DNA from: a virus
Strand: one strand, 5' to 3'
IMG/VR virus record: IMGVR_UViG_3300042475_001686
Coordinates: 53,493-117,492 of that record
DNA: 64,000 nucleotides
Position numbers and translations under genes: made by a program. Shown here piece after piece: positions 1 to 64,000 of the stretch. Numbering within the stretch: the stretch's first letter is position 1; each line of letters begins with the position of its first letter. Below the pieces are notes generated by a model that was not told the origin of the DNA, did no database searches, and saw only the letters and a program-made list of their open reading frames with translations.

Positions 1-245
1 GCATTTGCTCTACCAAAACCTACACCTAAAGGAATTGGACTAAGTATTTCTGTATAAAATATTTGATCATTTTTAGTCATAAACTCATCATCAAGCAAAG
101 AATTTTTTTTGTCAAGTATATTATTAAATACTCCAAAATATATTTCGGATGGATTTTTTGCTGCCGATAATGCACTCTGTATTGTTTGTTTTATAAATTT
201 TTCTTCACATGCAGCAATTGGTATAAATATAGATTTTGTATTCAT
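1..245 (-). CDS. Partial glycosyltransferase-like protein (N-terminal 81 residues)
   Basis: The frame opens with ATG at 245 and runs off the left edge, so only the N-terminus is present. It begins MNTKSIFIPIAACEEKF, continues with SALSAAKNPSEIYFGVFNN and ends in PLGVGFGRANA. This layout (a first beta strand, a conserved 'AKNPSEIYFGV' strand, then GVGFGRA) resembles the N-terminus of the GlcNAc-type glycosyltransferase family (PF11397-like), which transfers sugars to proteins or glycans. No Shine-Dalgarno precedes the ATG; a TGCTATAAT box ends 8 nt upstream, so the mRNA is probably leaderless. The family call rests on a short fragment and is tentative. The catalytic DxD would lie outside the window. 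Confidence 0.55.
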   Translation of the reverse strand, partial: MNTKSIFIPIAACEEKFIKQTIQSALSAAKNPSEIYFGVFNNILDKKNSLLDDEFMTKNDQIFYTEILSPIPLGVGFGRAN

Positions 246-253
246 ATAATTTT

Positions 254-262
254 ATTATAGCA
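254..262 (-). promoter_or_regulatory. Extended -10 promoter, leaderless configuration
   Basis: On the minus strand the sequence is TGCTATAAT, a perfect extended -10. Only 8 nt separate it from the ATG at 245, so transcription should begin at or within about two bases of the start codon. It directly follows the terminator at 263-296. No clear TTGACA-like -35 was found. Confidence 0.6.
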
Positions 263-296
263 TAAAAAATGGAGATGCTAAATTAATAACACCTCC
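263..296 (-). terminator. Rho-independent terminator after the 322-597 gene
   Basis: On the minus strand GGAGGTGTTA pairs with TAGCATCTCC (10 bp including G-T pairs, 6-nt loop) and is followed by a run of six T. It closes the unit ending with the small membrane protein at 322-597. Confidence 0.8.
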
Positions 297-321
297 AAAT
301 TTTATTTATATTCTATCTAAA

Positions 322-597
322 TTAATTAGACTTCTTTGCTGGTGCTTTCTTTTTTGAAGCAACCTTCTTTTCTAATTTCTTAAGTTCTGTATCAACTACA
401 GTTGCTACCAAACCAAATGTTGGATCCTTCTTGTCGATTGCTCTAATTGCTGGTCCTGCTACTGCAATTAAACCTGCCAACAAAAGACCTTCTACTCCAA
501 GATCTGAACCTGGTGCTGTGTATGCTGCACCAACTGCTACGACATACGATCTAGCATAAGACTTTAGAATATCTTTATGTTTCTTTGTTAGTTTCAT
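322..597 (-). CDS. Small membrane protein, holin candidate
   Basis: This 91-residue protein has a basic N-terminus (MKLTKKHKDILKSYARS). Two hydrophobic stretches follow, around residues 15-30 and 36-53, with a conserved-looking AGPAIRAIDKKDPTFG segment after the second. The C-terminus is a Lys/Ala-rich tail. Size, topology and charged tail fit a phage holin or other small inner-membrane protein, but it does not sit beside the endolysin, so lysis is only one possibility. The start has a strong AGGAGG five bases upstream. It is the last gene before a terminator. Confidence 0.6.
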   Translation of the reverse strand: MKLTKKHKDILKSYARSYVVAVGAAYTAPGSDLGVEGLLLAGLIAVAGPAIRAIDKKDPTFGLVATVVDTELKKLEKKVASKKKAPAKKSN

Positions 598-606
598 TTT
601 TTCCTC

Positions 607-765
607 CTAGGATATGAATCTACTTATGGCATCGTAACCGAGCCATAAACCAATTATACCAGCAACTCCAGCAAACACTGGTGGGGCTGGAACTGGTAGT
701 TTGAATGCTGCAAAAACCACACCACAGCCAAAGCCTGTAAGTATTGAAAATATAATCTCTTTCAT
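607..765 (-). CDS. XapX/DUF1427-like small membrane protein
   Basis: This 52-residue protein starts MKEIIFSILTGFGCGVVFAA and contains KLPVPAPPVFAGVAGIIG followed by LWLGY. That is the signature of the XapX/DUF1427 family: two short hydrophobic helices joined by a K-L-P-x-P-A-P-P loop. The molecular function of the family is unknown; it is found in bacteria and in many phages. ATG at 765 overlaps the stop of the upstream gene as ATGA, with GGAGA upstream. Confidence 0.8.
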   Translation of the reverse strand: MKEIIFSILTGFGCGVVFAAFKLPVPAPPVFAGVAGIIGLWLGYDAISRFIS

Positions 766-953
766 AATTCATTCTCCTTTATTTTATCTAATGGTGTTGG
801 TAATGTTATTAATGTGCCACATTCCCTACAACTACCGTCTAAAAAATATAGCCCTATTTCGTAGTCTGTGGGGTCAAACTGAACAACTGCATTAAAATAT
901 ACGCAACCACATTCTGGACATTTGCATGTAGGTATACCTCTTGCATTAATCAT
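762..953 (-). CDS. Small zinc-ribbon protein
   Basis: The chosen start at 953 gives a 63-residue protein beginning MINARGIPTCKCPECGCVYF; an AAGGA lies about 10 nt upstream. A longer frame reaches 1025 but would overlap the upstream gene deeply. Two CxxC pairs (CPEC near residue 12 and CREC near residue 44) predict a single zinc ribbon. Function is unknown; such knuckles in phage early genes often bind nucleic acid or host proteins. Translation is coupled to both neighbours by short overlaps. Confidence 0.7.
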   Translation of the reverse strand: MINARGIPTCKCPECGCVYFNAVVQFDPTDYEIGLYFLDGSCRECGTLITLPTPLDKIKENEL

Positions 954-1317
954 TTGGTACGTCCTTCGGATATATTTCCTGTAATTTGTCAAATGCTTTT
1001 CTAAATCTATGAATAGACAGATCACTTGGATTTTCTAAATCATACTCAATCTCTGCTTTGTACTCTAATAATGCAATATGAACATCTTCAATATATTTAT
1101 ATGCGATATCACGAGTCTCATTTAAAAATGCAAGTAAATGTTCTTTTTCTATAGACTCATTATTATTGTTAAATCTTGCACTAACATATTCTATATCTCT
1201 AATTGACTGATCTATTGCAACAATAAGTTGTGTATTAAGATTTTTTAATCTTATAATCATTACTGATAAAGAAACTACAATTATGAATACTACTAAAAAA
1301 ATAATAAACTCAAGCAT
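946..1317 (-). CDS. Membrane-anchored protein with a helical cytoplasmic domain
   Basis: From the ATG at 1317 (GAGG seven bases upstream) the protein has 123 residues. The first ~22 residues form one transmembrane segment (MLEFIIFLVVFIIVVSLSVM). The rest is polar and predicted helical, rich in Glu, Lys and Asn. An in-frame ATG at 1329 lies deeper in the upstream gene and is less well placed. The family was not recognised. Confidence 0.65.
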   Translation of the reverse strand: MLEFIIFLVVFIIVVSLSVMIIRLKNLNTQLIVAIDQSIRDIEYVSARFNNNNESIEKEHLLAFLNETRDIAYKYIEDVHIALLEYKAEIEYDLENPSDLSIHRFRKAFDKLQEIYPKDVPND

Positions 1318-1795
1318 TTCGATCCTCATGAGTTACCCAGTAATACTTACATGTAGAGCAGCATGGCTGATTATATAAACTATGCTTGGCATAACTAAAC
1401 TTAGAATAGTACATGGGGTCTTTATCAAATAGACTTGCTTTATGTGTAGTAACTACACGCATTAATTTATTATTGTCAGTCCAGAACGACGGTCTATTAT
1501 TTCCCCACTGATTCCAGCACTGATCTTTAAGTCTATTAAGATTAGCCTCGTTATTTTCTGTTTTGATGCCACGATACTTTGCTTCTATAATCATAGCCTG
1601 TACATATGTCCATAGACCACGCTCATAACCTTTCCACATAAGAACAGCAGGATGATTACGCCAGCCACCAGTAGGAGACTTGCCAGACAGTACGTTAAGT
1701 ATCTGATAACATTCAAGTATCTGTTTATTAAGACGTTTGCTATCAAGCATACGGGCAGCCGTTACTGGGTTAGCAGATGGTAAAAATGTTTGCAT
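1310..1795 (-). CDS. Pyrimidine-dimer DNA glycosylase/endonuclease V-like protein
   Basis: The start at 1795 gives MQTFLPSANPVTAARMLDSK, preceded by a textbook AAGGAGAATA; the longer open frame to 1864 is not needed. The 161-residue protein has the family pattern: MQTFLP at the start, ARMLDSKRLNKQILE in the first helix, then GGWRNHPAVLMWKGYE. This matches the MSMEG_6760/DenV-like pyrimidine dimer glycosylase group, which excises UV-damaged bases. In T4 endonuclease V the alpha-amino group of the N-terminal residue is the nucleophile. The C-terminus adds a CCSTC motif that could bind metal. A promoter lies just upstream, inside the preceding gene. A UV-repair role fits a sunlit-water phage, by inference. 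Confidence 0.8.
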   Translation of the reverse strand: MQTFLPSANPVTAARMLDSKRLNKQILECYQILNVLSGKSPTGGWRNHPAVLMWKGYERGLWTYVQAMIIEAKYRGIKTENNEANLNRLKDQCWNQWGNNRPSFWTDNNKLMRVVTTHKASLFDKDPMYYSKFSYAKHSLYNQPCCSTCKYYWVTHEDRNA

Positions 1796-1803
1796 TATTC
1801 TCC

Positions 1804-2088
1804 TTATAGCCAATACTTTAGTATAGCAGTTAAAGCAAGAATTGTCCAGAGGATGTTGAACCAAATAATTGTGGGCAATGTCTTGACAGTTGATGACCAG
1901 ATTAATGCTAAACTAGTTATTAAAGCAATTATATAAAGCCACCAAATCTGTGTATTGAATAAAAGCCCTGGAATAATAATTGCTGCCTTGGTCATAAATG
2001 CAAAGAACTCAACAGTATTAGGTTTATTCCAATACTCTTTATGCCCCATAGTTTTTAAAGCGTTTATCCATTCTGTTTTAAAGTTCAT
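1804..2088 (-). CDS. Small multi-spanning membrane protein
   Basis: This is a 94-residue protein. A soluble N-terminus (MNFKTEWINALKTMGHKEYW) is followed by about three hydrophobic helices, roughly residues 29-43, 46-66 and 72-92. The ATG overlaps the stop of the halogenase gene (ATGA at 2085-2088), so the two are translationally coupled. No family was recognised. Co-expression with the halogenase is the only functional hint. Confidence 0.6.
   Translation of the reverse strand: MNFKTEWINALKTMGHKEYWNKPNTVEFFAFMTKAAIIIPGLLFNTQIWWLYIIALITSLALIWSSTVKTLPTIIWFNILWTILALTAILKYWL
1820..1848 (-). promoter_or_regulatory. SigA-type promoter for the glycosylase gene
   Basis: Minus strand: TGGACA (five of six consensus bases) at 1848-1843, a 17-nt spacer, then TGC-TATACT, an extended -10 at 1825-1820. 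It lies inside the 3' end of the 1804-2088 gene. It would give a leader of about 20 nt containing the AAGGAG of the gene starting at 1795. Confidence 0.6.
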
Positions 2089-3629
2089 TTTAGTGAGTCC
2101 AAAAACTTTCTATGATCAGTACACTCTGAAACCTTATAGTTCTGATAATTAACAAAATAGTCATACATCTCTAATCCAGCCTTATAATCTTTTGATAGTT
2201 CTAAGTAATTTTTTGCTATGCTCTTGTTTATTGTATTTTGTTCCGCTCCAATTTGGAACCAACTAGCACTAGCCCATGCTTTCCCTACATCAGACTTTGC
2301 TGGCAATCTATGTTGCCATACATTAATTTTTTCTTTAAGTCTTGCTGGAGCATTTTCATAAGAAAATTTTTCCCAGAACTTAGTATCTTTTCTTAAAGTC
2401 ATATAATGAAAATAAATAAAGTCAGATATGTCATCGTTCATCTCTAACATAGTTTTATTGAATTCATCTCTTCTTGCCTGGGAGTTATCAAAAAGCCATG
2501 CTGGATTATTAAAAATGTTTGTAAGTTCTGTAACACTTACCCAGATAGAAGTTGCTTCCAAAGGCTCAATAAAGTTAGCAGCAAGACCTACTGCGATGCA
2601 GTTATTTATCCATAACTCCTCATAAGATCCAGCACTAAACCTAAATCCACCCTTATCTTTTCTTGGATACTTTGGCTCATATCCTAAAAATTCTTCTATT
2701 TCTTTTACTGCTTCTTCTTCTGATATTAAAGAAGAGTCATATACATACCCGCATCCAAATCTATCCTGTAATGGAATCTTCCATATCCAACCATATTTCA
2801 TTGCTATTGCCTCTGTGTACGGTGGTATATCTTCTGTCATTTCAATAAAAAATGGAACAGCAGAGTCTTCTGGCAAAAAGTCTTTATAACTTTTCCATTT
2901 TGCATTAAAGACTTTTCCTATAATTAATCTATGAAAACCACTACAATCAAAAATAAAATCACAATAAATCTTTTCATTATTTTCTAATGTTAAACTTTCT
3001 ACATTATTATTTTCATCTAAAGATACATTAATAATTGTTCCTTCAATAAGTTTAATTCCACGAATCAGTCCTATTTCTTTTAACTTATTTGCAAGTTTAA
3101 CGGCATTAAAGTGAATTGATATAGCACCTATCTGATTATATTTGTTAATGCCTTCTTTTTCTTGGGAAAATCCAAATGACTGTTTTGTATCTTTAAGAAT
3201 AAAAGGAACCTTATTATTTTCTGAAACTTTTTCCATAAAATTGATTTCTTTAAGACTATCATTTTTTGATAATCCTGCTACCATAAAAGAACTAGTAGAT
3301 AGATATGGTTCAGATGCTGGCTCAAAACCTAAAGACCTATCAGACAAAGCAAATGCATGATAAAAAAATTCATTATCATTATTCCAATTAGTAAATTTAA
3401 TTCCATTTTTGATAGTTGCATCACAGTGTAAAATTAATTCTGATAATGGAATTTCTAAATGATTTAAAAAATCTGTTAAGAATGGTGTAGATCCCTCTCC
3501 AGCACCTAAAATTCCTATATCGTTTGATTCTATAACTGTTACTTCTAAGTCTGGGTATGATCTTTTGGCTTTGAGTGCTGTTAACCAGCCAGCAGTGCCT
3601 CCACCTACTACAACTACCTTTTTAATCAT
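2085..3629 (-). CDS. Flavin-dependent (tryptophan-type) halogenase
   Basis: This 514-residue protein shows the flavin-dependent halogenase plan. The FAD-binding GGGTAGW is at residues 9-15. The conserved GAGEGSTP is at 42-49. Lys74 in DATIKNGIKF aligns with the catalytic lysine (Lys79 of PrnA). DCSGFHR is at 228-234, the diagnostic WIWKIP (WxWxIP) at 281-286, and FIEPLEAT at 353-360 carries Glu358, equivalent to PrnA Glu346. The enzyme uses FADH2, O2 and halide to make HOCl or HOBr and halogenates an aromatic substrate through the lysine. The substrate cannot be predicted; related phage enzymes include the cyanophage halogenase VirX1. No flavin reductase gene is visible, so reduced flavin would come from the host. 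The gene overlaps both neighbours by ATGA. Confidence 0.9.
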   Translation of the reverse strand: MIKKVVVVGGGTAGWLTALKAKRSYPDLEVTVIESNDIGILGAGEGSTPFLTDFLNHLEIPLSELILHCDATIKNGIKFTNWNNDNEFFYHAFALSDRSLGFEPASEPYLSTSSFMVAGLSKNDSLKEINFMEKVSENNKVPFILKDTKQSFGFSQEKEGINKYNQIGAISIHFNAVKLANKLKEIGLIRGIKLIEGTIINVSLDENNNVESLTLENNEKIYCDFIFDCSGFHRLIIGKVFNAKWKSYKDFLPEDSAVPFFIEMTEDIPPYTEAIAMKYGWIWKIPLQDRFGCGYVYDSSLISEEEAVKEIEEFLGYEPKYPRKDKGGFRFSAGSYEELWINNCIAVGLAANFIEPLEATSIWVSVTELTNIFNNPAWLFDNSQARRDEFNKTMLEMNDDISDFIYFHYMTLRKDTKFWEKFSYENAPARLKEKINVWQHRLPAKSDVGKAWASASWFQIGAEQNTINKSIAKNYLELSKDYKAGLEMYDYFVNYQNYKVSECTDHRKFLDSLK

Positions 3630-3868
3630 TGTTCCTTGCCACCTTCACGAACTAATAAAACTATTGCCCCATTGTCTTCCAAGGCCTTCTTAACCCTTAC
3701 CATATATTCTACAGCACGTCTTTTGTCTTCGTCTGGAAGACGCATAAAAAGATCTTCCTTAGCCTTTACGGTAATAAAATGTTCATTATCTATCAACTCT
3801 AAATGAAATCCTTTAGGAGCAAAATTGTCAAGAGATCTAAAGGCTCTACGCATAACATCTGTATACAT
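3626..3868 (-). CDS. Small conserved-type protein of unknown function
   Basis: The ATG at 3868 (AGAGGA about 10 nt upstream) gives 80 residues and forms an ATGA overlap with the upstream stop; a TTG one codon earlier is a poorer choice. The sequence suggests a small alpha/beta fold: GFHLELIDNEHFITVKA strands, then DEDKRRAVEYMVRVKKALE helix, then GAIVLLVRE strand. No family was recognised. It ends overlapping the halogenase start and is therefore co-translated with it. Confidence 0.6.
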   Translation of the reverse strand: MYTDVMRRAFRSLDNFAPKGFHLELIDNEHFITVKAKEDLFMRLPDEDKRRAVEYMVRVKKALEDNGAIVLLVREGGKEQ

Positions 3869-4167
3869 CAAAGCATTTCCTCTGGTTGCTTTCTAGCAGT
3901 AGTAATAATTGCTTTTGTGCCTTCCCATCTTACACGACCCCTGCAACCGACATTATACTTTGTGTCTCCTTCATATTGTGAAGAAACAGCATAGGCATAC
4001 CCATGCAACTCAAAATCACTGGCCAAAGTTTGATTGCCATTTATAAATATTCTCCACACCATAGGATCTTCTGGACCAGCCTTTGTGTTAAATCTTAAAA
4101 TAATATCATCATAAGGCCTAAGCCATCTATCCTTAACTATGGCCCAAATATAATTTATTTTGTTCAT
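3868..4167 (-). CDS. Phage protein of unknown function
   Basis: This is a 99-residue soluble protein beginning MNKINYIWAIVKDRWLRPYDD. It has a probable beta-rich middle (DPMVWRIFINGNQ, FELHGYAYAVSSQYEGDT) and a basic segment (GCRGRVRWEG). No known motif was found. ATGA overlaps at both ends place it in the same translational unit as the kinase-nucleotidyltransferase upstream and the halogenase downstream. Confidence 0.6.
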   Translation of the reverse strand: MNKINYIWAIVKDRWLRPYDDIILRFNTKAGPEDPMVWRIFINGNQTLASDFELHGYAYAVSSQYEGDTKYNVGCRGRVRWEGTKAIITTARKQPEEML

Positions 4168-4925
4168 AACCCCATCTCTTTTCTTTTTTGTGTAGCAGAG
4201 ATAGCCTGAATATCTGCAGGTAATTCAACCTGTTCAATCTTATACCCTACATCACGACCATAAACAATATTAGTAATGTTTGGCAATCTTAGAACCATTG
4301 CCCTATCCATAAATTCATCTTTAGCGATATACTCTTTTACCTGATCAAATTTAAGAGGATCTTTGTCACTTGTATTATATGTATTACGAACACCAAGTAG
4401 TACCTGATTTGTACGCTTACCTGCTTCAACATATAAAGCGTGATGCCCTTCATGCCATGGCTGGTATCTACCAAGCATTAAAGTTGTAGGTGCAGACCAA
4501 TCATGTAATTTAAACTGTTTAATTATCTCAGTTGCTTTTTCATTTGCATTCCATTCATGACTAATAAAGGCCATATCAAAATCTTCAAGCACTTCAAACA
4601 TTTTGTTAGTGTCCTCGTATCTACCTTCTTCGATTGTCTCCATGTATATTAGTATGTCTGGTCTACCGAAGGCAGATCTTGTTTCTTTTGTAGGGCAAAC
4701 AAAATCTACGATAACTGGAGCAACACCCTGTCTGGCAATAAGTCTTGCCATTTCTCCCATACGTCTTGCCTGCTCAACCCTATCCTCATGACTAAACCCA
4801 AGATCAGAGTTTACTGTGGATCTTACCTCATCAGCATTGAGATGAATTGCATTAATACGTTCTTTAAGTGCTTTTGCTAATTCAGTTTTACCAGATCCAG
4901 GCAAACCTATGATTTGTATAATCAT
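4164..4925 (-). CDS. APS-kinase-like P-loop kinase fused to an HxGH nucleotidyltransferase
   Basis: The 253-residue protein has two domains. Residues 1-140 are a P-loop kinase: Walker A GLPGSGKT at 7-14, LNADEVRSTVNSDLGFS at 29-45 and a VDFVCPTKETR lid-like segment, all as in adenylylsulfate (APS) kinases. Residues 147-253 are a cytidylyltransferase-like domain with LGRYQPWHEGHH (HEGH at 158-161) and a C-terminal ISATQKRKE near 242-250, resembling the ISSTxxR motif of the superfamily. NMN or FMN adenylyltransferases and bifunctional NadR/NadM proteins are the closest functional parallels. A cofactor-salvage role (NAD or FAD) is plausible. The substrate is not determined by sequence alone. Confidence 0.8.
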   Translation of the reverse strand: MIIQIIGLPGSGKTELAKALKERINAIHLNADEVRSTVNSDLGFSHEDRVEQARRMGEMARLIARQGVAPVIVDFVCPTKETRSAFGRPDILIYMETIEEGRYEDTNKMFEVLEDFDMAFISHEWNANEKATEIIKQFKLHDWSAPTTLMLGRYQPWHEGHHALYVEAGKRTNQVLLGVRNTYNTSDKDPLKFDQVKEYIAKDEFMDRAMVLRLPNITNIVYGRDVGYKIEQVELPADIQAISATQKRKEMGL

Positions 4926-5098
4926 AATATATCTTCCTCTATTTCATCCAGGGATCTACTATCATGATTCTTGCATACTGGCCTAATAGCATAGCCATCA
5001 GCAATAATATTAATAGCAAAACCGTCACAATAATAACACTTAGACATAATATCTTTATTCTTTTGTCTTAAGAAGTCTAAGTATTGTTTGTTGTTCAT
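4922..5098 (-). CDS. Tiny zinc-finger-like protein
   Basis: This 58-residue frame (MNNKQYLDFLRQKNKDIMSK...) fills the gap between the WhiB gene and the kinase fusion with ATGA overlaps at both ends, which strongly supports it being real. CYYC at 21-24 and VCKNHD at 41-46 give a Cys3-His metal-binding pattern. Function is unknown. Confidence 0.75.
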   Translation of the reverse strand: MNNKQYLDFLRQKNKDIMSKCYYCDGFAINIIADGYAIRPVCKNHDSRSLDEIEEDIL

Positions 5099-5388
5099 TT
5101 TTGATCCTCATCAAGCGTTAAATTCTTCCATGTATTACCCCAGTCAGATTCTGTCTTATGGCTGTTAAACTCTTTAGATATGGCTCCAGATTCTAAATAA
5201 ATACCGCCCCATACTCCATACTCTTTGCTTGATACACCTACAGCAAAACAAGTTTTAACAACTGGACATTGCATACATAGCGCATCAATTGCTGGTCTTA
5301 ATAACTCATCCTCTTCATATTTATCAAAGAATAAGTTAGTATCATAATCCAAGCAAGTCGCTGCGTCTTTCCATTTAAGTTTGTGCAT
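5095..5388 (-). CDS. WhiB-family iron-sulfur transcription factor
   Basis: Starting at ATG 5388 the protein has 97 residues with the WhiB signature. Four cysteines at 12, 38, 41 and 47 (C...CxxCxxxxxC) ligate a [4Fe-4S] cluster, and GVWGG is at 58-62. WhiB proteins bind the sigma factor SigA region 4 and alter host transcription. Phage WhiB proteins (for example TM4 WhiB) can repress the host whiB2 gene and affect superinfection. The family is the strongest host marker in the window. A longer frame to 5424 or 5439 exists; the chosen start gives the usual WhiB N-terminal length but has only a weak Shine-Dalgarno. Confidence 0.9.
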   Translation of the reverse strand: MHKLKWKDAATCLDYDTNLFFDKYEEDELLRPAIDALCMQCPVVKTCFAVGVSSKEYGVWGGIYLESGAISKEFNSHKTESDWGNTWKNLTLDEDQK

Positions 5389-5599
5389 ATCCAGGAACAA
5401 ACCTTTCTGGAATATCCCAACCATTTCTATCAGGCTCAAACCTTTTAGTCATATACCAACCGTTTTTAATAAACATCCCATACTTTGATGTTTTAGCCTT
5501 ATCAGACTTATACTTACTGACAACAGTCCAGCCATCCCAAAACAAAGAACTGTTACTTGCTACGATTGATTCCATTTCTTCTAACGATGTTACTTTCAT
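5375..5599 (-). CDS. Small protein of unknown function
   Basis: This is a 74-residue soluble protein (MKVTSLEEMESIVASNSSLF...). It is rich in aromatic residues and Lys (FWDGWTVVSKYKSD, KNGWYMTKRFEPDRNGW). The start has AGGAGAATA directly upstream. Its 3' end overlaps the start region of the WhiB gene. No family was recognised. Confidence 0.6.
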   Translation of the reverse strand: MKVTSLEEMESIVASNSSLFWDGWTVVSKYKSDKAKTSKYGMFIKNGWYMTKRFEPDRNGWDIPERFVPGYAQT

Positions 5600-5606
5600 T
5601 ATTCTC

Positions 5607-5957
5607 CTAGTATTGAAAGATTCCTACTTCGACATTATTTAATTGTGCTTGTGCAACTAACTTTGATGCGCTTTCATTTGGTTTTGATAAATATACAAAA
5701 TAATTAATATCTAATATATTTTCTGATAACCAAGATGGAGCAACCTTAAACATCTTAATTTTCTTGCCACGAGACTTCATGCCCTTCTCAGAAACATTTA
5801 CAAATTCCATAACCATTTTATTAATGTTTGCTGGACCAGCAGTGTATATATAGAAGTACTCGTCTTCGGCAGGCATGCTTGATAGAGCAACGCCCATGGC
5901 ACGAAGAAAAACTTGGTAGTCACTAAAACTACTAGTTCCCTGCACCCCAACGATCAT
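5607..5957 (-). CDS. Possible SLOG/DUF2493-like Rossmann protein
   Basis: The ATG at 5957 is preferred over the TTG one codon earlier; AGAGG lies upstream. The 116-residue protein starts with a strand and glycine turn (MIVGVQGTSSFSDYQVFLRA), then YFYIYTAGPANINKMV and a central FVNVSEKGMKSRGKKIKMFKV. That is a compact alpha/beta nucleotide-binding-like layout reminiscent of SLOG or DUF2493 proteins. No catalytic residues are certain. The homology is suggestive only. Confidence 0.5.
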   Translation of the reverse strand: MIVGVQGTSSFSDYQVFLRAMGVALSSMPAEDEYFYIYTAGPANINKMVMEFVNVSEKGMKSRGKKIKMFKVAPSWLSENILDINYFVYLSKPNESASKLVAQAQLNNVEVGIFQY

Positions 5958-6354
5958 CAAAAGCCTCTTCTCTTAATCTATCTATGATGAATATCATCTT
6001 ATCTAATTGTACCTTATTCATAGTCATTGTGTCAACTACTCTGGTAGTTTCCTTATCAACATTTCCATGGCTCATATCGGCCATATAAAAGGTATTGTCT
6101 TTAATCCAATATGCCTGGTCATCCATTATAATAACCTTAATATTAATATTTTTATCATGTCTATTAGATTGGCTATCTCTTTTTTTAGTTTTAACCAAAT
6201 TAAAACTTTGTGCTGCACCAACCATAGTATGCCTTGTGCTTTGAGAAGATCTGGCAAGTTTTATATTTTCTTTTAGCACATCATACCGATATTGAATTTG
6301 TATAAATAAAAATACAAAAACGAAGGCAGATAAAAATCCTATAATATATTCCAT
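5932..6354 (-). CDS. Membrane-anchored protein of unknown function
   Basis: This 140-residue protein has one N-terminal transmembrane segment (residues 3-20, IIGFLSAFVFVFLFIQIQ). A polar region rich in Ser, Arg and Lys follows, then a soluble C-terminal domain with VIIMDDQAYWIKDNTFYMAD, probably a small beta unit. It overlaps the next gene by 26 nt. No family was recognised. Confidence 0.6.
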   Translation of the reverse strand: MEYIIGFLSAFVFVFLFIQIQYRYDVLKENIKLARSSQSTRHTMVGAAQSFNLVKTKKRDSQSNRHDKNINIKVIIMDDQAYWIKDNTFYMADMSHGNVDKETTRVVDTMTMNKVQLDKMIFIIDRLREEAFDDRWGAGN

Positions 6355-6375
6355 AGAATCACCAGGATAATTATA

Positions 6376-6690
6376 CTACTCTCTTATAAGGTTTCTTTTA
6401 ATCTCCTGAAGAGTATATTTTTCGTCTTCATCTAGTTTAGACAGAAATACTGGATGAAATGCTTTTTTGGTTAGCCTAACTATTGGATTCTCGGATGTAA
6501 TATCCATGTCAATCATATCCAACTCCCATAGCCTTGTAACATGTGAATTAAACATATTATTTACTTCTCTGTGAAGAGTTGGGCTAACATCCTTAAGTTT
6601 GTCAGTAAAACTATATAGCATTTCTCCTGTTTCAGGATCAATTCCTGCTACCTCTACGGCACCGCTTAAAATTAAATCTTCTATCTCCAT
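6376..6690 (-). CDS. Paralogous small protein A (full length)
   Basis: This 104-residue protein begins MEIEDLILSGAVEVAGIDPE. It contains GIDPETGEMLYSFTDKLKDV followed by a long helix ending FNSHVTRLWELDMIDM. It is clearly homologous to the adjacent 6692-6916 gene; both share a 'G-x-E-x-A-x-I-x-x-E-T-G-E' core and a TDKLK motif. The fold looks like a short beta hairpin plus helices. Function is unknown. Confidence 0.6.
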   Translation of the reverse strand: MEIEDLILSGAVEVAGIDPETGEMLYSFTDKLKDVSPTLHREVNNMFNSHVTRLWELDMIDMDITSENPIVRLTKKAFHPVFLSKLDEDEKYTLQEIKRNLIRE

Positions 6691-6691
6691 G

Positions 6692-6916
6692 TTAATTCCT
6701 TATTCTCCAAGTCATTGACTTTGGTCCTATTTTATTAAGAACAAACAGATGATGCTTAAATTGATCTTCTAAGTCCTGATAAAGTTCAGGGTAAATTTCT
6801 TTAAGTTTATCTGTTATATTATAGTAAGTTTCACCAGTTTCGAGATTTATATCTGCTATCTCAATACCGCCCTGTAAAACTAAATGCTCTATTAAAGCAT
6901 CAGTCTTAGCGTCCAT
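6692..6916 (-). CDS. Paralogous small protein B (shorter copy)
   Basis: This 74-residue protein shares with the gene at 6376-6690 the segment LVLQGGIEIADINLETGE, then NITDKLKEIYPELYQDLED. It stops about 30 residues earlier, ending FVLNKIGPKSMTWRIRN. Tandem duplication followed by divergence or C-terminal loss is the simplest explanation. It sits one base upstream of its paralogue's start, so the two are co-translated. Confidence 0.6.
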   Translation of the reverse strand: MDAKTDALIEHLVLQGGIEIADINLETGETYYNITDKLKEIYPELYQDLEDQFKHHLFVLNKIGPKSMTWRIRN

Positions 6917-7333
6917 TTATTTTGCTTTCTTTTTTGCGATTTCCCTTTGCTGGGCAAGAGCAGCAAAATCTTTTACCTTGGTATCTCCAAGATAGCCCCA
7001 AGCATAACCATCTTCAATCATACGGTCATTAATAGAAATCGTATCACCGTCAACATATAGCCAGCCTAAAATGCGACCATATTTTTCAGAAGAGTCTGGC
7101 TTTTCTGTTTTTATAACTACAAGTTTGGCATCTTTTAGTTTAGACTTTAAGTATTCTTTTGCTTCAATCCCAAGACTTTTTTCAAACTTATCCGTGGTCC
7201 GTGATTCTGGAGTGTCAATACCAGCAAGGCGTACTCGTTGGGAGAAGGAAACATTGAAACCAAGATCAATGTCCACGTCAATAGTGTCTCCATCTACTAC
7301 CCCCGTTACCTTTTTTACTCTATACTCGTACAT
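6917..7333 (-). CDS. Staphylococcal-nuclease-like (thermonuclease) endonuclease
   Basis: The 138-residue protein has the SNase (PF00565) layout. VVDGDTIDVDID is near residues 12-23 (calcium-binding Asp). RLAGIDTPES near 35-44 carries the Arg/Asp/Glu active-site group, and YGRILGWLYVDG near 85-96 carries the second catalytic Arg. These enzymes cleave DNA and RNA non-specifically with calcium. There is no signal peptide, so it should act in the cytoplasm, perhaps on host nucleic acid. Start and upstream stop overlap as TAATG. Confidence 0.9.
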   Translation of the reverse strand: MYEYRVKKVTGVVDGDTIDVDIDLGFNVSFSQRVRLAGIDTPESRTTDKFEKSLGIEAKEYLKSKLKDAKLVVIKTEKPDSSEKYGRILGWLYVDGDTISINDRMIEDGYAWGYLGDTKVKDFAALAQQREIAKKKAK

Positions 7334-7590
7334 TAGTTTTCGCTCCCTACTAATCGGTTCTCCACAAGTCGTTCTCTTTCATCAATAACTTCTAATGCAA
7401 ACTTCATCATATTATCATACCCAATTGCATTATCCATTGCCTTATTGTAGTGATGACCACAAAACAAAAGAGAAGATCCTGACTTACCAATTACCTTCAC
7501 ATATGCTTGGGCAGAGCAACGATCACAACGATCTGTTGCGTCTAGAAGCCATACCTTTTCTTCTGGTTTGTTCTTCAACATACTAAACAT
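7333..7590 (-). CDS. DUF7455-like zinc-binding protein
   Basis: The start at ATG 7590 (AGAAGGG nine bases upstream) gives 85 residues; the longer frame to 7632 would overlap the upstream gene. The core DATDRCDRCSAQAYVKVIG followed by LLFCGHHYNKAMD is the CxxC...CxxH zinc-binding pattern of the DUF7455 family found in actinobacteria and their phages. Function is unknown. Confidence 0.75.
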   Translation of the reverse strand: MFSMLKNKPEEKVWLLDATDRCDRCSAQAYVKVIGKSGSSLLFCGHHYNKAMDNAIGYDNMMKFALEVIDERERLVENRLVGSEN

Positions 7591-7591
7591 A

Positions 7592-7777
7592 TTATACCCT
7601 TCTATTATCAGTTGTATAGAATCCAGAGCCATTGAATGTGACTCCTACATTAGAGTATACACGAACTAAAGGCTTATTGCAAGTATCGCAGTCATACCCT
7701 GGATCATTATCAGACATTGATCTAATCTTTGTATATCTTATGGCACAAGACATACAGTCATATTCATATGATGGCAC
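7592..7777 (-). CDS. FmdB-type zinc-ribbon protein
   Basis: A GTG start at 7777 gives the canonical FmdB opening MPSYEYDCMSC and is supported by a one-base overlap with the upstream 33-codon gene (TAGTG). A TTG at 7801 would add eight residues and overlap that gene. The 61-residue protein has CMSC and CDTC pairs (a zinc ribbon) and the family ending SNVGVTFNGSGFYTTDNR. The family is common in bacteria and phages; its role is unproven. Confidence 0.8.
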   Translation of the reverse strand: MPSYEYDCMSCAIRYTKIRSMSDNDPGYDCDTCNKPLVRVYSNVGVTFNGSGFYTTDNRRV

Positions 7778-7878
7778 TACTTTTTCTTTCGCAACTGCCA
7801 AACAGGTATCCCACGAGGGGCGGTACTAAGTTCATAGCCAAGGACTTTCGCTACAAATCTTATAATTTTTATACGCAT
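7777..7878 (-). CDS. 33-residue basic peptide gene
   Basis: ATG at 7878 opens a 33-residue frame (MRIKIIRFVAKVLGYELSTA ... WQLRKKK) that exactly bridges two genes. Its start overlaps the upstream stop (TAATG) and its stop overlaps the next start (TAGTG). AAGGTAAAATA provides a Shine-Dalgarno. The peptide is basic with an amphipathic N-terminal helix. Function is unknown; the tight fit argues it is genuinely translated. Confidence 0.6.
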   Translation of the reverse strand: MRIKIIRFVAKVLGYELSTAPRGIPVWQLRKKK

Positions 7879-8096
7879 TATTTTACCTTCCTTCCAAACC
7901 TAGCCCATACTCTTTCATGCAAATAAAAAAATGTCATCTCTAATGAAAGATACATAAGTCCATATAGACCAACATACTCCCACTCTGCTTCTCCAGTAAA
8001 ATATTTTAATACAAAGTAGATTATGCCAGCAACAAATGTAAAATGTACAAATGGCCAACTAATAGTTTTTAATAAACTTTTCTTTTTTGACTCCAT
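7878..8096 (-). CDS. DUF2061-like small membrane protein
   Basis: This 72-residue protein has two hydrophobic helices (about 13-31 and 40-58) and the family features KKSLLKTISWPFVH at the start and FFYLHERVWARFG at the end. These match DUF2061 (PF09834), a two-helix membrane family of unknown function. The start has AAAGGAG upstream and a TGATATAAT promoter about 20 nt away. Confidence 0.75.
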   Translation of the reverse strand: MESKKKSLLKTISWPFVHFTFVAGIIYFVLKYFTGEAEWEYVGLYGLMYLSLEMTFFYLHERVWARFGRKVK

Positions 8097-8115
8097 GGTA
8101 TTTCTCCTTTATCTT

Positions 8116-8124
8116 ATTATATCA
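8116..8124 (-). promoter_or_regulatory. Extended -10 promoter for the 7878-8096 gene and onward
   Basis: The minus strand reads TGATATAAT, followed by a short leader with AAAGGAGAAA before the ATG at 8096. It sits in the 42-nt gap after the metalloprotease gene. No convincing -35 was seen. Confidence 0.5.
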
Positions 8125-8138
8125 TCTTTGAAATTAGA

Positions 8139-9608
8139 TTATTGTTTGGTAACAACAATCTTATCAAAACTACCCTGCTTAATAACCTCAATGGTTAATC
8201 CACCAAAACTTACTTTATCACCTTCATAAAGTAAAACATCTAAACTAGAATTTGACAAACTTCCATTGCATATTGTTGTTTCCATGTTATTTCTATTATT
8301 AGGAATAACAGGAACCAAAAAATCTTGACCATGTCCCAGGGTTAAATCTAAAACATAGACTAACACGCCATCCCTTGGTTTTTTTGTAGTGCAAGAAAAT
8401 TTATTAACTCTTCTTGATTCAACAATTAAGGCCTTTGTTTCTGACAGTGGAAGTATTGCTAATTTAATTCCAGAGTCTTGGCTACTAAGTGGGACCAAGT
8501 CTATTTCTACTTTAGTTATAGACTTAGAGTCTTTACAGTATACCTTTTCATCGGACATCCATCTTATCAAAAATTGAAGCCAGCCACTTAATTCTCTGGT
8601 ACTCCCGTCTTGGTTTCCCATAACATCCCAATCCCAAAAAGGAGAATACCCTGTATTTCCTCCGACATGTGGAAGTCCTATCGAATGTCCAAACTCATGT
8701 ACCCAATAATTCCAAAGTGACTTATTATCTTTCGTTTGATACTTACCAGCAATTGAAAATGATGATATACGTCCTTCGTTTGTTATATAGTCTTTAACGT
8801 GTTGCTCCCAAGGAAAGCCATTCTCTCCTTCGTTGGCAATATTTTGATTTGCAGGTAGTATGAAAATGACAGTCTGAATATTAGTAAAATCAAATGTTGG
8901 ATCTGCAGTGGCCATTGCAGTTCTAAAAAATTTAACTCCACCAGGTGTGCTATTGACTCCTTTGGTCAAAGTATAATCTGTAGATACGCCAGGTAAAGTT
9001 ATCCATTTATCTGATACTACCCATTCGACTTTAAACTTTCCCTCGCTGGTATTATAAAACCATTCAGATAACAGATTCATTTGTATATCCATGCTAGATC
9101 TAAAGTTCTTTTCTCCTGGCATATCTGAGAAATCCACGGGGATGAATGCCCATTTTACAGTTCCAGTTTTTTGGGTTAGAGGTTGTAAATTAGGAAAACC
9201 AGCCCAAGTGAAACCTCTTCTTTGGCTTGACTCTATTAACTTACAACGTTCAATGCTATCACCCGCTACAGATGGTGGTGCATATTGAACTGTAGTTTTA
9301 GTTGGTGTCGGTGTCGGAGTCGGAGTCGGTGTTGGTGTTGGAGTTGGTGTTGGAGTTGGTGTTACAGTAGGTCTTGGGGTAGGACTAACGCTTGGAACTG
9401 GTATTGGTGTAACAGTTTTTTTAACTGCCCACCTATAAAATCTACCATCTTTTAGACAAATACGATTGTTCTCAATCTTATTTACCTTTGATTTTGGGCA
9501 GGCTGCTCTGGTAATTGTATATTCACTTACATTATTTTGTGCAACTGGAGTTGGAGTTGGAGCAATTAATGATGCTATAGTTACCGCAGAAACGCATACA
9601 ACGCACAT
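8139..9608 (-). CDS. Exported HExxH metalloprotease (M6-like) with Pro-Thr linker
   Basis: This 489-residue protein has a short hydrophobic N-terminus (about residues 1-17) that lacks basic residues, so export by the Sec route is likely but not certain. A stop codon directly precedes the ATG, excluding a longer start. A Cys-containing segment follows (C37, C51), then an extreme Thr-Pro linker at about 67-103. The catalytic domain carries HEFGHSIGLPH at 304-314, the HExxHxxGxxH zinc motif, followed by DWDVMG near 325. This resembles the M6/gametolysin group. A secreted protease could act on host surface or S-layer proteins, or on virion-bound substrates. Confidence 0.8.
   Translation of the reverse strand: MCVVCVSAVTIASLIAPTPTPVAQNNVSEYTITRAACPKSKVNKIENNRICLKDGRFYRWAVKKTVTPIPVPSVSPTPRPTVTPTPTPTPTPTPTPTPTPTPTKTTVQYAPPSVAGDSIERCKLIESSQRRGFTWAGFPNLQPLTQKTGTVKWAFIPVDFSDMPGEKNFRSSMDIQMNLLSEWFYNTSEGKFKVEWVVSDKWITLPGVSTDYTLTKGVNSTPGGVKFFRTAMATADPTFDFTNIQTVIFILPANQNIANEGENGFPWEQHVKDYITNEGRISSFSIAGKYQTKDNKSLWNYWVHEFGHSIGLPHVGGNTGYSPFWDWDVMGNQDGSTRELSGWLQFLIRWMSDEKVYCKDSKSITKVEIDLVPLSSQDSGIKLAILPLSETKALIVESRRVNKFSCTTKKPRDGVLVYVLDLTLGHGQDFLVPVIPNNRNNMETTICNGSLSNSSLDVLLYEGDKVSFGGLTIEVIKQGSFDKIVVTKQ
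9300..9372 (-). repeat. Hexameric/dodecameric Thr-Pro coding repeat
   Basis: Tandem 6-mers on the plus strand alternate between ggtgtt, ggtgtc, ggagtt and ggagtc. They encode about ten Thr-Pro dipeptides in the metalloprotease linker. Such tracts vary in copy number by slippage. Confidence 0.85.
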
Positions 9609-9609
9609 T

Positions 9610-9813
9610 TTAAATAAATATCCTTACTACATGTTCGCATGGGTCGCCTCCTGCTTCCCATTCTTCTACTTCTTCTTCACTCATATACTGATAACCACCG
9701 TCATGGGTGTGGCAATATGGATCACTAATCCAGCCTCTTTCAATGCCGTTTTGTAACCAAATACCAAACTCTTGTTCCTCTACAGACAAGCCATCTTCAT
9801 TCATATGATTCAT
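9610..9813 (-). CDS. Small acidic phage protein
   Basis: This 67-residue acidic protein has ERGWISDPYCHTHDGGYQYM, EEVEEWEAGGDPCEHVVRIF and a C/H-containing pair of motifs that could bind zinc. This layout is typical of a small conserved actinophage family of unknown function. The first ATG (9813) is preferred over the one at 9804, because a consensus promoter ends 6 nt upstream of 9813 and no Shine-Dalgarno exists. Confidence 0.6.
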   Translation of the reverse strand: MNHMNEDGLSVEEQEFGIWLQNGIERGWISDPYCHTHDGGYQYMSEEEVEEWEAGGDPCEHVVRIFI

Positions 9814-9819
9814 ATATTT

Positions 9820-9848
9820 AGTATATACCTAAATGCTTAGAATGTCAA
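9820..9848 (-). promoter_or_regulatory. Consensus promoter, leaderless configuration
   Basis: Minus strand: a perfect TTGACA (9848-9843), a 17-nt spacer and TATACT (9825-9820), then only 6 nt to the ATG at 9813. The -35 lies inside the 3' end of the Ntn-hydrolase gene. Transcription should start at the A of the ATG. Confidence 0.8.
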
Positions 9849-10362
9849 TAGGGCCTTTACAAGATGTTGAATGATTTATAGCAGCATTGACTGCAAGTAC
9901 CGCCCTTTTCCTTGCGTCTTTTTGTTTTTGTGTTGAGTATAATGAACCAAGTGCTAAATCTCCACCAGATCCCATTGCTAAATAGTCTTGTTCATATTGT
10001 GTTAGTGACATATCTGCTGCATTATGTTCATATATTTTTCCACGTACACAAATAATCATGCCGAAATCTGATGATGTTGATGTATCAACCCACCAACCTT
10101 CATAAAAATTACGTAATGCTTTTAGGAATTTGCTATACATAAACTTATCAATACTGCCACGACCTTCAAATGCTGGAGGTACAAATAAATGTCTTATTCT
10201 ATCTCCATCCATAGATCCAGCATACCCAAACATGTATCCTTCTTTTTTCCATATCTTAGGACTAGAAGATACATTAACTGTATTTTCATCTGAGATAGCA
10301 CGATCACCAGCCATCCATATTTTATTATTTACTTTATCACGAACGACTGCTATGCAAGTCAT
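9829..10362 (-). CDS. HslV/proteasome-beta-like Ntn hydrolase
   Basis: The 177-residue protein begins MTCIAVVRDKVNNKIWMAGD and aligns by eye with HslV and proteasome beta subunits. Thr2 would become the N-terminal nucleophile after Met removal. Asp20 (in AGDR) and Lys36 (in SPKIWK) sit at the positions of HslV Asp17 and Lys33. GYAGSMDGDR and LAMGSGGDLALG match the family's conserved glycine turns. A protein-degradation or processing role is possible. No HslU or other AAA partner was seen nearby, so it may act alone or with host factors. It has its own consensus promoter. Confidence 0.8.
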   Translation of the reverse strand: MTCIAVVRDKVNNKIWMAGDRAISDENTVNVSSSPKIWKKEGYMFGYAGSMDGDRIRHLFVPPAFEGRGSIDKFMYSKFLKALRNFYEGWWVDTSTSSDFGMIICVRGKIYEHNAADMSLTQYEQDYLAMGSGGDLALGSLYSTQKQKDARKRAVLAVNAAINHSTSCKGPIDILSI

Positions 10363-10389
10363 TTAAATACCCTTCTATGTTTAGAATTT

Positions 10390-10418
10390 AGTATAGCATT
10401 GAACTAAAAATATGTCAA
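10390..10418 (-). promoter_or_regulatory. Consensus extended promoter for the Ntn hydrolase
   Basis: Minus strand: TTGACA (10418-10413), a 17-nt spacer ending in TGC and TATACT (10395-10390). A leader of about 20 nt contains AGAAGGG before the ATG at 10362. This is the best-matching vegetative promoter in the window. Confidence 0.85.
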
Positions 10419-11012
10419 TTAGTTGACAGTTTGTCCACATTCTGGACATGTTTTAGGTTTCTTAGCAGTCTTATTAGGCTTTGTAGGTTCATCAGATTTC
10501 TTTACTGCTGCACCGCCAAACTTTGGGCGACCAAAGCCTACTATTGAAATCAAAACATTTTTCTTATTTTTCTTATAGGCACGAAGTTGTTTGCAAACTT
10601 CTCCGCCATTTCTTTGGCTGCCCTTCTTATTGCTTGAAGTATTTCCCTCAATGCACCAGACTGTACCATCGCCGTTGTCTTCAATAACAATACCGACATG
10701 TGAAATACGGTCTACGCCATCTGATGGGAAATCAAAATAGGCAATGTCACCTGGCTCTGGATCAGCAATATCTGCATCAATCCATGCTCCTGCCTTTTTA
10801 AATGCTGCTGCACCACCTGGAGTATAAACAGTATTAGGAACTTTTACGCCTGCTTCATTTGCACACCACATAACAAATGAACCGCACCATGGTTGGAAGT
10901 TAGCCTTGGTAAACTTACCGTACTTGGTTTCATTATCTTTTGGACCTTCAATAGTTCCAACTTCGCCTTTGGCTACTTCAATTAATTTTTCTGCTGTTCC
11001 CATTTCTGCCAT
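10419..11012 (-). CDS. Endolysin, CHAP domain with C-terminal zinc knuckle
   Basis: The 197-residue protein carries a CHAP (NlpC/P60-fold) cysteine peptidase. PWCGSFVMWCANEAG has the nucleophile Cys43, GDIAYFDF starts the central strand, RISHVGIVIE has His105, and CIEGNTS supplies the polar residue near 122. CHAP enzymes cut peptide or amide bonds in peptidoglycan. A Lys/Pro-rich linker ends in CPECG (Cys189, Cys192), half of a zinc ribbon, instead of a typical wall-binding domain. No signal peptide is present, so release needs a holin; a two-helix membrane protein lies immediately upstream. The start at 11012 has AAGGATT upstream. Confidence 0.9.
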   Translation of the reverse strand: MAEMGTAEKLIEVAKGEVGTIEGPKDNETKYGKFTKANFQPWCGSFVMWCANEAGVKVPNTVYTPGGAAAFKKAGAWIDADIADPEPGDIAYFDFPSDGVDRISHVGIVIEDNGDGTVWCIEGNTSSNKKGSQRNGGEVCKQLRAYKKNKKNVLISIVGFGRPKFGGAAVKKSDEPTKPNKTAKKPKTCPECGQTVN

Positions 11013-11014
11013 GA

Positions 11015-11458
11015 TTAATCCTTATCCCACTCTGTATCAACTGGTTGTTCTTCTGGCATTTCGCCGTCTGGTTTCTTTGCAAGTCTTGCTCTTACTTCGT
11101 CAAGTTCTGCGTCAAGTTTATCTTCTGCCATTTTAATTTCAGATTCTAACTTTTTATCTGCCTGAGTATTCTTAGCATCCATTTCTTTATTAGATAGTTG
11201 TGCGGCCATTATATCCTTTGCACCAGACTGTCCAATTAATAAACCTGCCAATGTTCCTGTTATAAATGTTGCAACTGAACCAAGAACATTGAAGAACATC
11301 TTATCATTTTCTGACTGTGCTCCTATTGGCTGAGTTACAAATATCAGAGCATATAAAATACCTAATGCTGTAAATAATAAAATTGCTCCCAATGTACAAC
11401 CAAGAATAAACTTAAGTCGTGCATCAAGATCTTGTGGTGTTAATCTTTGCTTGCTCAT
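11015..11458 (-). CDS. Two-helix membrane protein with coiled coil, holin or lysis-accessory candidate
   Basis: This 147-residue protein has two transmembrane helices (about 18-41 and 57-76), followed by a long acidic/basic heptad-like helix (about 85-130) and a charged tail. It is adjacent to the endolysin, three bases from its start. Two helices plus a cytoplasmic charged tail fit a holin or antiholin. Equally, it could be a structural membrane anchor. Context rather than motif supports a lysis role. Confidence 0.6.
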   Translation of the reverse strand: MSKQRLTPQDLDARLKFILGCTLGAILLFTALGILYALIFVTQPIGAQSENDKMFFNVLGSVATFITGTLAGLLIGQSGAKDIMAAQLSNKEMDAKNTQADKKLESEIKMAEDKLDAELDEVRARLAKKPDGEMPEEQPVDTEWDKD

Positions 11459-11661
11459 TTATTGCCTTTCGTTTTCTGATACTCATCCCAAGCATCTTGT
11501 CCAATTATATCTCTTGTGCATGTGCCAGATGTCTCGCAAACAGGAGGGTTGCATTCTTTAGCATCCCAATTTGCTGGATCCTGACAAGGATAGCGATAGT
11601 GACCGTCATACCCGCAGCCACTAAGACCTAATACAAGTATACACGATAGTAAAATCTTCAT
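11455..11661 (-). CDS. Small lipoprotein
   Basis: The 68-residue protein has a signal peptide with lipobox (MKILLSCILVLGLSGCGYDG). Cys16 would be lipidated and would become the mature N-terminus. The mature part YRYPCQDPANWDAKECNPP followed by VCETSGTCTRD has four further cysteines and resembles a small lipoprotein family seen in several aquatic phages. It may act in superinfection exclusion or lysis, by inference. The ATG is preceded by TGGTATAAT at 6 nt and no Shine-Dalgarno, indicating a leaderless message. Confidence 0.75.
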   Translation of the reverse strand: MKILLSCILVLGLSGCGYDGHYRYPCQDPANWDAKECNPPVCETSGTCTRDIIGQDAWDEYQKTKGNK

Positions 11662-11667
11662 GTCTAT

Positions 11668-11676
11668 ATTATACCA
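11668..11676 (-). promoter_or_regulatory. Extended -10 promoter, leaderless configuration
   Basis: The minus strand reads TGGTATAAT with 6 nt (ATAGAC) before the ATG of the lipoprotein at 11661. There is no ribosome-binding site between them. Confidence 0.6.
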
Positions 11677-11678
11677 AG

Positions 11679-11888
11679 TTATTCTTTCTCTTCACGAAGC
11701 GGGATGGTGATAAGCCATAGGGCTATTGATATTAATGTGGCTACCCCCACGACCTGCTGGGCGGTACCTGTAAGGGTAAGCCAAGCAATAAAGAAGCCAA
11801 GGATGGTAAATACTTGGGCTATACTCTCAATAATAGCAGCCTTAAACCACTTAAAGAGTCCTTTAACTACCTTCTTAATCATGTTCAT
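11679..11888 (-). CDS. Small two-helix membrane protein
   Basis: This 69-residue protein has a basic amphipathic start (MNMIKKVVKGLFKWFKAAII). Two hydrophobic helices, about 25-42 and 46-61, precede a charged end (LREEKE). It may be a second holin-like protein of the lysis region. The first ATG has GGAGG seven bases upstream. A TATAAT also lies 6 nt before the second ATG (11882), so the exact start is uncertain. Confidence 0.55.
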   Translation of the reverse strand: MNMIKKVVKGLFKWFKAAIIESIAQVFTILGFFIAWLTLTGTAQQVVGVATLISIALWLITIPLREEKE

Positions 11889-11889
11889 A

Positions 11890-13533
11890 TTATAACCTCC
11901 TTAGTGACATAACTGAACTAACTATATTTCCTACCAAAATAACAGGGATCACAACCTCTTGAACTTTTTCTCTCTGATCATCTGTCATATCTTTACCCCA
12001 TTCTGAAGGGCTAAATACTTTTTCAAAATCTATATCTGTCAATACGCCAAGCGGATCTGCTAAGAATGCCTCTGTTTGTATTTCTGTTACAGCATCTGCT
12101 AATGTATATGGCATGGGAGCATCTTCATTTTGTGCTGCCTTTTCAGCAAATTGAACTACGGCTGCTGCTACTGCAGGATTTTCTTTTGCTACCTCTGCAA
12201 TAAGAGCAACCTCTTCTGCCTTAATGCCAAGATCTTCTGCAAATTCTTTCTTTTCTTCTGGATTCAATTCAGTTAAAAAGTTTGATACTGCTGCCATTAA
12301 TTTAGAATCATTAACACTAATTAGTTTATTTAACTTCTTAAGTTCCTTGTCCGAAATAGGACTGCTATCCGTGTTATCATTATCTGGTGCTACTACAGGA
12401 TCTTCGTCAACAGGTTGCTCAGGTTCAGGCTCTGGAGTTGGATCTGTATCCGTTGGCTGAGGTGAAGGCTCTTCTGAAGGCTCTGGAGTTGGATCAGTCT
12501 CTTCGTTCCCCTCATCTGTGGTATCAGGGTTTGGAGAAGGAGTGGGGTCTTCTGGTTCAGTTTGCTCGTCATCATCAGGGAATCTTGGATCCTCTGGAGT
12601 AATTATTTCTGGATCAACCTCAACATCAGGTTCAGGTAAATCTGGTTCATTTGTAGACTCAGGACTTGGGTCTGGAGTTGGCTCAATGTCCAAAGGTAGT
12701 TCTGGATCTGGTTCACTAAATTCTTCACCGTTTATGGAAGCAATAAGATTATTTAAATCTGATATTTCTTCAGCCAACTGAACTGCCTCTGCTACCTGCT
12801 CTTGCTGTTCTTCAGGCGTTATAGGGGCTTCTGTGGGCGTTGGAGAGGGTTCTGGAGACGGCTGCTGAGTAGGTGTAGGAGAAGGCTCTGGAATAGGTTC
12901 TGCCTGCAATGTAGGGGCAGGTGCATTAGGAGAAACCTGTGTGGCACCCCAGGCCTCAAGAGAAACAATATCTCCATTATGAAGCCTTACCCCTGTTCTA
13001 AGATTTTGATATTCAGGACCTTGATAACTATAGGACACCGCTAAACCGCCAGTATTAGTAATAGCCACTAAGATATTTACTGTACTTGGTTGTGCCCCAT
13101 AGTTACCGAATGGGACCATATTTAGATTTAATTGAAATCCGCCCTCTGAATAATATATATCCAAACCAGATGTATTGCTTACTCCTGGAAACCAGTCCAT
13201 TGAATATAAGGAGATAGATGGTGTAGATGGATAGGTATGAAATGTACCGTCAGGTTGTCCAAATGTAATTACTGAGTTAGTTGTAGCGTAAATGTTTTCA
13301 TATTGTACCCCGTCAAAAGTCACGGTAGTTGCGATTGGTATTTGATAAGATATGTCGTCACCTGAGCAAGTATCCATATGATGCACTGTAGGTTCGGCAT
13401 CGCCTTCATATGCTGCTGCTATGGTTTGTGATTGTATAAAGTTTACGCAGGTTGCGTTAGCGTTTTCTGGAAGCCATAAGTTGAATCCGAAGGCTAATAA
13501 AGTTGCTGTTAATATTCTGGTTAATCTTTTAAT
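11890..13533 (-). CDS. Exported proline-rich surface protein, probable ATT start
   Basis: The open frame extends upstream of its first GTG (13386) and ATG. Begun at ATT 13533, it gives a classic signal peptide (KRLTRILTATLLAFGFNLW, then ...NANA before TCVN), with GGAGG and AAGGA upstream and a promoter behind them. No ATG, GTG or TTG start preserves this signal. The 547-residue protein has a beta-rich N-terminal domain (to about residue 230). A long Pro/Glu/Thr/Ser-rich linker (about 230-415), a helical region and a C-terminal hydrophobic helix ending SLRRL follow. It may be a secreted or membrane-anchored adhesin-like protein. Function is unknown. Confidence 0.7.
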   Translation of the reverse strand: MKRLTRILTATLLAFGFNLWLPENANATCVNFIQSQTIAAAYEGDAEPTVHHMDTCSGDDISYQIPIATTVTFDGVQYENIYATTNSVITFGQPDGTFHTYPSTPSISLYSMDWFPGVSNTSGLDIYYSEGGFQLNLNMVPFGNYGAQPSTVNILVAITNTGGLAVSYSYQGPEYQNLRTGVRLHNGDIVSLEAWGATQVSPNAPAPTLQAEPIPEPSPTPTQQPSPEPSPTPTEAPITPEEQQEQVAEAVQLAEEISDLNNLIASINGEEFSEPDPELPLDIEPTPDPSPESTNEPDLPEPDVEVDPEIITPEDPRFPDDDEQTEPEDPTPSPNPDTTDEGNEETDPTPEPSEEPSPQPTDTDPTPEPEPEQPVDEDPVVAPDNDNTDSSPISDKELKKLNKLISVNDSKLMAAVSNFLTELNPEEKKEFAEDLGIKAEEVALIAEVAKENPAVAAAVVQFAEKAAQNEDAPMPYTLADAVTEIQTEAFLADPLGVLTDIDFEKVFSPSEWGKDMTDDQREKVQEVVIPVILVGNIVSSVMSLRRL

Positions 13534-13564
13534 TGTCCTTTCTTCCTCCAGATTTAATAAGACT

Positions 13565-13573
13565 ATTATAGCA
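13565..13573 (-). promoter_or_regulatory. Extended -10 promoter for the proline-rich protein
   Basis: The minus strand reads TGCTATAAT, directly after the terminator at 13581-13613. The predicted leader of about 20-25 nt contains GGAGGAAGAAAGGA before the proposed ATT start at 13533. No good -35 was found. Confidence 0.55.
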
Positions 13574-13580
13574 TTTTATT

Positions 13581-13613
13581 TAAAAAGAAAAGGGAGCCAG
13601 TTTCCTGACTCCC
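13581..13613 (-). terminator. Rho-independent terminator after the Ala-rich exported protein
   Basis: Minus strand: GGGAGTCAG-GAAA-CTGGCTCCC forms a 9-bp stem with one G-T pair and a GAAA tetraloop, followed by TTTTCTTTTT. It lies about 20 nt beyond the stop at 13633. Confidence 0.9.
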
Positions 13614-13632
13614 AAATCTTTTAATTTGTTAA

Positions 13633-14793
13633 TTACTTAACAAGAGTAACCTTTGCCTTTGGATTCTTTGCGTTCCACTTCTTGGCAAGATCATTGAATG
13701 CCTTCTTCATTGCAGCGATAGCAGCAGTATTCTCTGCCTTTACCTTTGCTAGTTCAGCATCAGAAGCAACCTTTGCAGCAGCGAGTGCATCTGCAACAGC
13801 CTTATCTGCAGCAACCTTAGCGGTTACAGCATCAGCCTTCAACTTAGCAATTTCAGCAGCAGCAGTGATAGCAGCAGCATCAGCAGCAGCCTTAGCAGCA
13901 ACTGCATCAGAAGCAGCCTTTGCTACAGCAGCAGCGAGTGCAGCATCTGCAGTCACCTTATCAGCAGCACGAGCAGCCTTTTCTGCAGCGAGTGCAGCGT
14001 TAGCAGTAGCAAGTGCTCCAGCAAGATCAGATACTGTTACGATTGCAGTCTGAGAAGTTGTTGCCAACTTAATTGTTGGAACAGATGTTGGGGCAACAAT
14101 AGATGCTCCAACAGCAACGGTTCCAGCAGTTGCAGGAAGTGAGATCTCTGATGTGTAACGACCTGTTACAAGAGCATCAGCAGTTACTGTTCCAGCAGTT
14201 GCGCCACCAAGAGTGGTAACAGTTACTGTATCAGCAACAGCGTTGCCGAAAATATCTGCTACATCAAGAGTTGCAGTTACCTTGCCAGAAATATTTCCTG
14301 AAGCAGGGATTGACATCTTAAGATCGTATGCAGGACCTGCAACACCCTTAAGATAGATTGTTGTTGCTGCACCAGTTACAGAAATTGTAACAGCAGAAGC
14401 AGCAGTACTTGTTGTATATGCATATACAGTCGCTGTTGTTGAAGCAGGCGTTACTGTAATTGATGATGATCCAGCAGATGCATTTACTGTTGAACCAATT
14501 GCAGATACGAGGCGTGTGTTAGCACCTACTGCAGTAAATGTTACTGGTGTTCCAGCAACTACTGTAGCGGTGATAAGAAGTGCTTCGTTGTTTGTTGCAG
14601 TTGTGGTATCTGCAACGCTTACTACGTTGTCAGAAGGAACCTTTACTGTGAATGGTGAGGCTGCTGTACCAGAACCAGATACTTCAGTTGTTACGTCTAC
14701 TGAAACGGTATTGGCACTTGCAGGTGTCACTACGAGTGTGCTCGATGCCAAGGCTGCAACCATGACAAGGGCGATCTTCTTAAATGAATTCAT
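13633..14793 (-). CDS. Exported Ala-rich surface protein, host-like
   Basis: The start at 14793 has AAAAGGAG upstream; an ATG at 14814 is less likely. The 386-residue protein has a clear Sec signal peptide (MNSFKKIALVMVAALASSTL, cleavage after ...TPASA). Thr/Ala/Val-rich beta-sandwich-like segments run from about 30 to 245. A long Ala/Lys/Asp helical or coiled-coil region (about 245-365) ends in a basic tail. Its G+C content is visibly higher than its neighbours' (GCA/GCT-rich). The composition resembles bacterial S-layer or surface-helix proteins, suggesting acquisition from the host. A role in cell-surface change or virion attachment is speculative. Confidence 0.75.
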   Translation of the reverse strand: MNSFKKIALVMVAALASSTLVVTPASANTVSVDVTTEVSGSGTAASPFTVKVPSDNVVSVADTTTATNNEALLITATVVAGTPVTFTAVGANTRLVSAIGSTVNASAGSSSITVTPASTTATVYAYTTSTAASAVTISVTGAATTIYLKGVAGPAYDLKMSIPASGNISGKVTATLDVADIFGNAVADTVTVTTLGGATAGTVTADALVTGRYTSEISLPATAGTVAVGASIVAPTSVPTIKLATTSQTAIVTVSDLAGALATANAALAAEKAARAADKVTADAALAAAVAKAASDAVAAKAAADAAAITAAAEIAKLKADAVTAKVAADKAVADALAAAKVASDAELAKVKAENTAAIAAMKKAFNDLAKKWNAKNPKAKVTLVK

Positions 14794-14821
14794 TTTTCTC
14801 CTTTTATTATTCATTTTGTTT

Positions 14822-16600
14822 TTATATTGTTTTTAATCTATCCAAATAGTCTTGAATCTCTTCTATTTGACTAGGTTTATATTGTATCACGTTCTCAGGG
14901 AGCGTGTCAACTCTACGAGGCTGTCCACGGAAGGTATGGATGTCTACTTCAAGGTTTTGGTCCCTTGGTGTATAGGATATCGCACCAAAGATAGAACCGC
15001 AAACTGCGTCTGCAAGGTCTTTAGATTTTTTGCGAGGGTGGTCTACCTTATCATTTTTCATAATCTTAAGTTCTGTTAATTCTTCGAACAAGAGTTCAAC
15101 AGCAGGCATTACCAATCTTTGCTCATATACAAGCATTGCCATATCTTCATAATGCTTTTTTGCTACAGATACTGTCTCCGTTCTAATGCCTACCGCCTGT
15201 AATTCATTTTGAATATCAAATGACTGCCATCGGTCAAACGTGACTAGCCCTATGTTAAAACCAAGTCTACGTAAATTTTGTATCCATTGTTTTACCTCAG
15301 ATAGGTTTACTGGACCCTCTACCTTTGGCTCCCACCATGCTACGGCATCAACAACAACTATAGGAGATATTTGTTCGTAATCCTTAATGACCTGAACATT
15401 TACCCATTTCTCAACGTGTGCAATTGCTACAGCACACTTGTCATGCTTTTGTGCAAGGTCAGCATGAACATAATAAACTTTATCTGGGTCTGGCTTAAAG
15501 TTTTCTTCAAATCTTCTGAATTGATCCAGAGGATTTCTAATCGTCATACAAGCACGAACCTTATCTGCTTGCTTAAAAAATGCGTCAGAGGCATAAGTAG
15601 GAACACAGGCAAAACGCATCATAGCATCTCCAAGATCTGTCATAAAAGCAATCTTAAAATCATCTATTTTACGAGTAGGATTGACTTCCCATGTCGGACG
15701 CTTGAGTGCAAACACTCCAGGATATTTATATGACTTAATGTGATCTTCATCCCAGGATATCTCAAACCAATTATCTTTATCATCTTCTGGTAACAGTGGA
15801 TTAATTATAAACTTATGATTCTTTGATACAACTTCTTTGTCAGCAATTACTGCTTCATACCGCTCAGAAATAAAGTCTCCGTTATAACGTGGGAATGAAA
15901 GAAGAACCACCTTGCCAAGATCGGGGAAACGAGAGTCTACAGAACCACGGAACGCTTTATAGATATTATCAGCAGTCTTTCCTTGTTCATTTCCTGTTGC
16001 AACCTCAGAAGCAAAACCAGAAATCTCATCAAGAACTGCAAGCAAAAGATTTAAACCCTCATGAGACTCACGCTCAGAGTGTCCAGAATAAACTGTAATA
16101 GATTTATCAAAACCGATTGAGTCTACCTTTGCCTCATACTTGCCAGCAAACCAAGGCGACTTTTCAATCTTAGTTTTAAAGCCTTTAAAGAAAACATTCT
16201 TAGCCTGTTGTGCGTTAATAGCAACGTTGATAAGATCTATTGCATCTCCACTTGGTTTTCCGAAATATCTTGCAGGGTCTTTGAGACATAATAACTTATA
16301 TACAATATAAGCACAAGCAACAGTAGAGGTAAAGTCCTTCCCACTGCCCTTCCCAAGTTGAAGAATAATTTCGTTCTTTGTGTATTTTTCATAATATCTT
16401 GCACCTTCCTCTTCGCCCATAATATTCTGAAGATCTTCTTTACGATAAATCTGACTCATAGCCTCAACAATGTCATATTGAATTGTCGACAGTCCTGGCT
16501 GCCCTAAATAATCTGGGGACTCAACAAAAGTTTTTGCATCTACTGGAGTTTCTTCAAAATGATTATCTTTTAATGCCTCAAGAAAATCATCAAACATCAT
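14822..16600 (-). CDS. terL: Terminase large subunit
   Basis: The ATG at 16600 (592 residues) is preferred over a TTG at 16606. The N-terminal ATPase has a Walker A GKGSGKD at 83-89 and a Walker B LLLAVLDE at 185-192. The C-terminal RNase-H-like nuclease has YYVHADLAQKHDKCAVAIAH around 380-400, VTFDRWQS, and a final acidic SKDLADAVCG. TerL powers DNA packaging into the prohead and cuts the concatemer. It directly follows the small subunit but lies about 36 kb from the portal gene, an unusual separation for a tailed phage. Confidence 0.93.
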   Translation of the reverse strand: MMFDDFLEALKDNHFEETPVDAKTFVESPDYLGQPGLSTIQYDIVEAMSQIYRKEDLQNIMGEEEGARYYEKYTKNEIILQLGKGSGKDFTSTVACAYIVYKLLCLKDPARYFGKPSGDAIDLINVAINAQQAKNVFFKGFKTKIEKSPWFAGKYEAKVDSIGFDKSITVYSGHSERESHEGLNLLLAVLDEISGFASEVATGNEQGKTADNIYKAFRGSVDSRFPDLGKVVLLSFPRYNGDFISERYEAVIADKEVVSKNHKFIINPLLPEDDKDNWFEISWDEDHIKSYKYPGVFALKRPTWEVNPTRKIDDFKIAFMTDLGDAMMRFACVPTYASDAFFKQADKVRACMTIRNPLDQFRRFEENFKPDPDKVYYVHADLAQKHDKCAVAIAHVEKWVNVQVIKDYEQISPIVVVDAVAWWEPKVEGPVNLSEVKQWIQNLRRLGFNIGLVTFDRWQSFDIQNELQAVGIRTETVSVAKKHYEDMAMLVYEQRLVMPAVELLFEELTELKIMKNDKVDHPRKKSKDLADAVCGSIFGAISYTPRDQNLEVDIHTFRGQPRRVDTLPENVIQYKPSQIEEIQDYLDRLKTI

Positions 16601-17123
16601 GGACAATTGTAATCACTTCATCTTTCTTGGCAACTTCTGAAAGTCTACGCATAATCTCATCACGAATCTGTGGGTATTCTGAAGCAATGTCACGAAGGAT
16701 AGCCATCAAAACATCTTGTTTCTTTTCTATCTGTAACATTTCTTCTGCCAGTTCTTTATTTTCTAACAAGCCTGCTTTCTGCAACATATCAATTCTTTTT
16801 GACTCAATATCCATAACAAGTTTAATTGCTTGTGTTTTTGCTCCAAGGTTATTTGTCAGAGATGCCTCATCAATTACCTCATAAGACTTTGCAATTAATT
16901 TATTATAATGTGTATCCGCAACTGCGAGAGCCTCTTTTGCACGAGCACGAATAGCATCATTGGCTGATGCCATTACTTTCCACTCATTTATGTGTTGAAC
17001 TACACGAGTTCTTGGAATAGCAAGATCTTTTGAAATTTTTGTTGCATCATTACCTTTTAGGTATTCTCCTACAACTGTATTAATTTCGTCAAGATGCTTA
17101 ATTAAATCTTCTTCAGTCGACAA
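16590..17123 (-). CDS. Terminase small subunit (probable), TTG start
   Basis: The 177-residue protein starts at a TTG with AGGAGG nine bases upstream; no ATG occurs until residue ~51 and a stop lies eight codons upstream. Residues 15-50 form a helix-turn-helix (GEYLKGNDATKISKDLAIPR then TRVVQHINEWK). Long helices follow, ending acidic, as in DNA-recognition subunits of terminases. It overlaps terL by 11 nt. The assignment rests on HTH content and position. Confidence 0.75.
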   Translation of the reverse strand: MSTEEDLIKHLDEINTVVGEYLKGNDATKISKDLAIPRTRVVQHINEWKVMASANDAIRARAKEALAVADTHYNKLIAKSYEVIDEASLTNNLGAKTQAIKLVMDIESKRIDMLQKAGLLENKELAEEMLQIEKKQDVLMAILRDIASEYPQIRDEIMRRLSEVAKKDEVITIVHDV

Positions 17124-17475
17124 GTCCGTAGTCCTCCTGATATCCTAACTCTTTTGCTTTTGCTATTTTAAGCAAAACAAGATAACCAATTAAATCATCA
17201 ATATCGTTATCGCCAACATATGATGTACCACGCATTATTCTGCTTAACTTATCATCAATCCTAACATGCAACTGTTCTCTTGCGTCCGCCTTACTAAAAA
17301 TACGAACAGGCTCTAATGCTGAATTTCCATATGCTATATTTTTCTTAATTAGCATGTGTGCTATTTCATGGCATGACTCCCATATTTCTTTACCAGCAGA
17401 TGTGCCTGCTGTTAATAGGTATAGATCTTCACACTTAAAACGACTCATGTCATTAAATACTGGATTCAAACTCAT
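17113..17475 (-). CDS. Helical protein, possible MazG-like/DUF1599 family member
   Basis: This is a 120-residue all-helical protein. The central motif KKNIAYGNSALEPVRIFSKA, followed by REQLHVRIDDKLSRIM and DDLIGYLVLLKI, resembles phage proteins of the DUF1599 ('nucleotide modification associated') type. These are related to all-alpha NTP pyrophosphohydrolases. If correct, it may hydrolyse a nucleotide. The metal-binding acidic pattern is not clear enough to be sure. It overlaps the terminase small subunit by 11 nt. Confidence 0.5.
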   Translation of the reverse strand: MSLNPVFNDMSRFKCEDLYLLTAGTSAGKEIWESCHEIAHMLIKKNIAYGNSALEPVRIFSKADAREQLHVRIDDKLSRIMRGTSYVGDNDIDDLIGYLVLLKIAKAKELGYQEDYGLVD

Positions 17476-17627
17476 CTCTTTGACTTCCTTAATCCAAATT
17501 TAGCAAGGTATACATAAACAGTTTCCACACTTACCCCACATTCTTTTGCTATGTCTTCTGGAGATTTTTTATCAATATGATATCTCTTTTTTAGCCATAG
17601 TTCATTTGTATATAGTTTAGCACCCAT
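17472..17627 (-). CDS. Small helix-turn-helix protein
   Basis: This 51-residue frame (ATG 17627) ends in an ATGA overlap with the next gene. KKSPEDIAKECGVSVETVYV is a compact helix-turn-helix, and basic residues flank it (LRKSKR). It could be a DNA-binding regulator or an orphan recognition domain like those attached to HNH endonucleases. Confidence 0.7.
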   Translation of the reverse strand: MGAKLYTNELWLKKRYHIDKKSPEDIAKECGVSVETVYVYLAKFGLRKSKR

Positions 17628-17629
17628 GA

Positions 17630-18244
17630 CTACTCCTTGTCAACCCCAATAGCCTTATCCCAGTTATTTATTGACCAATGACCTATGCCACAGGCATCTG
17701 CTACATCATTATCATCAATCTTTTTACTATAAATAACATCTAATAATCTTATTGTTCTTTGTTTACGAAATTCTCTTTCATATGCTTTATACCAGGAATC
17801 TGATTTCCCTGGATTAGAAGATCTTATCTTAATTTGTTCTTCCTTGGTTAATCTTTTATTACCAAGGTAGTTCTGCCATGTTATAGGTGATACCTTTCCT
17901 ATTACTTTAATTCCAGCCAATCCTGCTCCACCAAGTATGCCCCCTTGAATTAAGGCAAGATCTGCTGCAGTCTTTGGACTATTCATAAAGACAGTATGCT
18001 CAATAACAACAGCCTCTACTAAATTATAATAATCAAATAATGCTTTAGATTTTTTACAGGCATCTGTTATTTTTTCATAGATGTCTCTGCCTTCAAAAGT
18101 TATTTTGCCATAACAATCTAAATTTTTATATGAATAAATTGCAAAAGCAAGATTATTAGTGCTTGCATCTATTGAACAAATTACACCAGGAACTTTAGAT
18201 GGCATGTCAAATGAGTATCTATCTGCTTCTTTTGCTTTTGTCAT
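17630..18244 (-). CDS. RuvC-like Holliday-junction resolvase
   Basis: The 204-residue protein has the RNase-H-fold acidic tetrad. Asp26 is in CSIDASTNN, Glu82 in VVIEHTVF, and Asp180/Asp183 in DDNDVADACG. Phage RuvC-like proteins resolve branched replication and recombination intermediates before packaging. This fits its place beside the terminase genes. AAAGGGA precedes the start, which overlaps the upstream gene by 26 nt. Confidence 0.85.
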   Translation of the reverse strand: MTKAKEADRYSFDMPSKVPGVICSIDASTNNLAFAIYSYKNLDCYGKITFEGRDIYEKITDACKKSKALFDYYNLVEAVVIEHTVFMNSPKTAADLALIQGGILGGAGLAGIKVIGKVSPITWQNYLGNKRLTKEEQIKIRSSNPGKSDSWYKAYEREFRKQRTIRLLDVIYSKKIDDNDVADACGIGHWSINNWDKAIGVDKE

Positions 18245-18515
18245 TTGACAATCCCTTTACTTGTTTTAGTGCTTTCTTAACATCACTTGGATTAATTACA
18301 CATTTGTTGCACAGTGGTTCGTCATTATATATAGATAACTTTTCTCCACATTGCTTACAAAGCCTATTCTTTCCCTTGCGTTTTTGTCGCCTGGTCTGAA
18401 TATATCTTTGTGCAATTTTTTCTTTAGTGGCTTGCTCTCTACATTTTTCTGAACAATATATCTGATAAGATATTTCTGATTCAAAAGTGTGATCGCACCA
18501 TCTACAACTTTTCAT
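18219..18515 (-). CDS. Double zinc-finger protein
   Basis: This 98-residue basic protein has two metal-binding units. The first is CRWCDHTF...YCSEKCR (about 4-25) and the second CKQCGEKLS...LCNKC (about 53-72), joined by an Arg/Lys-rich helix. A DNA or RNA chaperone, or an HNH-like relic without catalytic His/Asn, are options. No catalytic residues are visible. It overlaps both the Cas4-like and RuvC-like genes. Confidence 0.6.
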   Translation of the reverse strand: MKSCRWCDHTFESEISYQIYCSEKCREQATKEKIAQRYIQTRRQKRKGKNRLCKQCGEKLSIYNDEPLCNKCVINPSDVKKALKQVKGLSNDKSKRSR

Positions 18516-19362
18516 CTTCTAGCAACTCCAGAGGTTTAATTTTAATTACCCCTGTCTCTGCTTCAGCGCATGCCTTTTGAATTGGACAAACCTTACAAAT
18601 CTTTGAATTTGATCTATATGGTTTTTCTGGTAACTGCCTGTCTTCCCAAGACTTGCGAACTACCTTCATCCAATCAAATGCCTGGTCTACCCACCGACGG
18701 TAATGATCGTTTACTGTTACTGGCAAAGTTAATAACTGATGATTGTTTTTATTTTCATATATCATTACTCCCTTGCCAATTTTCCAAATTTTCATATACA
18801 TTAACAATTGCATTAGATGAGCCTTCTTTGCTTTACCTCTCATCTTTTTGTATTCAAAGTCGTCATTTCCTACAGTTTTAATTTCACCTATAATTCTCTC
18901 ACCATTATGATTTAGCATAACATCACCATAACCATCGAATGGAGGATTTTCTACTCTAGCACGGAACTCAAGTGAAGGATGTGTTTGCTTTTCATACTTT
19001 CGATCTATAGGATCCCACTCCATGTCTTCATCCAATAGCCCAGCATTTTTAATTGCTTCTTGAATTCTATTATGTCCATAAGTTCCGTTAGTTCTGTTAG
19101 CAACTCCGTATGCATCTGAATTATCATAATGTACGGCTCCATCAAAAGCCAGGTACCAATATCTTGGACATTCACCTGCACCATAGGTTAGACCAGAAGC
19201 AGAGAAGTTTTGTTTTTTAGTAAACTTTGGCTTAGTCTTAGTCATATATCCAGACTCTATTTTTTCTATAAGCCCTTCAATAAATGATGCGTCTTCTACT
19301 ACAGAATGCTTTTCGGCTTCTTGATTTTTTACCATTACTTGTTTTAATAAATTTTTTGCCAT
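18502..19362 (-). CDS. Cas4-like PD-(D/E)XK exonuclease with iron-sulfur cysteines
   Basis: The 286-residue protein has the Cas4/AddB-type arrangement. Cys65 is in GECPRYWYL. His97 lies in an N-terminal helix. The active site is Asp147 (GYGDVM), Glu160 and Lys162 (IIGEIKTV). QLLMYM at 185-190 follows, and a C-terminal cysteine triplet is at 256, 259 and 265 (CKVCPIQKAC). The four cysteines would bind a [4Fe-4S] cluster. Such enzymes resect DNA ends 5'->3' and feed RecA-type recombinases. No CRISPR array is present, so a recombination role is favoured. A TGATATAAT box precedes it. Confidence 0.85.
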   Translation of the reverse strand: MAKNLLKQVMVKNQEAEKHSVVEDASFIEGLIEKIESGYMTKTKPKFTKKQNFSASGLTYGAGECPRYWYLAFDGAVHYDNSDAYGVANRTNGTYGHNRIQEAIKNAGLLDEDMEWDPIDRKYEKQTHPSLEFRARVENPPFDGYGDVMLNHNGERIIGEIKTVGNDDFEYKKMRGKAKKAHLMQLLMYMKIWKIGKGVMIYENKNNHQLLTLPVTVNDHYRRWVDQAFDWMKVVRKSWEDRQLPEKPYRSNSKICKVCPIQKACAEAETGVIKIKPLELLEDEKL

Positions 19363-19383
19363 TATATTCCTTTGTTTAAGTTA

Positions 19384-19392
19384 ATTATATCA
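19384..19392 (-). promoter_or_regulatory. Extended -10 promoter for the Cas4-like gene
   Basis: The minus strand reads TGATATAAT, about 21 nt before the ATG at 19362. The leader contains AAGGAATATA as ribosome-binding site. No strong -35. Confidence 0.5.
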
Positions 19393-19396
19393 GATA

Positions 19397-19717
19397 TCAT
19401 CGAGTTATGTATTTGAGAGCAGACACAAGATTATTAATAGACTCTGCTGCTGTATAGTAAATATTTTTCTTTCCTCTGTCTGACTTGTCCACATTAGCCA
19501 TCCATGTTGCCTTAAAAGCCATCTTGGCTGCTATAGCCTGTAGCCTTACTATCTCAACTGTAGCCACATTCATTGGTACATCTGGCTTTAGTATTAATTT
19601 TGCTATAAAGGTAAGAGCAGTGGTTAACTCTTCATCCTCCATATAGTCTGCTATTTCTGACAAACCATTAATCATCTCTATTGTTGTTTTATTACTATGC
19701 TGATCTGTTGTGTTCAT
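19397..19717 (-). CDS. Helical protein of unknown function
   Basis: This is a 106-residue all-helical protein (MNTTDQHSNKTTIEMINGLS...). It contains a conserved-looking VEIVRLQAIAAKMAFKATWM then DKSDRGKKNIYYTAAESIN. No family was recognised. It overlaps the upstream PD-(D/E)XK-like gene by 23 nt and lies in the recombination module. Confidence 0.6.
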   Translation of the reverse strand: MNTTDQHSNKTTIEMINGLSEIADYMEDEELTTALTFIAKLILKPDVPMNVATVEIVRLQAIAAKMAFKATWMANVDKSDRGKKNIYYTAAESINNLVSALKYITR

Positions 19718-19994
19718 TTTTCACCATCTGTTCTAGTAGTTCTAACTCTATTATAGCAAGTCTAGTTTTCTTACTGCCCTCGCCAAGCACCACTACAATG
19801 GCTGGGTCATTTCCATTTCTAATAGCATCCGTAGTTGCCTTTGCCCAAACATCCTGATTTAGCGTAAAAGATTTTGAGTTCTCCTTAAAATCTACCGTAA
19901 AATTTTCCCAAGTGGCATCGCCTTTCTTTGTATTTCTACCAGAATTTTTATGCTGCTTTGCACCTATTCTTTTACTCTCGCTCTTTTCACTCAT
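19695..19994 (-). CDS. Hjc-like PD-(D/E)XK resolvase candidate
   Basis: The ATG at 19994 (AAAGGTT upstream) gives 99 residues. The longer frame to 20144 would cover an established small gene. The opening MSEKSESKRIGAKQHKNSGR, then TKKGDATWENFTVDFKENSK, matches the Hjc-like plan: a basic helix with HxNSG, then an Asp in GDA and VDFKE as the acidic-x-Lys pair. A helix with KATTDAIRNGNDPAIVVVL follows. Together with the RuvC-like gene this would make two junction nucleases. The assignment is motif-based and tentative. Confidence 0.5.
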   Translation of the reverse strand: MSEKSESKRIGAKQHKNSGRNTKKGDATWENFTVDFKENSKSFTLNQDVWAKATTDAIRNGNDPAIVVVLGEGSKKTRLAIIELELLEQMVKNEHNRSA

Positions 19995-20163
19995 ACTTTT
20001 TAACCTTTTTATATCCAACTTTAAATAACTGAACTTCGGATAAATGTTTATCAGAACACATCCAAGATGCCATTCCAGTTGATGAATAGATTCTAATAGT
20101 TTTGACTTCTTTTTTACAAGACCTACAAGGAAATTTTCCTTCATAGATTGAATACTTATCCAC
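19987..20163 (-). CDS. Small zinc-finger protein, GTG start
   Basis: GTG at 20163, eight bases inside the recA end, opens a 58-residue frame (MDKYSIYEGKFPCRSCKKEV...) that ends 8 nt into the next gene. CRSC at 13-16 and MCSDKH at 35-40 form a CxxC...CxxxH metal site. The YEGKFPC start resembles a small phage protein seen next to recombination genes. Its role is unknown. Confidence 0.7.
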   Translation of the reverse strand: MDKYSIYEGKFPCRSCKKEVKTIRIYSSTGMASWMCSDKHLSEVQLFKVGYKKVKKYE

Positions 20164-21169
20164 TAATTTTAGCCTTAATCATTTCTTGTAGATCAAGATC
20201 CTCTCTTACTCTATTAACAAATCCTTCTCTACCTTGCACCTTAGAGCCATCTGGCAACAAATACCACGCTCCTGTACGTTCTACAATTCCAACTAATTCA
20301 GCAGTGTCAACAAGATCAGCGACCCCATCAATGCCCAGGTTATCGCCTCTAAAATAGAAATCATATTCACCAGACTGAAAAGCAGCACTGGTTTTAGAAA
20401 ACTGTAGTTCCCATCTAACCTTTCTACCAACCTTTTCTTCAATAGCCTTGTCACCAACATATATTTTTCCTTTCAATGCTTGATTATCTGATTCAGACGA
20501 AAACAACTTAACAACAGTAGAAGAATAAAATTTAGTAGCCTGTCCACCTGTTGGTTGTTGGCTTGTGTACATTGCGTTAATATTATTTCTAGATTGTGAT
20601 ATTAGAATTAATAGTGTTGGCTTTACTTTGTTATTTGCATAATTAAGCATCTTCCAAGCGTTGCTAAAATCTCGTGACTCTGCGCCAATCTGTTTTGTAT
20701 TTTCTAGTTGTTTTAATTCTGTAGAATCTTTTTCAAAATAAATAGCAGGCAATAAAGATGTAATAGAATCAACAACAATAATATCTACACCAGCCTCTAT
20801 AAGATTAACACCTACGTCTACCATTTCATTAATAGTTCTGGCTTGAGAGACAATCAACTTTGATGTATCTACTCCTAATTTTTCTGCCCATGTTTTATCA
20901 TATGACATTTCAGCGTCGATCCAAGCACAAATTTTTCCTTCTGCCTGCGCTAATGCAATTGTCTGCAAGCATAAAGATGACTTAGCAGATGACTTTGATC
21001 CCCAAATTAATACCTGACGACCATAAGGCAACCCACCATTTAGAGCACGATTAAGTCCGTAACTTGGTGTTGCTGCGTATTCAGTCTTTGGCACCTCATC
21101 TCCTACCAAGATATTCTTTCTTAACTTAGGATTAAGTTGTGCTAATACATCTTCAACGCTAACCGACAT
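20156..21169 (-). CDS. recA: RecA/UvsX-type recombinase
   Basis: The 337-residue protein has the RecA core. The ATP-binding loop GSKSSAKSS is at 57-65, where the usual Gly before Lys is Ala. A DAEMSYDKTWAEKLGVD segment and a Walker B with IIVVDSITSLLPA (about 130-142) follow. Then come the L1/L2-like RNNINAMYTSQQPTGGQATK and a C-terminal domain. It pairs homologous DNA for recombination-dependent replication. It overlaps dnaE by 11 nt, with GGAGGATG upstream. The altered Walker A is described in the findings. Confidence 0.92.
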   Translation of the reverse strand: MSVSVEDVLAQLNPKLRKNILVGDEVPKTEYAATPSYGLNRALNGGLPYGRQVLIWGSKSSAKSSLCLQTIALAQAEGKICAWIDAEMSYDKTWAEKLGVDTSKLIVSQARTINEMVDVGVNLIEAGVDIIVVDSITSLLPAIYFEKDSTELKQLENTKQIGAESRDFSNAWKMLNYANNKVKPTLLILISQSRNNINAMYTSQQPTGGQATKFYSSTVVKLFSSESDNQALKGKIYVGDKAIEEKVGRKVRWELQFSKTSAAFQSGEYDFYFRGDNLGIDGVADLVDTAELVGIVERTGAWYLLPDGSKVQGREGFVNRVREDLDLQEMIKAKISG

Positions 21170-24100
21170 TTACATCCTCCAATATTACGGTTCCATCTTT
21201 GGTTTTACCAAACTCAAATTTATATGCATGGCCTTCTTCAATTTTCATATATGCTTTTGCAAAGGCTGTTGGAAATACAGTTACAGAATGCAGTTCTCTT
21301 GACGTATCTGCTAAAGTTAAAGATGCCATCTTTTTCCCTGCTTTCGTTATCCTTGGTTTAAATGATACCACAAATAACTCTTCATCCTTATAAGGCAACA
21401 TCCTGTAATTTAAAAACTTAACTAATGCTGCATCAGAATTTTTAATTTCATCTACAGGAACAGCAGACACAATTCTATTATCAGAACAGAGTGCAATATA
21501 ACTTCGTCCAGCCTCAATTGTAGTTTGTTCTTCATCAAACACTCCTATACTTCCAGTTTTATCTAATATTTCTACACGACTCCAACCCTTACCACGCTTT
21601 ATACCCTTTACCATTCCCATAAGAATGAAGGATCCTTTTTCCTCAAAGTCTTCTACTGGATTAATAAAAGCATGAAAGTGTGATGGAACTGTTTGAGTAA
21701 ATTCAGGCAATCCTAAATACTCATAAAGATTTTCACGAATCTCATTATCATTTCTTGGATTATCTGGAAATGTAGCAGCACCAATAATTCTTAGTGCTTC
21801 TAATGCTCTGCTGTTGACTCCATTACCTTTCGTAAATGTAAAGGTTTTAACTTCTTCGAAAGACTTAAAAGGTCGTGCCGATATATATCGTTCTGCAATC
21901 TTATCAGAGATAAACTTGATCCCCGACAATCCAAACCGAATACCCTTACCCTCAATTTTAAAATCAATATCCGAATCGTTAATATGAGGTAGTTTAATGC
22001 TAATACCCATTCTCTTCGCTTCAATAAGATATTCAGTTCTCGCATCTTTGTCCCTTTCATTTTTAAGTAGTGAGTACATAAACTCAATTGGATAGTGATA
22101 CTTTAGCCATGCCGTCCAATACGAGAGCGTAGAATAAGCAACCGCATGAGACTTGTTGAACGAATAACCCGCATGCGCCTCAAAGTCATGCCATAAATCA
22201 CGAGCCTGATTAGGACTAATAAACTTAGAAGCACCATCAACAAAACGATCACGAAACGCATCAAACTCTCTAGCATCTTTCTTTTTACCAATGATCTTAC
22301 GAACCTTATCAGCCTCAGACCAAGACATACCTCCAAGTTGAACACAGGCCTGCATGACCTGCTCTTGGTATAGGATACACCCATATGTTTCTTCTGTGAA
22401 TGGTTTCATTGTTTGATGTAAATAATTTACTGCTTGTCTACCGTGCTTTCTTTCAATATAGTCTTTTCCAATCGTATTCATTGCACCTGGACGTACAAGA
22501 GCATTTGAAGCAGACAATTCTGCTAGATTTTTTACACCCATCTTTATAAGAAGATTTGTATATGGGGTTGCTTCACACTGAAACACACCTTTGGTGTAGC
22601 CTTCAGAAAGCATCTGGTATACCTTTTGATCACCCATATCTATCTTAAGTAAATCAATATCTGTGCCTTCTCGCTCTTTAATTATCTTAATTGTGTCATT
22701 AATAACACTTAGTGTTTTAAGTCCGAGTGCGTCGATCTTGATGAGGCCAATTTTTTCAGCCTCTTCCATGTCAACTGCCACAACAGGAATGCGCTCATCA
22801 GAACCAGGGGAATTACGTGTCTCCATCGGTGCGTACCTAAAAATAGGATTTTTGCTAGTGACAACACCAGCAGCGTGAATACCAGTACCTCTAATACGAC
22901 CACGAAGTTGTTCTCCATATTGCTCCACCTCTGGATATTTCTCTCTAAACCATGCAGTAGTTTTTGATGTGCAGTACTCATCCCAAGTATCCACTAACTT
23001 CAAAACTTTATTAACATCTACTAACGGAATATTTAATGCACGAGCAACATCTCGCACAACACCCTTATCTTTAAATTCTAGAAATGTTGCAATAGATGCA
23101 ACATGTTTATACTGCCTAACGAGATAATCTTTAACTTCATCACGACGAGAATCTTGAATGTCTGTATCAATATCTGGAAAGTCATTACGCTCAGGATTAA
23201 TAAAGCGGAAAAATAAAAGCCCATGCTTTAATGGATCTATGTCTGTAATTCCAAGGGCATAACAAAGCAATGATCCAGCAGAAGAACCACGACCTGGACC
23301 TACCATGATTCCTTCTTTCTTTGCCCAGGAAATCATACTCTGAACAACAAGGAAATATGGACCAAACTTTTTATCCTGAATAACAGTTAACTCTTCTTCA
23401 AGCCTATCAAGATATTCTTGATTTTTATCGAGACCTTTTTCTGCCAAACCAGTCATAGCCAATTCTTTTAATTGTTTGTCTGGATTCTTATATTGAACTG
23501 GAAGTAGATTAAGGTTATCCTGAATATCATAGTCTTCAATCTTATTAGCAAGATCTATAGTATTTTCATAAATATCTGTTCTCCATACCGCCTGCTTTTC
23601 CATAGCAGCCTGAATCTCTTCATATGAAAGAAGATGAATATCAAACTTATTAAATGACATCTGTCTATCTGCACCGTATAAATAATCTAAACGCTTCATA
23701 AGGTCGCCTTGTTTTTTTGACTTCTCGTATGTAGCATCCTTTTGAATCTTATTAGAATACGTATTTAAGATTAACTTTAACTCTTGTATTTCTTTTTGTG
23801 AAGAATCTACATGGTGGCAATCTGGGGTTACAATTGGCTTAACCTTAAACTCATCAGCAAGCATCAATATTGTTCTATTGATTGACTCATCATTGTGTGG
23901 CATAACCTCTAGATAATAGTCATCACCAAACTGTTCTTTAAACCACTTAATATATTTCTTTGCCATACCAAGTTCACCAAGTTCAATTGACTTAGCAATA
24001 ATACCGCTTGGGCATGCAGAAGAAACTATGATTCCTTCTTTATATTTTGCAAGAACTTCAAAGTCAATTCTTGGCTTTTTATAATATCCTTCTGTCCACG

Positions 24101-24437
24101 CAATCTCATTTAATTTATTTAAATTTTCTAAACCAACCTTGTTCTTGGCTAGAAGAATTATATGATTATAAACCATGTCTAGTGGAGTAGTGCGATCTGC
24201 TTTATCTCTTTGGTCAAAGCGATCTTCACACATATAACCTTCTATGCCAAGAATAGGCTTGATACCACTTGCTTTAGCAACACGATACATTTCTCTGTGG
24301 CCAGAAAGGGAGCCATGGTCTGTAATCGCAATCGCAGGCATACCCAGTTTGCTTGCTCGATCTACATATTCAGATGGCAACCCAATACCATCGAATAAAG
24401 AGAAGTGGGTATGTAAGTGTAGTGGTACGTAATTCAT
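21159..24437 (-). CDS. dnaE: DNA polymerase III alpha subunit (family C, DnaE type)
   Basis: The 1092-residue protein starts with a PHP domain (LHLHTHFSLFDG with His7, His9 and His11; AITDHGSLSGH at 37-47). It continues with the polymerase palm: GPGRGSSAGSL at 380-390 and catalytic PDIDTD at 421-426. A helix-hairpin-helix region follows, then an OB-fold near 960-1030 (GIKRGKGWSRVEILDKTGSI). A family C polymerase in a phage genome implies a self-encoded replisome. The PHP histidines look complete, so proofreading by that domain is possible. The ATG follows the ssb stop with little Shine-Dalgarno. Confidence 0.95.
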   Translation of the reverse strand: MNYVPLHLHTHFSLFDGIGLPSEYVDRASKLGMPAIAITDHGSLSGHREMYRVAKASGIKPILGIEGYMCEDRFDQRDKADRTTPLDMVYNHIILLAKNKVGLENLNKLNEIAWTEGYYKKPRIDFEVLAKYKEGIIVSSACPSGIIAKSIELGELGMAKKYIKWFKEQFGDDYYLEVMPHNDESINRTILMLADEFKVKPIVTPDCHHVDSSQKEIQELKLILNTYSNKIQKDATYEKSKKQGDLMKRLDYLYGADRQMSFNKFDIHLLSYEEIQAAMEKQAVWRTDIYENTIDLANKIEDYDIQDNLNLLPVQYKNPDKQLKELAMTGLAEKGLDKNQEYLDRLEEELTVIQDKKFGPYFLVVQSMISWAKKEGIMVGPGRGSSAGSLLCYALGITDIDPLKHGLLFFRFINPERNDFPDIDTDIQDSRRDEVKDYLVRQYKHVASIATFLEFKDKGVVRDVARALNIPLVDVNKVLKLVDTWDEYCTSKTTAWFREKYPEVEQYGEQLRGRIRGTGIHAAGVVTSKNPIFRYAPMETRNSPGSDERIPVVAVDMEEAEKIGLIKIDALGLKTLSVINDTIKIIKEREGTDIDLLKIDMGDQKVYQMLSEGYTKGVFQCEATPYTNLLIKMGVKNLAELSASNALVRPGAMNTIGKDYIERKHGRQAVNYLHQTMKPFTEETYGCILYQEQVMQACVQLGGMSWSEADKVRKIIGKKKDAREFDAFRDRFVDGASKFISPNQARDLWHDFEAHAGYSFNKSHAVAYSTLSYWTAWLKYHYPIEFMYSLLKNERDKDARTEYLIEAKRMGISIKLPHINDSDIDFKIEGKGIRFGLSGIKFISDKIAERYISARPFKSFEEVKTFTFTKGNGVNSRALEALRIIGAATFPDNPRNDNEIRENLYEYLGLPEFTQTVPSHFHAFINPVEDFEEKGSFILMGMVKGIKRGKGWSRVEILDKTGSIGVFDEEQTTIEAGRSYIALCSDNRIVSAVPVDEIKNSDAALVKFLNYRMLPYKDEELFVVSFKPRITKAGKKMASLTLADTSRELHSVTVFPTAFAKAYMKIEEGHAYKFEFGKTKDGTVILEDVNVG

Positions 24438-24440
24438 CTA

Positions 24441-25103
24441 TTACCAGTCGATATTCGTCGCTGATGTAGATGAAGGAGAGTCAAAGCCAAGATAGAATGC
24501 TTCTTGTTCCGCATATGGAACACGACGCAATGCTTTCTCTAGTGCATATGGCTCAATACCTTCCCAATTAAACGGTTCCTTATCTGGAGCCGAAGGAATC
24601 AAAGTGTAAGATGTTTCAGTTCCCTGACCATTACGCTTTAACTTCCATGTTAGATTTGAGATGCTTCCTGTTTCAAGCGCATACTCACGAATAGTATTAA
24701 ACGATGACTGCTTACTAATACCCATTGACCAAATTGCAACATAAGGCTTATCTTCGATGCCATCATCTACCAAAACATTGCAATAGAAACGTAGACGACC
24801 ACGCCATCCACTGTTACCCTTTGGATCCTTGCGGTACATTTCTTCAGCCCAGTCACGGCCTTCTGTGTCCATAGTATCTACAGCCTTACGCTTATAGTCT
24901 TTTGGATTTGTGTGTTCCTTGACGACAAACGCTAAACCACGCTTTTCGCTATAGTTTGCAGAGTCTTCGTCTAGTTCTTCAATAAAACGAATCTTAACTG
25001 CCTGTCCATCAGCCAACTTAAGCCAACGAACCTTTGGGCCGTTCTCATCTGTCTTCTTATCAAGTAAAGCATTTATATTCTTTAGTCCTACTATTTTATT
25101 CAT
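24441..25103 (-). CDS. Single-stranded DNA-binding protein, phage OB-fold type
   Basis: This 220-residue protein of the gp32/phage-SSB style contains KVRWLKLADGQAVKIRFI (first strands) and AFVVKEHTNPKDYKRKAVDT. Then WRGRLRFYCNVLVDDGIEDK precedes KPYVAIWSMG, and the C-terminal tail is Ser/Asp/Trp-rich (SSTSATNIDW). The pattern (leader, OB strands, acidic/Trp tail) and position between primase and polymerase support SSB. It has its own promoter. Confidence 0.75.
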   Translation of the reverse strand: MNKIVGLKNINALLDKKTDENGPKVRWLKLADGQAVKIRFIEELDEDSANYSEKRGLAFVVKEHTNPKDYKRKAVDTMDTEGRDWAEEMYRKDPKGNSGWRGRLRFYCNVLVDDGIEDKPYVAIWSMGISKQSSFNTIREYALETGSISNLTWKLKRNGQGTETSYTLIPSAPDKEPFNWEGIEPYALEKALRRVPYAEQEAFYLGFDSPSSTSATNIDW

Positions 25104-25121
25104 TATTTCTCCTTGTTTTTT

Positions 25122-26066
25122 CTATTTTAGCATAGACAGTATTGATTTGTCAAACTGATACTCTAGTTTCTTTATTGACGTATCGTCCATATCGCCTATA
25201 TCTTTATATTGTTTATCTAAGTTAATTACAGTAACATTTCCGTCTAATCTTTCGATTATTCGTTCTTTCATGTTACCGCCTGCCTCATCGTTATCAGCAA
25301 TAATTATTATATCACTAAAGTACCTTTGAAGCAAATCTATTTGTTTGGAAGACACATTGGCGCCAAGGGTGGCGACTGCTGGAAATCCAACTTGATCTAA
25401 TCTGATTACATCAAAAGAAGATTCAACCACATAAACCTTTGATGCTGTTTTAACTTTATTTAAATTAAATAATACCTTTGATTTAGGAAGTTTGGGGGTA
25501 TTCTTAAAATCTTTTCCTTCAATAGACCTACCGACAAATCCAACACATAAGCCTTCATTGTTATGCACTGGTATACAAACCATGTCTTGGGTTTCAGAAT
25601 ATCCAAGTTTAAATTTTATTACAGACTCTTTTGTAATCTTTCTCTTAATGAAATATTCTTTTGCTCGTTCTGATGACAATGCCTGTTCATGTAGCCTTTG
25701 GACTACAGATATATCGAACTCTGTCCATTCTTCTTTTTCTACTAACTTAGAATTAACTTCAGATAAAATATCTGTTTCAACTTCCTTGCTTTTGATAAAT
25801 CTAACAGACTCAAAGTATGTTCTATTTGAAAAATGCATGACCAACTCTATTAAGTCTGCAGTCTTTCCACAAGAAAAACAAAAGAATAGTCCTGTATATT
25901 TATTTATTTCTCCAGCAGGTGTTCTATGATTAGAATGAAATGGACAAAATACTATGTATTCGGACTCTGCTTCTTTTTCTACAGTTACGCCAGATCCTGA
26001 GAGTACTCTTTTAACTTGGCTGGCTGTGTATAAATTGGTCTGGTTCCGTCTATCCCTAATATCCAT
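25122..26066 (-). CDS. DnaG-type primase
   Basis: The 314-residue protein has a CHC2 zinc finger (Cys41, His44, Cys63, Cys66), a short linker, and a TOPRIM core with Glu215 in VYVVESSFDVIRL and DND at 258-260. It synthesises RNA primers and pairs with the DnaB helicase. The ATG at 26066 has AAAGGTAGA directly upstream but lies 82 nt inside the upstream gene. Later ATGs would delete the N-terminal helix. Confidence 0.88.
   Translation of the reverse strand: MDIRDRRNQTNLYTASQVKRVLSGSGVTVEKEAESEYIVFCPFHSNHRTPAGEINKYTGLFFCFSCGKTADLIELVMHFSNRTYFESVRFIKSKEVETDILSEVNSKLVEKEEWTEFDISVVQRLHEQALSSERAKEYFIKRKITKESVIKFKLGYSETQDMVCIPVHNNEGLCVGFVGRSIEGKDFKNTPKLPKSKVLFNLNKVKTASKVYVVESSFDVIRLDQVGFPAVATLGANVSSKQIDLLQRYFSDIIIIADNDEAGGNMKERIIERLDGNVTVINLDKQYKDIGDMDDTSIKKLEYQFDKSILSMLK
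25124..25153 (-). promoter_or_regulatory. Consensus promoter for ssb within the primase gene end
   Basis: Minus strand: TTGACA (25153-25148), an 18-nt spacer ending TGC, and TAAAAT (25129-25124). A short leader carries AAGGAG before the ATG at 25103. It would allow extra SSB synthesis independently of the primase. Confidence 0.7.
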
Positions 26067-26311
26067 TCTACCTTTTTTCTCCCAACATATATTCCATATA
26101 CGCTTAATGCAAACTCAAAATAGTTTTTTTGTTCATTATATGATAGTGTAAACTCTGGGTTAATGTCAAATCTTGGGGCATACCCAGATAATCGCATCTC
26201 TGATACGAGTAATCTGATGTAGTCTTGCTGCAATCTGTATATGGCTGAATCATCTACTATGATCCCATCCAGACCAAATCGCTTTATAGCCCTGTGTGGA
26301 AATGTCTCCAT
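25985..26311 (-). CDS. Replisome-associated protein of unknown function
   Basis: This 108-residue protein (METFPHRAIKRFGLDGIIVD...) has a predicted helix-strand mix and FALSVYGIYVGRKKVEWILG in the middle. It lies between helicase and primase, and its 3' end overlaps the primase by 82 nt. A TATAAT ends 7 nt upstream of the ATG with no Shine-Dalgarno, suggesting a leaderless message. No family was recognised. Confidence 0.6.
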   Translation of the reverse strand: METFPHRAIKRFGLDGIIVDDSAIYRLQQDYIRLLVSEMRLSGYAPRFDINPEFTLSYNEQKNYFEFALSVYGIYVGRKKVEWILGIDGTRPIYTQPAKLKEYSQDLA

Positions 26312-26318
26312 GGAGCAT

Positions 26319-26324
26319 ATTATA
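26319..26324 (-). promoter_or_regulatory. -10 box, leaderless configuration
   Basis: The minus strand reads TATAAT (preceded by CAG rather than TGn), with 7 nt before the ATG at 26311. It lies over the 3' end of the dnaB-like gene. The -35 match is poor, so confidence is modest. Confidence 0.4.
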
Positions 26325-27546
26325 CTGACTTATCTTCATAATCCTTATACCTATAGTATCCCTTGTCAAAATCGGCTTGAACTAAGAATTCTCCCATAAA
26401 ACCATTACGGTTCTTGCGAAATACGCATTCAATAATATCGCTATTATTTCCTCTACCCAGCGCAAGCACCCAGTCTGCATCATAAGCAATCTGCCTTGAC
26501 CATGCAGTTTGACCAAGGGTTGGCACGGTTTCAAGTTTAGTAACGTCATCAGGTGTAGCAGATGAAATAGCAATAATTGGTACCTCTTCTGCAATAGCCA
26601 TAAGTTTGAGTTCACGAGACAAATTCTTCATACGAATAGTTTCATTATCTGACTTTTGATTAGGAGACATCAATTGTAAATAGTCAACAATAACAAAGTC
26701 TGGTTTATATTGATCAATCTTTCCTCGTAGCACTAATGGAGTAATATCTCCCCCAGTATCGTTAGAGATAATATGAAACTCTGGCTTTCCAGTAACATGC
26801 TTTGTATGCCAAGACTTAAGCATATCCATCTCAACCTGACCAGCACTTAACTTTCTATGAGACCAAACGCCCTCTCCCATAATTGCAAATACACGATTAC
26901 GAACTTCTACCTCAGACATTTCAAGGCTTATGATCATTGGGCTACGACCCTGTTTCCAGGCCTGTACAGCGAAATAGAGAGACAACCACGACTTTCCTAT
27001 GCCTGGATATGCAAGGAAGACTCCTAACTGCCCTGGCATGATTCCAGAAGGAAGGTAGTTATCAAATCCTGGAAGGCCAGTCTTAATTCCTAATGCACCA
27101 GCCTCTTGTTGTTTCTTAAGATTTTCAAAGTATGCAACAGCAGAGTCTAAGTCTGTTACATCAATATCACGAATGGCTGCTGTATTTTTTCTAAGTTCTG
27201 CAGTTTTTGTAATTAAAGATTCTAGCGCATCTAGTCCCTGTCCACCCTGAACATCTGTTGCTGCAGATCTAATAATATCTTTTAAACTATTTGTTAAATA
27301 TTCTGCCTGCAACTCTTCAAGGTGATGCTTGGTTGCGCCAACACCGCTTATGGGTTCAAAGTCTCTAAACTTTTCTACAACTAATTCTGTTGGTGGAACG
27401 GTAGCATTTGCTTCATAATATTTTCTGATAAACTGCCAAACATCTACATGCGTTGTTAGAATATTTTCTATATTAGCCTGGAGCAAAACATGCGCTTGCT
27501 TATCTTGTAGCACGGCTGAGATTAGTTTTGACTCTGTATTATTCAC
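26320..27546 (-). CDS. DnaB-type replicative helicase
   Basis: The 408-residue protein has an N-terminal helical domain and a RecA-like motor. Walker A is AYPGIGKS at 179-186, followed by ISLEMSEVEVRNR at 206-218. Walker B is FVIVDYLQLM at 284-293, and an Arg-finger region (RNRNGFMGEF) lies near the end. It unwinds the fork 5'->3' and recruits the primase. The Walker A differs from the common DnaB GxxGxGKT by Tyr-Pro-Gly-Ile, but the GKS is intact. It overlaps the upstream gene by 8 nt. Confidence 0.9.
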   Translation of the reverse strand: MNNTESKLISAVLQDKQAHVLLQANIENILTTHVDVWQFIRKYYEANATVPPTELVVEKFRDFEPISGVGATKHHLEELQAEYLTNSLKDIIRSAATDVQGGQGLDALESLITKTAELRKNTAAIRDIDVTDLDSAVAYFENLKKQQEAGALGIKTGLPGFDNYLPSGIMPGQLGVFLAYPGIGKSWLSLYFAVQAWKQGRSPMIISLEMSEVEVRNRVFAIMGEGVWSHRKLSAGQVEMDMLKSWHTKHVTGKPEFHIISNDTGGDITPLVLRGKIDQYKPDFVIVDYLQLMSPNQKSDNETIRMKNLSRELKLMAIAEEVPIIAISSATPDDVTKLETVPTLGQTAWSRQIAYDADWVLALGRGNNSDIIECVFRKNRNGFMGEFLVQADFDKGYYRYKDYEDKSV

Positions 27547-27847
27547 TCAACCACTCCTTAGCCTTTTTTCTACGTTCTGCTCGTTCTTTTATATCTTTAG
27601 CATACTGTTCTTTTGCTTCCAGTATATCATGTGCCACATAAGCAAAATGATTCCATGTGGGGTTTTCTGTTACATCAAAATAATATTCTAATAAGTCATA
27701 GCAAACTTCAATAGTGTATGACTCTATAAGGGCATCAGCAGACCACTGCTCAATCCACTTATTATACTGTGGCTTCTGTCCTAGTTTAAACTTATAGTGT
27801 TTATCAAACCTACTCAACAGAGCCAGTCGCTTCTGTTTGTCTGTCAC
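27539..27847 (-). CDS. Helicase-adjacent helical protein, possible helicase loader, GTG start
   Basis: This 102-residue highly charged helical protein starts with GTG (MTDKQKRLALLSRFDKHYKF). It contains KPQYNKWIEQWSADALIESY and a long C-terminal helix with AKEQYAKDIKERAERRKKAK. A position directly upstream of the helicase, with an 8-nt overlap, is typical of helicase loaders or accessory factors, but no sequence motif proves it. Confidence 0.5.
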   Translation of the reverse strand: MTDKQKRLALLSRFDKHYKFKLGQKPQYNKWIEQWSADALIESYTIEVCYDLLEYYFDVTENPTWNHFAYVAHDILEAKEQYAKDIKERAERRKKAKEWLSE

Positions 27848-27848
27848 A

Positions 27849-28055
27849 CTAATTGCTTTCTTCTAGTTCAACCTTTGCTTCTGAGATTTTTGCTGCTAGT
27901 TTATCTTCAACAAACTTATACACACGCTCAAATGCTTGATCTGTATTCTCAGCATCACGCTTTGAGTCTACAACACCAAGATCTATCCTTAGTGACTGAA
28001 AGTTTCCAAGATTTAATGTGTATCCAAGTGTTACTGATACTTTAGTGTCTTCCAT
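27849..28055 (-). CDS. Small alpha/beta protein of unknown function
   Basis: The ATG at 28055 (AGAAGGGTATGAA upstream) gives 68 residues; the frame open to 28088 would overlap the previous gene. The opening strand pair EDTKVSVTLGYTLNLGNF then SLRIDLGVVDSKRDAEN is followed by a helix of about 28 residues. This beta-beta-alpha layout recurs among small early phage proteins. No function is known. Confidence 0.6.
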   Translation of the reverse strand: MEDTKVSVTLGYTLNLGNFQSLRIDLGVVDSKRDAENTDQAFERVYKFVEDKLAAKISEAKVELEESN

Positions 28056-28069
28056 TTCATACCCTTCTA

Positions 28070-28612
28070 TTATATTGATTCTGACCAAATTGGTATAAAT
28101 CTACCATCTTCAGTCTTCGTATATGTAAGTATACCATCTCCCATTCGTCTCGTCAACTCAGCCTTTGTGGGAGTAATATCGTTTGTTATTAAATTATCTT
28201 TTCTTGGCCTACCAATATGATACGTAGCCAGTATATCACGTATCTCTTTTACTTGCGACTCAGCGTAGTATGATCTTACTTGCCATCCACGTGCCCCGCC
28301 TTTTTGAGATCCAGTAGGGAATGGAATAACACCACGCTTCATTAGTGAAGGCATATACTTTTTATGTCTATTAACAAGATCAGCAGTTTCTCCTACAGTA
28401 TATGCTCGTTCTCTTTTAGTTTTAAAATCACTAATCAAACAACTTTCTAATCTATCTTTTGTTATATTATATATTGACATAATGCCATTAGATCTGTTAT
28501 AATGCACAATCCTAACAAGGTCATTATTTAAAAACCATACCTTTTTATTTCCTGGTATTACAGGAGCGACATTGTATTCTTCGCTCGTTCTATTTCCTTT
28601 GCGAGTAGCCAT
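28070..28612 (-). CDS. MerR-like DNA-binding protein
   Basis: This 180-residue protein has a central winged-helix-like segment: AYTVGETADLVNRHKKYMPS then LMKRGVIPFPTGSQKGG and SYYAESQVKEIRDIL. The 'YTVGETADL...YYxESQVKEI' pattern is that of MerR or excisionase-type HTH domains, though with a variable loop. The N-terminus has a small beta unit (VWFLNNDLVRIVHYN). It may act as a transcriptional regulator at the junction of the replication and tail modules. Confidence 0.6.
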   Translation of the reverse strand: MATRKGNRTSEEYNVAPVIPGNKKVWFLNNDLVRIVHYNRSNGIMSIYNITKDRLESCLISDFKTKRERAYTVGETADLVNRHKKYMPSLMKRGVIPFPTGSQKGGARGWQVRSYYAESQVKEIRDILATYHIGRPRKDNLITNDITPTKAELTRRMGDGILTYTKTEDGRFIPIWSESI

Positions 28613-28749
28613 CTACCTTCCTCCGAATCAGACGGCGGATGAAAAAACTTTCTTGATCCACACATTAAACAATAAATTTCTAAATGAGAAACAGAGTTGT
28701 AAATTCTGTCTATCATCATTTTTCTTGAACATTTTTTGCATGTTATCAT
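28558..28749 (-). CDS. Small CxxC/CxxC zinc protein
   Basis: This 63-residue protein has CKKC at 4-7 and CLMC near 27-30, a single zinc ribbon. The C-terminal helix is SEEGRWLLAKEIERAKNT. The ATG overlaps the previous stop as TAATG, and the gene overlaps the next by about 55 nt in another frame. Function is unknown. Confidence 0.6.
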   Translation of the reverse strand: MITCKKCSRKMMIDRIYNSVSHLEIYCLMCGSRKFFHPPSDSEEGRWLLAKEIERAKNTMSLL

Positions 28750-29192
28750 TAATTAGGTATACCAACAATAATTAAATTAACACCTATGGAGACCTCTCCA
28801 GGTGAGTTGAAGTTAACTACTCCATCTACTCTTGATGTCGTAGGCTCTTTTAAAACAACTGTTACATTTTTACCAGCCTCTGTTGCACCTATATTAATTG
28901 GTGTGGCAGTAACAATTGGTGGATATTTAAATTCTGGTTTAAATTGATAAGAAAAAGATTGCTGACTTCCTACGCTTTGATTGCTGCTTTTAACAACATC
29001 AACGTATCCCGCAATTATTCTTGTCTCTGATATTTTTGCACTTTGTGACTGAAATTTTGGAACATCTACTGTAACATATTTATATATAGCAGGTGAAACT
29101 TGAACAGATAAATCATTGATAGCACGAACTATTTGATCTATATAAGATACATCTATTGGTTGCCCTGGTTCTGGTGATGGTATTTTTGCCAT
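28749..29192 (-). CDS. Virion appendage protein, last gene of the tail module
   Basis: This 147-residue protein has N-terminal SPEPGQPIDVSYIDQIVRAI. A helix and linker follow, then a beta-rich C-terminal half (FSYQFKPEFKYPPIVTATPI...VSIGVNLIIVGIP). The style is that of lectin-like or trimeric fibre-tip domains. It is the end of the tail-protein operon and has a TGATATAAT box upstream. A receptor-contact role is plausible, not proven. Confidence 0.55.
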   Translation of the reverse strand: MAKIPSPEPGQPIDVSYIDQIVRAINDLSVQVSPAIYKYVTVDVPKFQSQSAKISETRIIAGYVDVVKSSNQSVGSQQSFSYQFKPEFKYPPIVTATPINIGATEAGKNVTVVLKEPTTSRVDGVVNFNSPGEVSIGVNLIIVGIPN

Positions 29193-29207
29193 TATTCCTC
29201 CTGTCTA

Positions 29208-29216
29208 ATTATATCA
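29208..29216 (-). promoter_or_regulatory. Extended -10 promoter
   Basis: The minus strand reads TGATATAAT over the stop of the 29209 gene, followed by TTAGACAGGAGG before the ATG at 29192. It may drive the last appendage gene independently. Confidence 0.5.
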
Positions 29217-29703
29217 GACTACCCTCGTTTTCAAATAATGTTGCAGACACAAATCTTTGTAGTGGTATAGTCTTGACCTGAACCGCAACCTTAACGTATG
29301 TTTTTGATGTAGGATACACGATAGAATAATTAGTGCTTGTTGTTGCAGCATAATACTGCCAATCTGGATCGCCGTTTTCGTCTAAATCATTATTCCACCA
29401 AACATAGATATGGTATTCTGAAACATTGTTTTGTGGTTGCCAAACTAGGTTTATAATTTTATCATTTGTGTTTACTATCATGCTGTTTAAAATTTCTTGT
29501 GCTGTATCTTGAGCGTTAATCTTGTATGCTGGAGACCAATGTGATGTTCTATTTTTATCCTCTGATATAAATCTATATCTTAGTATATATTTATTTATCT
29601 CTAATAAATCACCATTTTCGTCTATAAATTTTTTGCCTAAAAATCCTGGAAGTTCAGACTTTGGAATTATAATCTTTTTTATACCTTGATCTGGCGTACT
29701 CAT
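29209..29703 (-). CDS. Tail/appendage protein with fibronectin-like fold
   Basis: This 164-residue protein is predicted beta-rich: YILRYRFISEDKNRTSHWSP, then IINLVWQPQNNVSEYHIYVW and VKVAVQVKTIPL. The VSEYHIYVWW pattern resembles a fibronectin type III strand. Its position in the tail-appendage operon suggests a minor tail protein. Overlap TAATG with the gene upstream. Confidence 0.55.
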   Translation of the reverse strand: MSTPDQGIKKIIIPKSELPGFLGKKFIDENGDLLEINKYILRYRFISEDKNRTSHWSPAYKINAQDTAQEILNSMIVNTNDKIINLVWQPQNNVSEYHIYVWWNNDLDENGDPDWQYYAATTSTNYSIVYPTSKTYVKVAVQVKTIPLQRFVSATLFENEGSLI

Positions 29704-30821
29704 TATTGCACATCCATGGCAAACCTAAATTCAATATAATTACTTGTATTTGCTGCCTTAACAATAGTTTCTGCATTTGTATTTTTTAATACAGTATAGC
29801 CAGTAAGTCCATATATTGGATTAGTGGTTGATACATTTTCAAATCTTACTGCGTCTAAGCCTACATAAAAATCTTCAGAAGGCGATCCATTTTTTATTAC
29901 GGAAGAATATATTTTAATAATACTTACATTGTTCCATGTAAAACCAGTGCTCTTATATAATTCTTGTAATTGTTTTGTAATTACATAATATCTTTGATTT
30001 GCAAAATCATAATCATCATCAGACATTACAATTTCAAATCTAGCCCATTCTCCAACACCAGCAGTATCGCTTTCTCCAAACTCTAATAATATTCTTACCT
30101 CATCTGGGACAATAGATGGATCTGGATCTTTATTGATAATACTAAATGCTAGTTTAATTTCATCGGTAGGAGCATTTTGATTAAAATCTAATGCTGTTCC
30201 TAGTAAGTGTATGTGATTTGATCCAGCATTAATAGATAGATGTTCTCCAGATAATTCTAAGTCTGAAATATCTCCTCTAAGCATAACTATATTATTATAA
30301 AACCTTGCTCTTTCATATCTTGAAATTCTGTCTGTATTAGTAAATAATCTATTGTCAGAGTTAGTCTGAAATGCTTCATAGGTTTGATTAATAACGTTAT
30401 CTTGATTAATGCCGTCCAGTGGTTCGTAAACTACTGGCAATTCTGTTGCAGATGTTTGATTATGATATTCCCAGTTTTCGTTTACAGTAAAAGCAAAAAG
30501 GGATCTGCTGTCGTATGCTCCAGCCGATGGATTGGCGCCTGCAGAATATATTCCTACTTCTGAAATTTCATATCTTTCGTCTGTAGGAAGTTCTGCTGTT
30601 AAAACAATCTTATTTACTCCGCCTTCATTAACATATCCTCTTGAAGTAATTGGTACTCTAAACATTTCAAAGTCTAAAGATTTTTTTGAGGAATAATCTC
30701 CAAAAGGCTGATTGCTTGCCAGTGGCTTTGATCCACAACCAATTGCTATATATGAGGCATAGGCGGGAGCCTGACCTATCAAATACTTGGCTAATATGCC
30801 TTTTCCTATGTTAGTAATCAT
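29703..30821 (-). CDS. Tail fibre/baseplate-like structural protein
   Basis: The 372-residue protein begins ITNIGKGILAKYLIGQAPAY then ASYIAIGCG, a conserved opening of tail appendage proteins in several actinophages. Beta-rich domains follow (RYEISEVGIYSAGAN and SLFAFTVNENWEYHN). The C-terminal half looks like a jelly-roll or carbohydrate-binding domain. It is likely part of the tail tip or fibre. The ATG has GAGGTGTAATT. Confidence 0.65.
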   Translation of the reverse strand: MITNIGKGILAKYLIGQAPAYASYIAIGCGSKPLASNQPFGDYSSKKSLDFEMFRVPITSRGYVNEGGVNKIVLTAELPTDERYEISEVGIYSAGANPSAGAYDSRSLFAFTVNENWEYHNQTSATELPVVYEPLDGINQDNVINQTYEAFQTNSDNRLFTNTDRISRYERARFYNNIVMLRGDISDLELSGEHLSINAGSNHIHLLGTALDFNQNAPTDEIKLAFSIINKDPDPSIVPDEVRILLEFGESDTAGVGEWARFEIVMSDDDYDFANQRYYVITKQLQELYKSTGFTWNNVSIIKIYSSVIKNGSPSEDFYVGLDAVRFENVSTTNPIYGLTGYTVLKNTNAETIVKAANTSNYIEFRFAMDVQ

Positions 30822-30823
30822 AA

Positions 30824-31318
30824 TTACACCTCATATATTGTATCATCTAATACAACCCCGTCAGAAATTATAGAAACTTCAACCTGCTCATCCCTAGCCA
30901 TATTTACGACATTAATAACCAGATTGCCAGTTTCTGCCTCTATATATACTATTGAGCAGTCTGGTCCAGTACCACATATAGGAACTTTGCTCGAAAAGTT
31001 AATTGGGAATTTTTTAAAATAGTTAAAATCTGTATCTTGTAGTGCTAAAATATTTTGTGGGTTATACTGAAAGTATAAGTTGGTTAAATTTTTAATAGGT
31101 TGATAAGTCACATTCTGACCATTAATAATGTCGGATCTTAATATATTTATTAATTCTTGTCCACCTATGTTTTCAAATATTAGGTCTGTCATTATTTCTA
31201 TTGGCGTTGACTCATCGTCAAATAGAATAATATCTGGTGTAGCACTTTTGACATCTGAAGTTTTTGGTTTCGGGGTTGGGCTGGATGAAGGAAGATTGGG
31301 TGTGCTACTAGTAGTCAT
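30824..31318 (-). CDS. Minor tail protein of unknown fold
   Basis: ATG at 31318 has GAGG upstream; the frame open to 31330 is not used. The 164-residue protein starts with a Ser/Thr/Pro-rich linker (MTTSSTPNLPSSSPTPKPK). A helical/strand domain and a C-terminal beta segment with CGTGPDCSIVYIEAETGNLV follow. Its position directly after the large tail-tip protein suggests a small structural component. Confidence 0.55.
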   Translation of the reverse strand: MTTSSTPNLPSSSPTPKPKTSDVKSATPDIILFDDESTPIEIMTDLIFENIGGQELINILRSDIINGQNVTYQPIKNLTNLYFQYNPQNILALQDTDFNYFKKFPINFSSKVPICGTGPDCSIVYIEAETGNLVINVVNMARDEQVEVSIISDGVVLDDTIYEV

Positions 31319-31319
31319 A

Positions 31320-34300
31320 TTAAACCTCACTCATATAAATAGTCATCTCTGGGCCATCATTGTTTTTATTGTACTCTATGTGATATACAACAAACTTAGT
31401 ATCCTCAGATGCTATTATATCAGTTCCACTATTATCTTTATATGATATGTTTACTAAGTCTCCTAATTGAATAGTTGCATTAGCAAATATTTTTACCCCG
31501 ACATTTTTTCTTGGTCTTAAAATTTTATTAATAACCCAACTCATTAATTCGTTTGCATCATCGTTAGATTGAACATAGACTGGGTCTAGTGAAAATTCTT
31601 TTTTGCCGTAGGTGAGCCTACTAGTTTTTATTTTGTCATAGTCTATTGCAGCCTTTAAAGGAGAAACTATTGTTCCATCTTTTCCAATAACTGGATCTGA
31701 GAAGTTAGCATTTTTAGCAAAATAAGAATCAACGGTAAGTTGATTGTTAGATTCTTGAGTAAAGGCTATGCCTTGTATTCTAAGATAGTTACCGCTTGTT
31801 TCGTCAAGATTGATTGAGGTATCTGTTGCATTGAATATTAAAAATTCTGCCCCGTAAGATCCTGCTTTAAAACCAGATACCGTGTAACCTTTTATTCTAT
31901 TAAAGGTAGGAGACAGTTGTGCATATATTGCTGGGTAGGCCTTATCATATTTAACTTTTAGATACGCTGCCTCTCTCATAATAGTTCCGAACTCATCAAA
32001 ATAAATATTAAATGATGGTGGTTGACCAGTATTTATTCCTGATAAGTATGTTGACTGCACCATTCCAGACATAGCATATTTTCTAAATGATTCGTTTGCA
32101 TCAATATGCTCATCGCCAAATGCTGATGCGACTGGAGTCTCTAAAGAAAAAGATGTATTTTGGCTATAGTTATTAGCAAGTGCATATACATTTTCAAACA
32201 TACACTTTGAACCACCACGCACAAATAATGCAATGTTATTGTATACTGGCAATGGTCTTGGATCATCTACAATCTTAACCAGGTTATTATTAATGTATAA
32301 ATAAAATCTTCTTACGGAGCCAATGTCCTGATACTCTACAGCAAGATCATACACAGTTGGATTTTGCTCTCCCATCATTCTTGCCTGTCCAGTAAACTTA
32401 CCATCATCAATGATAATGTTGCTTAGTCCACCCCATAACTTTATTGGAACTGCTTTTCCATTTGAATCAGTTTTAACTTTATAAAAAATTACGTTATGTA
32501 TATTGTCTACATCAGAAGAATATTCGCTTACATTTTTTTCTGTTAGTGCAACAATTTCAAAATAATATCCTACATTTGTATCTGGATTTATCATAACCGC
32601 TATTCCTCCAGACCCTCCAGAAATATTTAATTGCTGGTTTGGCTGTGTTCCAGATAATACATAATATGAAACTGCGTTAACTGGTGTTTGTTCCTTTGTG
32701 TCTCCTATTTCTACCTTTCCGATAATACGCATTCTTGTACCAAAATGCTTGTATTTATTATCCAAAGACTTGTATTGATACGAAACAAAGTCTAACGCTG
32801 GTTCTGTTTGGCTGAAAGATGGCCCAGTCATAACCAGTGCTGACGACTGAACTGATCCTGCCTGTGTTGATCTATTTGTATTATTTTCAGATTCATTTAA
32901 ATATGAATAAGATAAAAAGTTTTTAATTACTCCAGTTCTTGTATTTAGTTTTGCTTTTGCTGGATCTGGAGAACCAGGTATTGTTACAGACAAATCTTCC
33001 TCTAATATTTCTTGCTGCGTGTAAACATCTCCAGGGCGCAAACCAAATAACTTATAACTAAGCATATTAAATCCACGAACATAGGTATCATTTTTCCAAT
33101 ATGTATTTAAACCAGCATCATGGGAGACAATGTTAGTACCAAACTGACCACGACCATGTCTTGCAACGTCTCCATTTTTCATAACCGTTATACCATTAAT
33201 AACCTCGTACTTTGGTTCAGCATAAATTCTTACAAGACCAGTTGGATATATCTTTCCATTGAAGGTAAGTTTAGACATGTAATCTTGATATTCTTGATTA
33301 CTGCTAATCCATACATTTCCTATTGCCCCGACAGTTTCTGTAGTATATGAGAACTTGCCATCTGATTCTTCTCTTAAAATATTTTTTTGTGCACCTGGAA
33401 TGCTATATTGAACTGCATCAAACTTAATTATTTCTCCGTTGGCATAAAAATATCCATTATATCTTCCCAACCAATAAACAGCCTCTCCTAAATCAATTAC
33501 GTTGTTTGTTAATCTATTCCCAACCACAGATGGTGGTTGATTTGACAAATTAGAGTTAAGTGGTATTGCAGATAAGTTGTACGCAGATTGATTAGATACC
33601 TCGTTATTTATAGATCTAACATTTTGATCTCCAGTTATTTCCCATAGCAAGGCTGGCTTATATATCCAATTTTTTGCAGCAACTTCATTATCAATCATAG
33701 ACGCTTGCTTTATACTTCCATAAGATCTTTGTATGTATCTTGTGTTATAGTTAATAACTCCATCATTATAAATGTTTCTTTCTTCTGATGAAATATCTAT
33801 AATGTTTGATATTTTTTCTTGAGTACTTACATTTTCTTTAGGACCAACCTTAACTAAATCATTTGATCCGTATAAAGTAGTATCAACCTGTCTTTCATCA
33901 TTTGAAGGTAGCATATAGTTTTTACTCATCATTACAAAATTATTGTACTCATCAAAAAACATTGCGGTTTGAGTAGATATTGCTAAATCATTTAATATTT
34001 CTGCTACAGTTTTATCTGGTGGAATAAAGAAAAATGGAATCATTAATTCTTTTTCATTTTCTATTCTTTTAAATACATAATTAGAAAATCCAACTGAATC
34101 CAATAGTAATGATATGGCATAACTAAGAGAAACATTTGTTACTAACATTTCTGGTGCTTTAATTGATTCAAAATAAAAATATAAATCTCTAAGATTAATG
34201 TCAACTTTTTTATCAGAATGTGAAATTGCTGGGAACCCTTCTGAGTACATAGTTTTAATAGGAACAAAATAATCATAGCCATTTACATTAACAGTAATAT

Positions 34301-35717
34301 CATAAAACTTTATCTGTATATTGTTTGATATATAATTTTTTATAATGCTTTCTGTATTGTTTTCGTTAAATGAATTATCGTAATCAAAAATATTTAATGT
34401 ACCATTAGAGGCCAGTAGTTGACCGACTGGGAGTCCGCTTGTTCCTAAGTCTGACGCTGTCTTAGATACATTGAAGGCTACAACCTTATCTGTAATGTCT
34501 GCACTAAGTCTTGGCGATAGTTCAATTAAGTCAAAAGTAGAATTTACTTTGTTCATTGTATCAATTACTATTCTTAGTCCCTTTATAAACTCAAACTCTC
34601 TATAAATATCTCTACCGTCAGAGGTTGAAGTAAACTTAACTGGGCTAACAAAATCAGTTACAAAATTTGTAAGTCTATCTACAGTTTCTTCTTCTAAAGA
34701 CCAACCGTACTCTGGTATAAAAATTTCCCATTGATTATTAAACCAAATATGGTACTCGCCTAAATCTTGAGGATTTGGTTTAATTAAATATGCATATCCA
34801 TTAACAGATTTTTCTGGTTTAAAAGAAACATCTGAGTACTCTTCAGCCCTAACAAATACATCACGATATTTATCAGGAACCTTTAACCCGTAAGATAGTT
34901 CAACATATCCATCACTACTAATTATTGGGAAGCCACTTCTTCTTGTTGTTCCTGAGTTAAAGTTAATTATATCTACCCAATTATTTCCCTGCAAAGACTG
35001 AATCTTCCATTTTACGGGAGTAGTTTTATTAGCATCTCCGTACAAAGGATCTGAAAAAGAGCCAGAGGAGTTTGAGAACGGACCCAAGTCTACGGAGCCT
35101 ACATTTGTTTGCATTTTAATAACTATTCTATTTGCAGGAACTGGATTGTCATAAACAACAAATGGGGCAGCATCATCTATAAAATGTTGACCATTAACAA
35201 AATTATTAGCAATACCACGAAGTGTTCCTTGATCTGATCTAAACGATGTCCAGTATTTAAAGTTATCATTCTTATCAGCCATATAGTACCTTGGTCTATT
35301 TGCCATGTTAATATTTGAGTGATGTATTTTTCTTCCTGGAAAATATACTGCTTTATTAATTCCTGATCTTGGTCTAAACTTTTTAAAACAATCCTCAAGA
35401 GAATATAGCATTGATGACTTTTTATTTTCTGCTAATAGGAACCATGGCTCTTCGTTATCTTCAGGACTAATTCCACCGTCAACAACTATATCTGAATTTG
35501 TTGCTCCCGTATAAAAGTTTCCAATGTCATTAACGTCAAAAGTGTTTGGCAATAGTTTGTATTTTTCGGAATTTTCTGCAATTGGTCTATATCTATAATT
35601 TCCAATTCTAAAAATATTATTAGCAATATTCATATTCCACTCTGCTATTACTGCAGACTGTGTTCTAACAGTTGGAGATGTTTCTAAAAATAATTTTAGG
35701 TCTTTATTCTGAAACAT
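31320..35717 (-). CDS. Large tail-tip (minor tail) protein
   Basis: The start at 35717 (GAAGAGGTATA, TAATG overlap with the distal-tail gene) gives about 1465 residues, beginning MFQNKDLKLFLETSPTVRTQ. Its position after the tape measure and distal-tail gene, its length and its mixed beta composition fit a central tail-tip or Tal-like protein. The C-terminal part has a jelly-roll-like segment (GGLSNIIIDDGKFTGQARMM, FYLYINNNLVKIVDD) that may bind carbohydrate. No lytic transglycosylase motif was found. It is probably the host-recognition hub. Confidence 0.75.
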   Translation of the reverse strand: MFQNKDLKLFLETSPTVRTQSAVIAEWNMNIANNIFRIGNYRYRPIAENSEKYKLLPNTFDVNDIGNFYTGATNSDIVVDGGISPEDNEEPWFLLAENKKSSMLYSLEDCFKKFRPRSGINKAVYFPGRKIHHSNINMANRPRYYMADKNDNFKYWTSFRSDQGTLRGIANNFVNGQHFIDDAAPFVVYDNPVPANRIVIKMQTNVGSVDLGPFSNSSGSFSDPLYGDANKTTPVKWKIQSLQGNNWVDIINFNSGTTRRSGFPIISSDGYVELSYGLKVPDKYRDVFVRAEEYSDVSFKPEKSVNGYAYLIKPNPQDLGEYHIWFNNQWEIFIPEYGWSLEEETVDRLTNFVTDFVSPVKFTSTSDGRDIYREFEFIKGLRIVIDTMNKVNSTFDLIELSPRLSADITDKVVAFNVSKTASDLGTSGLPVGQLLASNGTLNIFDYDNSFNENNTESIIKNYISNNIQIKFYDITVNVNGYDYFVPIKTMYSEGFPAISHSDKKVDINLRDLYFYFESIKAPEMLVTNVSLSYAISLLLDSVGFSNYVFKRIENEKELMIPFFFIPPDKTVAEILNDLAISTQTAMFFDEYNNFVMMSKNYMLPSNDERQVDTTLYGSNDLVKVGPKENVSTQEKISNIIDISSEERNIYNDGVINYNTRYIQRSYGSIKQASMIDNEVAAKNWIYKPALLWEITGDQNVRSINNEVSNQSAYNLSAIPLNSNLSNQPPSVVGNRLTNNVIDLGEAVYWLGRYNGYFYANGEIIKFDAVQYSIPGAQKNILREESDGKFSYTTETVGAIGNVWISSNQEYQDYMSKLTFNGKIYPTGLVRIYAEPKYEVINGITVMKNGDVARHGRGQFGTNIVSHDAGLNTYWKNDTYVRGFNMLSYKLFGLRPGDVYTQQEILEEDLSVTIPGSPDPAKAKLNTRTGVIKNFLSYSYLNESENNTNRSTQAGSVQSSALVMTGPSFSQTEPALDFVSYQYKSLDNKYKHFGTRMRIIGKVEIGDTKEQTPVNAVSYYVLSGTQPNQQLNISGGSGGIAVMINPDTNVGYYFEIVALTEKNVSEYSSDVDNIHNVIFYKVKTDSNGKAVPIKLWGGLSNIIIDDGKFTGQARMMGEQNPTVYDLAVEYQDIGSVRRFYLYINNNLVKIVDDPRPLPVYNNIALFVRGGSKCMFENVYALANNYSQNTSFSLETPVASAFGDEHIDANESFRKYAMSGMVQSTYLSGINTGQPPSFNIYFDEFGTIMREAAYLKVKYDKAYPAIYAQLSPTFNRIKGYTVSGFKAGSYGAEFLIFNATDTSINLDETSGNYLRIQGIAFTQESNNQLTVDSYFAKNANFSDPVIGKDGTIVSPLKAAIDYDKIKTSRLTYGKKEFSLDPVYVQSNDDANELMSWVINKILRPRKNVGVKIFANATIQLGDLVNISYKDNSGTDIIASEDTKFVVYHIEYNKNNDGPEMTIYMSEV

Positions 35718-36358
35718 TATACCTCTTCCAAAGTAACCGAAATATTCCAAAAGTCAAAATTACTATTTCCACGTTTTACAACGTTATAACTAAAATCAGC
35801 AAAATACATTTGTACTAATTGATTATATTGTGGAAGGTGTGCATAAGCATCATTATCTTTTCCAAAATTAGAATACTTATCATAAGCAAGATAGACCCAA
35901 AATGGACCTTGGTGATTTTCATACCAATCTAAAATTTCTACACCGCCTGCGCCACCATCGCTTGTGTACTCTAAATTATTTTGTCCGCCATGCGGGGACT
36001 TACCAGTTGTAGGATTAAACTCTGGAACTGTAAAGTATGATCTTGAGGGAAGCATATCCCATGAAGTTGATAGAGTTAGTTTATCGGCAATGTGATAAGA
36101 TCTCATTCTTCCGTTAATCATTCTTTCTCTTGTTTCAATTCTTTTAATATTAAAATCTAATGGACCTCTATTATCATCAGACAATATTAAAAATTGATTA
36201 TAAACAGATTCGTCTGTTTCTGAACCTGGATCTTGGCCTACCTCTAATCCATTTGGAATATACAAACCAGAAATTAATGTGCCAGAGTTCTCAGACCATA
36301 GCATTGCCTGTGGTCTACCATATTTTTTTCTACCTGTCATGTATGATGATGTTGACAT
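35717..36358 (-). CDS. Distal-tail-like protein
   Basis: This 213-residue protein follows the tape measure gene (TAATG overlap), the usual place of Dit. It contains GLYIPNGLEVGQDPGSETDE, DWYENHQGPFWVYLAYDKYS and a beta-rich C-terminus ending FDFWNISVTLEEV. Homology to Dit by sequence is not evident; order gives the assignment. Confidence 0.6.
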   Translation of the reverse strand: MSTSSYMTGRKKYGRPQAMLWSENSGTLISGLYIPNGLEVGQDPGSETDESVYNQFLILSDDNRGPLDFNIKRIETRERMINGRMRSYHIADKLTLSTSWDMLPSRSYFTVPEFNPTTGKSPHGGQNNLEYTSDGGAGGVEILDWYENHQGPFWVYLAYDKYSNFGKDNDAYAHLPQYNQLVQMYFADFSYNVVKRGNSNFDFWNISVTLEEV

Positions 36359-39300
36359 TATATTCTGGCTCCTCTAAGTCTCTTTGAATCTACCTGCTTA
36401 ATGTGACTCATTACTGCCCGTGCAATTTCATCAGGGTTTGCATCAGACTTAACATTTACACTAATACTATAATTATACACTGAGTCTCCAACTGAGTCTC
36501 CATTGTTTATTGCCTTCATCTTATCTACACCATAATTTTCAACTGCGTAACGACTCATCACAAACTCACCTGGAGTTAGCATTGCTGGAACTATGTCTGT
36601 TCCAAGTGATAATCCGCCCTTTGCAAAATATTTAGTTGGAATTAATCCTCCAGAACTTCTAAATGCCATTCCGCCATAAGGATTAATCCAAGCCCCTGCT
36701 CTTGCTGCTCTTTCTTCCGCTTCTCTTTCTGCTGCTGCTTTTTCTGCTGCTGCTTTTGCTTCTGCTGCTGCTTTTGCGGCTGCTGCATCTGCTTCAGCCT
36801 TTAATCTTGCTTCTTCTCTTAATCTTGCTTCTGCTGCAGAATCAGTAGTAGATCCTGTATTTCCTGTATTTACAGTACCACCTTTAACCCATCCTCTATT
36901 GTCGTCCCATTCATAATCTCCAACTGGTTTAGGTGGTTTTGTCCATCCGCCTTTACCGTCTGAGATCCAGGCAGCGCCAGGTTGTTTTTGGTTATTAGTA
37001 TTAGTATTACCAGTGTTGGTATTAGTATTGCCAGTGTTAGTGCTGGAACTACTTGAACTACTAGAACTGCTTGAACTGCTAGAGCCACCAAGATCTATAG
37101 TTGTTATATATCTTGTAATGTTTTCTGTAATATTTCTTATTTCATTAATTATGGTTTCTGTTTCTACACTATCTGGAATTGCATTTATAGTTGCTAAAAT
37201 TGATGTCCATGAAGTATCTGATGCTGATGCTGCTGCTGCAGCACCTTCCATTGCTAAAGCATAGGCTTCTGCTAAACCTTCTATTGCCTCTAACTTTATA
37301 ACCATATTTTCATAATCTTCTAAAGTCATGCCAGCACTGTCATCGATGTCTTCTGCTGCATCAACTATACTTTGTAGATATTGTTCCTGTTGGAATAAAT
37401 TATCTTCTTGATCTTGATATTTCTTTACTATTTTTTCTTGTTCGGCAAGATTTGCTTTTGCTGCAGTAACTTGTGCCTGAGCAGCAGTAACTCCTTTTTC
37501 AGCCTCAAGTACAGAAGCCTTAGCAGCAGCAAGTTCGGCCTCTGCTGCTATTTTTATCTTTTCAATTGCTGCAGCACGGCCTTCTTCAATCTTAGCAATA
37601 TTTGCTTTAATAGTTTCGATTTGTTTTTCTAATTCTAGTCTTGCAGGATCATTTTCTAATTTATAAATTGCCTGACTAATCTGGAACTGTCTTTCAGAAA
37701 TTTGTTCTCTGGTCATTCCAGTTTCTGCGCCACGCAAAGAATTAAGTTCATTCTTTCTGGCTTGTTCAAGAGATGACATCTGAGCATTTGCCATTCTTTC
37801 TTGTTCTGATGCTCTCATTTCCTGTGCTGCTCTTGCTGCTGCTGCTATATCACCTTGAGATAATGCATCTGCTAAACCTAATTGCTGCTGTTGTGAGGCA
37901 GCAATATCTTGATTAATTTCGTTTACTTTTTGCAATGCTTCTAATTGTTTATCATATTTTTCATTAATTGATTCAGCCTGATAATCCATTATTGCAAGAT
38001 CATTATTTAATTTATCAGATTCCTTATTTAATTTATCAACTTCATCTTGATATTTAATCTTAATTTGTTTTTCAATTGAATCTATCTTATCTTCTTCTGC
38101 TTTTATTAGGTTGTCTATTCTCTTATTTTCATTATCAATTGCTTTTTCTAAATTATCTTGAGCGGCATCTAAACGATCTTGGGCAGCAGATAAAGCATCT
38201 TCAGCAGAAGATAAAGCATCTTGAGCAGCATTTACATTGCCTTGTAACTGACTTGCTCTTTGTTGTGCTAACCCTAATGTTTGAGCATTGGCTGCTCTTT
38301 GTTTTTGAATTGATGCAAGTGTTTGTCCTGCTCCGATTTGAGGAATTGCAAGACCAGCAGCCTTATATCTTTCTGCCACAGTAGCCATTGCTTGCTGCCC
38401 AATATTTTGTCCACCAACCTGTTTTCCAGTTTTTTTATCTGTTCTTATTGCTGTTGTAATTCCTGGTAATTCTGAAAGAGTCATATTAGAGTATGCAAGT
38501 TTTCTGGCTTTCATAACCTTTTGTGCTGCTTCAAAACCTGTTCTTGCTTGTTCTGCAGGACTTGATGTAGCAAAATCTATTGCAACTTGTAGTTTTGAAT
38601 TTGCTTTTATTGCATTAAGTCCATCTACTATTTCTTTTAATCTATCCCTAGCATCTGCAGCGCCAGACTCATAATCTTGCATTGCAGCAATTGCTGCTGA
38701 AAGTTGTTCTGGATCTTTTATAATATCTAACATTGCACCCTTTGACAATGTTATTCCTTCCTTTGACATCTTTTGGAAGAATTCTAAAACCTTTGGAACC
38801 TGTTTAATGTTTGCAGCCTGTTCTAGCGCCTGAGAGCCTTTTGAAATAAGACCATTAATTCTCTCTCTTATAACTACCTGATTGTTAAGTGCAGCATTTG
38901 TTTTTAAATCTTGCTCTGTAATTTTTCCATTTGCAATTGCAGAAGTAGTATATTCATCTTGTAAAATTCTTTCAATAGCAGTAGCACTATATCCAAGGGC
39001 AACTAACTTTCTTCTTGTTACTTCTTGCTCATTAAGAATTGCTAAAGACTTACCAGCAGCAGTATTAAACTCTCCAATAATAGCAGCATCAAAAGCCTTT
39101 GACATTGTTTTTGCATTATCAGCAAGAACAACATCTCCAACCTTTGCACCCTTTGGTAATAGTTTTTTACCCTTTGGATCAAATGGATCTACGACTCTTC
39201 CTTTATTTTTACCTCTTTTTATTTTGGTAGTCGCAGTCTTCATAAACTTGGCTTGTTCTGCTGGATCTAAATTCATTAACCAGTCAGCGAACTGCCTACT

Positions 39301-42300
39301 AGCGCCAATCTTTTCTAGTTGTTGCTGAATGCCTTGATACTTATTTGCTATTGATTGAAGGTTGCCTGATGCTAAGGCTTTGTTTAATTCTTTTATACCG
39401 CCAGAAGCGTCGATTGCAGCGTTACGAACATTTTTTAATCTTGCAAGAATAAATGCATATGGATCTTCTTTCTTACCGCCACCATCGCTAGGACCTTTAT
39501 ACTTTCCGCCATCTTTAGTATAGATTTTTCCATCTTCGCCAACATAAGTTTTTGCTGCTTCTGATGCAACTGTTGTAGCGTCACTTGCAGCAAGTTTGCT
39601 TGATTCTGCATTATATGTTAACTCTCCAACAGCCTTTGCTGCAGTTCCAGTTAAACCTTTTGTTGCTGCCTTTGCTTTTTCTGCAGCAATTTTTCTTGCC
39701 CATTCTATTTTTGCTTCTGGGCTTGCGAATATAAGATCATATACAGTTTTATATTTTGAAATTGCTTCTTTCTTTGCAACGTCTGGAAGTGCATCCCAAT
39801 CTTTCCACTGAGACATTAATGTTTGCATGCTGCTCTTATTGATTCCAGCAATACCCATTTCTGTTATTTTTGCAATTGCCTCTTTAGTTATTGGAGTTGG
39901 TACTTGCTCTATCTTGTCTAAATCATTTGCAAGTTTCTCTAATCCTTCTATACCTTGAGCCTTTATAAAGGCCTCCATGTTAATTTCTTTACCATCCATA
40001 ACTGAAAGTTGTGCAAGTGCTTTGCCTATCTTATCAAATTGTGCTGGATCTTTACTTATAACATCTGCAGACATTTGCATAGCAAGTTCTTTATTATCAA
40101 AATCAGTAAAGAATTCCATCATCTCTACAGTTTTTTGTGGGCCATGAACTTCCATGCCCATATTTAATGTGTTGTAAAGATCTCCTTCTTTGCCTTCAAA
40201 CATCTTCAAGAATGAATTAAATTGATCTGGGTTAGCAAATCCTTGTCCCATTAATACGTTTGCAACAACTTCGAGTTCTTGAGCCTGCCCCATGCTCTTG
40301 AATCCTCTACTAGCAAAATTAGTACTACCGCTTACACCTGCAAGTTTTTGTTGTACAACCTTTGTCATTCCTGGAAAATCAGTTTTGTATCTTTCTTGTA
40401 CAGATGATTTTAATGCATCAAAGTATGCATCTTCTTCAGCATCTCCACCAAAAATTGCAGCACGTGTATTTTGAATATTTTCTCTAAATGTTTTAATCTC
40501 TGATTGAATTTGATCATTAACCTTTTTATTCATTTGAGAAACATCTGTTATCATTTGAGAATCTAATTCTGCAATCTTGGACTTTAGTTCTAATTGTTTT
40601 TCAAGATTAGTTGTTTGTGCTAATTGTTTTTCTAATAACTGTATTTGCTTTTTATATTGCCATTCTGTAGCGTCTGCCTGTGCCTGTGCTAACTGTACAT
40701 TATTAACACTTAATGCTGCAAGCCTTGCTGCAGAATCTCTTCCGCCACCAGCACTTAATGCTTGTAATTCTGACTTTGTTCTTTCGCCTGCTTGTTGAAT
40801 TATTTTCATTCTAACTGCAAGAGGATCTTTTGTTAAATCTTCCCCATTGGCGCCTATAATGCTATCAAGATTGCCTAAAATATTTACTGTATATTTTCTG
40901 CTTCCTAACTTAACTCCGATTTGTTCTGCAATGCTTGCTGCTTGCTCTGGAGTCAATACTCCATCTGAAATATATGAGGCTAACTGCAAACCAAAACTTT
41001 TAGCAGCATCCCTGGAGCCAAAGTCTTCCATATTTTTAACAAAGCCTTCAGCCATCTTTTTACCAACATCTGATTGTAAAAATGTATCTCCAAACCTTGA
41101 TCCAGCACGTCTTACATCGTTATAATCATTGAATGAACCCTTAGATCTTACTTCCTGCATTGCACGTGATGCGCCAACCTTGTTTGTTATAGCGCCAATT
41201 TCTTCCATCTTTGTTGTAGTAGCAGAAACTGAATTTACATATTCCGCCTGCTTTTTTGCTGCATTTTCAAAATGTTTGTTCAATGCAAACAAACCAGTTC
41301 CGACGGCTATTGCTGCTGTAGTTACCAAACCAATAGGACCCATGCCAGCAAACATAGGAGCCATACCAGCAACCGCAGAAGCACCCATAAGCCCCATGCC
41401 CATTCCAGTATTTCCAGACATCATAGCAGCCATACCAGCCGTTCCTAGGGCCATTGAGGCACCACCAGAGAATCTTCCTACCTTCTCTTGACGCATTGCT
41501 TTAGCATTATTCTTTTCTTGTTTAGCAAGTTCTTTTGCGCTTAATTGTCTTGTCTGTCTGTTCTTTAATTCTTCTCGCTCTATTTGACTTTTTCTTCTAG
41601 CATTAGCGTTATTGACTTCTTCTTGTACCTTTATTTTTCTATATCTTCTTAAAGCGTCGTCAATTTGTTGTTTAGTATATCTATTTTGTTGCTGTAGCAA
41701 TCTTTGCTGATCTTGCATCGCCTTTGTAATACGACCTCTTGCAGCCTTACTTAATGTTGGATCTCCAGCATCTCTTCCTGTCATAACAAAGCCACGTCCA
41801 AGACGTCTTACTTGAGTTCCTGTCGCTACTCTATTTGTTGATGTTTCTGTTGCAACTCTTCTATCAGTTGACTTTCCAGTATCTGCAACTGCTCCTGCTG
41901 GCTTTGGACTAGTATTAGCAGTGGTAAGTTTTGTTATTGCTCCTGTTTTAGTATCAACCATGTATTCTTTATTAGGATTTACTAAAACATTTGTTCCTTT
42001 TGTAGCCCCGCTTGCCAAATTAAATTGTGGTCTCCATTGATTGTAGTATCCTGTACCAAGTCTTCCATCAATTAATTCTGCTACTGCTCTAGACTGTCTT
42101 ACTTCTCCTAGTTTAGGAAATGCCTTTGGCTTAGTTGTTTGGCTCTTTAGAAAATCTTCAGAAATAATATCAAGTTGTGCTGCTGCTCTAACTAACTTAA
42201 CTTCAGATGTGTTGGTCGGATGATTTTGACCAGACATATAGGTTGCTGAGTTTCTAAATTCTTTAATTTGATCTGGAGTTAATCTTAAAGCATTATTGTT

Positions 42301-45300
42301 TTTATCATTCCAATCTAATATGTTGGTTGCTCTTTTACCAGCATTCATATAATTATTTAATAATCTTACGTCAAATAGTGCAGTTCCTTTAAGCCATTTT
42401 GCAGCACCTCTTCCTGACTCTCCTGTTTTTGCTATGTGGGATAGTTCTGGTCTTAATGCTTGAGCAATTTGTTTTTCTGTATATCCTAAAGATCTCATAG
42501 ATTCTTTTACTGATTTTAATGGATCTACTTTACCCTGTACAGCATTTGCTGCTTTAAACTGTTTTTCTTGTTCGTCTAATGTTTTATACAGTAATGAGTT
42601 TGTCGGAATAGCCTGTCTCCATCCACCACTTTGCTTTCCTGTTGGACTCATGTCGAATCTTAACTTAGAAAGATTCATCTTTTTAGGATTAGAAAATGCT
42701 CCACCCTTTTCAATTGCACCTAATCTATAAAGAACTCTCTTCTTAACCTCATCATATGTCTTTCCAGCAGTTAAAGCATTAGCGCCAGAGTCTATAGATT
42801 TCTTATCATAATAAAGTCCATCTTTGTATACTAATTCATTATCAATATACTTTAACATTTCATGCTGTGTTATATTAGATGGCGTAATACCTTTTTTATT
42901 TAATAGTTTACTAACCAACTCATATTGCTTTGGATTAGATGTTTTTAATTTTTCAATTTCTTCTAAAGCATCTTTTCCTAATCTTTTAACAATTGTATCT
43001 ATTTGACTTCTTGACTTAGGATCATTTTTTAATTCATCAAAAGTTCCTAAAGCAAATTTTTCATAACTAGATAGTTTTGCTCTTCCCTTTTGTGGATCAT
43101 TTCCTTCTTCAAAACCTGGGACCTTGTCTTGGAACATTGCAGTAATAAGGCCACGATACTTCTCTGATTTATCTGCAGGAATAATCGCTTCTCCTGGAGA
43201 AACAAATGCTGGAATTATATCTCCAGCACCCTTTGGTCCAGGAACACTTATAATACCATCTTCAAATCCTACTCTACCCTTTGGAAGTTTAGATACTGCA
43301 CCTGCTGCACCACGAACTCCTCCTGCAAATAACGCAGGATTTTGTGCAGCCATATTTCGCATTTGTGTTGTTATTTGTCCATACGCTGCTGCTAATTGCA
43401 TTGCTGCAGTACGCTCAATATTAAATACTTCTGTTAGCCTAGTATGAGTATTATGAAGTGCCTGACTTGCTGCCTGTTGCTCTAACTGCTCTTGTGTTAC
43501 ATAGTTAAAGCCAGCACCTAAAATATTTGTTTGTCCATTTAACTTAGCAACTCCACCTCTTATTGTTGCAAAAAGTTTAATAAGATTTGCTAAACCATTT
43601 GCTAACAAACCAAATGTCATCAAAAGAATTGGACCAAGACCAGCAACTACTCCAACAATTATTGCTATTACTTTTTTTGTTTGATCTCCCAAACCATTAA
43701 ATTTTTCAAATAACTTACCAAAAAATTGTACTATTGGTGTGACTGCTTCAAGAAATGCCTTTCCTAATGGCATGATGTCTTGCTTAAATTGTTCTACTGC
43801 AGCCTGAAACTTTACACCTACAGCATCTTCTACCTTCTTCATTTCTCGTTCTGATAGAACTGCTAACTCTTCAACTGATGCCCCTGCTAAATCAAATGCT
43901 CTTGCTGCCTGAGTTCCATCCTTGGATACATTTTGAAATAAGGTAGACAAACGAGCAAACTGGAATTTTCCAAATAATTGTTCGATGGCACGTGCACGGT
44001 TAAGTGGATCTAAGGTATCAAGTGCTTTTGCAAAACCAACTACTGTAGCCTTAACATCACCTTTATTTGCTTCAACAATTCCTTTGATATTAATTCCCAT
44101 TTCGCCAAGCATCTTGCTTGCTTTTTCTGTTGGGTTAATTAATGAAGCAAGACCAGACTTAAGTGCGTTAGCACCTTCTGATGCATTAATACCGCCTTCC
44201 TTCATGGCAGTCAAGAAGAATGCAAGATCTTCTACGTTACCGCCTAGTTGCTTAACAACTGGTGCTGCTTTTGGAATTGCAATAGTTAAATCTTCAATAG
44301 ATAAAACAGTTTGGTTTTCAACTGCGTTTAGAAAGTTAATTTTTTCTGCTAACTGCTCACTAGATAATCCAAATGCGTTCTGTAATGATATGGTTGTTTC
44401 AAGTGCCTGCTGTTGCTCTACTTGTCCTAGCACTGCTAACTTTGTTGCAGTTTCAACTTGTCTAGTTAAATCTTCACCCTGAAAACCTGCTGCTGCAGCC
44501 GTTGCAGCCATCTCTACTGTATCTTTTACTGCAACTCCATATTTAGTAAATTCTTCTGCAAGTTTTCTTATATTGGCTATTGCGCTTTCTACTTCAGCAT
44601 CATTAGTAAAGGCATCTCCATATACACGTCTAAACTTTAATGTAGCCTGTTCTAACTCTCTAAATGCCTTTGATGCATACCCGCCAAGCATGCCTAGTGG
44701 TATTGTTAAACCAACCATCAACTGGCGTCCAGCCCATTGAGTATTCTTACCAAAGTTTAGAAGTTGTGTAGATCCCTGCTTTAATAATTGATTTAGGAAC
44801 TGTTGTCTTTGTGCTGCATATTGGATACGTGTACCAAGTTCTGTAAATTGTCCATTTGTCATCATCAATGTACGTGGCATAATACGCATAGCATCAATAA
44901 AGCCACCCTGCGCTTTAGCCATCTGTATATACTGTGCTTGTAGTGATTTTACTCTATCTCTACGAGCACGGTTAATAATTTCACGTTCTTGTGCAAAAGC
45001 CTTGCCTAATGTTTTTGTATTGGCTGTTGCAGCAGCCATGCTATATCGATAATATTCTTTAAGGGATAGTTTATTTTTTTCTAAGGCAGTTGTAAATGCC
45101 ATAGTGCTGGACGCAACTTTTGCTTGACTGACAGCAAACTTTCCTGTTGCCCCTACGGCTTGTGCTAATTGAGCGTTTAAACCTTTTTGTGCATTTGCAG
45201 CAGCCAGGTTGCCTTCAGCAAGTGATTGATGAAACTTGCTGAGGCCTGCCTGTAGTCTGCGTAATTGTGCTAAAGCGTCGGCAGTATTAAAATTAATATT

Positions 45301-45324
45301 AATATTAGAGTTTACATCTGCCAA
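36358..45324 (-). CDS. Tape measure protein, 2988 residues, TTG start
   Basis: This is the longest gene in the window. It starts at TTG 45324 with AGAGGTG and GAAGGAA upstream, and a stop lies six codons earlier, so no ATG is available near it. Residues about 200-480 carry the TP901-type core (KFRRVYGDAFTNDAEVESAI, FLTAMKEGGINASEGANALK). A hydrophobic helix is at 552-585, and a second hydrophobic stretch follows further on. Coiled-coil regions occupy the C-terminal third, with a poly-Ser/Asn-Thr tract near 2735-2760. The 'GTDIVPAMLTPGEFVMS' C-terminal motif is typical of tape measures. Length sets the tail; see findings. Confidence 0.93.
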   Translation of the reverse strand: MADVNSNININFNTADALAQLRRLQAGLSKFHQSLAEGNLAAANAQKGLNAQLAQAVGATGKFAVSQAKVASSTMAFTTALEKNKLSLKEYYRYSMAAATANTKTLGKAFAQEREIINRARRDRVKSLQAQYIQMAKAQGGFIDAMRIMPRTLMMTNGQFTELGTRIQYAAQRQQFLNQLLKQGSTQLLNFGKNTQWAGRQLMVGLTIPLGMLGGYASKAFRELEQATLKFRRVYGDAFTNDAEVESAIANIRKLAEEFTKYGVAVKDTVEMAATAAAAGFQGEDLTRQVETATKLAVLGQVEQQQALETTISLQNAFGLSSEQLAEKINFLNAVENQTVLSIEDLTIAIPKAAPVVKQLGGNVEDLAFFLTAMKEGGINASEGANALKSGLASLINPTEKASKMLGEMGINIKGIVEANKGDVKATVVGFAKALDTLDPLNRARAIEQLFGKFQFARLSTLFQNVSKDGTQAARAFDLAGASVEELAVLSEREMKKVEDAVGVKFQAAVEQFKQDIMPLGKAFLEAVTPIVQFFGKLFEKFNGLGDQTKKVIAIIVGVVAGLGPILLMTFGLLANGLANLIKLFATIRGGVAKLNGQTNILGAGFNYVTQEQLEQQAASQALHNTHTRLTEVFNIERTAAMQLAAAYGQITTQMRNMAAQNPALFAGGVRGAAGAVSKLPKGRVGFEDGIISVPGPKGAGDIIPAFVSPGEAIIPADKSEKYRGLITAMFQDKVPGFEEGNDPQKGRAKLSSYEKFALGTFDELKNDPKSRSQIDTIVKRLGKDALEEIEKLKTSNPKQYELVSKLLNKKGITPSNITQHEMLKYIDNELVYKDGLYYDKKSIDSGANALTAGKTYDEVKKRVLYRLGAIEKGGAFSNPKKMNLSKLRFDMSPTGKQSGGWRQAIPTNSLLYKTLDEQEKQFKAANAVQGKVDPLKSVKESMRSLGYTEKQIAQALRPELSHIAKTGESGRGAAKWLKGTALFDVRLLNNYMNAGKRATNILDWNDKNNNALRLTPDQIKEFRNSATYMSGQNHPTNTSEVKLVRAAAQLDIISEDFLKSQTTKPKAFPKLGEVRQSRAVAELIDGRLGTGYYNQWRPQFNLASGATKGTNVLVNPNKEYMVDTKTGAITKLTTANTSPKPAGAVADTGKSTDRRVATETSTNRVATGTQVRRLGRGFVMTGRDAGDPTLSKAARGRITKAMQDQQRLLQQQNRYTKQQIDDALRRYRKIKVQEEVNNANARRKSQIEREELKNRQTRQLSAKELAKQEKNNAKAMRQEKVGRFSGGASMALGTAGMAAMMSGNTGMGMGLMGASAVAGMAPMFAGMGPIGLVTTAAIAVGTGLFALNKHFENAAKKQAEYVNSVSATTTKMEEIGAITNKVGASRAMQEVRSKGSFNDYNDVRRAGSRFGDTFLQSDVGKKMAEGFVKNMEDFGSRDAAKSFGLQLASYISDGVLTPEQAASIAEQIGVKLGSRKYTVNILGNLDSIIGANGEDLTKDPLAVRMKIIQQAGERTKSELQALSAGGGRDSAARLAALSVNNVQLAQAQADATEWQYKKQIQLLEKQLAQTTNLEKQLELKSKIAELDSQMITDVSQMNKKVNDQIQSEIKTFRENIQNTRAAIFGGDAEEDAYFDALKSSVQERYKTDFPGMTKVVQQKLAGVSGSTNFASRGFKSMGQAQELEVVANVLMGQGFANPDQFNSFLKMFEGKEGDLYNTLNMGMEVHGPQKTVEMMEFFTDFDNKELAMQMSADVISKDPAQFDKIGKALAQLSVMDGKEINMEAFIKAQGIEGLEKLANDLDKIEQVPTPITKEAIAKITEMGIAGINKSSMQTLMSQWKDWDALPDVAKKEAISKYKTVYDLIFASPEAKIEWARKIAAEKAKAATKGLTGTAAKAVGELTYNAESSKLAASDATTVASEAAKTYVGEDGKIYTKDGGKYKGPSDGGGKKEDPYAFILARLKNVRNAAIDASGGIKELNKALASGNLQSIANKYQGIQQQLEKIGASRQFADWLMNLDPAEQAKFMKTATTKIKRGKNKGRVVDPFDPKGKKLLPKGAKVGDVVLADNAKTMSKAFDAAIIGEFNTAAGKSLAILNEQEVTRRKLVALGYSATAIERILQDEYTTSAIANGKITEQDLKTNAALNNQVVIRERINGLISKGSQALEQAANIKQVPKVLEFFQKMSKEGITLSKGAMLDIIKDPEQLSAAIAAMQDYESGAADARDRLKEIVDGLNAIKANSKLQVAIDFATSSPAEQARTGFEAAQKVMKARKLAYSNMTLSELPGITTAIRTDKKTGKQVGGQNIGQQAMATVAERYKAAGLAIPQIGAGQTLASIQKQRAANAQTLGLAQQRASQLQGNVNAAQDALSSAEDALSAAQDRLDAAQDNLEKAIDNENKRIDNLIKAEEDKIDSIEKQIKIKYQDEVDKLNKESDKLNNDLAIMDYQAESINEKYDKQLEALQKVNEINQDIAASQQQQLGLADALSQGDIAAAARAAQEMRASEQERMANAQMSSLEQARKNELNSLRGAETGMTREQISERQFQISQAIYKLENDPARLELEKQIETIKANIAKIEEGRAAAIEKIKIAAEAELAAAKASVLEAEKGVTAAQAQVTAAKANLAEQEKIVKKYQDQEDNLFQQEQYLQSIVDAAEDIDDSAGMTLEDYENMVIKLEAIEGLAEAYALAMEGAAAAASASDTSWTSILATINAIPDSVETETIINEIRNITENITRYITTIDLGGSSSSSSSSSSSSSSTNTGNTNTNTGNTNTNNQKQPGAAWISDGKGGWTKPPKPVGDYEWDDNRGWVKGGTVNTGNTGSTTDSAAEARLREEARLKAEADAAAAKAAAEAKAAAEKAAAEREAEERAARAGAWINPYGGMAFRSSGGLIPTKYFAKGGLSLGTDIVPAMLTPGEFVMSRYAVENYGVDKMKAINNGDSVGDSVYNYSISVNVKSDANPDEIARAVMSHIKQVDSKRLRGARI

Positions 45325-45347
45325 TTCCTTCGCACCTCTTTATTTAT

Positions 45348-45674
45348 TTATTTTACTAGACCAGCAACAACTGATGCATCAGCATTTTGGAATCCAGATG
45401 CTGCATCAATTATCTGATAAACTGTAGGAAGATCTAGCAACTCCTCTAGTTGTTCTCTATCGTCTGCCAATTCTGGCTTGTATTGTTTCATTGCAATTTG
45501 AACACAGTCCATAAGGATATCCATAGACTTATCGTTATCTTCAGCAACTGCAGCCAGTTCAGCAAATTTTAGCATGAATGGTCTTAGAAGAGATAACTTT
45601 AAGGCTCTAACTGGAATCTCTGTATTATCAACTAATGTAACTGTTTTTGTATTATCTTTAGGCTTTTCGGCCAT
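45348..45674 (-). CDS. Tail assembly chaperone, short G-like copy
   Basis: This 108-residue protein has VTLVDNTEIPVRALKLSLLR, followed by CVQIAMKQYKPELADDREQL and LLDLPTVYQIIDAASGF. That is the same core as the N-terminal part of the adjacent 45725-46405 gene. It lies directly before the tape measure gene, where gpG-type chaperones occur. It should bind the tape measure and tail-tube protein during tail assembly. It has a promoter-like TGGTATAAT upstream and a strong AAGGAGG. Confidence 0.75.
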   Translation of the reverse strand: MAEKPKDNTKTVTLVDNTEIPVRALKLSLLRPFMLKFAELAAVAEDNDKSMDILMDCVQIAMKQYKPELADDREQLEELLDLPTVYQIIDAASGFQNADASVVAGLVK

Positions 45675-45699
45675 TGTTCCTCCTTAAGGTATTGAATAA

Positions 45700-45708
45700 A
45701 TTATACCA
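45700..45708 (-). promoter_or_regulatory. Extended -10 box between the two chaperone genes
   Basis: The minus strand reads TGGTATAAT. Transcripts would have a leader of about 20 nt with AAGGAGG before the ATG at 45672-45674. No strong -35 was found. Confidence 0.5.
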
Positions 45709-45724
45709 CAAGAAGACTTTATTT

Positions 45725-46405
45725 TTAGGTAAGATTTTCGTACTCAAGACCCATACCAATGCCAAACCCTGCTTTTTGTGCATTCACTCCTTGTAGTGAT
45801 AGTATGTCTTTTGAGTCTGATGCCTTTCCTTTACTGAATACCCTGGCCTTCATCTCTTCCCAGGCATTATTCTTATTGCTTGCCTTATCTAAGTCTACTC
45901 CTTGCATTGCAGCCAAAAACTTTTTCTGAGAATAGTCTAGATCTCTTTTTATTTTTAGTGTTGCTATTATTTCAGGCATTGACATTGAAGATTCTAATTC
46001 TTCATAGTCTTTCCAAATACCCAGCAAAAAAACCTCTGATTCTAATTCAGCAAGATCTAACTCATCCCAGGTAGACCCACTGTCAGTTGCCTGCTGCTTA
46101 ACTGTTTCTTCTGACTTTTCATTAATCTTAATACCAGCAGCAAAATCTAATATTCTATATATAGTTGGCATATCAATATTATCTTCTAGTTCTTGTTGTG
46201 TTTTTATTTGAGGATAATACTGTCTCATGGCTATTACTGTACATTTTGCCAATGCATCTATAGCCTCGTCATCATTTTTAGCAGACTTAACATTTTCAAA
46301 CTCATCTAAAAATAGTTTTAAGAACTTTATTTTTAATGGTGTTATATATATTTCTGTTCCGTCTATTAATTCAACAACAGCACTTTTATATATTTCTGTA
46401 GGCAT
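45725..46405 (-). CDS. Tail assembly chaperone, long G-T-like copy
   Basis: This 226-residue protein's first ~100 residues share the chaperone core with the next gene (VVELIDGTEIYITPLKIKFL, CTVIAMRQYYPQI, IDMPTIYRILDFAAGI). A C-terminal domain follows (WDELDLAELESEVFLLGIWK, RDLDYSQKKFLAAMQGVDLD). This resembles the G-T fusion that most phages make by frameshifting. Here it is one continuous frame, so no slippage is needed. TGATATAAT lies 6 nt before the ATG with no Shine-Dalgarno, predicting a leaderless mRNA. Confidence 0.75.
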   Translation of the reverse strand: MPTEIYKSAVVELIDGTEIYITPLKIKFLKLFLDEFENVKSAKNDDEAIDALAKCTVIAMRQYYPQIKTQQELEDNIDMPTIYRILDFAAGIKINEKSEETVKQQATDSGSTWDELDLAELESEVFLLGIWKDYEELESSMSMPEIIATLKIKRDLDYSQKKFLAAMQGVDLDKASNKNNAWEEMKARVFSKGKASDSKDILSLQGVNAQKAGFGIGMGLEYENLT

Positions 46406-46411
46406 TAAACT

Positions 46412-46420
46412 ATTATATCA
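46412..46420 (-). promoter_or_regulatory. Extended -10 promoter, leaderless configuration
   Basis: The minus strand reads TGATATAAT, with 6 nt (AGTTTA) to the ATG at 46405. It directly follows the terminator at 46421-46451. Confidence 0.65.
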
Positions 46421-46451
46421 AACAGAAAAGCCCAACCTTTTGGGCTGGGCT
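46421..46451 (-). terminator. Rho-independent terminator after the major tail gene
   Basis: The minus strand AGCCCAGCC-CAAAA-GGTTGGGCT forms a 9-bp stem with one G-T pair, followed by TTTTCTGTTT. Strong termination here would let the abundant tail-tube mRNA end while the chaperone promoter restarts transcription. Confidence 0.9.
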
Positions 46452-46470
46452 AATCTTATATTAAGTTGTA

Positions 46471-47094
46471 TTATGCTGGGATTGTACGATCTACGATCTT
46501 ACCGTAAGAACCGTTGTCGTTTGGAAGCAAACGGAATGAGACTTCGAACATTGTTGCCTCATCACGCTTTGCACCAACCGTTACGCTCTCGATTGAGAGT
46601 GCACGATATGCAACGTAAACTCTTTCGATTTGATCAGATGCTGCACAGTCACCAGTTCCTGGGCCAACGGCAACCAAACCACGTTCGACTGGGCATTCGC
46701 CGATGTCGCCTGCGGAAAGATTTAATGTTGGATTACCAGATACTGTTGTAAGATTCTCATCCTTGCTTGCGAGAGCAAAAAGAAGATTCTCTAATGTTGA
46801 TTCTGCGAATGTAGTATTTAGGTTTACCTGCATGCCTTGCTTGAACAACTTAGCAACGTCAAGAACCTGGTCTACTGAAACTTCACCGAAATCTGGTTGG
46901 AACTGTAGTTCCAAACCGTTCATAGTGTAACCTACGTTACGGAACCCTTCCTCATCGGAAAGAGTTGTCTTGTAAGAGACACCTGCAGAATATCCTGGAA
47001 GGACTCCTGCTTCTGGTAGAACACCGTCTTCATATGTGAAGAGTGCTGCTGCACCAACGATGATATTATTGCTAGTACCACGTGTATATGCCAT
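46471..47094 (-). CDS. Major tail (tube) protein
   Basis: The ATG at 47094 (AGAGGTG upstream; a GTG at 47103 is less likely) gives 207 residues. The protein is beta-rich (TRGTSNNIIVGAAALFTYED, VNLNTTFAESTLENLLFALA, IERVYVAYRALSIESVTVGA) and lies between the terminator protein and chaperones, as tail-tube subunits do. It would assemble into hexameric rings around the tape measure. A strong terminator follows and a promoter precedes it, consistent with high expression. Confidence 0.82.
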   Translation of the reverse strand: MAYTRGTSNNIIVGAAALFTYEDGVLPEAGVLPGYSAGVSYKTTLSDEEGFRNVGYTMNGLELQFQPDFGEVSVDQVLDVAKLFKQGMQVNLNTTFAESTLENLLFALASKDENLTTVSGNPTLNLSAGDIGECPVERGLVAVGPGTGDCAASDQIERVYVAYRALSIESVTVGAKRDEATMFEVSFRLLPNDNGSYGKIVDRTIPA

Positions 47095-47148
47095 GTATTT
47101 CACCTCTTTATTTTTCTAGAAATTAAAAGGCGTGTTTCCTCATCGATA

Positions 47149-47154
47149 ATTATA
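47149..47154 (-). promoter_or_regulatory. -10 box upstream of the major tail gene
   Basis: The minus strand reads TATAAT, preceded by TG without a spacer base, in the 71-nt gap upstream of the tail-tube gene. The same gap holds AAAAGGC (47157-47163) facing GCCTTTT (47125-47131), which could fold in read-through transcripts. A leader of about 50 nt is predicted. Confidence 0.45.
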
Positions 47155-47165
47155 CAGCCTTTTTA

Positions 47166-47705
47166 TTAGTTTACTGAGTCGATTATGTCTTGCATTTGAT
47201 GGTAGTCGTAGTCAATAATTATCTTATTACCCGCATAGGTTCGGGCTGTTCCGAAGTCGACTATATCCCTTGCCTCTTCTAATTGGTATATCTTAAAGTT
47301 ATGGAAATAAAACTTGCATTCCATACCCTCAAAAGTCTTGCCCTTAGTCCAAGCATTGAGTTCTTGGGCACTTTCGTCTCCACGATCCATTAGCCTCATT
47401 ACAGCCTCTTGTATTTTAACCATTCTTCTTTGTGGAGTTTCTCCACTTAAATCCCCATTAGCATAAAAATAATACAAAACCTGTTCACATTTAATGTGTG
47501 GGAAAGGTCCACGACGCATTCTAAACATTCTGTCCCAAACAACCATATTGCCGTCTGGAAACTGTTTTGTAAGAGTCTCTAATGTTGATGGACCTGTTGG
47601 GAAAAATGCCTCCATAGTATATCCAGCCAATTCACCAATTCTTTGCTCTAAATATTTATTAATCCACAATACTGGTGTATTTAATACTGATGTTGATTCT
47701 GTCAT
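47166..47705 (-). CDS. Tail terminator-like protein
   Basis: This 179-residue protein (VLWINKYLEQRIGELAGYTM, RMFRMRRGPFPHIKCEQVLY, EAVMRLMDRGDESAQELNAW) sits between the neck protein and the major tail gene, the standard place of tail terminators. The predicted alpha/beta mix fits that family. Its sequence itself was not recognised. Confidence 0.6.
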   Translation of the reverse strand: MTESTSVLNTPVLWINKYLEQRIGELAGYTMEAFFPTGPSTLETLTKQFPDGNMVVWDRMFRMRRGPFPHIKCEQVLYYFYANGDLSGETPQRRMVKIQEAVMRLMDRGDESAQELNAWTKGKTFEGMECKFYFHNFKIYQLEEARDIVDFGTARTYAGNKIIIDYDYHQMQDIIDSVN

Positions 47706-48376
47706 TTAATTGCCCCCGCATTTGCTACCCACTGATATCCAGCCTTTAATCCTACAGATCTTCCGCCACGTTTTCCTGCGTTTAAATTTTTTGCATAAAC
47801 CTTTGGATACTTAAAGTATTGTCCAAGACCACTTGACTCCAAAAATGATTGTCTAAAATAAACTCCAAAGAAATTAGAGATGACATTTTTAAACTGTCCC
47901 TCTGTTTGTCCTCCAGGATTTTCAACTCTAACTTCTCTTGAGGTAAATATTTCTTGTCCGTCTATTTCAAACCTTAACGCCTGTGCCTTTTTTGGCTTAA
48001 TTGTTACACCAATACCTCTTTCCATAACTTCTGCTTTATTATAAAATGGCACATTAGATCCATTCTTAATTGATGTGGACTGCTTCAGTGATGACTTAAA
48101 TGTTAAACCAATATTGCTAACTGTAAAATCAATATCAAATAATCTTGCCTCTGGGCTTCCAGTTCTATGCCATTCATATACGTGATGCAATAATTCTGGA
48201 GAAACCCTTGCATTGGCATCTATAAACTGTCCTGCTAATTCTGATATCTGTGGTCCTAGTGCTGAATACATAGCCTTCTTGCCTCTGCCAATACCCTCAA
48301 TAAATCCAGTAGAGTAATTAACTATGTTATTCATTTCTCTTTGGAATTGTTTGCTATTTATAATTAACTTTAACAT
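47702..48376 (-). CDS. HK97-gp10-like neck protein
   Basis: This 224-residue protein begins MLKLIINSKQFQREMNNIVN and contains AMYSALGPQISELAGQFIDA, HHVYEWHRTGSPEARLFDID and a basic C-terminus. The short N-terminal strand and helix followed by a beta core are reminiscent of the gp10 neck family, and gene order (after the head closure protein, before the tail terminator) agrees. Confidence 0.6.
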   Translation of the reverse strand: MLKLIINSKQFQREMNNIVNYSTGFIEGIGRGKKAMYSALGPQISELAGQFIDANARVSPELLHHVYEWHRTGSPEARLFDIDFTVSNIGLTFKSSLKQSTSIKNGSNVPFYNKAEVMERGIGVTIKPKKAQALRFEIDGQEIFTSREVRVENPGGQTEGQFKNVISNFFGVYFRQSFLESSGLGQYFKYPKVYAKNLNAGKRGGRSVGLKAGYQWVANAGAIK

Positions 48377-48825
48377 TAGACGTCTACCGCCTGATTCTCA
48401 GATCTACGAATAATTAATTTGTAATATTCTACATTGCCAAATGGACCAGCAAATGGATCCTGTGTTGCTATTTCAAATATAGTTGACTTTCCTGCACGAG
48501 GCCCAGATGTTTCTTTGTATATTTCATTACAATTTTTATCACGAATATTTGTAATAATAACATTTGTAATTGAGTTACGAGCCTCTAAACTAGAAATACG
48601 AATATCAGTTTTTGTACGGCCAAGAAGTATCTTATCTTGAGTAATGTTGATATTTGGAATAACCTCTTCCTTAAAGGCAGTTCCTGCTGGAGCAAAAGAA
48701 CATGCAATCGTTCTATCTAAAATCCAAGTCTTTTTAACTTCTCCGTACACACCTTGTTCAACTATAGGATGATATACATCTGCTTGCATTGGAAATGCGA
48801 AGTCTGGAGTTTCGCATATTACCAT
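48376..48825 (-). CDS. Head closure (stopper)-like protein
   Basis: This 149-residue beta-rich protein contains DFAFPMQADVYHPIVEQGVY, ITQDKILLGRTKTDIRISSL and TNVIITNIRDKN. The small beta-barrel style and position between adaptor and neck genes fit a head-tail stopper. The ATG overlaps the previous stop. The assignment is positional. Confidence 0.58.
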   Translation of the reverse strand: MVICETPDFAFPMQADVYHPIVEQGVYGEVKKTWILDRTIACSFAPAGTAFKEEVIPNINITQDKILLGRTKTDIRISSLEARNSITNVIITNIRDKNCNEIYKETSGPRAGKSTIFEIATQDPFAGPFGNVEYYKLIIRRSENQAVDV

Positions 48826-49703
48826 TATAGAACCCCGACGAACTCAATCGGCTTACGATACTTATCAAGTATTTTATCTACTAATAAATTACCTGTGCCT
48901 TCAAACACAGCCTTATCAAATTGAATTCTAAATTGATCAGTATTATATGAACCAATATATCTCTTATAATAATCTAATTTACCGCAATCAATATCGTGAA
49001 CCAGTAACTCTGTTGCTCTAACTATATCTGATGGAACCTTATGATATCCAAATTCTAACTCTATCTTATAATCCCATCCCTTTGGAAAACCTCTATCTGA
49101 GAATAAAAAATCTAAATAGTCTGTAGGGGACCCAGGGTAAAAGATTGGCTTTGACTCATTACGATTAATTAAGTCTGGGTATTTTGTAGTAATAGCAGAC
49201 CCGTCAGAAGTTATCTCAAATACAAAAGTAGAGTTTTCTTCATCATCTGCATCATAGACCAAAACATTATTTTCATAAACTTTTAAAATCTTTTTTGCAT
49301 CTGTCCAGATAGGGATATAATCTAATCCCAAACCTGTTGTCTCAATTACTTTCTTTTTATAATAAAATTCTATATCGCAAACCGAATCAATTATTGCTCT
49401 TGCTAATTCTTCATTTTTTCTATATGCATCTATCTCTGTAGCGGTAGTTCCATGTTTGTTTGGATCTACATATGGACGTACTACATCTACATATGTGTCT
49501 TCTCCGTCTACCGTGATTTTATATTGGGTATCATATTTTGAAGAAAGTGGAATAGTTACTTTTTTTGAAGCACTTGAAGTTGCTATGCCAATTACTTCTG
49601 AAGAGTCCGCCATATCAACAATCGTATAGTTATATACCACACTTGCTGAAGAAACATCAAGTGTAACACTTAAGTTATATGGCGGAACTCTTAGAATTTC
49701 CAT
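48825..49703 (-). CDS. Head-tail connector (adaptor) protein
   Basis: This 292-residue protein begins with an Ig-like stretch (RVPPYNLSVTLDVSSASVVY...). Residues from about 90 on are helical with a beta insertion: EIDAYRKNEELARAIIDSVC, FPKGWDYKIELEFGYHKV, SDIVRATELLVHDIDCGKLD. The C-terminal helical region resembles gp6/adaptor proteins that bind the portal. It precedes the head closure gene. Confidence 0.65.
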   Translation of the reverse strand: MEILRVPPYNLSVTLDVSSASVVYNYTIVDMADSSEVIGIATSSASKKVTIPLSSKYDTQYKITVDGEDTYVDVVRPYVDPNKHGTTATEIDAYRKNEELARAIIDSVCDIEFYYKKKVIETTGLGLDYIPIWTDAKKILKVYENNVLVYDADDEENSTFVFEITSDGSAITTKYPDLINRNESKPIFYPGSPTDYLDFLFSDRGFPKGWDYKIELEFGYHKVPSDIVRATELLVHDIDCGKLDYYKRYIGSYNTDQFRIQFDKAVFEGTGNLLVDKILDKYRKPIEFVGVL

Positions 49704-50204
49704 TTAGCGACCAAACTCCCTGGCTACTTCTTCTGGTGTAGCAAGTCTAACGTGATTACGAGTTAGCCATTTTTCTGATTGTTCTGGCGTAACAATATTA
49801 TATCCACGATAAACCTTGCCAACTCCATTCCAACTTACATTCTTTGTAGAATGAATAGCGACAGTCTTATTTGACTTCTTTGGAGCAGCAGGTGCTGCAC
49901 CTCTTGTTGGACGTGGGGTTTCTGCGACTCCGATTACACCATTTACAATAGAACCTACAGCCTGCACTGTATCACTTGCAGATCTATTTAAATCATTTGT
50001 AGTGATAGCATCAGAAGATTCTGATACTTCAGAAACTGATGCTTCAATATTATTTTCAGCAGCAACTTCTTCTACTCTTGTTTCAACTACTGGTTCTTCA
50101 GCAACTGGTGCTTCAGCAACTGGTGCTTCAATAGGGGCCTGTTCAGCAACAATATTTTCTACTGATGCCTCATTGTTTTCGTTGTTAAGATTATTTTCTT
50201 CCAT
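49704..50204 (-). CDS. Head-associated protein with disordered acidic N-terminus
   Basis: This 166-residue protein has a disordered Glu/Pro/Ala/Val-rich N-terminal half (APIEAPVAEAPVAEEPVVE) and a folded C-terminal end: KTVAIHSTKNVSWNGVGKVY, then YNIVTPEQSEKWLTRNHVRL. It follows the capsid gene and has its own terminator-plus-promoter upstream. A decoration, head-fibre or connector-associated role is plausible. Confidence 0.55.
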   Translation of the reverse strand: MEENNLNNENNEASVENIVAEQAPIEAPVAEAPVAEEPVVETRVEEVAAENNIEASVSEVSESSDAITTNDLNRSASDTVQAVGSIVNGVIGVAETPRPTRGAAPAAPKKSNKTVAIHSTKNVSWNGVGKVYRGYNIVTPEQSEKWLTRNHVRLATPEEVAREFGR

Positions 50205-50225
50205 TATTTTACCTCCTATGTGACT

Positions 50226-50234
50226 ATTATAACA
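50226..50234 (-). promoter_or_regulatory. Extended -10 promoter after the capsid terminator
   Basis: The minus strand reads TGTTATAAT, followed by a leader with AGGAGG before the ATG at 50204. It directly follows the terminator at 50242-50284 and would restart transcription for the connector genes. Confidence 0.6.
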
Positions 50235-50241
50235 GAATAAT

Positions 50242-50284
50242 AAAAAGTTAAGAGGGGGAGGAGAACTAGCCCCTGCCCCCTCTC
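50242..50284 (-). terminator. Rho-independent terminator after the capsid gene
   Basis: On the minus strand AGAGGGGG pairs with CCCCCTCT across a 17-nt loop, followed by TAACTTTTTATT. It lies about 20 nt past the capsid stop at 50304. Confidence 0.85.
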
Positions 50285-50303
50285 AAAGGTTACTGTTTAC
50301 AGA

Positions 50304-51443
50304 TTATGCATCTGCAGCAGCATCTGCCCATGCAATAGCGTCTTCTTCTTCCCATTGAATACCAAAGCGAACGAATACAGTATATTCAATTGTATCCTTC
50401 TTCGCTACATATTCACGGTTAACGACGATATCACGCTGGAAGCCCCATACACGGTTCTGTGGGAACGTCAGATCAATATAATTGTCTGGGTAGTAAGGAA
50501 CTTCTTGGACATCAATTCCGAGGACACGAGTTGTACGTGCTCCACCGAATGTCTGGCCTTGACCATCAAGGTATGATTGTGTATTTGCATACGTATTACC
50601 ATTCTTACCAAGTGCTTCAGCAATTGCATCTGAAAGAGTACCGTTGTTCTTAACGATACCTGCGAATGCATCTGTACCTGCGTAGAACTTAAGATTATTC
50701 TTAAGTGCACGGTACTTGCGTGGCATAGCGAGAATGATATCCTGCATTACTGCAGGTGTCCAAGCATTGTCAGCAACTGTTACGGCTGCTTCATGCGAGT
50801 CACCATTATCCTTGTGCTTCTTGATGAAGCCAGGCATAATGGAAAGGAATGGTGCTGTTGCACCATCACCGTTGATTGCAAGATCTTCAATGTCATTAGC
50901 AAATGCATTTGTCATCAAGCGAACGAGATGATCTTCTAATGCACCACCCTCGACATTGTCTTCTAGTGCTTCAGCAGATACTTCCCAATCAAGACGAATC
51001 TTCTTGGTTGTAAGTTCTACCTTTGAGAATGTAGCACCAGTGTTCTTGTAATCGCCAACTGCTTGTGCAGCAGCACGAATTACACGCTCACCGACGTTGA
51101 TCTTCTCTAATTCCATGGTGTTTGCTCTCATCGTCACACGACGACCATCTTGAGCGAGAACTGTAGCATCCCAAACATAATCGATAAAACGACGTGCTTG
51201 TTCAGGGCGTAGGATTCCGCTTGCAGCATCACCCGAAGGGTTTACGGCATTAGGACCAGTAGTAACACCAAGGTTAGCGTTAGGAATGTTTCCTAGTGCG
51301 CCACCATCTGTGTAGTTGCCAGGGATGTTTGATCCTGCGTCAGAACCTGATGCGAATGCACCCTGTCCTTGATATAAACCTGGTGTTGTTCCACCGAGTT
51401 CGCCTGATTCTCCTGGCTGGTTTTTCTTAATTTCTTCCGACAT
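50304..51443 (-). CDS. Major capsid protein, HK97 fold
   Basis: The ATG at 51443 (AGGAGGTGA upstream; the open frame extends to 51524) gives 379 residues. A Gly-rich N-arm precedes SGILRPEQARRFIDYVWDAT, SKVELTTKKIRLDWEVSAEA, NAFANDIEDLAINGDGA and PAVMQDIILAMPRKYRALKN. These mark the N-arm, E-loop and P-domain of HK97-type capsids. It follows the protease-scaffold gene, and a terminator lies beyond its stop. Confidence 0.85.
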   Translation of the reverse strand: MSEEIKKNQPGESGELGGTTPGLYQGQGAFASGSDAGSNIPGNYTDGGALGNIPNANLGVTTGPNAVNPSGDAASGILRPEQARRFIDYVWDATVLAQDGRRVTMRANTMELEKINVGERVIRAAAQAVGDYKNTGATFSKVELTTKKIRLDWEVSAEALEDNVEGGALEDHLVRLMTNAFANDIEDLAINGDGATAPFLSIMPGFIKKHKDNGDSHEAAVTVADNAWTPAVMQDIILAMPRKYRALKNNLKFYAGTDAFAGIVKNNGTLSDAIAEALGKNGNTYANTQSYLDGQGQTFGGARTTRVLGIDVQEVPYYPDNYIDLTFPQNRVWGFQRDIVVNREYVAKKDTIEYTVFVRFGIQWEEEDAIAWADAAADA

Positions 51444-51468
51444 ATTGTCACCTCCTAAGTGATTTTGC

Positions 51469-52800
51469 TTAATTAAATAAGTCGGCTGTTTTGAGGAAAC
51501 GTCCGCCCCATAGGGATTTTTCAACCATTTCTGGTTGTTCCTGTACGATCTCGCCTAGATCGCCAGACTTTCGGAAAGCAGTGTCTGCTTCTACTGCGTC
51601 TACTCTCTTTCCAAACTTATCTACTTGCTCAACTGTTGCAGCAATGTCTTTGGCGACTGCATCAAGTGAACTCTTTACTGCTGCTGTATCAACTTTTGAA
51701 GACTTAAGCATTTCTACTTCTGCCTGCAAAGATTTTACAGTTTGAACTAAATCGCTAAAGGCTGATGTAATTGTATTCTTGATTTCAGCAACTGCTTCAA
51801 CAATTGCTTCATCTGATTTAGATACCTCTGTAGCAACTTCTGCTGCTGGTGCCTCAACTGATTCCTCAGCCTTAGCAACCTCTTCTGCTGGAGTCTCTTC
51901 AGACTTCTCAACAGTTTCTTCAGCCACTGCAGTCTCTTCAGACTTTTCAGTAACTTCTGCGACAGGAGTTTCAACTACTGCATCTGCCTCTGGAGCGATC
52001 TCTTCTGACTTTGTAACTTCGACTTCTTCAGTCTTTGTTTTCTTTGCCATAGGATTATCCTCCTTCGTAATCTTAGCATCAATGCCTTTAGCACTATCTA
52101 CTAAGAATTTGACTATATCCATTTTTTCGTTGTCTTCTTTTTCAACGAAACCTATATTCTTCATTTCATTTCCTGTAACTGGACTTGTTACTGATTCTTG
52201 ATCTGACATCATTACTAAACCAGATTCCTCATCATAAAAAACATTTTCCAATGTAACATCTTGACCCTTAACAATTTCAACACCATCAACTTTTTCAACA
52301 TGCATAATGTTTGCAAATTGATTTGCTGGAGAGTCTACTAGAGATAACTCTACTAGGTCATAATCTTTAATAATTCTAATTGTGGAATCTGACTTCTCAT
52401 CATAACCGTCATCCCACTTATTCATACGGCCACCAATTGAAAACCCTGTCAATGTACCGTCCAAAACTTTTTCCCATGTATCTTGTGCACCTTTTGAAAC
52501 ATATGCAGACACAAAAACACCAGAATAAAACTTTTTAGATTCTGGATCAAAATATCTATCTTCTTTAAAGTTTACCATTTTGCCAACAGCAAGTGGCTGA
52601 TGCATTTCACGAATGTTTCCACGAAACTTTGAAAATGCTTTCATTGATGCTTCGGCTGTAACTATATCGCCTTGTTTATCAATGTTATCAAGGGATGCAA
52701 AACCAGAGACAATACGTCTCTCCTTGTCAACCTTCGCAAATGGAAGGGAAAGTCTTACTGAGTCGCCAGTGGTGTCCCAATGGGCTTTAGATATAGTCAT
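51469..52800 (-). CDS. Prohead protease fused to scaffold-like tail
   Basis: From ATG 52800 the protein has 443 residues. Residues 1-165 are an XkdF/U35-type prohead protease with candidate catalytic His67 (IREMHQPL) and Ser121 (LTGFSIGGR), followed by DLVELSLVDSPAN. Residues about 255-345 are an acidic Glu/Val/Ala/Ser repeat, and 350-420 a coiled-coil-like scaffold, ending in KSLWGGRFLKTADLF. Fusing protease and scaffold keeps them stoichiometric. No Shine-Dalgarno is present; a promoter ends 10 nt upstream, suggesting a leaderless message. Confidence 0.85.
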   Translation of the reverse strand: MTISKAHWDTTGDSVRLSLPFAKVDKERRIVSGFASLDNIDKQGDIVTAEASMKAFSKFRGNIREMHQPLAVGKMVNFKEDRYFDPESKKFYSGVFVSAYVSKGAQDTWEKVLDGTLTGFSIGGRMNKWDDGYDEKSDSTIRIIKDYDLVELSLVDSPANQFANIMHVEKVDGVEIVKGQDVTLENVFYDEESGLVMMSDQESVTSPVTGNEMKNIGFVEKEDNEKMDIVKFLVDSAKGIDAKITKEDNPMAKKTKTEEVEVTKSEEIAPEADAVVETPVAEVTEKSEETAVAEETVEKSEETPAEEVAKAEESVEAPAAEVATEVSKSDEAIVEAVAEIKNTITSAFSDLVQTVKSLQAEVEMLKSSKVDTAAVKSSLDAVAKDIAATVEQVDKFGKRVDAVEADTAFRKSGDLGEIVQEQPEMVEKSLWGGRFLKTADLFN

Positions 52801-52810
52801 ACTAGAATAT

Positions 52811-52840
52811 ATTATAGAGCCTTTTTTACACAAATGTTAA
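52811..52840 (-). promoter_or_regulatory. Promoter for the protease-scaffold gene, near-leaderless
   Basis: Minus strand: TTAACA (five of six -35 bases, 52840-52835), an 18-nt spacer and TATAAT (52816-52811), then 10 nt to the ATG at 52800. The predicted transcript has at most about 4 nt of leader and no ribosome-binding site. Confidence 0.65.
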
Positions 52841-52845
52841 TAAAC

Positions 52846-52866
52846 TGTGAATAACTATGTGGAAAA
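52846..52866 (-). other. Two DnaA-box-like 9-mers
   Basis: Minus strand: TTTTCCACA (52866-52858), 3 nt, then TTATTCACA (52854-52846), each one base from the DnaA box TTATCCACA. They lie in the 66-nt gap before the protease gene. They may be host DnaA sites, promoter-linked operators or coincidence. Confidence 0.3.
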
Positions 52867-54465
52867 CTATTGAGAAGATCTACCTTCACCCTTTGGGTTT
52901 CTACCACTAATTGTGGCAGCCCCATCAGATTGATTATTTACCCTCTCTGAATCCCTTGCCCTATCAGCATTATCATTTGCTGCTTGCTCAGGCTTAGGAT
53001 TAAATGGCTCATCTCCTCCTTCCCGTTGAGGAAGACCAAGCACTGATCTTGCTTCGTTTGGAAGCATGACCTGAGTCTTGACATATCTTTCCAGAATTTG
53101 AGATTGTGCGATTTCATCAGTCAGGGTTAGTTCCTTGAATTTAAGCACTAGTACGTCCGTCTTTTCTTTAACTATCTTATTGATTATTTTTTCAAGTTCT
53201 CTTTGTGCTGGGCGAGAAACTTGCTCTTTAAATGTACGGTCCTGTGCAAGTGCTGCAGCAATAGATCCAGAGTCTCCTCCGCCTAACTTTGAAAGAGGAA
53301 CCTGATGTGCAATTAAAATATCATCACGATTTTGTTTTCTATATTCTTTAAATGAACCTTCTTGAACGCCGTCTTCAATAGGCTCCATTTTAAATTCAAC
53401 TTTATTGCTATCTGTATCTCCTGGAAGAGGAATGTATAGAGTTCTATGGGATTGACCCTTAAGGCTTGTCTGTAAAAATCTAAACATCTTATCTTCGGCA
53501 TCTGCTGAAAGACGAGCACCCTTTAGTGTCACAACATAACGAGGGACAGCCTTATTGCTAAAGTAGTCGATGTTATATTGTGACGCTAACTGGTCTCCAT
53601 GGAGCGAGTTTATTGCCGACATTATATCTGGTACACCATAAAAAGTATTTAAAGGCGAGTACTGTTTAAAGTGTATGATTTCATTAGGCCTTGGATCTGA
53701 AGTTACTGGATTAGCATTCTTCGCACCAAAGTTCCTAAAATAAACAACCTTGCTTCCTATAATTTGAACATAGCCATCACGTAATCTGCGTACACGCATT
53801 GTAGTTGCTGGAATATGCCCTATGTAACCAATTTCTCCACGTGTTGTACGACCAACCTCTAGGTATCCATTGCCTACTGCCTGAACATCTGTATAAACCT
53901 TCATCATTGTTGTAGTAAATGAATCATCATCATTTAATGACTCAAGCCATTCATGCATTTCAATCTTGGCACGTTCAATTCTATTTCTTGCTCTTGCAAC
54001 TTGATCTCTGTCTTTATTTGATTCAAGTCTTAACATGGTGCTTGAGGAAACCTCAAAGTCATAGCCAAGTCCAACAATGTTCTCTACCTTTGCATCAATC
54101 GCTGCGTGATTTGCAAATGATGTATCGTAATAGTTAGCAAGTTCATAAACGTTCCATGGTGGTGTGATGACATCAAAAAGCCCATAGCCGTTTCTATATA
54201 CTGTACCAGGGTTAATCTCTTTTGACTTAGCATCTCCTAAACCATGCTGCTCTGCTCTTGCACTATCTAAATATCCTTGTGTTGGATTATTGTCTGCCTT
54301 GTCTATAAGACGAGATGTGCGTCGTTTAAAGTTATTATCCAAACCAGAGTATGACTTTAATTCTGTCCAAGATTTACTAAATGGATCTACAGCCTTAAAA
54401 GAATCAGATTGATCTACGACATTGTCTATGCTTGCTCTTAAAACATATTCTTTTTCTTCAGACAT
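52867..54465 (-). CDS. Portal protein
   Basis: The 532-residue protein has portal features: LANYYDTSFANHAAIDAKVE near 125-145, GYVQIIGSKVVYF, and EIIHFKQYSPLNTFYGVPDI then SQYNIDYFSNKAVPRYVVTL (clip and wing region). HQVPLSKLG is followed by an acidic disordered C-terminus. It forms the dodecameric channel through which TerL packages DNA. It overlaps its upstream gene at the stop/start. Confidence 0.88.
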   Translation of the reverse strand: MSEEKEYVLRASIDNVVDQSDSFKAVDPFSKSWTELKSYSGLDNNFKRRTSRLIDKADNNPTQGYLDSARAEQHGLGDAKSKEINPGTVYRNGYGLFDVITPPWNVYELANYYDTSFANHAAIDAKVENIVGLGYDFEVSSSTMLRLESNKDRDQVARARNRIERAKIEMHEWLESLNDDDSFTTTMMKVYTDVQAVGNGYLEVGRTTRGEIGYIGHIPATTMRVRRLRDGYVQIIGSKVVYFRNFGAKNANPVTSDPRPNEIIHFKQYSPLNTFYGVPDIMSAINSLHGDQLASQYNIDYFSNKAVPRYVVTLKGARLSADAEDKMFRFLQTSLKGQSHRTLYIPLPGDTDSNKVEFKMEPIEDGVQEGSFKEYRKQNRDDILIAHQVPLSKLGGGDSGSIAAALAQDRTFKEQVSRPAQRELEKIINKIVKEKTDVLVLKFKELTLTDEIAQSQILERYVKTQVMLPNEARSVLGLPQREGGDEPFNPKPEQAANDNADRARDSERVNNQSDGAATISGRNPKGEGRSSQ

Positions 54466-54833
54466 TAGTCATCAGCCCCGTATTTCTTTATAGTTTGCTG
54501 TGCAGCATGAACTGCACCAAGATCGTTTAGGTTGGGGATTAAGCCTTCTGACATTCTTTGCTTTTGCTCTGCATACTCTTCGTCAGAAATTCTACTTAGT
54601 CCCGCAAAAAATACCGCTTCGCCATCTGGCTCACCGTAATGTGAAGCAGCATTTCTAAGTTCTGCTAATTTTGATAGGTCCCCACGCATAGACGGTATAT
54701 TTAAAATGTTACCCTGTCCATCTGTAAACCACTTTCCATTTGATTTTTTCCAGACATATACGCCCCAGTCATACTGTTTATCGATGACAGTTATCTTTGA
54801 CTTACCAAGTTGTCCAGGTTTATTGTTTTTCAT
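54465..54833 (-). CDS. Small head-module protein
   Basis: The ATG at 54833 (122 residues) is favoured over a GTG at 54839. The sequence has KITVIDKQYDWGVYVWKKSN, then NIPSMRGDLSKLAELRNAAS and a helical C-terminus. It lies directly upstream of the portal gene. No family was recognised. A TGGTATACT box ends 7 nt before the ATG. Confidence 0.6.
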   Translation of the reverse strand: MKNNKPGQLGKSKITVIDKQYDWGVYVWKKSNGKWFTDGQGNILNIPSMRGDLSKLAELRNAASHYGEPDGEAVFFAGLSRISDEEYAEQKQRMSEGLIPNLNDLGAVHAAQQTIKKYGADD

Positions 54834-54840
54834 TACCACC

Positions 54841-54849
54841 AGTATACCA
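54841..54849 (-). promoter_or_regulatory. Extended -10 promoter, leaderless configuration
   Basis: The minus strand reads TGGTATACT with 7 nt (GGTGGTA) to the ATG at 54833. A second TATAAT lies at 54856-54851. This is probably the entry point of the portal operon. Confidence 0.55.
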
Positions 54850-54851
54850 TA

Positions 54852-57800
54852 TTATACTGCGTTAGAGACTTTGGACTGCCACTCTATATCTTTAAACATG
54901 GTATATTCGTAGTCCTTGAAACTAAGTGGCCTATCGTCATCAATAATTATCTTGTTAGTTCCAGTGTACGCTTTATATAGGTCTGAAGGATTAACTCCAT
55001 AATAACTAATTGAGGATTGGACCAAGACGCCCTGCCATAAATAATAATCATTCCAGTATTCCCAGTCGTACAATCCATCAACGGCAAACTTTACCCTGGC
55101 CCATGGCCTCTTAGCAACGCTTTGTATTTCTTGTAGGCTGGTTGTTTGATAATAAGAAAGACTGTCAAAAATAATTGGACCATTAATCATAATAGAACCA
55201 GCGTATGATTTAAAGTTTAATACGCTTGGGAATCCAATTCCTATCATAGCCCATTCGCCGACATTTAAAACTGGCTCTTTAACAATATTGCCATTAATAT
55301 AAAATGATATTCCATTGTATAAAGATCCAGTGTTTGCATCAATTGCATAGATCTTTGCCCGTTTACCAGTTGGATGATTAGCGACCATATAAAACTTTAT
55401 AGTGTTTCCCTTGGCATTAATTTGCATTATTTGTGTTGGGGCGTATGGGAAAAAGTCTGAGTTAAATCTAAACAAAGACTGCATAGCCATTACTTCATAG
55501 TCTTCTGACTTATTTGCATTTACTGGAATAGCAACTCCACGATTGATTAGTGGATCGTGGTCTCCACGTATTTCTAATCCAGAATGTCTTGTTAAATATA
55601 AATATGGAGATGATCCTTTATAAATGCTAACTGGATTTTTTGCTTTATAATTATAATAGTATCCAGTATTGACATACGGATAAACCTCAGTGCCAAATCT
55701 TGTACCTATATTGTTTACAGTATTGTAGTTAAATGCCTGTGATGCTAATTGCAAACTTTTAACTCTAATTGGTTTATGGCTAATTCCATCTACCTCAAAC
55801 TCTAGATGAACTACAATTGCTAAATCATTAAAGTCTGCTCCACGTGGTGGATAGATTAAAACATTATCCACAACTTCATATCTTGTGTTTATCCAGTCAC
55901 TGCCTGGAGTAATTACACCATTTTTAGGAACATCTTCTGTTTTAACAAAAAATCCATTTGAAGCATTTGCCCCAGTTTCAAGATATTCAAAAGTAATATA
56001 ACTTTTTAATATTGCTCCAGTTGTATCATATGAATATGTCTTTACAGATTTTTCTGCCAAATCTTGATAATTAACATATCCTGTGTATAGATAATTATCT
56101 AAAGACTCATAAGTTCTTTGTTGTGGGTATGAATATTCAGAACTTAACTCAGAATATTTCCATCCATCTGGATCTACAACTTCTGTTTCTTTAAACTTTA
56201 CTGGGGCTGGATAGTTTAAATTAAACTGAATAAAGTCTAGGCCAAATTTAGAATTGCCATATTCATCTGTGATATATTGACCAAAGTATGATAGTGGTAT
56301 ATAGTCTTTCCACGAACCCTTAACGTCTATATCTAAAGAAAAACTATTAAAATAATTTTTTGGCACAATGCCTAGGCTTGGAACATGATCTTTTAAGGTA
56401 GAAGAAATAAATGAAGATGGCGAAAAAGAAAAGTTTTCTAATAAAGGAGTACTCTCATCTAATTGATCTTCATTAAGTTGTGTTTGACCAATGTAATAAT
56501 TCCAAAAATCTTGATCTGCATCTCCTCCGTCGTATTCAACATAAGAACTATAAAGATTAAATATGTTTTCATAATCTTTTGGAACGCCGATCTCGTTAAA
56601 TAAGTTGCTAATTTCTTTTATATTTTTTTCAGAGCATAATCCTATTTTATATATCTTACCCGTAAAAGTTTTTGTAAACTCTTTATTACCGCCAATGTAC
56701 ATCTTTAGTGCACCTTGATTATTAAAAAATGATAATATATTATTTCCAAAGTAATTTCTAAATGTTTCTATTTCAATTCCTACAGCAAAAACACTGTCTT
56801 CTAAAATTGAAAATGCTTCATATAACACCTGCTCTGGATTTGTTTGATATTTAAAAACATACTTAATGTTATCATTAACACACTCTATTGAAAAATAATT
56901 TGAGTCTTGGTCTTCAAGTCTTATTAAAACCTGACTTCCAGAATAATTAGTTGGCTTTTCAAATAATCCATAAAATGCATATAGAGGGTTTCCAGGTAAA
57001 AGAATGTTATCGAAATAAAGATAAGAACTTACACTATTCCAGGTTGTATTTGGTTTAAGTGTTAAAAACAAACTGTCTTCGGTCTGAATTAAACTACAGT
57101 CTGATAGCATTTCAGATTGTCCCTTTGAAGAGTTATTAGTAATAATAACTGGATTAGAGAATGTTGGAGTAGTTAAATAGTTTTCCTCAACAACAATATT
57201 GTCTAATGATGCTTGTGACCATGACCCTAGATCTGGATAGTTATAGTTTTTTGTGTAATCGGCAAAAGAATAATCAAATACTACAGAGTTACCGCCGTAT
57301 GAAGCATTTAAGTTTTCTGGATATTGAACTCCTTGACCGTATACAAATCTTCTTTTTGCAACTAACAGTGGTACTAAATAACCATACAGCGCTACGCAAT
57401 CTATCTCAATTGGCTGGATATTTTCATAAGCATAAAATCCTATCCACTCATTACTTTTTCCTGACTCATCTGTAGCGCTTGGTAGAGATATCGTACTATC
57501 GTTAATTGAAATTGAAATAATCTCTTCCCCGTTTAAAAGAACTGTTGATAAGTTTTTAGAATATCTCCAATGGATAAGCATTGGCCTTTCCCAATGTCCG
57601 ACATAGTACGAAGAGTGTTGCTGATTAATATTTAAAACTAAAAATGAGCCATCTAAATAAATACCATCTGTTGAAGATATTGGCCCAACAATTCTTTTTG
57701 GTTCATTAGAAGAACTATTAGTCCTTAACCAAAACTCTAACGTAAAGTCTTTATGCTTTCCGCTATCTGACATCATTCCGTTTGAAGGAACTATTAACGA

Positions 57801-58601
57801 CGGCAAGTTATTGTTTGCGTATAGTTTAGTTACACCTTTTGATCCAAACACCATAGGCATTCCAAAGTTTTTTGCCATTAAGGAATTATTGTTCACAAAA
57901 TAATATCCACTATTTTCTGATAAGCCGTAAGCCTTTGCTTCAATAACTTTTGATGTAGTTAAAGATATGTTTGTTGGCAAGTTTATTGTTTCAACGCCCA
58001 GGGATGTGGATTGAAATTCTTCAGCCCACTGACCAAATGTTATTCCATTTATATAGAATATATAATCTGTTAAAGTTTCTGATTGACCCAAATAATTTAT
58101 TTTAATTACTAACTTTATTGGCTGACTTGTTTCTTCTGGACTAAAAGTTTCAGATAAAAAATACCAACGATTTGCTAGTGAGGCATCATATGATTTTAAC
58201 ACATCTATGTATTGCTCTTGTGCATCATCATAATATCTGTATCCAATTTCAACGCTAATTGCATATGGGCTTAATGTATAAAAATATGATCCAATACAAA
58301 AAGTTTTCAACACATTATTTAATTCATTTGAGTTAACTATGTCTGGGCTAACCATAGTAACAGAAAATATTCCTTCTCCTACAGAAGATGGAATTATTTT
58401 ATTTATTACACTGTTTGGAAAAGGTGCGTCTGCTAACTCTTCCGTTGCCTGTGAGGTTAAATTATCTAATGACCACAGGCTTGTCTCTCTTTGTGTTTCA
58501 GAAATTATAGATACATAATCAGCCTGATCATCTAAAGCCCACAAAAACTGTGGTTGCTCTGCAAATATTTTTTCTGCATATAGGTTAGATGGGTTAGACA
58601 T
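54852..58601 (-). CDS. Large LamG-like structural protein
   Basis: This 1249-residue beta-rich protein has a LamG/ConA-like core near residue 290 (SGKHKDFTLEFWLRTNSSSN, DGIYLDGSFLVLN), repeated jelly-roll-like segments and frequent Asn, Tyr and Ser. It is the first large gene of the head module, just before the portal unit. It could be a head fibre, tail spike-like protein or adsorption protein that binds sugars. A TGATAAAAT box ends 9 nt before the ATG, with no Shine-Dalgarno. Confidence 0.65.
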   Translation of the reverse strand: MSNPSNLYAEKIFAEQPQFLWALDDQADYVSIISETQRETSLWSLDNLTSQATEELADAPFPNSVINKIIPSSVGEGIFSVTMVSPDIVNSNELNNVLKTFCIGSYFYTLSPYAISVEIGYRYYDDAQEQYIDVLKSYDASLANRWYFLSETFSPEETSQPIKLVIKINYLGQSETLTDYIFYINGITFGQWAEEFQSTSLGVETINLPTNISLTTSKVIEAKAYGLSENSGYYFVNNNSLMAKNFGMPMVFGSKGVTKLYANNNLPSLIVPSNGMMSDSGKHKDFTLEFWLRTNSSSNEPKRIVGPISSTDGIYLDGSFLVLNINQQHSSYYVGHWERPMLIHWRYSKNLSTVLLNGEEIISISINDSTISLPSATDESGKSNEWIGFYAYENIQPIEIDCVALYGYLVPLLVAKRRFVYGQGVQYPENLNASYGGNSVVFDYSFADYTKNYNYPDLGSWSQASLDNIVVEENYLTTPTFSNPVIITNNSSKGQSEMLSDCSLIQTEDSLFLTLKPNTTWNSVSSYLYFDNILLPGNPLYAFYGLFEKPTNYSGSQVLIRLEDQDSNYFSIECVNDNIKYVFKYQTNPEQVLYEAFSILEDSVFAVGIEIETFRNYFGNNILSFFNNQGALKMYIGGNKEFTKTFTGKIYKIGLCSEKNIKEISNLFNEIGVPKDYENIFNLYSSYVEYDGGDADQDFWNYYIGQTQLNEDQLDESTPLLENFSFSPSSFISSTLKDHVPSLGIVPKNYFNSFSLDIDVKGSWKDYIPLSYFGQYITDEYGNSKFGLDFIQFNLNYPAPVKFKETEVVDPDGWKYSELSSEYSYPQQRTYESLDNYLYTGYVNYQDLAEKSVKTYSYDTTGAILKSYITFEYLETGANASNGFFVKTEDVPKNGVITPGSDWINTRYEVVDNVLIYPPRGADFNDLAIVVHLEFEVDGISHKPIRVKSLQLASQAFNYNTVNNIGTRFGTEVYPYVNTGYYYNYKAKNPVSIYKGSSPYLYLTRHSGLEIRGDHDPLINRGVAIPVNANKSEDYEVMAMQSLFRFNSDFFPYAPTQIMQINAKGNTIKFYMVANHPTGKRAKIYAIDANTGSLYNGISFYINGNIVKEPVLNVGEWAMIGIGFPSVLNFKSYAGSIMINGPIIFDSLSYYQTTSLQEIQSVAKRPWARVKFAVDGLYDWEYWNDYYLWQGVLVQSSISYYGVNPSDLYKAYTGTNKIIIDDDRPLSFKDYEYTMFKDIEWQSKVSNAV

Positions 58602-58610
58602 TATGAGTCT

Positions 58611-58619
58611 ATTTTATCA
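58611..58619 (-). promoter_or_regulatory. Weak extended -10, near-leaderless
   Basis: The minus strand reads TGATAAAAT, 9 nt before the ATG at 58601, with no ribosome-binding site between. The -35 match is poor. Confidence 0.35.
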
Positions 58620-58621
58620 TA

Positions 58622-60655
58622 CTACGAAGATATTTTTATCTCACAAGCATCAGTAGTACAGTACATCTCTCCCTGTGCTTCTAGATTTTCAGCCCCGTCA
58701 TAAATAGCAGACCAATCGATCTTTTTAATCTGACCAATATATGAGTTATATTCTTCTTCGGTAATTTCAGTATATGGCTGTTGCGGATATACCTTATTTC
58801 CCATAGGTAAGAATGAAACTGCTTTTAACTGTCCCTCGTACATATGAAGTGCAGGCGCAATATGCTTTGTTTCAGTATCTTTGTCAAATGAAAGCGTTAC
58901 AGACACGCCGTTATCAGACCAATATTTCTGAGCAGTAGCAGCAAGCGCAATCTTCTCAAATAATGTTACTTCTTTTTCAGATCTTGCGTGACCAGAATGT
59001 ACTGGGAAATATACGACAGTTGTATTCGCAGATACAAGGTCAGCCTCCATCTTATATCCAGCAGCCTTGAACAAGTGAATCATTGGGTCGGTATTCCCAA
59101 AACGAATTGCTCTCAAGAAATAGTTTCCGCCAGGCGCCCAGTGAACTCCAGGCGTTGCGCCAGAAAGAATTGATACAGACCCTGATGGTTTAACAGTTGT
59201 GACTCTAATGGAATCACGAACGCATAGCCATTCAGAATAGGAATGATCATATTTACGAATAGTCTCATATCCTTCGTCCATCCATTCACGCACAACAGGC
59301 AAACCAAATTTGTCTGAGAATGAGGCAATACCAGTCAATGATGTACCAATACGACGATTACGCTGCATAATACCGTTTGTCTGTTGCCAGTGTGTTGGTA
59401 TCAGCGTTACCGTCTTGCCATAGAGGTAAGCAAACTTAAGGGTGCGGAGGAAGTCTTCCTTAGATTCATGACGATTTAAGTGTACCTCAACCAAGGTACA
59501 TAGTTCGTATGATTCCAATGGCTGCTCTGCACAAGGATTGAATCCCATTACACGATAATCCTTGCCATCCGCAGGATCCTTAAGTCTGCCATAGTTTCTG
59601 GCAACATCAAGCCAAATGAATCCTGGCTCTCCGTTGCTTGCGATTAGGTCTACGTAGTCTTCGTACTTTGTACCTACCGTCGCAGAAATCGAGTTGTTTG
59701 ACATCCATGCCCAACCTGGGTTTTCTGGATCAAATGAATTTCTTTCTGGAAAAACCTCAGAACTCTTAAGATTCATAAAGTCTTCATCCTGAGCATTACC
59801 TAAAGCCAAAGTTGCAGATCGTCTAACATTTCCTGATACCACACAGGTACCAATAAGATTAACGATATCTACTATTGCTCTTGAGTCTAGGGTTTCTCCT
59901 GCTCTACCGCCGATTACAGCCCTTATCTGCTTGTGCAACTGGATAAGTGGTGCAGGACCGCTTGCAGTGCCTCCAAAGCCCTTGATAGGCGCTCCTAGGG
60001 GGCGAATAAGGTCATAGTTAAACTCTTGAATATACATGTTAGGCTTTAAAAATGAATTAATTAATAATCTAACAGATTCTACCCAACCTTCACGAGTATC
60101 TGGAATTTCATAAACCTGTGGTGGTTCTGTAGGACTATAAATGGTTAAATGCTTATCTGCTCCAACAGTATCAAACCCTACACCAACACCCATCATAAGT
60201 GCATCCATAACCCAGGCAAATAATGTTCCTGGATCATTTCTATCTATGTCTTTTGTAGATACCATAGCGCAGTTTTGTAATGCTGCTGAGTTTTTCTTTT
60301 CCATTGTAAGTGCCGTGCCAAAAGACCACAAACCTCGTCCTGGTGGCGTCCACTTTAATTCAAATAAACGTTGGTAGGCCTCTTTAGCCGAAGCCTGTGC
60401 CTTATAGTCATTCCATGGTAGTCTGTTCTCTTTTGCATGGTTCTTTTGAGCCGAATACATACCCTCGATTACTCGACGACAAACCTCATACCATCTTTCT
60501 TTAGTTCCATCCTCTTTCATACGGGAGTAGGTACGAATAAACGTAATCTCTCCCAATGAATTACCACCAGCATCTGTGAATCCAAATGGTGGTTCTTTTG
60601 ATTTATAATCATTTATAAACTCTTCGGACAAACGAAAACTAAAAAAATCAGACAT
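58622..60655 (-). CDS. Class II (B12-dependent) ribonucleoside-triphosphate reductase
   Basis: The 677-residue protein matches monomeric adenosylcobalamin-dependent reductases (RTPR type). PPGRGLWSFGT is at 104-114 and Cys129 in LQNCAMVS. Cys375 and Glu377 in NPCAEQ and Cys386 in LCTLVE mark the active site, and the C-terminal redox pair is Cys666/Cys671 in YCTTDAC. It makes dNTPs for phage replication without oxygen dependence, but needs host or environmental cobalamin. The start at 60655 has AGGAGAAATA; the upstream gap holds a promoter and an inverted repeat. Confidence 0.93.
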   Translation of the reverse strand: MSDFFSFRLSEEFINDYKSKEPPFGFTDAGGNSLGEITFIRTYSRMKEDGTKERWYEVCRRVIEGMYSAQKNHAKENRLPWNDYKAQASAKEAYQRLFELKWTPPGRGLWSFGTALTMEKKNSAALQNCAMVSTKDIDRNDPGTLFAWVMDALMMGVGVGFDTVGADKHLTIYSPTEPPQVYEIPDTREGWVESVRLLINSFLKPNMYIQEFNYDLIRPLGAPIKGFGGTASGPAPLIQLHKQIRAVIGGRAGETLDSRAIVDIVNLIGTCVVSGNVRRSATLALGNAQDEDFMNLKSSEVFPERNSFDPENPGWAWMSNNSISATVGTKYEDYVDLIASNGEPGFIWLDVARNYGRLKDPADGKDYRVMGFNPCAEQPLESYELCTLVEVHLNRHESKEDFLRTLKFAYLYGKTVTLIPTHWQQTNGIMQRNRRIGTSLTGIASFSDKFGLPVVREWMDEGYETIRKYDHSYSEWLCVRDSIRVTTVKPSGSVSILSGATPGVHWAPGGNYFLRAIRFGNTDPMIHLFKAAGYKMEADLVSANTTVVYFPVHSGHARSEKEVTLFEKIALAATAQKYWSDNGVSVTLSFDKDTETKHIAPALHMYEGQLKAVSFLPMGNKVYPQQPYTEITEEEYNSYIGQIKKIDWSAIYDGAENLEAQGEMYCTTDACEIKISS

Positions 60656-60688
60656 GTATTTCTCCTAATTGAAAACTGTAGTTACCTA

Positions 60689-60721
60689 AGTATATCAGAG
60701 TTTTGAAAAAACAAAAACTCT
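60689..60721 (-). promoter_or_regulatory. Promoter and inverted repeat upstream of the reductase
   Basis: The minus strand -10 TGATATACT (60697-60689) is abutted by an inverted repeat AGAGTTTT ... AAAACTCT at 60721-60697, which occupies the -35/spacer region. A repressor binding this palindrome would block the promoter. Alternatively it is a weak terminator of the upstream unit, though no T run follows. Confidence 0.45.
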
Positions 60722-60749
60722 ATATGTATTATTTAGGGTTAATCTTTAA

Positions 60750-61469
60750 CTAACGATACTCTTTTAATTGCCTAAACTGTCTCTTGTAAGAATCAAAGAA
60801 TAAAGTTTTTAATTTGTTCTTTGTATCATCTTGTTCTTTAATATCCTTTTCATCACCAAAAGCCATTTGCCAACTTTCTCTCTTAAAAGGTATTACTTGA
60901 ACTATTGGAGTTCCAGCAGGAATCAAGCCTTCCATTTTTGGATCTTTTAATACAAAAGGAAAGTTTACAGGAGTAGAATAAGTATCAGTATCAACAACTC
61001 CAGGGAAAGCAACAAATGGAGTCTCTCTATGGACTGGAGGAATAAACAAACAAGAGTAACCAGGCTCTGTTTTTATTGACCAAACATTATTCCATTTTGG
61101 ATATTGAATTTCATGACCAGCGCCGTTTGGATGCTCTGGTAATTGTGCCTTCTGATGAAAAGAGATAACGTTGTGTCCTGGGGTTTGAAAAAATGGATGT
61201 TTATCGCCAGTTACCTTACCGTATTCTAATCTTTGAGAAACAAACACATCGCAATATGTATAAATAATATATCCACTAGTTATAGCATCAAATATAGGCA
61301 TACACTTCTTTGCTGTTCCTGGTGATTCGTTCTGAGCATTTGGTTCTTTTTTCCCGCCCATATACGACCCCATATCCTTATACCAGTCTGGTACTAATTC
61401 GGACGCTGGGGTTGGCCTATAATCTTCTGGAATACCAGTGACATTAGTGAATGTAATAATTTTTTTCAT
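60750..61469 (-). CDS. DUF6065-like protein
   Basis: The 239-residue protein contains TPASELVPDWYKDMGSYMGG, GTAKKCMPIFDAITSGYIIY and FIPPVHRETPFVAFPGVVDT. This resembles the DUF6065 family of phage and bacterial proteins, with cupin-like strands and an HRE segment that may bind metal. Its function is unknown. It lies between the FkbM-like methyltransferase and the reductase promoter. Confidence 0.65.
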   Translation of the reverse strand: MKKIITFTNVTGIPEDYRPTPASELVPDWYKDMGSYMGGKKEPNAQNESPGTAKKCMPIFDAITSGYIIYTYCDVFVSQRLEYGKVTGDKHPFFQTPGHNVISFHQKAQLPEHPNGAGHEIQYPKWNNVWSIKTEPGYSCLFIPPVHRETPFVAFPGVVDTDTYSTPVNFPFVLKDPKMEGLIPAGTPIVQVIPFKRESWQMAFGDEKDIKEQDDTKNKLKTLFFDSYKRQFRQLKEYR

Positions 61470-61481
61470 TTGAATGTTCTC

Positions 61482-62096
61482 CTATAAAGTTGACCAATAT
61501 AAATATTTTCTATAATCACCGTGCTGTATTACCTTTGGATCAACCCACCAGTCTTCATGATAAGATCTATGAACCAACGAATAGCCAAATGAATCTAGAA
61601 TTTCTCTTTGTGCATTTCTAATAGACTCGTTTTTCCAATACATATTAGCATCATGCTCAAATGTTATTAAAGTAAATCTATAAGTATTTAATGGAACAGC
61701 CAATAGTCCATGTAATGTCCAATGACTATTTCCAACTGGTCTTCCTTCCATATCATATCCAGCATCTATATCTAACTGTAGAAAATCAATCTGCTTTGGA
61801 AAATTATTTTTTTCAAAATAATCAACATAATTGAAAGATAGAGCATCGCCCATACATGGGTTTTTTCTATTTTCATTAAACTCTTCTCTCATAGAATCAA
61901 CTATTTCAAATGACACACCTTGCCAGTCATATTCTTTTTCTAATAAGTAAGTATTGTTTCCATTACTATAATGTGCTGCGCCCAACTCAACATAATATCC
62001 ATTCTTCTTTTTGTTTAAAATTCCAAGAATGAACTGCTCTTGCTCTGTCATTTGATGAGAGTTAAAGTCCTCATTTGTAAATCCAATATTTGTCAT
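61482..62096 (-). CDS. FkbM-like methyltransferase
   Basis: This 204-residue protein has a SAM-binding start (NGYYVELGAAHYSNGNNTYL), then DWQGVSFEIVDS for the second strand and QIDFLQLDIDAGYD for the acidic loop. The order is that of FkbM-type O-methyltransferases, which commonly methylate sugars. A glycan or small-molecule substrate is inferred from the family and from neighbouring oxygenases. The ATG overlaps the upstream oxygenase stop. Confidence 0.72.
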   Translation of the reverse strand: MTNIGFTNEDFNSHQMTEQEQFILGILNKKKNGYYVELGAAHYSNGNNTYLLEKEYDWQGVSFEIVDSMREEFNENRKNPCMGDALSFNYVDYFEKNNFPKQIDFLQLDIDAGYDMEGRPVGNSHWTLHGLLAVPLNTYRFTLITFEHDANMYWKNESIRNAQREILDSFGYSLVHRSYHEDWWVDPKVIQHGDYRKYLYWSTL

Positions 62097-62659
62097 TTAA
62101 ATAAATCTCCTTTTAGTCTTGTTGGTTGCTGCTCTGTTCCATGTATAAAAACAGTTGTGAAGTATCTAATTCTATCATCTAAAACTGGTAATGATCCATG
62201 AACTATATGGCCTCCGTGAATATATAAACTGTTTGTTTTTGGTTTAACCTTAATATTTATTTCTGGGTAGTCTAATTCACCACCGAGGTAGTCATCGTTG
62301 TAATATAGGCAGAACCCATAGCCTATGTAGTATGGCAAATCTGGAATCCATTGATCAGCATGATGCTTTATAAAGTCTCCCTTTTTATATCTTTGTAAAT
62401 GTGTTGAGTGAGGAAAGTAAGAGTATGATTCCATTAGATTTTCTAGAGAATCTCTGATAGAGTCAAATACGCTAGGATGCTTAAAATATAAACTTTTGCC
62501 AAACCAAAAATCTGAGATGTTCTGCTCTATTCTAGCCTCTTCATCAAACCAAAGTTCTTCTGGAGTATTATTAATTATATCTAAAACCTCAGACATCTGA
62601 TCTTCAGTTAAAAAATCATTTACCTCATATAGGTCATCATATAATTTATTAATCTTCAT
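62093..62659 (-). CDS. 2-oxoglutarate/Fe(II)-dependent oxygenase
   Basis: This 188-residue protein of the prolyl-4-hydroxylase fold has THLQRYKKGDFIKHHADQW with the HxD iron motif (His100, Asp102), YYNDDYLGGELDYPE, and SLYIHGGHIVHGSLPVLDDR with the distal His (151 or 154) and a co-substrate Arg. It hydroxylates a C-H bond using 2-oxoglutarate and O2. The substrate is unknown. It overlaps the methyltransferase gene by 4 nt. Confidence 0.85.
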   Translation of the reverse strand: MKINKLYDDLYEVNDFLTEDQMSEVLDIINNTPEELWFDEEARIEQNISDFWFGKSLYFKHPSVFDSIRDSLENLMESYSYFPHSTHLQRYKKGDFIKHHADQWIPDLPYYIGYGFCLYYNDDYLGGELDYPEINIKVKPKTNSLYIHGGHIVHGSLPVLDDRIRYFTTVFIHGTEQQPTRLKGDLFK

Positions 62660-62664
62660 TTTAT

Positions 62665-63333
62665 TTACATATATTTACTATTAAATATATGACTTACCTC
62701 CAAGTGATTTATATTCATATGTTTTGGAAGTGACCCAACCCATCTTATTGTTTCTGCCATATCTTCTGCTGTTAAAGCATTTTCTTTTTTTTCTAACTGT
62801 GTATCTATTGTACCAGGACAAATCTCTGTAACCTTAATTCCATACTCTGGAAACTCCATTCTCATTGTATCTATTAGGGCCATCTCTCCTCTTTTAGCAT
62901 TACTATAATTACCCCCGCCTCTAAATGGAACCTTTCCACAAAGAGAAGTTATAAATATAATAGTGGCTGATTCTGATTTTTTCATAGACGGAATAAATAA
63001 TTGTGATAAATACATTGGTCCAGAAACATTTATATCATATGCTCTTCTAAAATTATCCATTGTTTCATTAATAATAAAGGTTGGTCCAGAACCTCCGCCA
63101 GCATTATTTACTAATAGGTCTACGGTAATATCCTTATACTTTTCATAAAAGTTTTTAATTTCAGATTCGTTTGTAATGTCTAATCTATATAATTCTAAAT
63201 TAACATTATTTAATTCTGACAGTTTGGCTAGATCTCTTGATACAGCAATAACCTTGTAGTCATTTTCTAATAAAAGTTTTACTGTTGCCAGGCCTACACC
63301 TTTGCTGGCTCCTGTAACTATTGCAGTCTTCAT
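62665..63333 (-). CDS. Short-chain dehydrogenase/reductase
   Basis: The 222-residue protein has the SDR Rossmann motif TGASKGVG at 7-14, NNAGG at 76-80, catalytic Ser130, and Tyr143 plus Lys147 in the YxxxK motif (GGGNYSNAKRGEMA). Substrates could be sugars, steroids or keto compounds. It overlaps the upstream oxygenase (ATGA). Sitting between two oxygenases and an FkbM-like methyltransferase, it suggests a short modification pathway. Confidence 0.88.
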   Translation of the reverse strand: MKTAIVTGASKGVGLATVKLLLENDYKVIAVSRDLAKLSELNNVNLELYRLDITNESEIKNFYEKYKDITVDLLVNNAGGGSGPTFIINETMDNFRRAYDINVSGPMYLSQLFIPSMKKSESATIIFITSLCGKVPFRGGGNYSNAKRGEMALIDTMRMEFPEYGIKVTEICPGTIDTQLEKKENALTAEDMAETIRWVGSLPKHMNINHLEVSHIFNSKYM

Positions 63334-64000
63334 GGCTGAATCTCACCTTTTTCAAGTTTATCATAATATTCTTCGAACCCTATAAATTTTGGAATATTAT
63401 TAATAATTTGTTGGTTCTCTCCCCTATACGTAAACTTTAATCTTTTCTCTTCCATCTGTTCCCAAACCTCTTTACCATATTTATCTTGAAACTCCAACCA
63501 CTTTGGATGTGCATCTTGATTATATCTCCAGTAGGTTCTGATCATATACTTATCTCCACTGGTTACTGTTCTTACCCCGTGGTAATGTGGATGACCAGAT
63601 AAAAATACTACAACGTCTCCAGCACTTGGTTTATACGAATAATCTTCTTGAACTACCTGCAAACTTTCATCTTCTATAAATCTAAACTCAACTTCTCCAC
63701 CTTCATAGTTATCGTTTAAGTAAAAGACTGCAGTAACGCCAAACTTTACTCCTGGCTGATAAGTCTTTTCTCTTTGAAAGTCTGTATGATGATGCATAAT
63801 ATATCCAAAATCATGATTTGGATTTGGTATATACTTTGCAATATTCCAACCCTGATAAATCCAATTACTTAATGATATATTATTTTCTTCAAGGTAAAGT
63901 TTTGTAGTTTCATAAAATAAAGAGTCTATTCTTTTTCTAACCAAATTTTCTTCATTATTTACAGGATAAAGTTCGTTAAATTTGTCATCCCATTCCTGTT
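63330..64000 (-). CDS. Partial 2-oxoglutarate/Fe(II)-dependent oxygenase (N-terminus off window)
   Basis: The frame is open to the right edge with no stop; the first possible start inside the window (TTG 63944) has no Shine-Dalgarno, so the true start is outside. The visible ~223 residues include GYIMHHHTDFQ (iron-binding HxD), VTAVFYLNDNYEGGEVEFRF, and SAGDVVVFLSGHPHYHGVRT with the distal His. It is the second oxygenase of this cluster. Confidence 0.85.
   Translation of the reverse strand, partial: QEWDDKFNELYPVNNEENLVRKRIDSLFYETTKLYLEENNISLSNWIYQGWNIAKYIPNPNHDFGYIMHHHTDFQREKTYQPGVKFGVTAVFYLNDNYEGGEVEFRFIEDESLQVVQEDYSYKPSAGDVVVFLSGHPHYHGVRTVTSGDKYMIRTYWRYNQDAHPKWLEFQDKYGKEVWEQMEEKRLKFTYRGENQQIINNIPKFIGFEEYYDKLEKGEIQP

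Follow-up and report, generated by a model that had tools for sequence, protein, structure and literature searches.

Most tailed phages make the tail assembly chaperones G and G-T from one gene by programmed frameshift. In the lambda-type arrangement, as at the locus described here, a short and a long product have an N-terminal G domain in common, a T domain is carried by the long one, and the coding region lies between those of the major tail protein and the tape measure protein. The nearest described relatives of the present locus are the G/T genes of the Stanwilliamsviridae (Samistivirus EGole, Faustvirus TunaTartare and others) and of the Rhodococcus Trinavirus, direct homologues found in the same gene order. 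It has long been asked why a frameshift is retained at this place by nearly all long-tailed phages, and whether it is the ratio of the two products or the recoding itself that is important. The ratio needed in lambda is put by PMC5009743 at about 30 gpG per gpGT. Arrangements of other kinds have been described: some T4-like phages are said to have a separate short gene and a fused long chaperone gene (Vladimirov, Gautam and Davidson 2022, Virology 566:9-15, as cited in PMC10274946), and Microbacterium phages of cluster EA are reported to have two separately expressed chaperone ORFs with no evident frameshift (PMC7302621).

A long and a short gene ahead of the tape measure gene

The DNA considered in this study, which I will call the window, is a stretch of 64,000 nucleotides taken from a virus record (IMG/VR IMGVR_UViG_3300042475_001686, positions 53,493 to 117,492). 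Coordinates below are those of the window, and the genes discussed lie on its minus strand, where the order is major tail protein, terminator hairpin, a long gene, a short gene and tape measure protein. I will refer to the long gene as GT and to the short one as G'. GT (45725-46405; 226 amino acids) joins in a single frame a G domain (residues 1 to about 100) and a T domain (about 111-226), while G' (45348-45674; 108 amino acids) is a separate, short paralogue of the G domain. Ahead of them lie the gene for a major tail protein of the Ig-domain family (46471-47103; phrog_2175, E 1.7e-32; in synteny with the gene so annotated in EGole and other relatives) and an intrinsic-terminator-like hairpin (46429-46451). 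The gene for a tape measure protein of 2988 amino acids (36358-45324), at the same position as those so annotated in relatives, begins 23 nt past G'. The tail module matches that of the Stanwilliamsviridae: the genes for capsid, major tail protein and chaperones have homologues there, arranged in the same order, and the capsid protein is 40% identical to that of Streptomyces phage Belfort over 87%. The window also contains, on the minus strand, a nearly full-length gene for an FAD-dependent tryptophan halogenase (2085-3629; PF04820, E 6e-105) and genes for RecA (20156-21169) and a DnaB-type helicase (26320-27546). No tRNA genes were found in the window.

Both open reading frames are complete and lie where the original prediction placed them, and its claim that the short protein is homologous to the first 100 or so residues of the long one holds: a single BLASTP comparison of the two gave 39% identity and 69% positives over 85 residues (E 1e-19). 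The domain assignments come from matches to phrog_10504 (the "G" family; residues 1-102 of GT, E 4e-20; G', E 2.5e-13) and to phrog_10474 (the "T" family; residues 130-221 of GT, E 3e-15). A search of the whole 117,492-base virus record with GT returned GT itself and G' only. I have taken the ATG at 46405 as the start of GT, it being the conserved one; an internal TTG was also scored as a candidate. Median dN/dS, calculated over pairs that are not independent of one another, was 0.215 for the G domain of GT (1159 pairs), 0.055 for the T domain (401 pairs) and 0.107 for G' (465 pairs), and therefore all three are maintained.

By their position between the major tail protein and the tape measure protein, and by synteny with annotated relatives, GT and G' are predicted to be the long and the short tail assembly chaperone, respectively. 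Relatives carry annotations as tail assembly chaperones, some of them with a joined frameshift CDS. The AlphaFold models (pLDDT 81.6 for G' and 79.4 for GT) were compared to the structures in BFVD. For G', the best hit is to a tail assembly chaperone (E 1.5e-6). GT matches first two unnamed proteins (E 7e-14 and 3e-8), then the same chaperone entry that G' matched best (E 3e-4) and, weakly, the GT protein of N15 (E 0.02). One might hold instead that neither protein is a tail assembly chaperone, since the two had no credible match in Pfam or in a sequence search of the PDB, the two PHROGs are both annotated as of unknown function, and a fold search of the PDB with the G' model gave no match. 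Given the position of the genes, the annotation of their relatives and the fold matches, N15 GT among them, I regard that view as hardly credible.

Fused and overlapping genes among relatives

A search of 50,697 phage records with GT found matches in 132, of which 127 were from phages of Streptomyces and five from phages of Rhodococcus. In the nine phage records that were opened, G and T occupy overlapping frames between the major tail protein and the tape measure protein, and the same arrangement, offset by -1, was found in the Streptomyces Stanwilliamsviridae, the Rhodococcus Trinavirus and many uncultured relatives. The frameshift arrangement that the original prediction had suggested looking for in relatives is thus present. 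The records of TunaTartare and NiceHouse annotate a joined frameshift CDS; in others T is annotated as a gene of its own. In several GenBank records (L156, 5423-5644; L157, 5393-5662; and similar ones) T is annotated separately with a start of its own, often as a "hypothetical protein", which is likely to be a missed frameshift annotation.

The main survey comprised 422 loci, a count to which one contig may contribute several, and these fall into two classes. In 336, a fused GT is followed by G', and in 67, G and T overlap (196 and 59 distinct sequences, respectively). The phages with the fused arrangement form a large, uncultured group. The remaining 19 consist of seven with GT only, on contigs that end within 140 nt, two that begin inside GT (L117 and L146, the latter beginning inside G and having its GT split by a frame break) and ten from the window's own record in the opposite orientation. 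A further scan added 78 loci, of which 64 had the fused arrangement, 13 the overlapping one, and one (L486) a fused GT with a G' that is broken. No locus in either the main survey or the further scan mixed the two states, and no fused locus of sufficient length lacked G', which was broken only in L486 (4405-4739), where an apparent change of frame may be either an assembly error or decay. A scan of genome contigs for prophage relatives gave 149 pattern matches and no relative, nor did a scan with the G of Rhodococcus phages find one.

The direction of change was judged from phylogenetic trees. When 96 T domains were placed in a tree, with the Rhodococcus phages as root, the fused GT proteins formed one group inside the frameshifting phages (support 89/85; 88% of 200 bootstrap trees). 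The group persists (89/97) when five nearer frameshifters are added and long branches removed (L169, L170, L347, L351 and L371 left out, every second fused row taken). Because the fused GT form one group inside the frameshifting phages, duplication and fusion most likely replaced the frameshift once. The original prediction, that gene duplication took the place of frameshifting here, accords with the overlapping, -1 relatives and the nesting of fused loci among them.

Trees of the other proteins leave more latitude. In a first G-domain tree that included the long-branched rows, G' was not monophyletic. The final tree (L347, L351, L371, L169 and L170 left out, fused rows reduced from 28 to 18, five near frameshifters added) has G' as one clade (99/91) and the G domain of GT as another (99/99), the latter on a stem branch of 0.57. 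The G of the nearest frameshifting relatives (L404, L410, L424, L425, L430, L433 and L446) stands beside G' (99/92) and not outside the two copies, although a tree with the branching that a later duplication would give is not rejected (p-AU 0.327). I read this as G' having kept the ancestral sequence, with the G part of GT having diverged. Trees of the major tail protein, rerun without seven long rows, place the two nearest frameshifters tested, L404 and L410, inside the fused group, but do not reject a single fused clade (p-AU 0.399). The tape-measure tree (L169, L170, L351, L371 and half of the fused rows left out) has the fused loci on one side of a branch, with a weak support of 24. Taken by sequence relationships, a single origin of the fused arrangement is favoured rather than proven.

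The placement of G and of the major tail proteins of L404 and L410 could also be explained if the two-gene arrangement predates the nearest frameshifters, which then reverted by recombination, or if G' came from another phage. I think either of these unlikely: the T domains of the nearest frameshifters lie outside the fused group (the 89/97 tree), simple deletion cannot turn the order GT-G' into G-T, and the topologies that a later duplication calls for are not significantly worse (p-AU 0.33 and 0.40).

If GT replaced a frameshifting gene, then the fate of the slippery site is of interest. All 67 overlapping pairs of the main survey are offset by -1, and 35 of the 49 distinct overlaps contain an in-frame heptamer of the form X XXY YYZ, mainly CCCAAAC, CCCAAAT or GGGAAAC, the last of which is present in all seven distinct nearest frameshifters. 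The other 14 (L156, L157, L160, L161, L164-L168, L171, L344-L346 and L349), of the type of EGole and Stanimal, lack such a heptamer and have CCCGGAA, possibly an unusual slip site, at the place where their relatives have CCCAAAC or CCCAAAT. Among 170 distinct fused loci, the linker of GT contains none of the relatives' CCCAAAC, CCCAAAT or GGGAAAC; 148 have no X XXY YYZ heptamer of any sort, and the 22 that do have only runs of A. The window's own linker, by inspection, also has none, and a slippery sequence near 46100, proposed as something to look for, was not found. GT is thus one open frame without a conserved slippery heptamer, unlike what a programmed -1 frameshift presents.

The A-run heptamers in those 22 loci, together with the divergence of the G domain of GT from that of G' (the stem of 0.57), would suit a different account, by which G' is a chaperone with some other role and GT continues to yield a short product through weak -1 slippage on A-runs. 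I consider this very unlikely, in view of the large majority of linkers, including that of the window, with no heptamer at all, the absence of the relatives' slippery sequences, the presence of G' wherever it could be seen (L486 being the broken case) and the retention ahead of G' of an ancestral leader layout, described below.

Initiation signals and the ratio of the two products

If the ratio of short to long product is no longer governed by recoding, then it might be governed by how the two genes are expressed. The two starts differ in a striking way. An extended -10 box, TGATATAAT (46412-46420, minus strand), ends 6 nt before the ATG of GT, while that of G', TGGTATAAT (45700-45708, minus strand), ends 25 nt before its ATG and is followed by a Shine-Dalgarno sequence, AAGGAGG (45679-45685, minus strand). 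A -10 box lies about 6-7 nt before the start of a transcript, and from the position of its box the transcript of GT is predicted to be leaderless. Neither box was listed by a scan for sigma-70 promoters, which demands a -35 element.

Both features are conserved, as the original prediction of a leaderless promoter before the long gene and a second promoter with a strong Shine-Dalgarno sequence before the short one would have it. Of 143 distinct fused loci, every one has TGnTAnnnT with its end 3-9 nt ahead of the GT start codon, and in 98 the distance is exactly 6 nt; by way of background, a box of this kind precedes 208 of 28,846 other ATGs (4-9 nt window). In a larger set of 243 distinct loci, the box ends 3-9 nt before GT in 236. 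The seven exceptions are L488, where a plain -10 stands at a distance of 6 nt, and six in which the box is farther upstream, as for a short leader. A Shine-Dalgarno sequence of at least 4 nt was found before GT in none of the 143 and none of the 243. Upstream of G', all 143 loci have a Shine-Dalgarno sequence of at least 4 nt (7 nt in 84) and TGnTATA[AC]T 18-36 nt before the start, and 239 of the 243 have both a box at 14-40 nt and a Shine-Dalgarno sequence. The stricter pattern was adopted for G' after the nearest "extended -10" in 22 loci, TGTTAACCT, was set aside as spurious.

The same signals before frameshifting G genes indicate which of the copies has changed. Of 52 distinct genes of this kind, 46 have the box at 14-40 nt and none at 3-9 nt, and 50 have a Shine-Dalgarno sequence, the two misses (L169 and L170) being wrongly picked starts; in the nearest frameshifters the extended -10 box is 30-33 nt before G. 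The leader of G' is therefore of the ancestral type, and it is GT that has changed.

Ahead of GT, 130 of 143 distinct loci carry a terminator-like hairpin, as compared to 47 of 1430 random 90-nt stretches, and such a hairpin was found before G' in only one of 143 and after G' in none of 140. The hairpin at 46429-46451 is the sole terminator-like site within 45300-47800 of the window, a region whose shuffled versions average 1.4. Because there is no terminator between GT and G', G' would be readable from both promoters. Counted over the whole record, TGNTATAMT is found at 39 places on the reverse (coding) strand and at nine on the opposite one, with controls at 7 and 9, a bias that suggests a real promoter element, the main one of the phage. 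The start codons at 54833 and 11661 (minus strand), and perhaps 58601, lack a Shine-Dalgarno sequence and are preceded, at 6-9 nt, by an extended -10 box, so that a few more genes of the window may use leaderless initiation.

The reading that I consider quite probable is that GT and G' are lambda-type long and short chaperones made from two genes after duplication, with split promoters, so that initiation rather than recoding distinguishes them. An ancestral frameshifting G/T gene would have been duplicated, the first copy becoming the in-frame GT with loss of the slip site, and the second losing T while its G product, together with promoter, leader and Shine-Dalgarno sequence, was retained. 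GT would be transcribed from its own promoter, behind the terminator of the major tail protein gene, as a leaderless mRNA, and the message from which G' is translated would have a leader and a strong Shine-Dalgarno sequence. An excess of G' over GT would then be set by initiation. As with gpG-T, GT would link the tape measure (through its G part) with the tube subunit (through its T part), and many G' per GT would coat the tape measure.

How far the difference in promoter and leader would itself set the G:GT ratio, and keep the level of GT low, as these signals lead me to infer, depends on what leaderlessness entails. In Mycobacterium smegmatis, according to PMC7148126, leaderless transcripts appeared to be roughly equal in translation to those with the sigA leader and were apparently less produced. 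Leaderlessness alone, therefore, need not mean low GT. It is conceivable, though I would give it rather less than an even chance, that duplication and fusion took place as described while promoter strength, mRNA decay or protein stability sets the ratio, or that GT is made by read-through from upstream and its -10 box is incidental. PMC7148126 also describes leader status in mycobacteria as a poor predictor of the protein/mRNA ratio, and, since a small number of other genes in the window also have their start directly preceded by an extended -10 box, the feature is not special to GT. An incidental box, however, fits poorly with its occurrence at 3-9 nt in 236 of 243 loci, with a Shine-Dalgarno sequence in 0 of 243, when 0 of 52 frameshifting G genes have a box at that distance, and the upstream hairpin speaks against read-through as the main source of GT. 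For the preferred account in its fullest form, I would put the chances at about even: that the lineage swapped recoding-based for initiation-based control of the ratio, each copy keeping one ancestral product, and that removal of the long copy's leader and Shine-Dalgarno sequence fixed a low GT:G' ratio throughout the lineage.

Comparison with known systems

The lambda-type system is one gene with a -1 frameshift; here two genes are present, of which the long one is read in a single frame and has lost the slip site. The N-termini that the two products share are in consequence homologous but not identical, unlike those from a single frameshifted gene. In the Stanwilliamsviridae and Trinavirus, the terminator, extended -10 box, leader and Shine-Dalgarno sequence before G present the same layout as is seen here before G', yet those phages have one frameshifting gene, with a leadered G and no second G, in place of GT and G'.

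Two other groups of phages invite comparison. The T4-like phages, likened here by description alone (as given in PMC10274946), have one short gene and a second, longer one in which the short part is joined to the downstream part, as in the present case. The cluster EA phages of Microbacterium express two ORFs separately, and the account in PMC7302621, so far as it goes, describes no fused long copy with a paralogue. A search of the open-access literature on chaperones, frameshifting, duplication and leaderless actinophage messages found nothing on this lineage or on a leaderless switch. Separate short and fused long chaperone genes are thus already reported, from the T4-like phages as PMC10274946 cites them, and it is for the lineage and the leaderless switch that this search of the open-access literature found no earlier account.

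I know of no report of a promoter or leader layout for the chaperone genes of T4-like phages. The lineage described here differs from them in that its sister lineages still frameshift, so that the change can be placed on a tree. It amounts to a natural experiment, with close relatives that have the frameshift and others that do not, and it shows how a recoded gene may become two ordinary genes. The candidate replacement, leaderless versus Shine-Dalgarno initiation, is concrete and can be tested. For those who annotate phage genomes, the lesson is that a frameshift should not be forced where two paralogues do the job that, in lambda-type phages, falls to one recoded gene.
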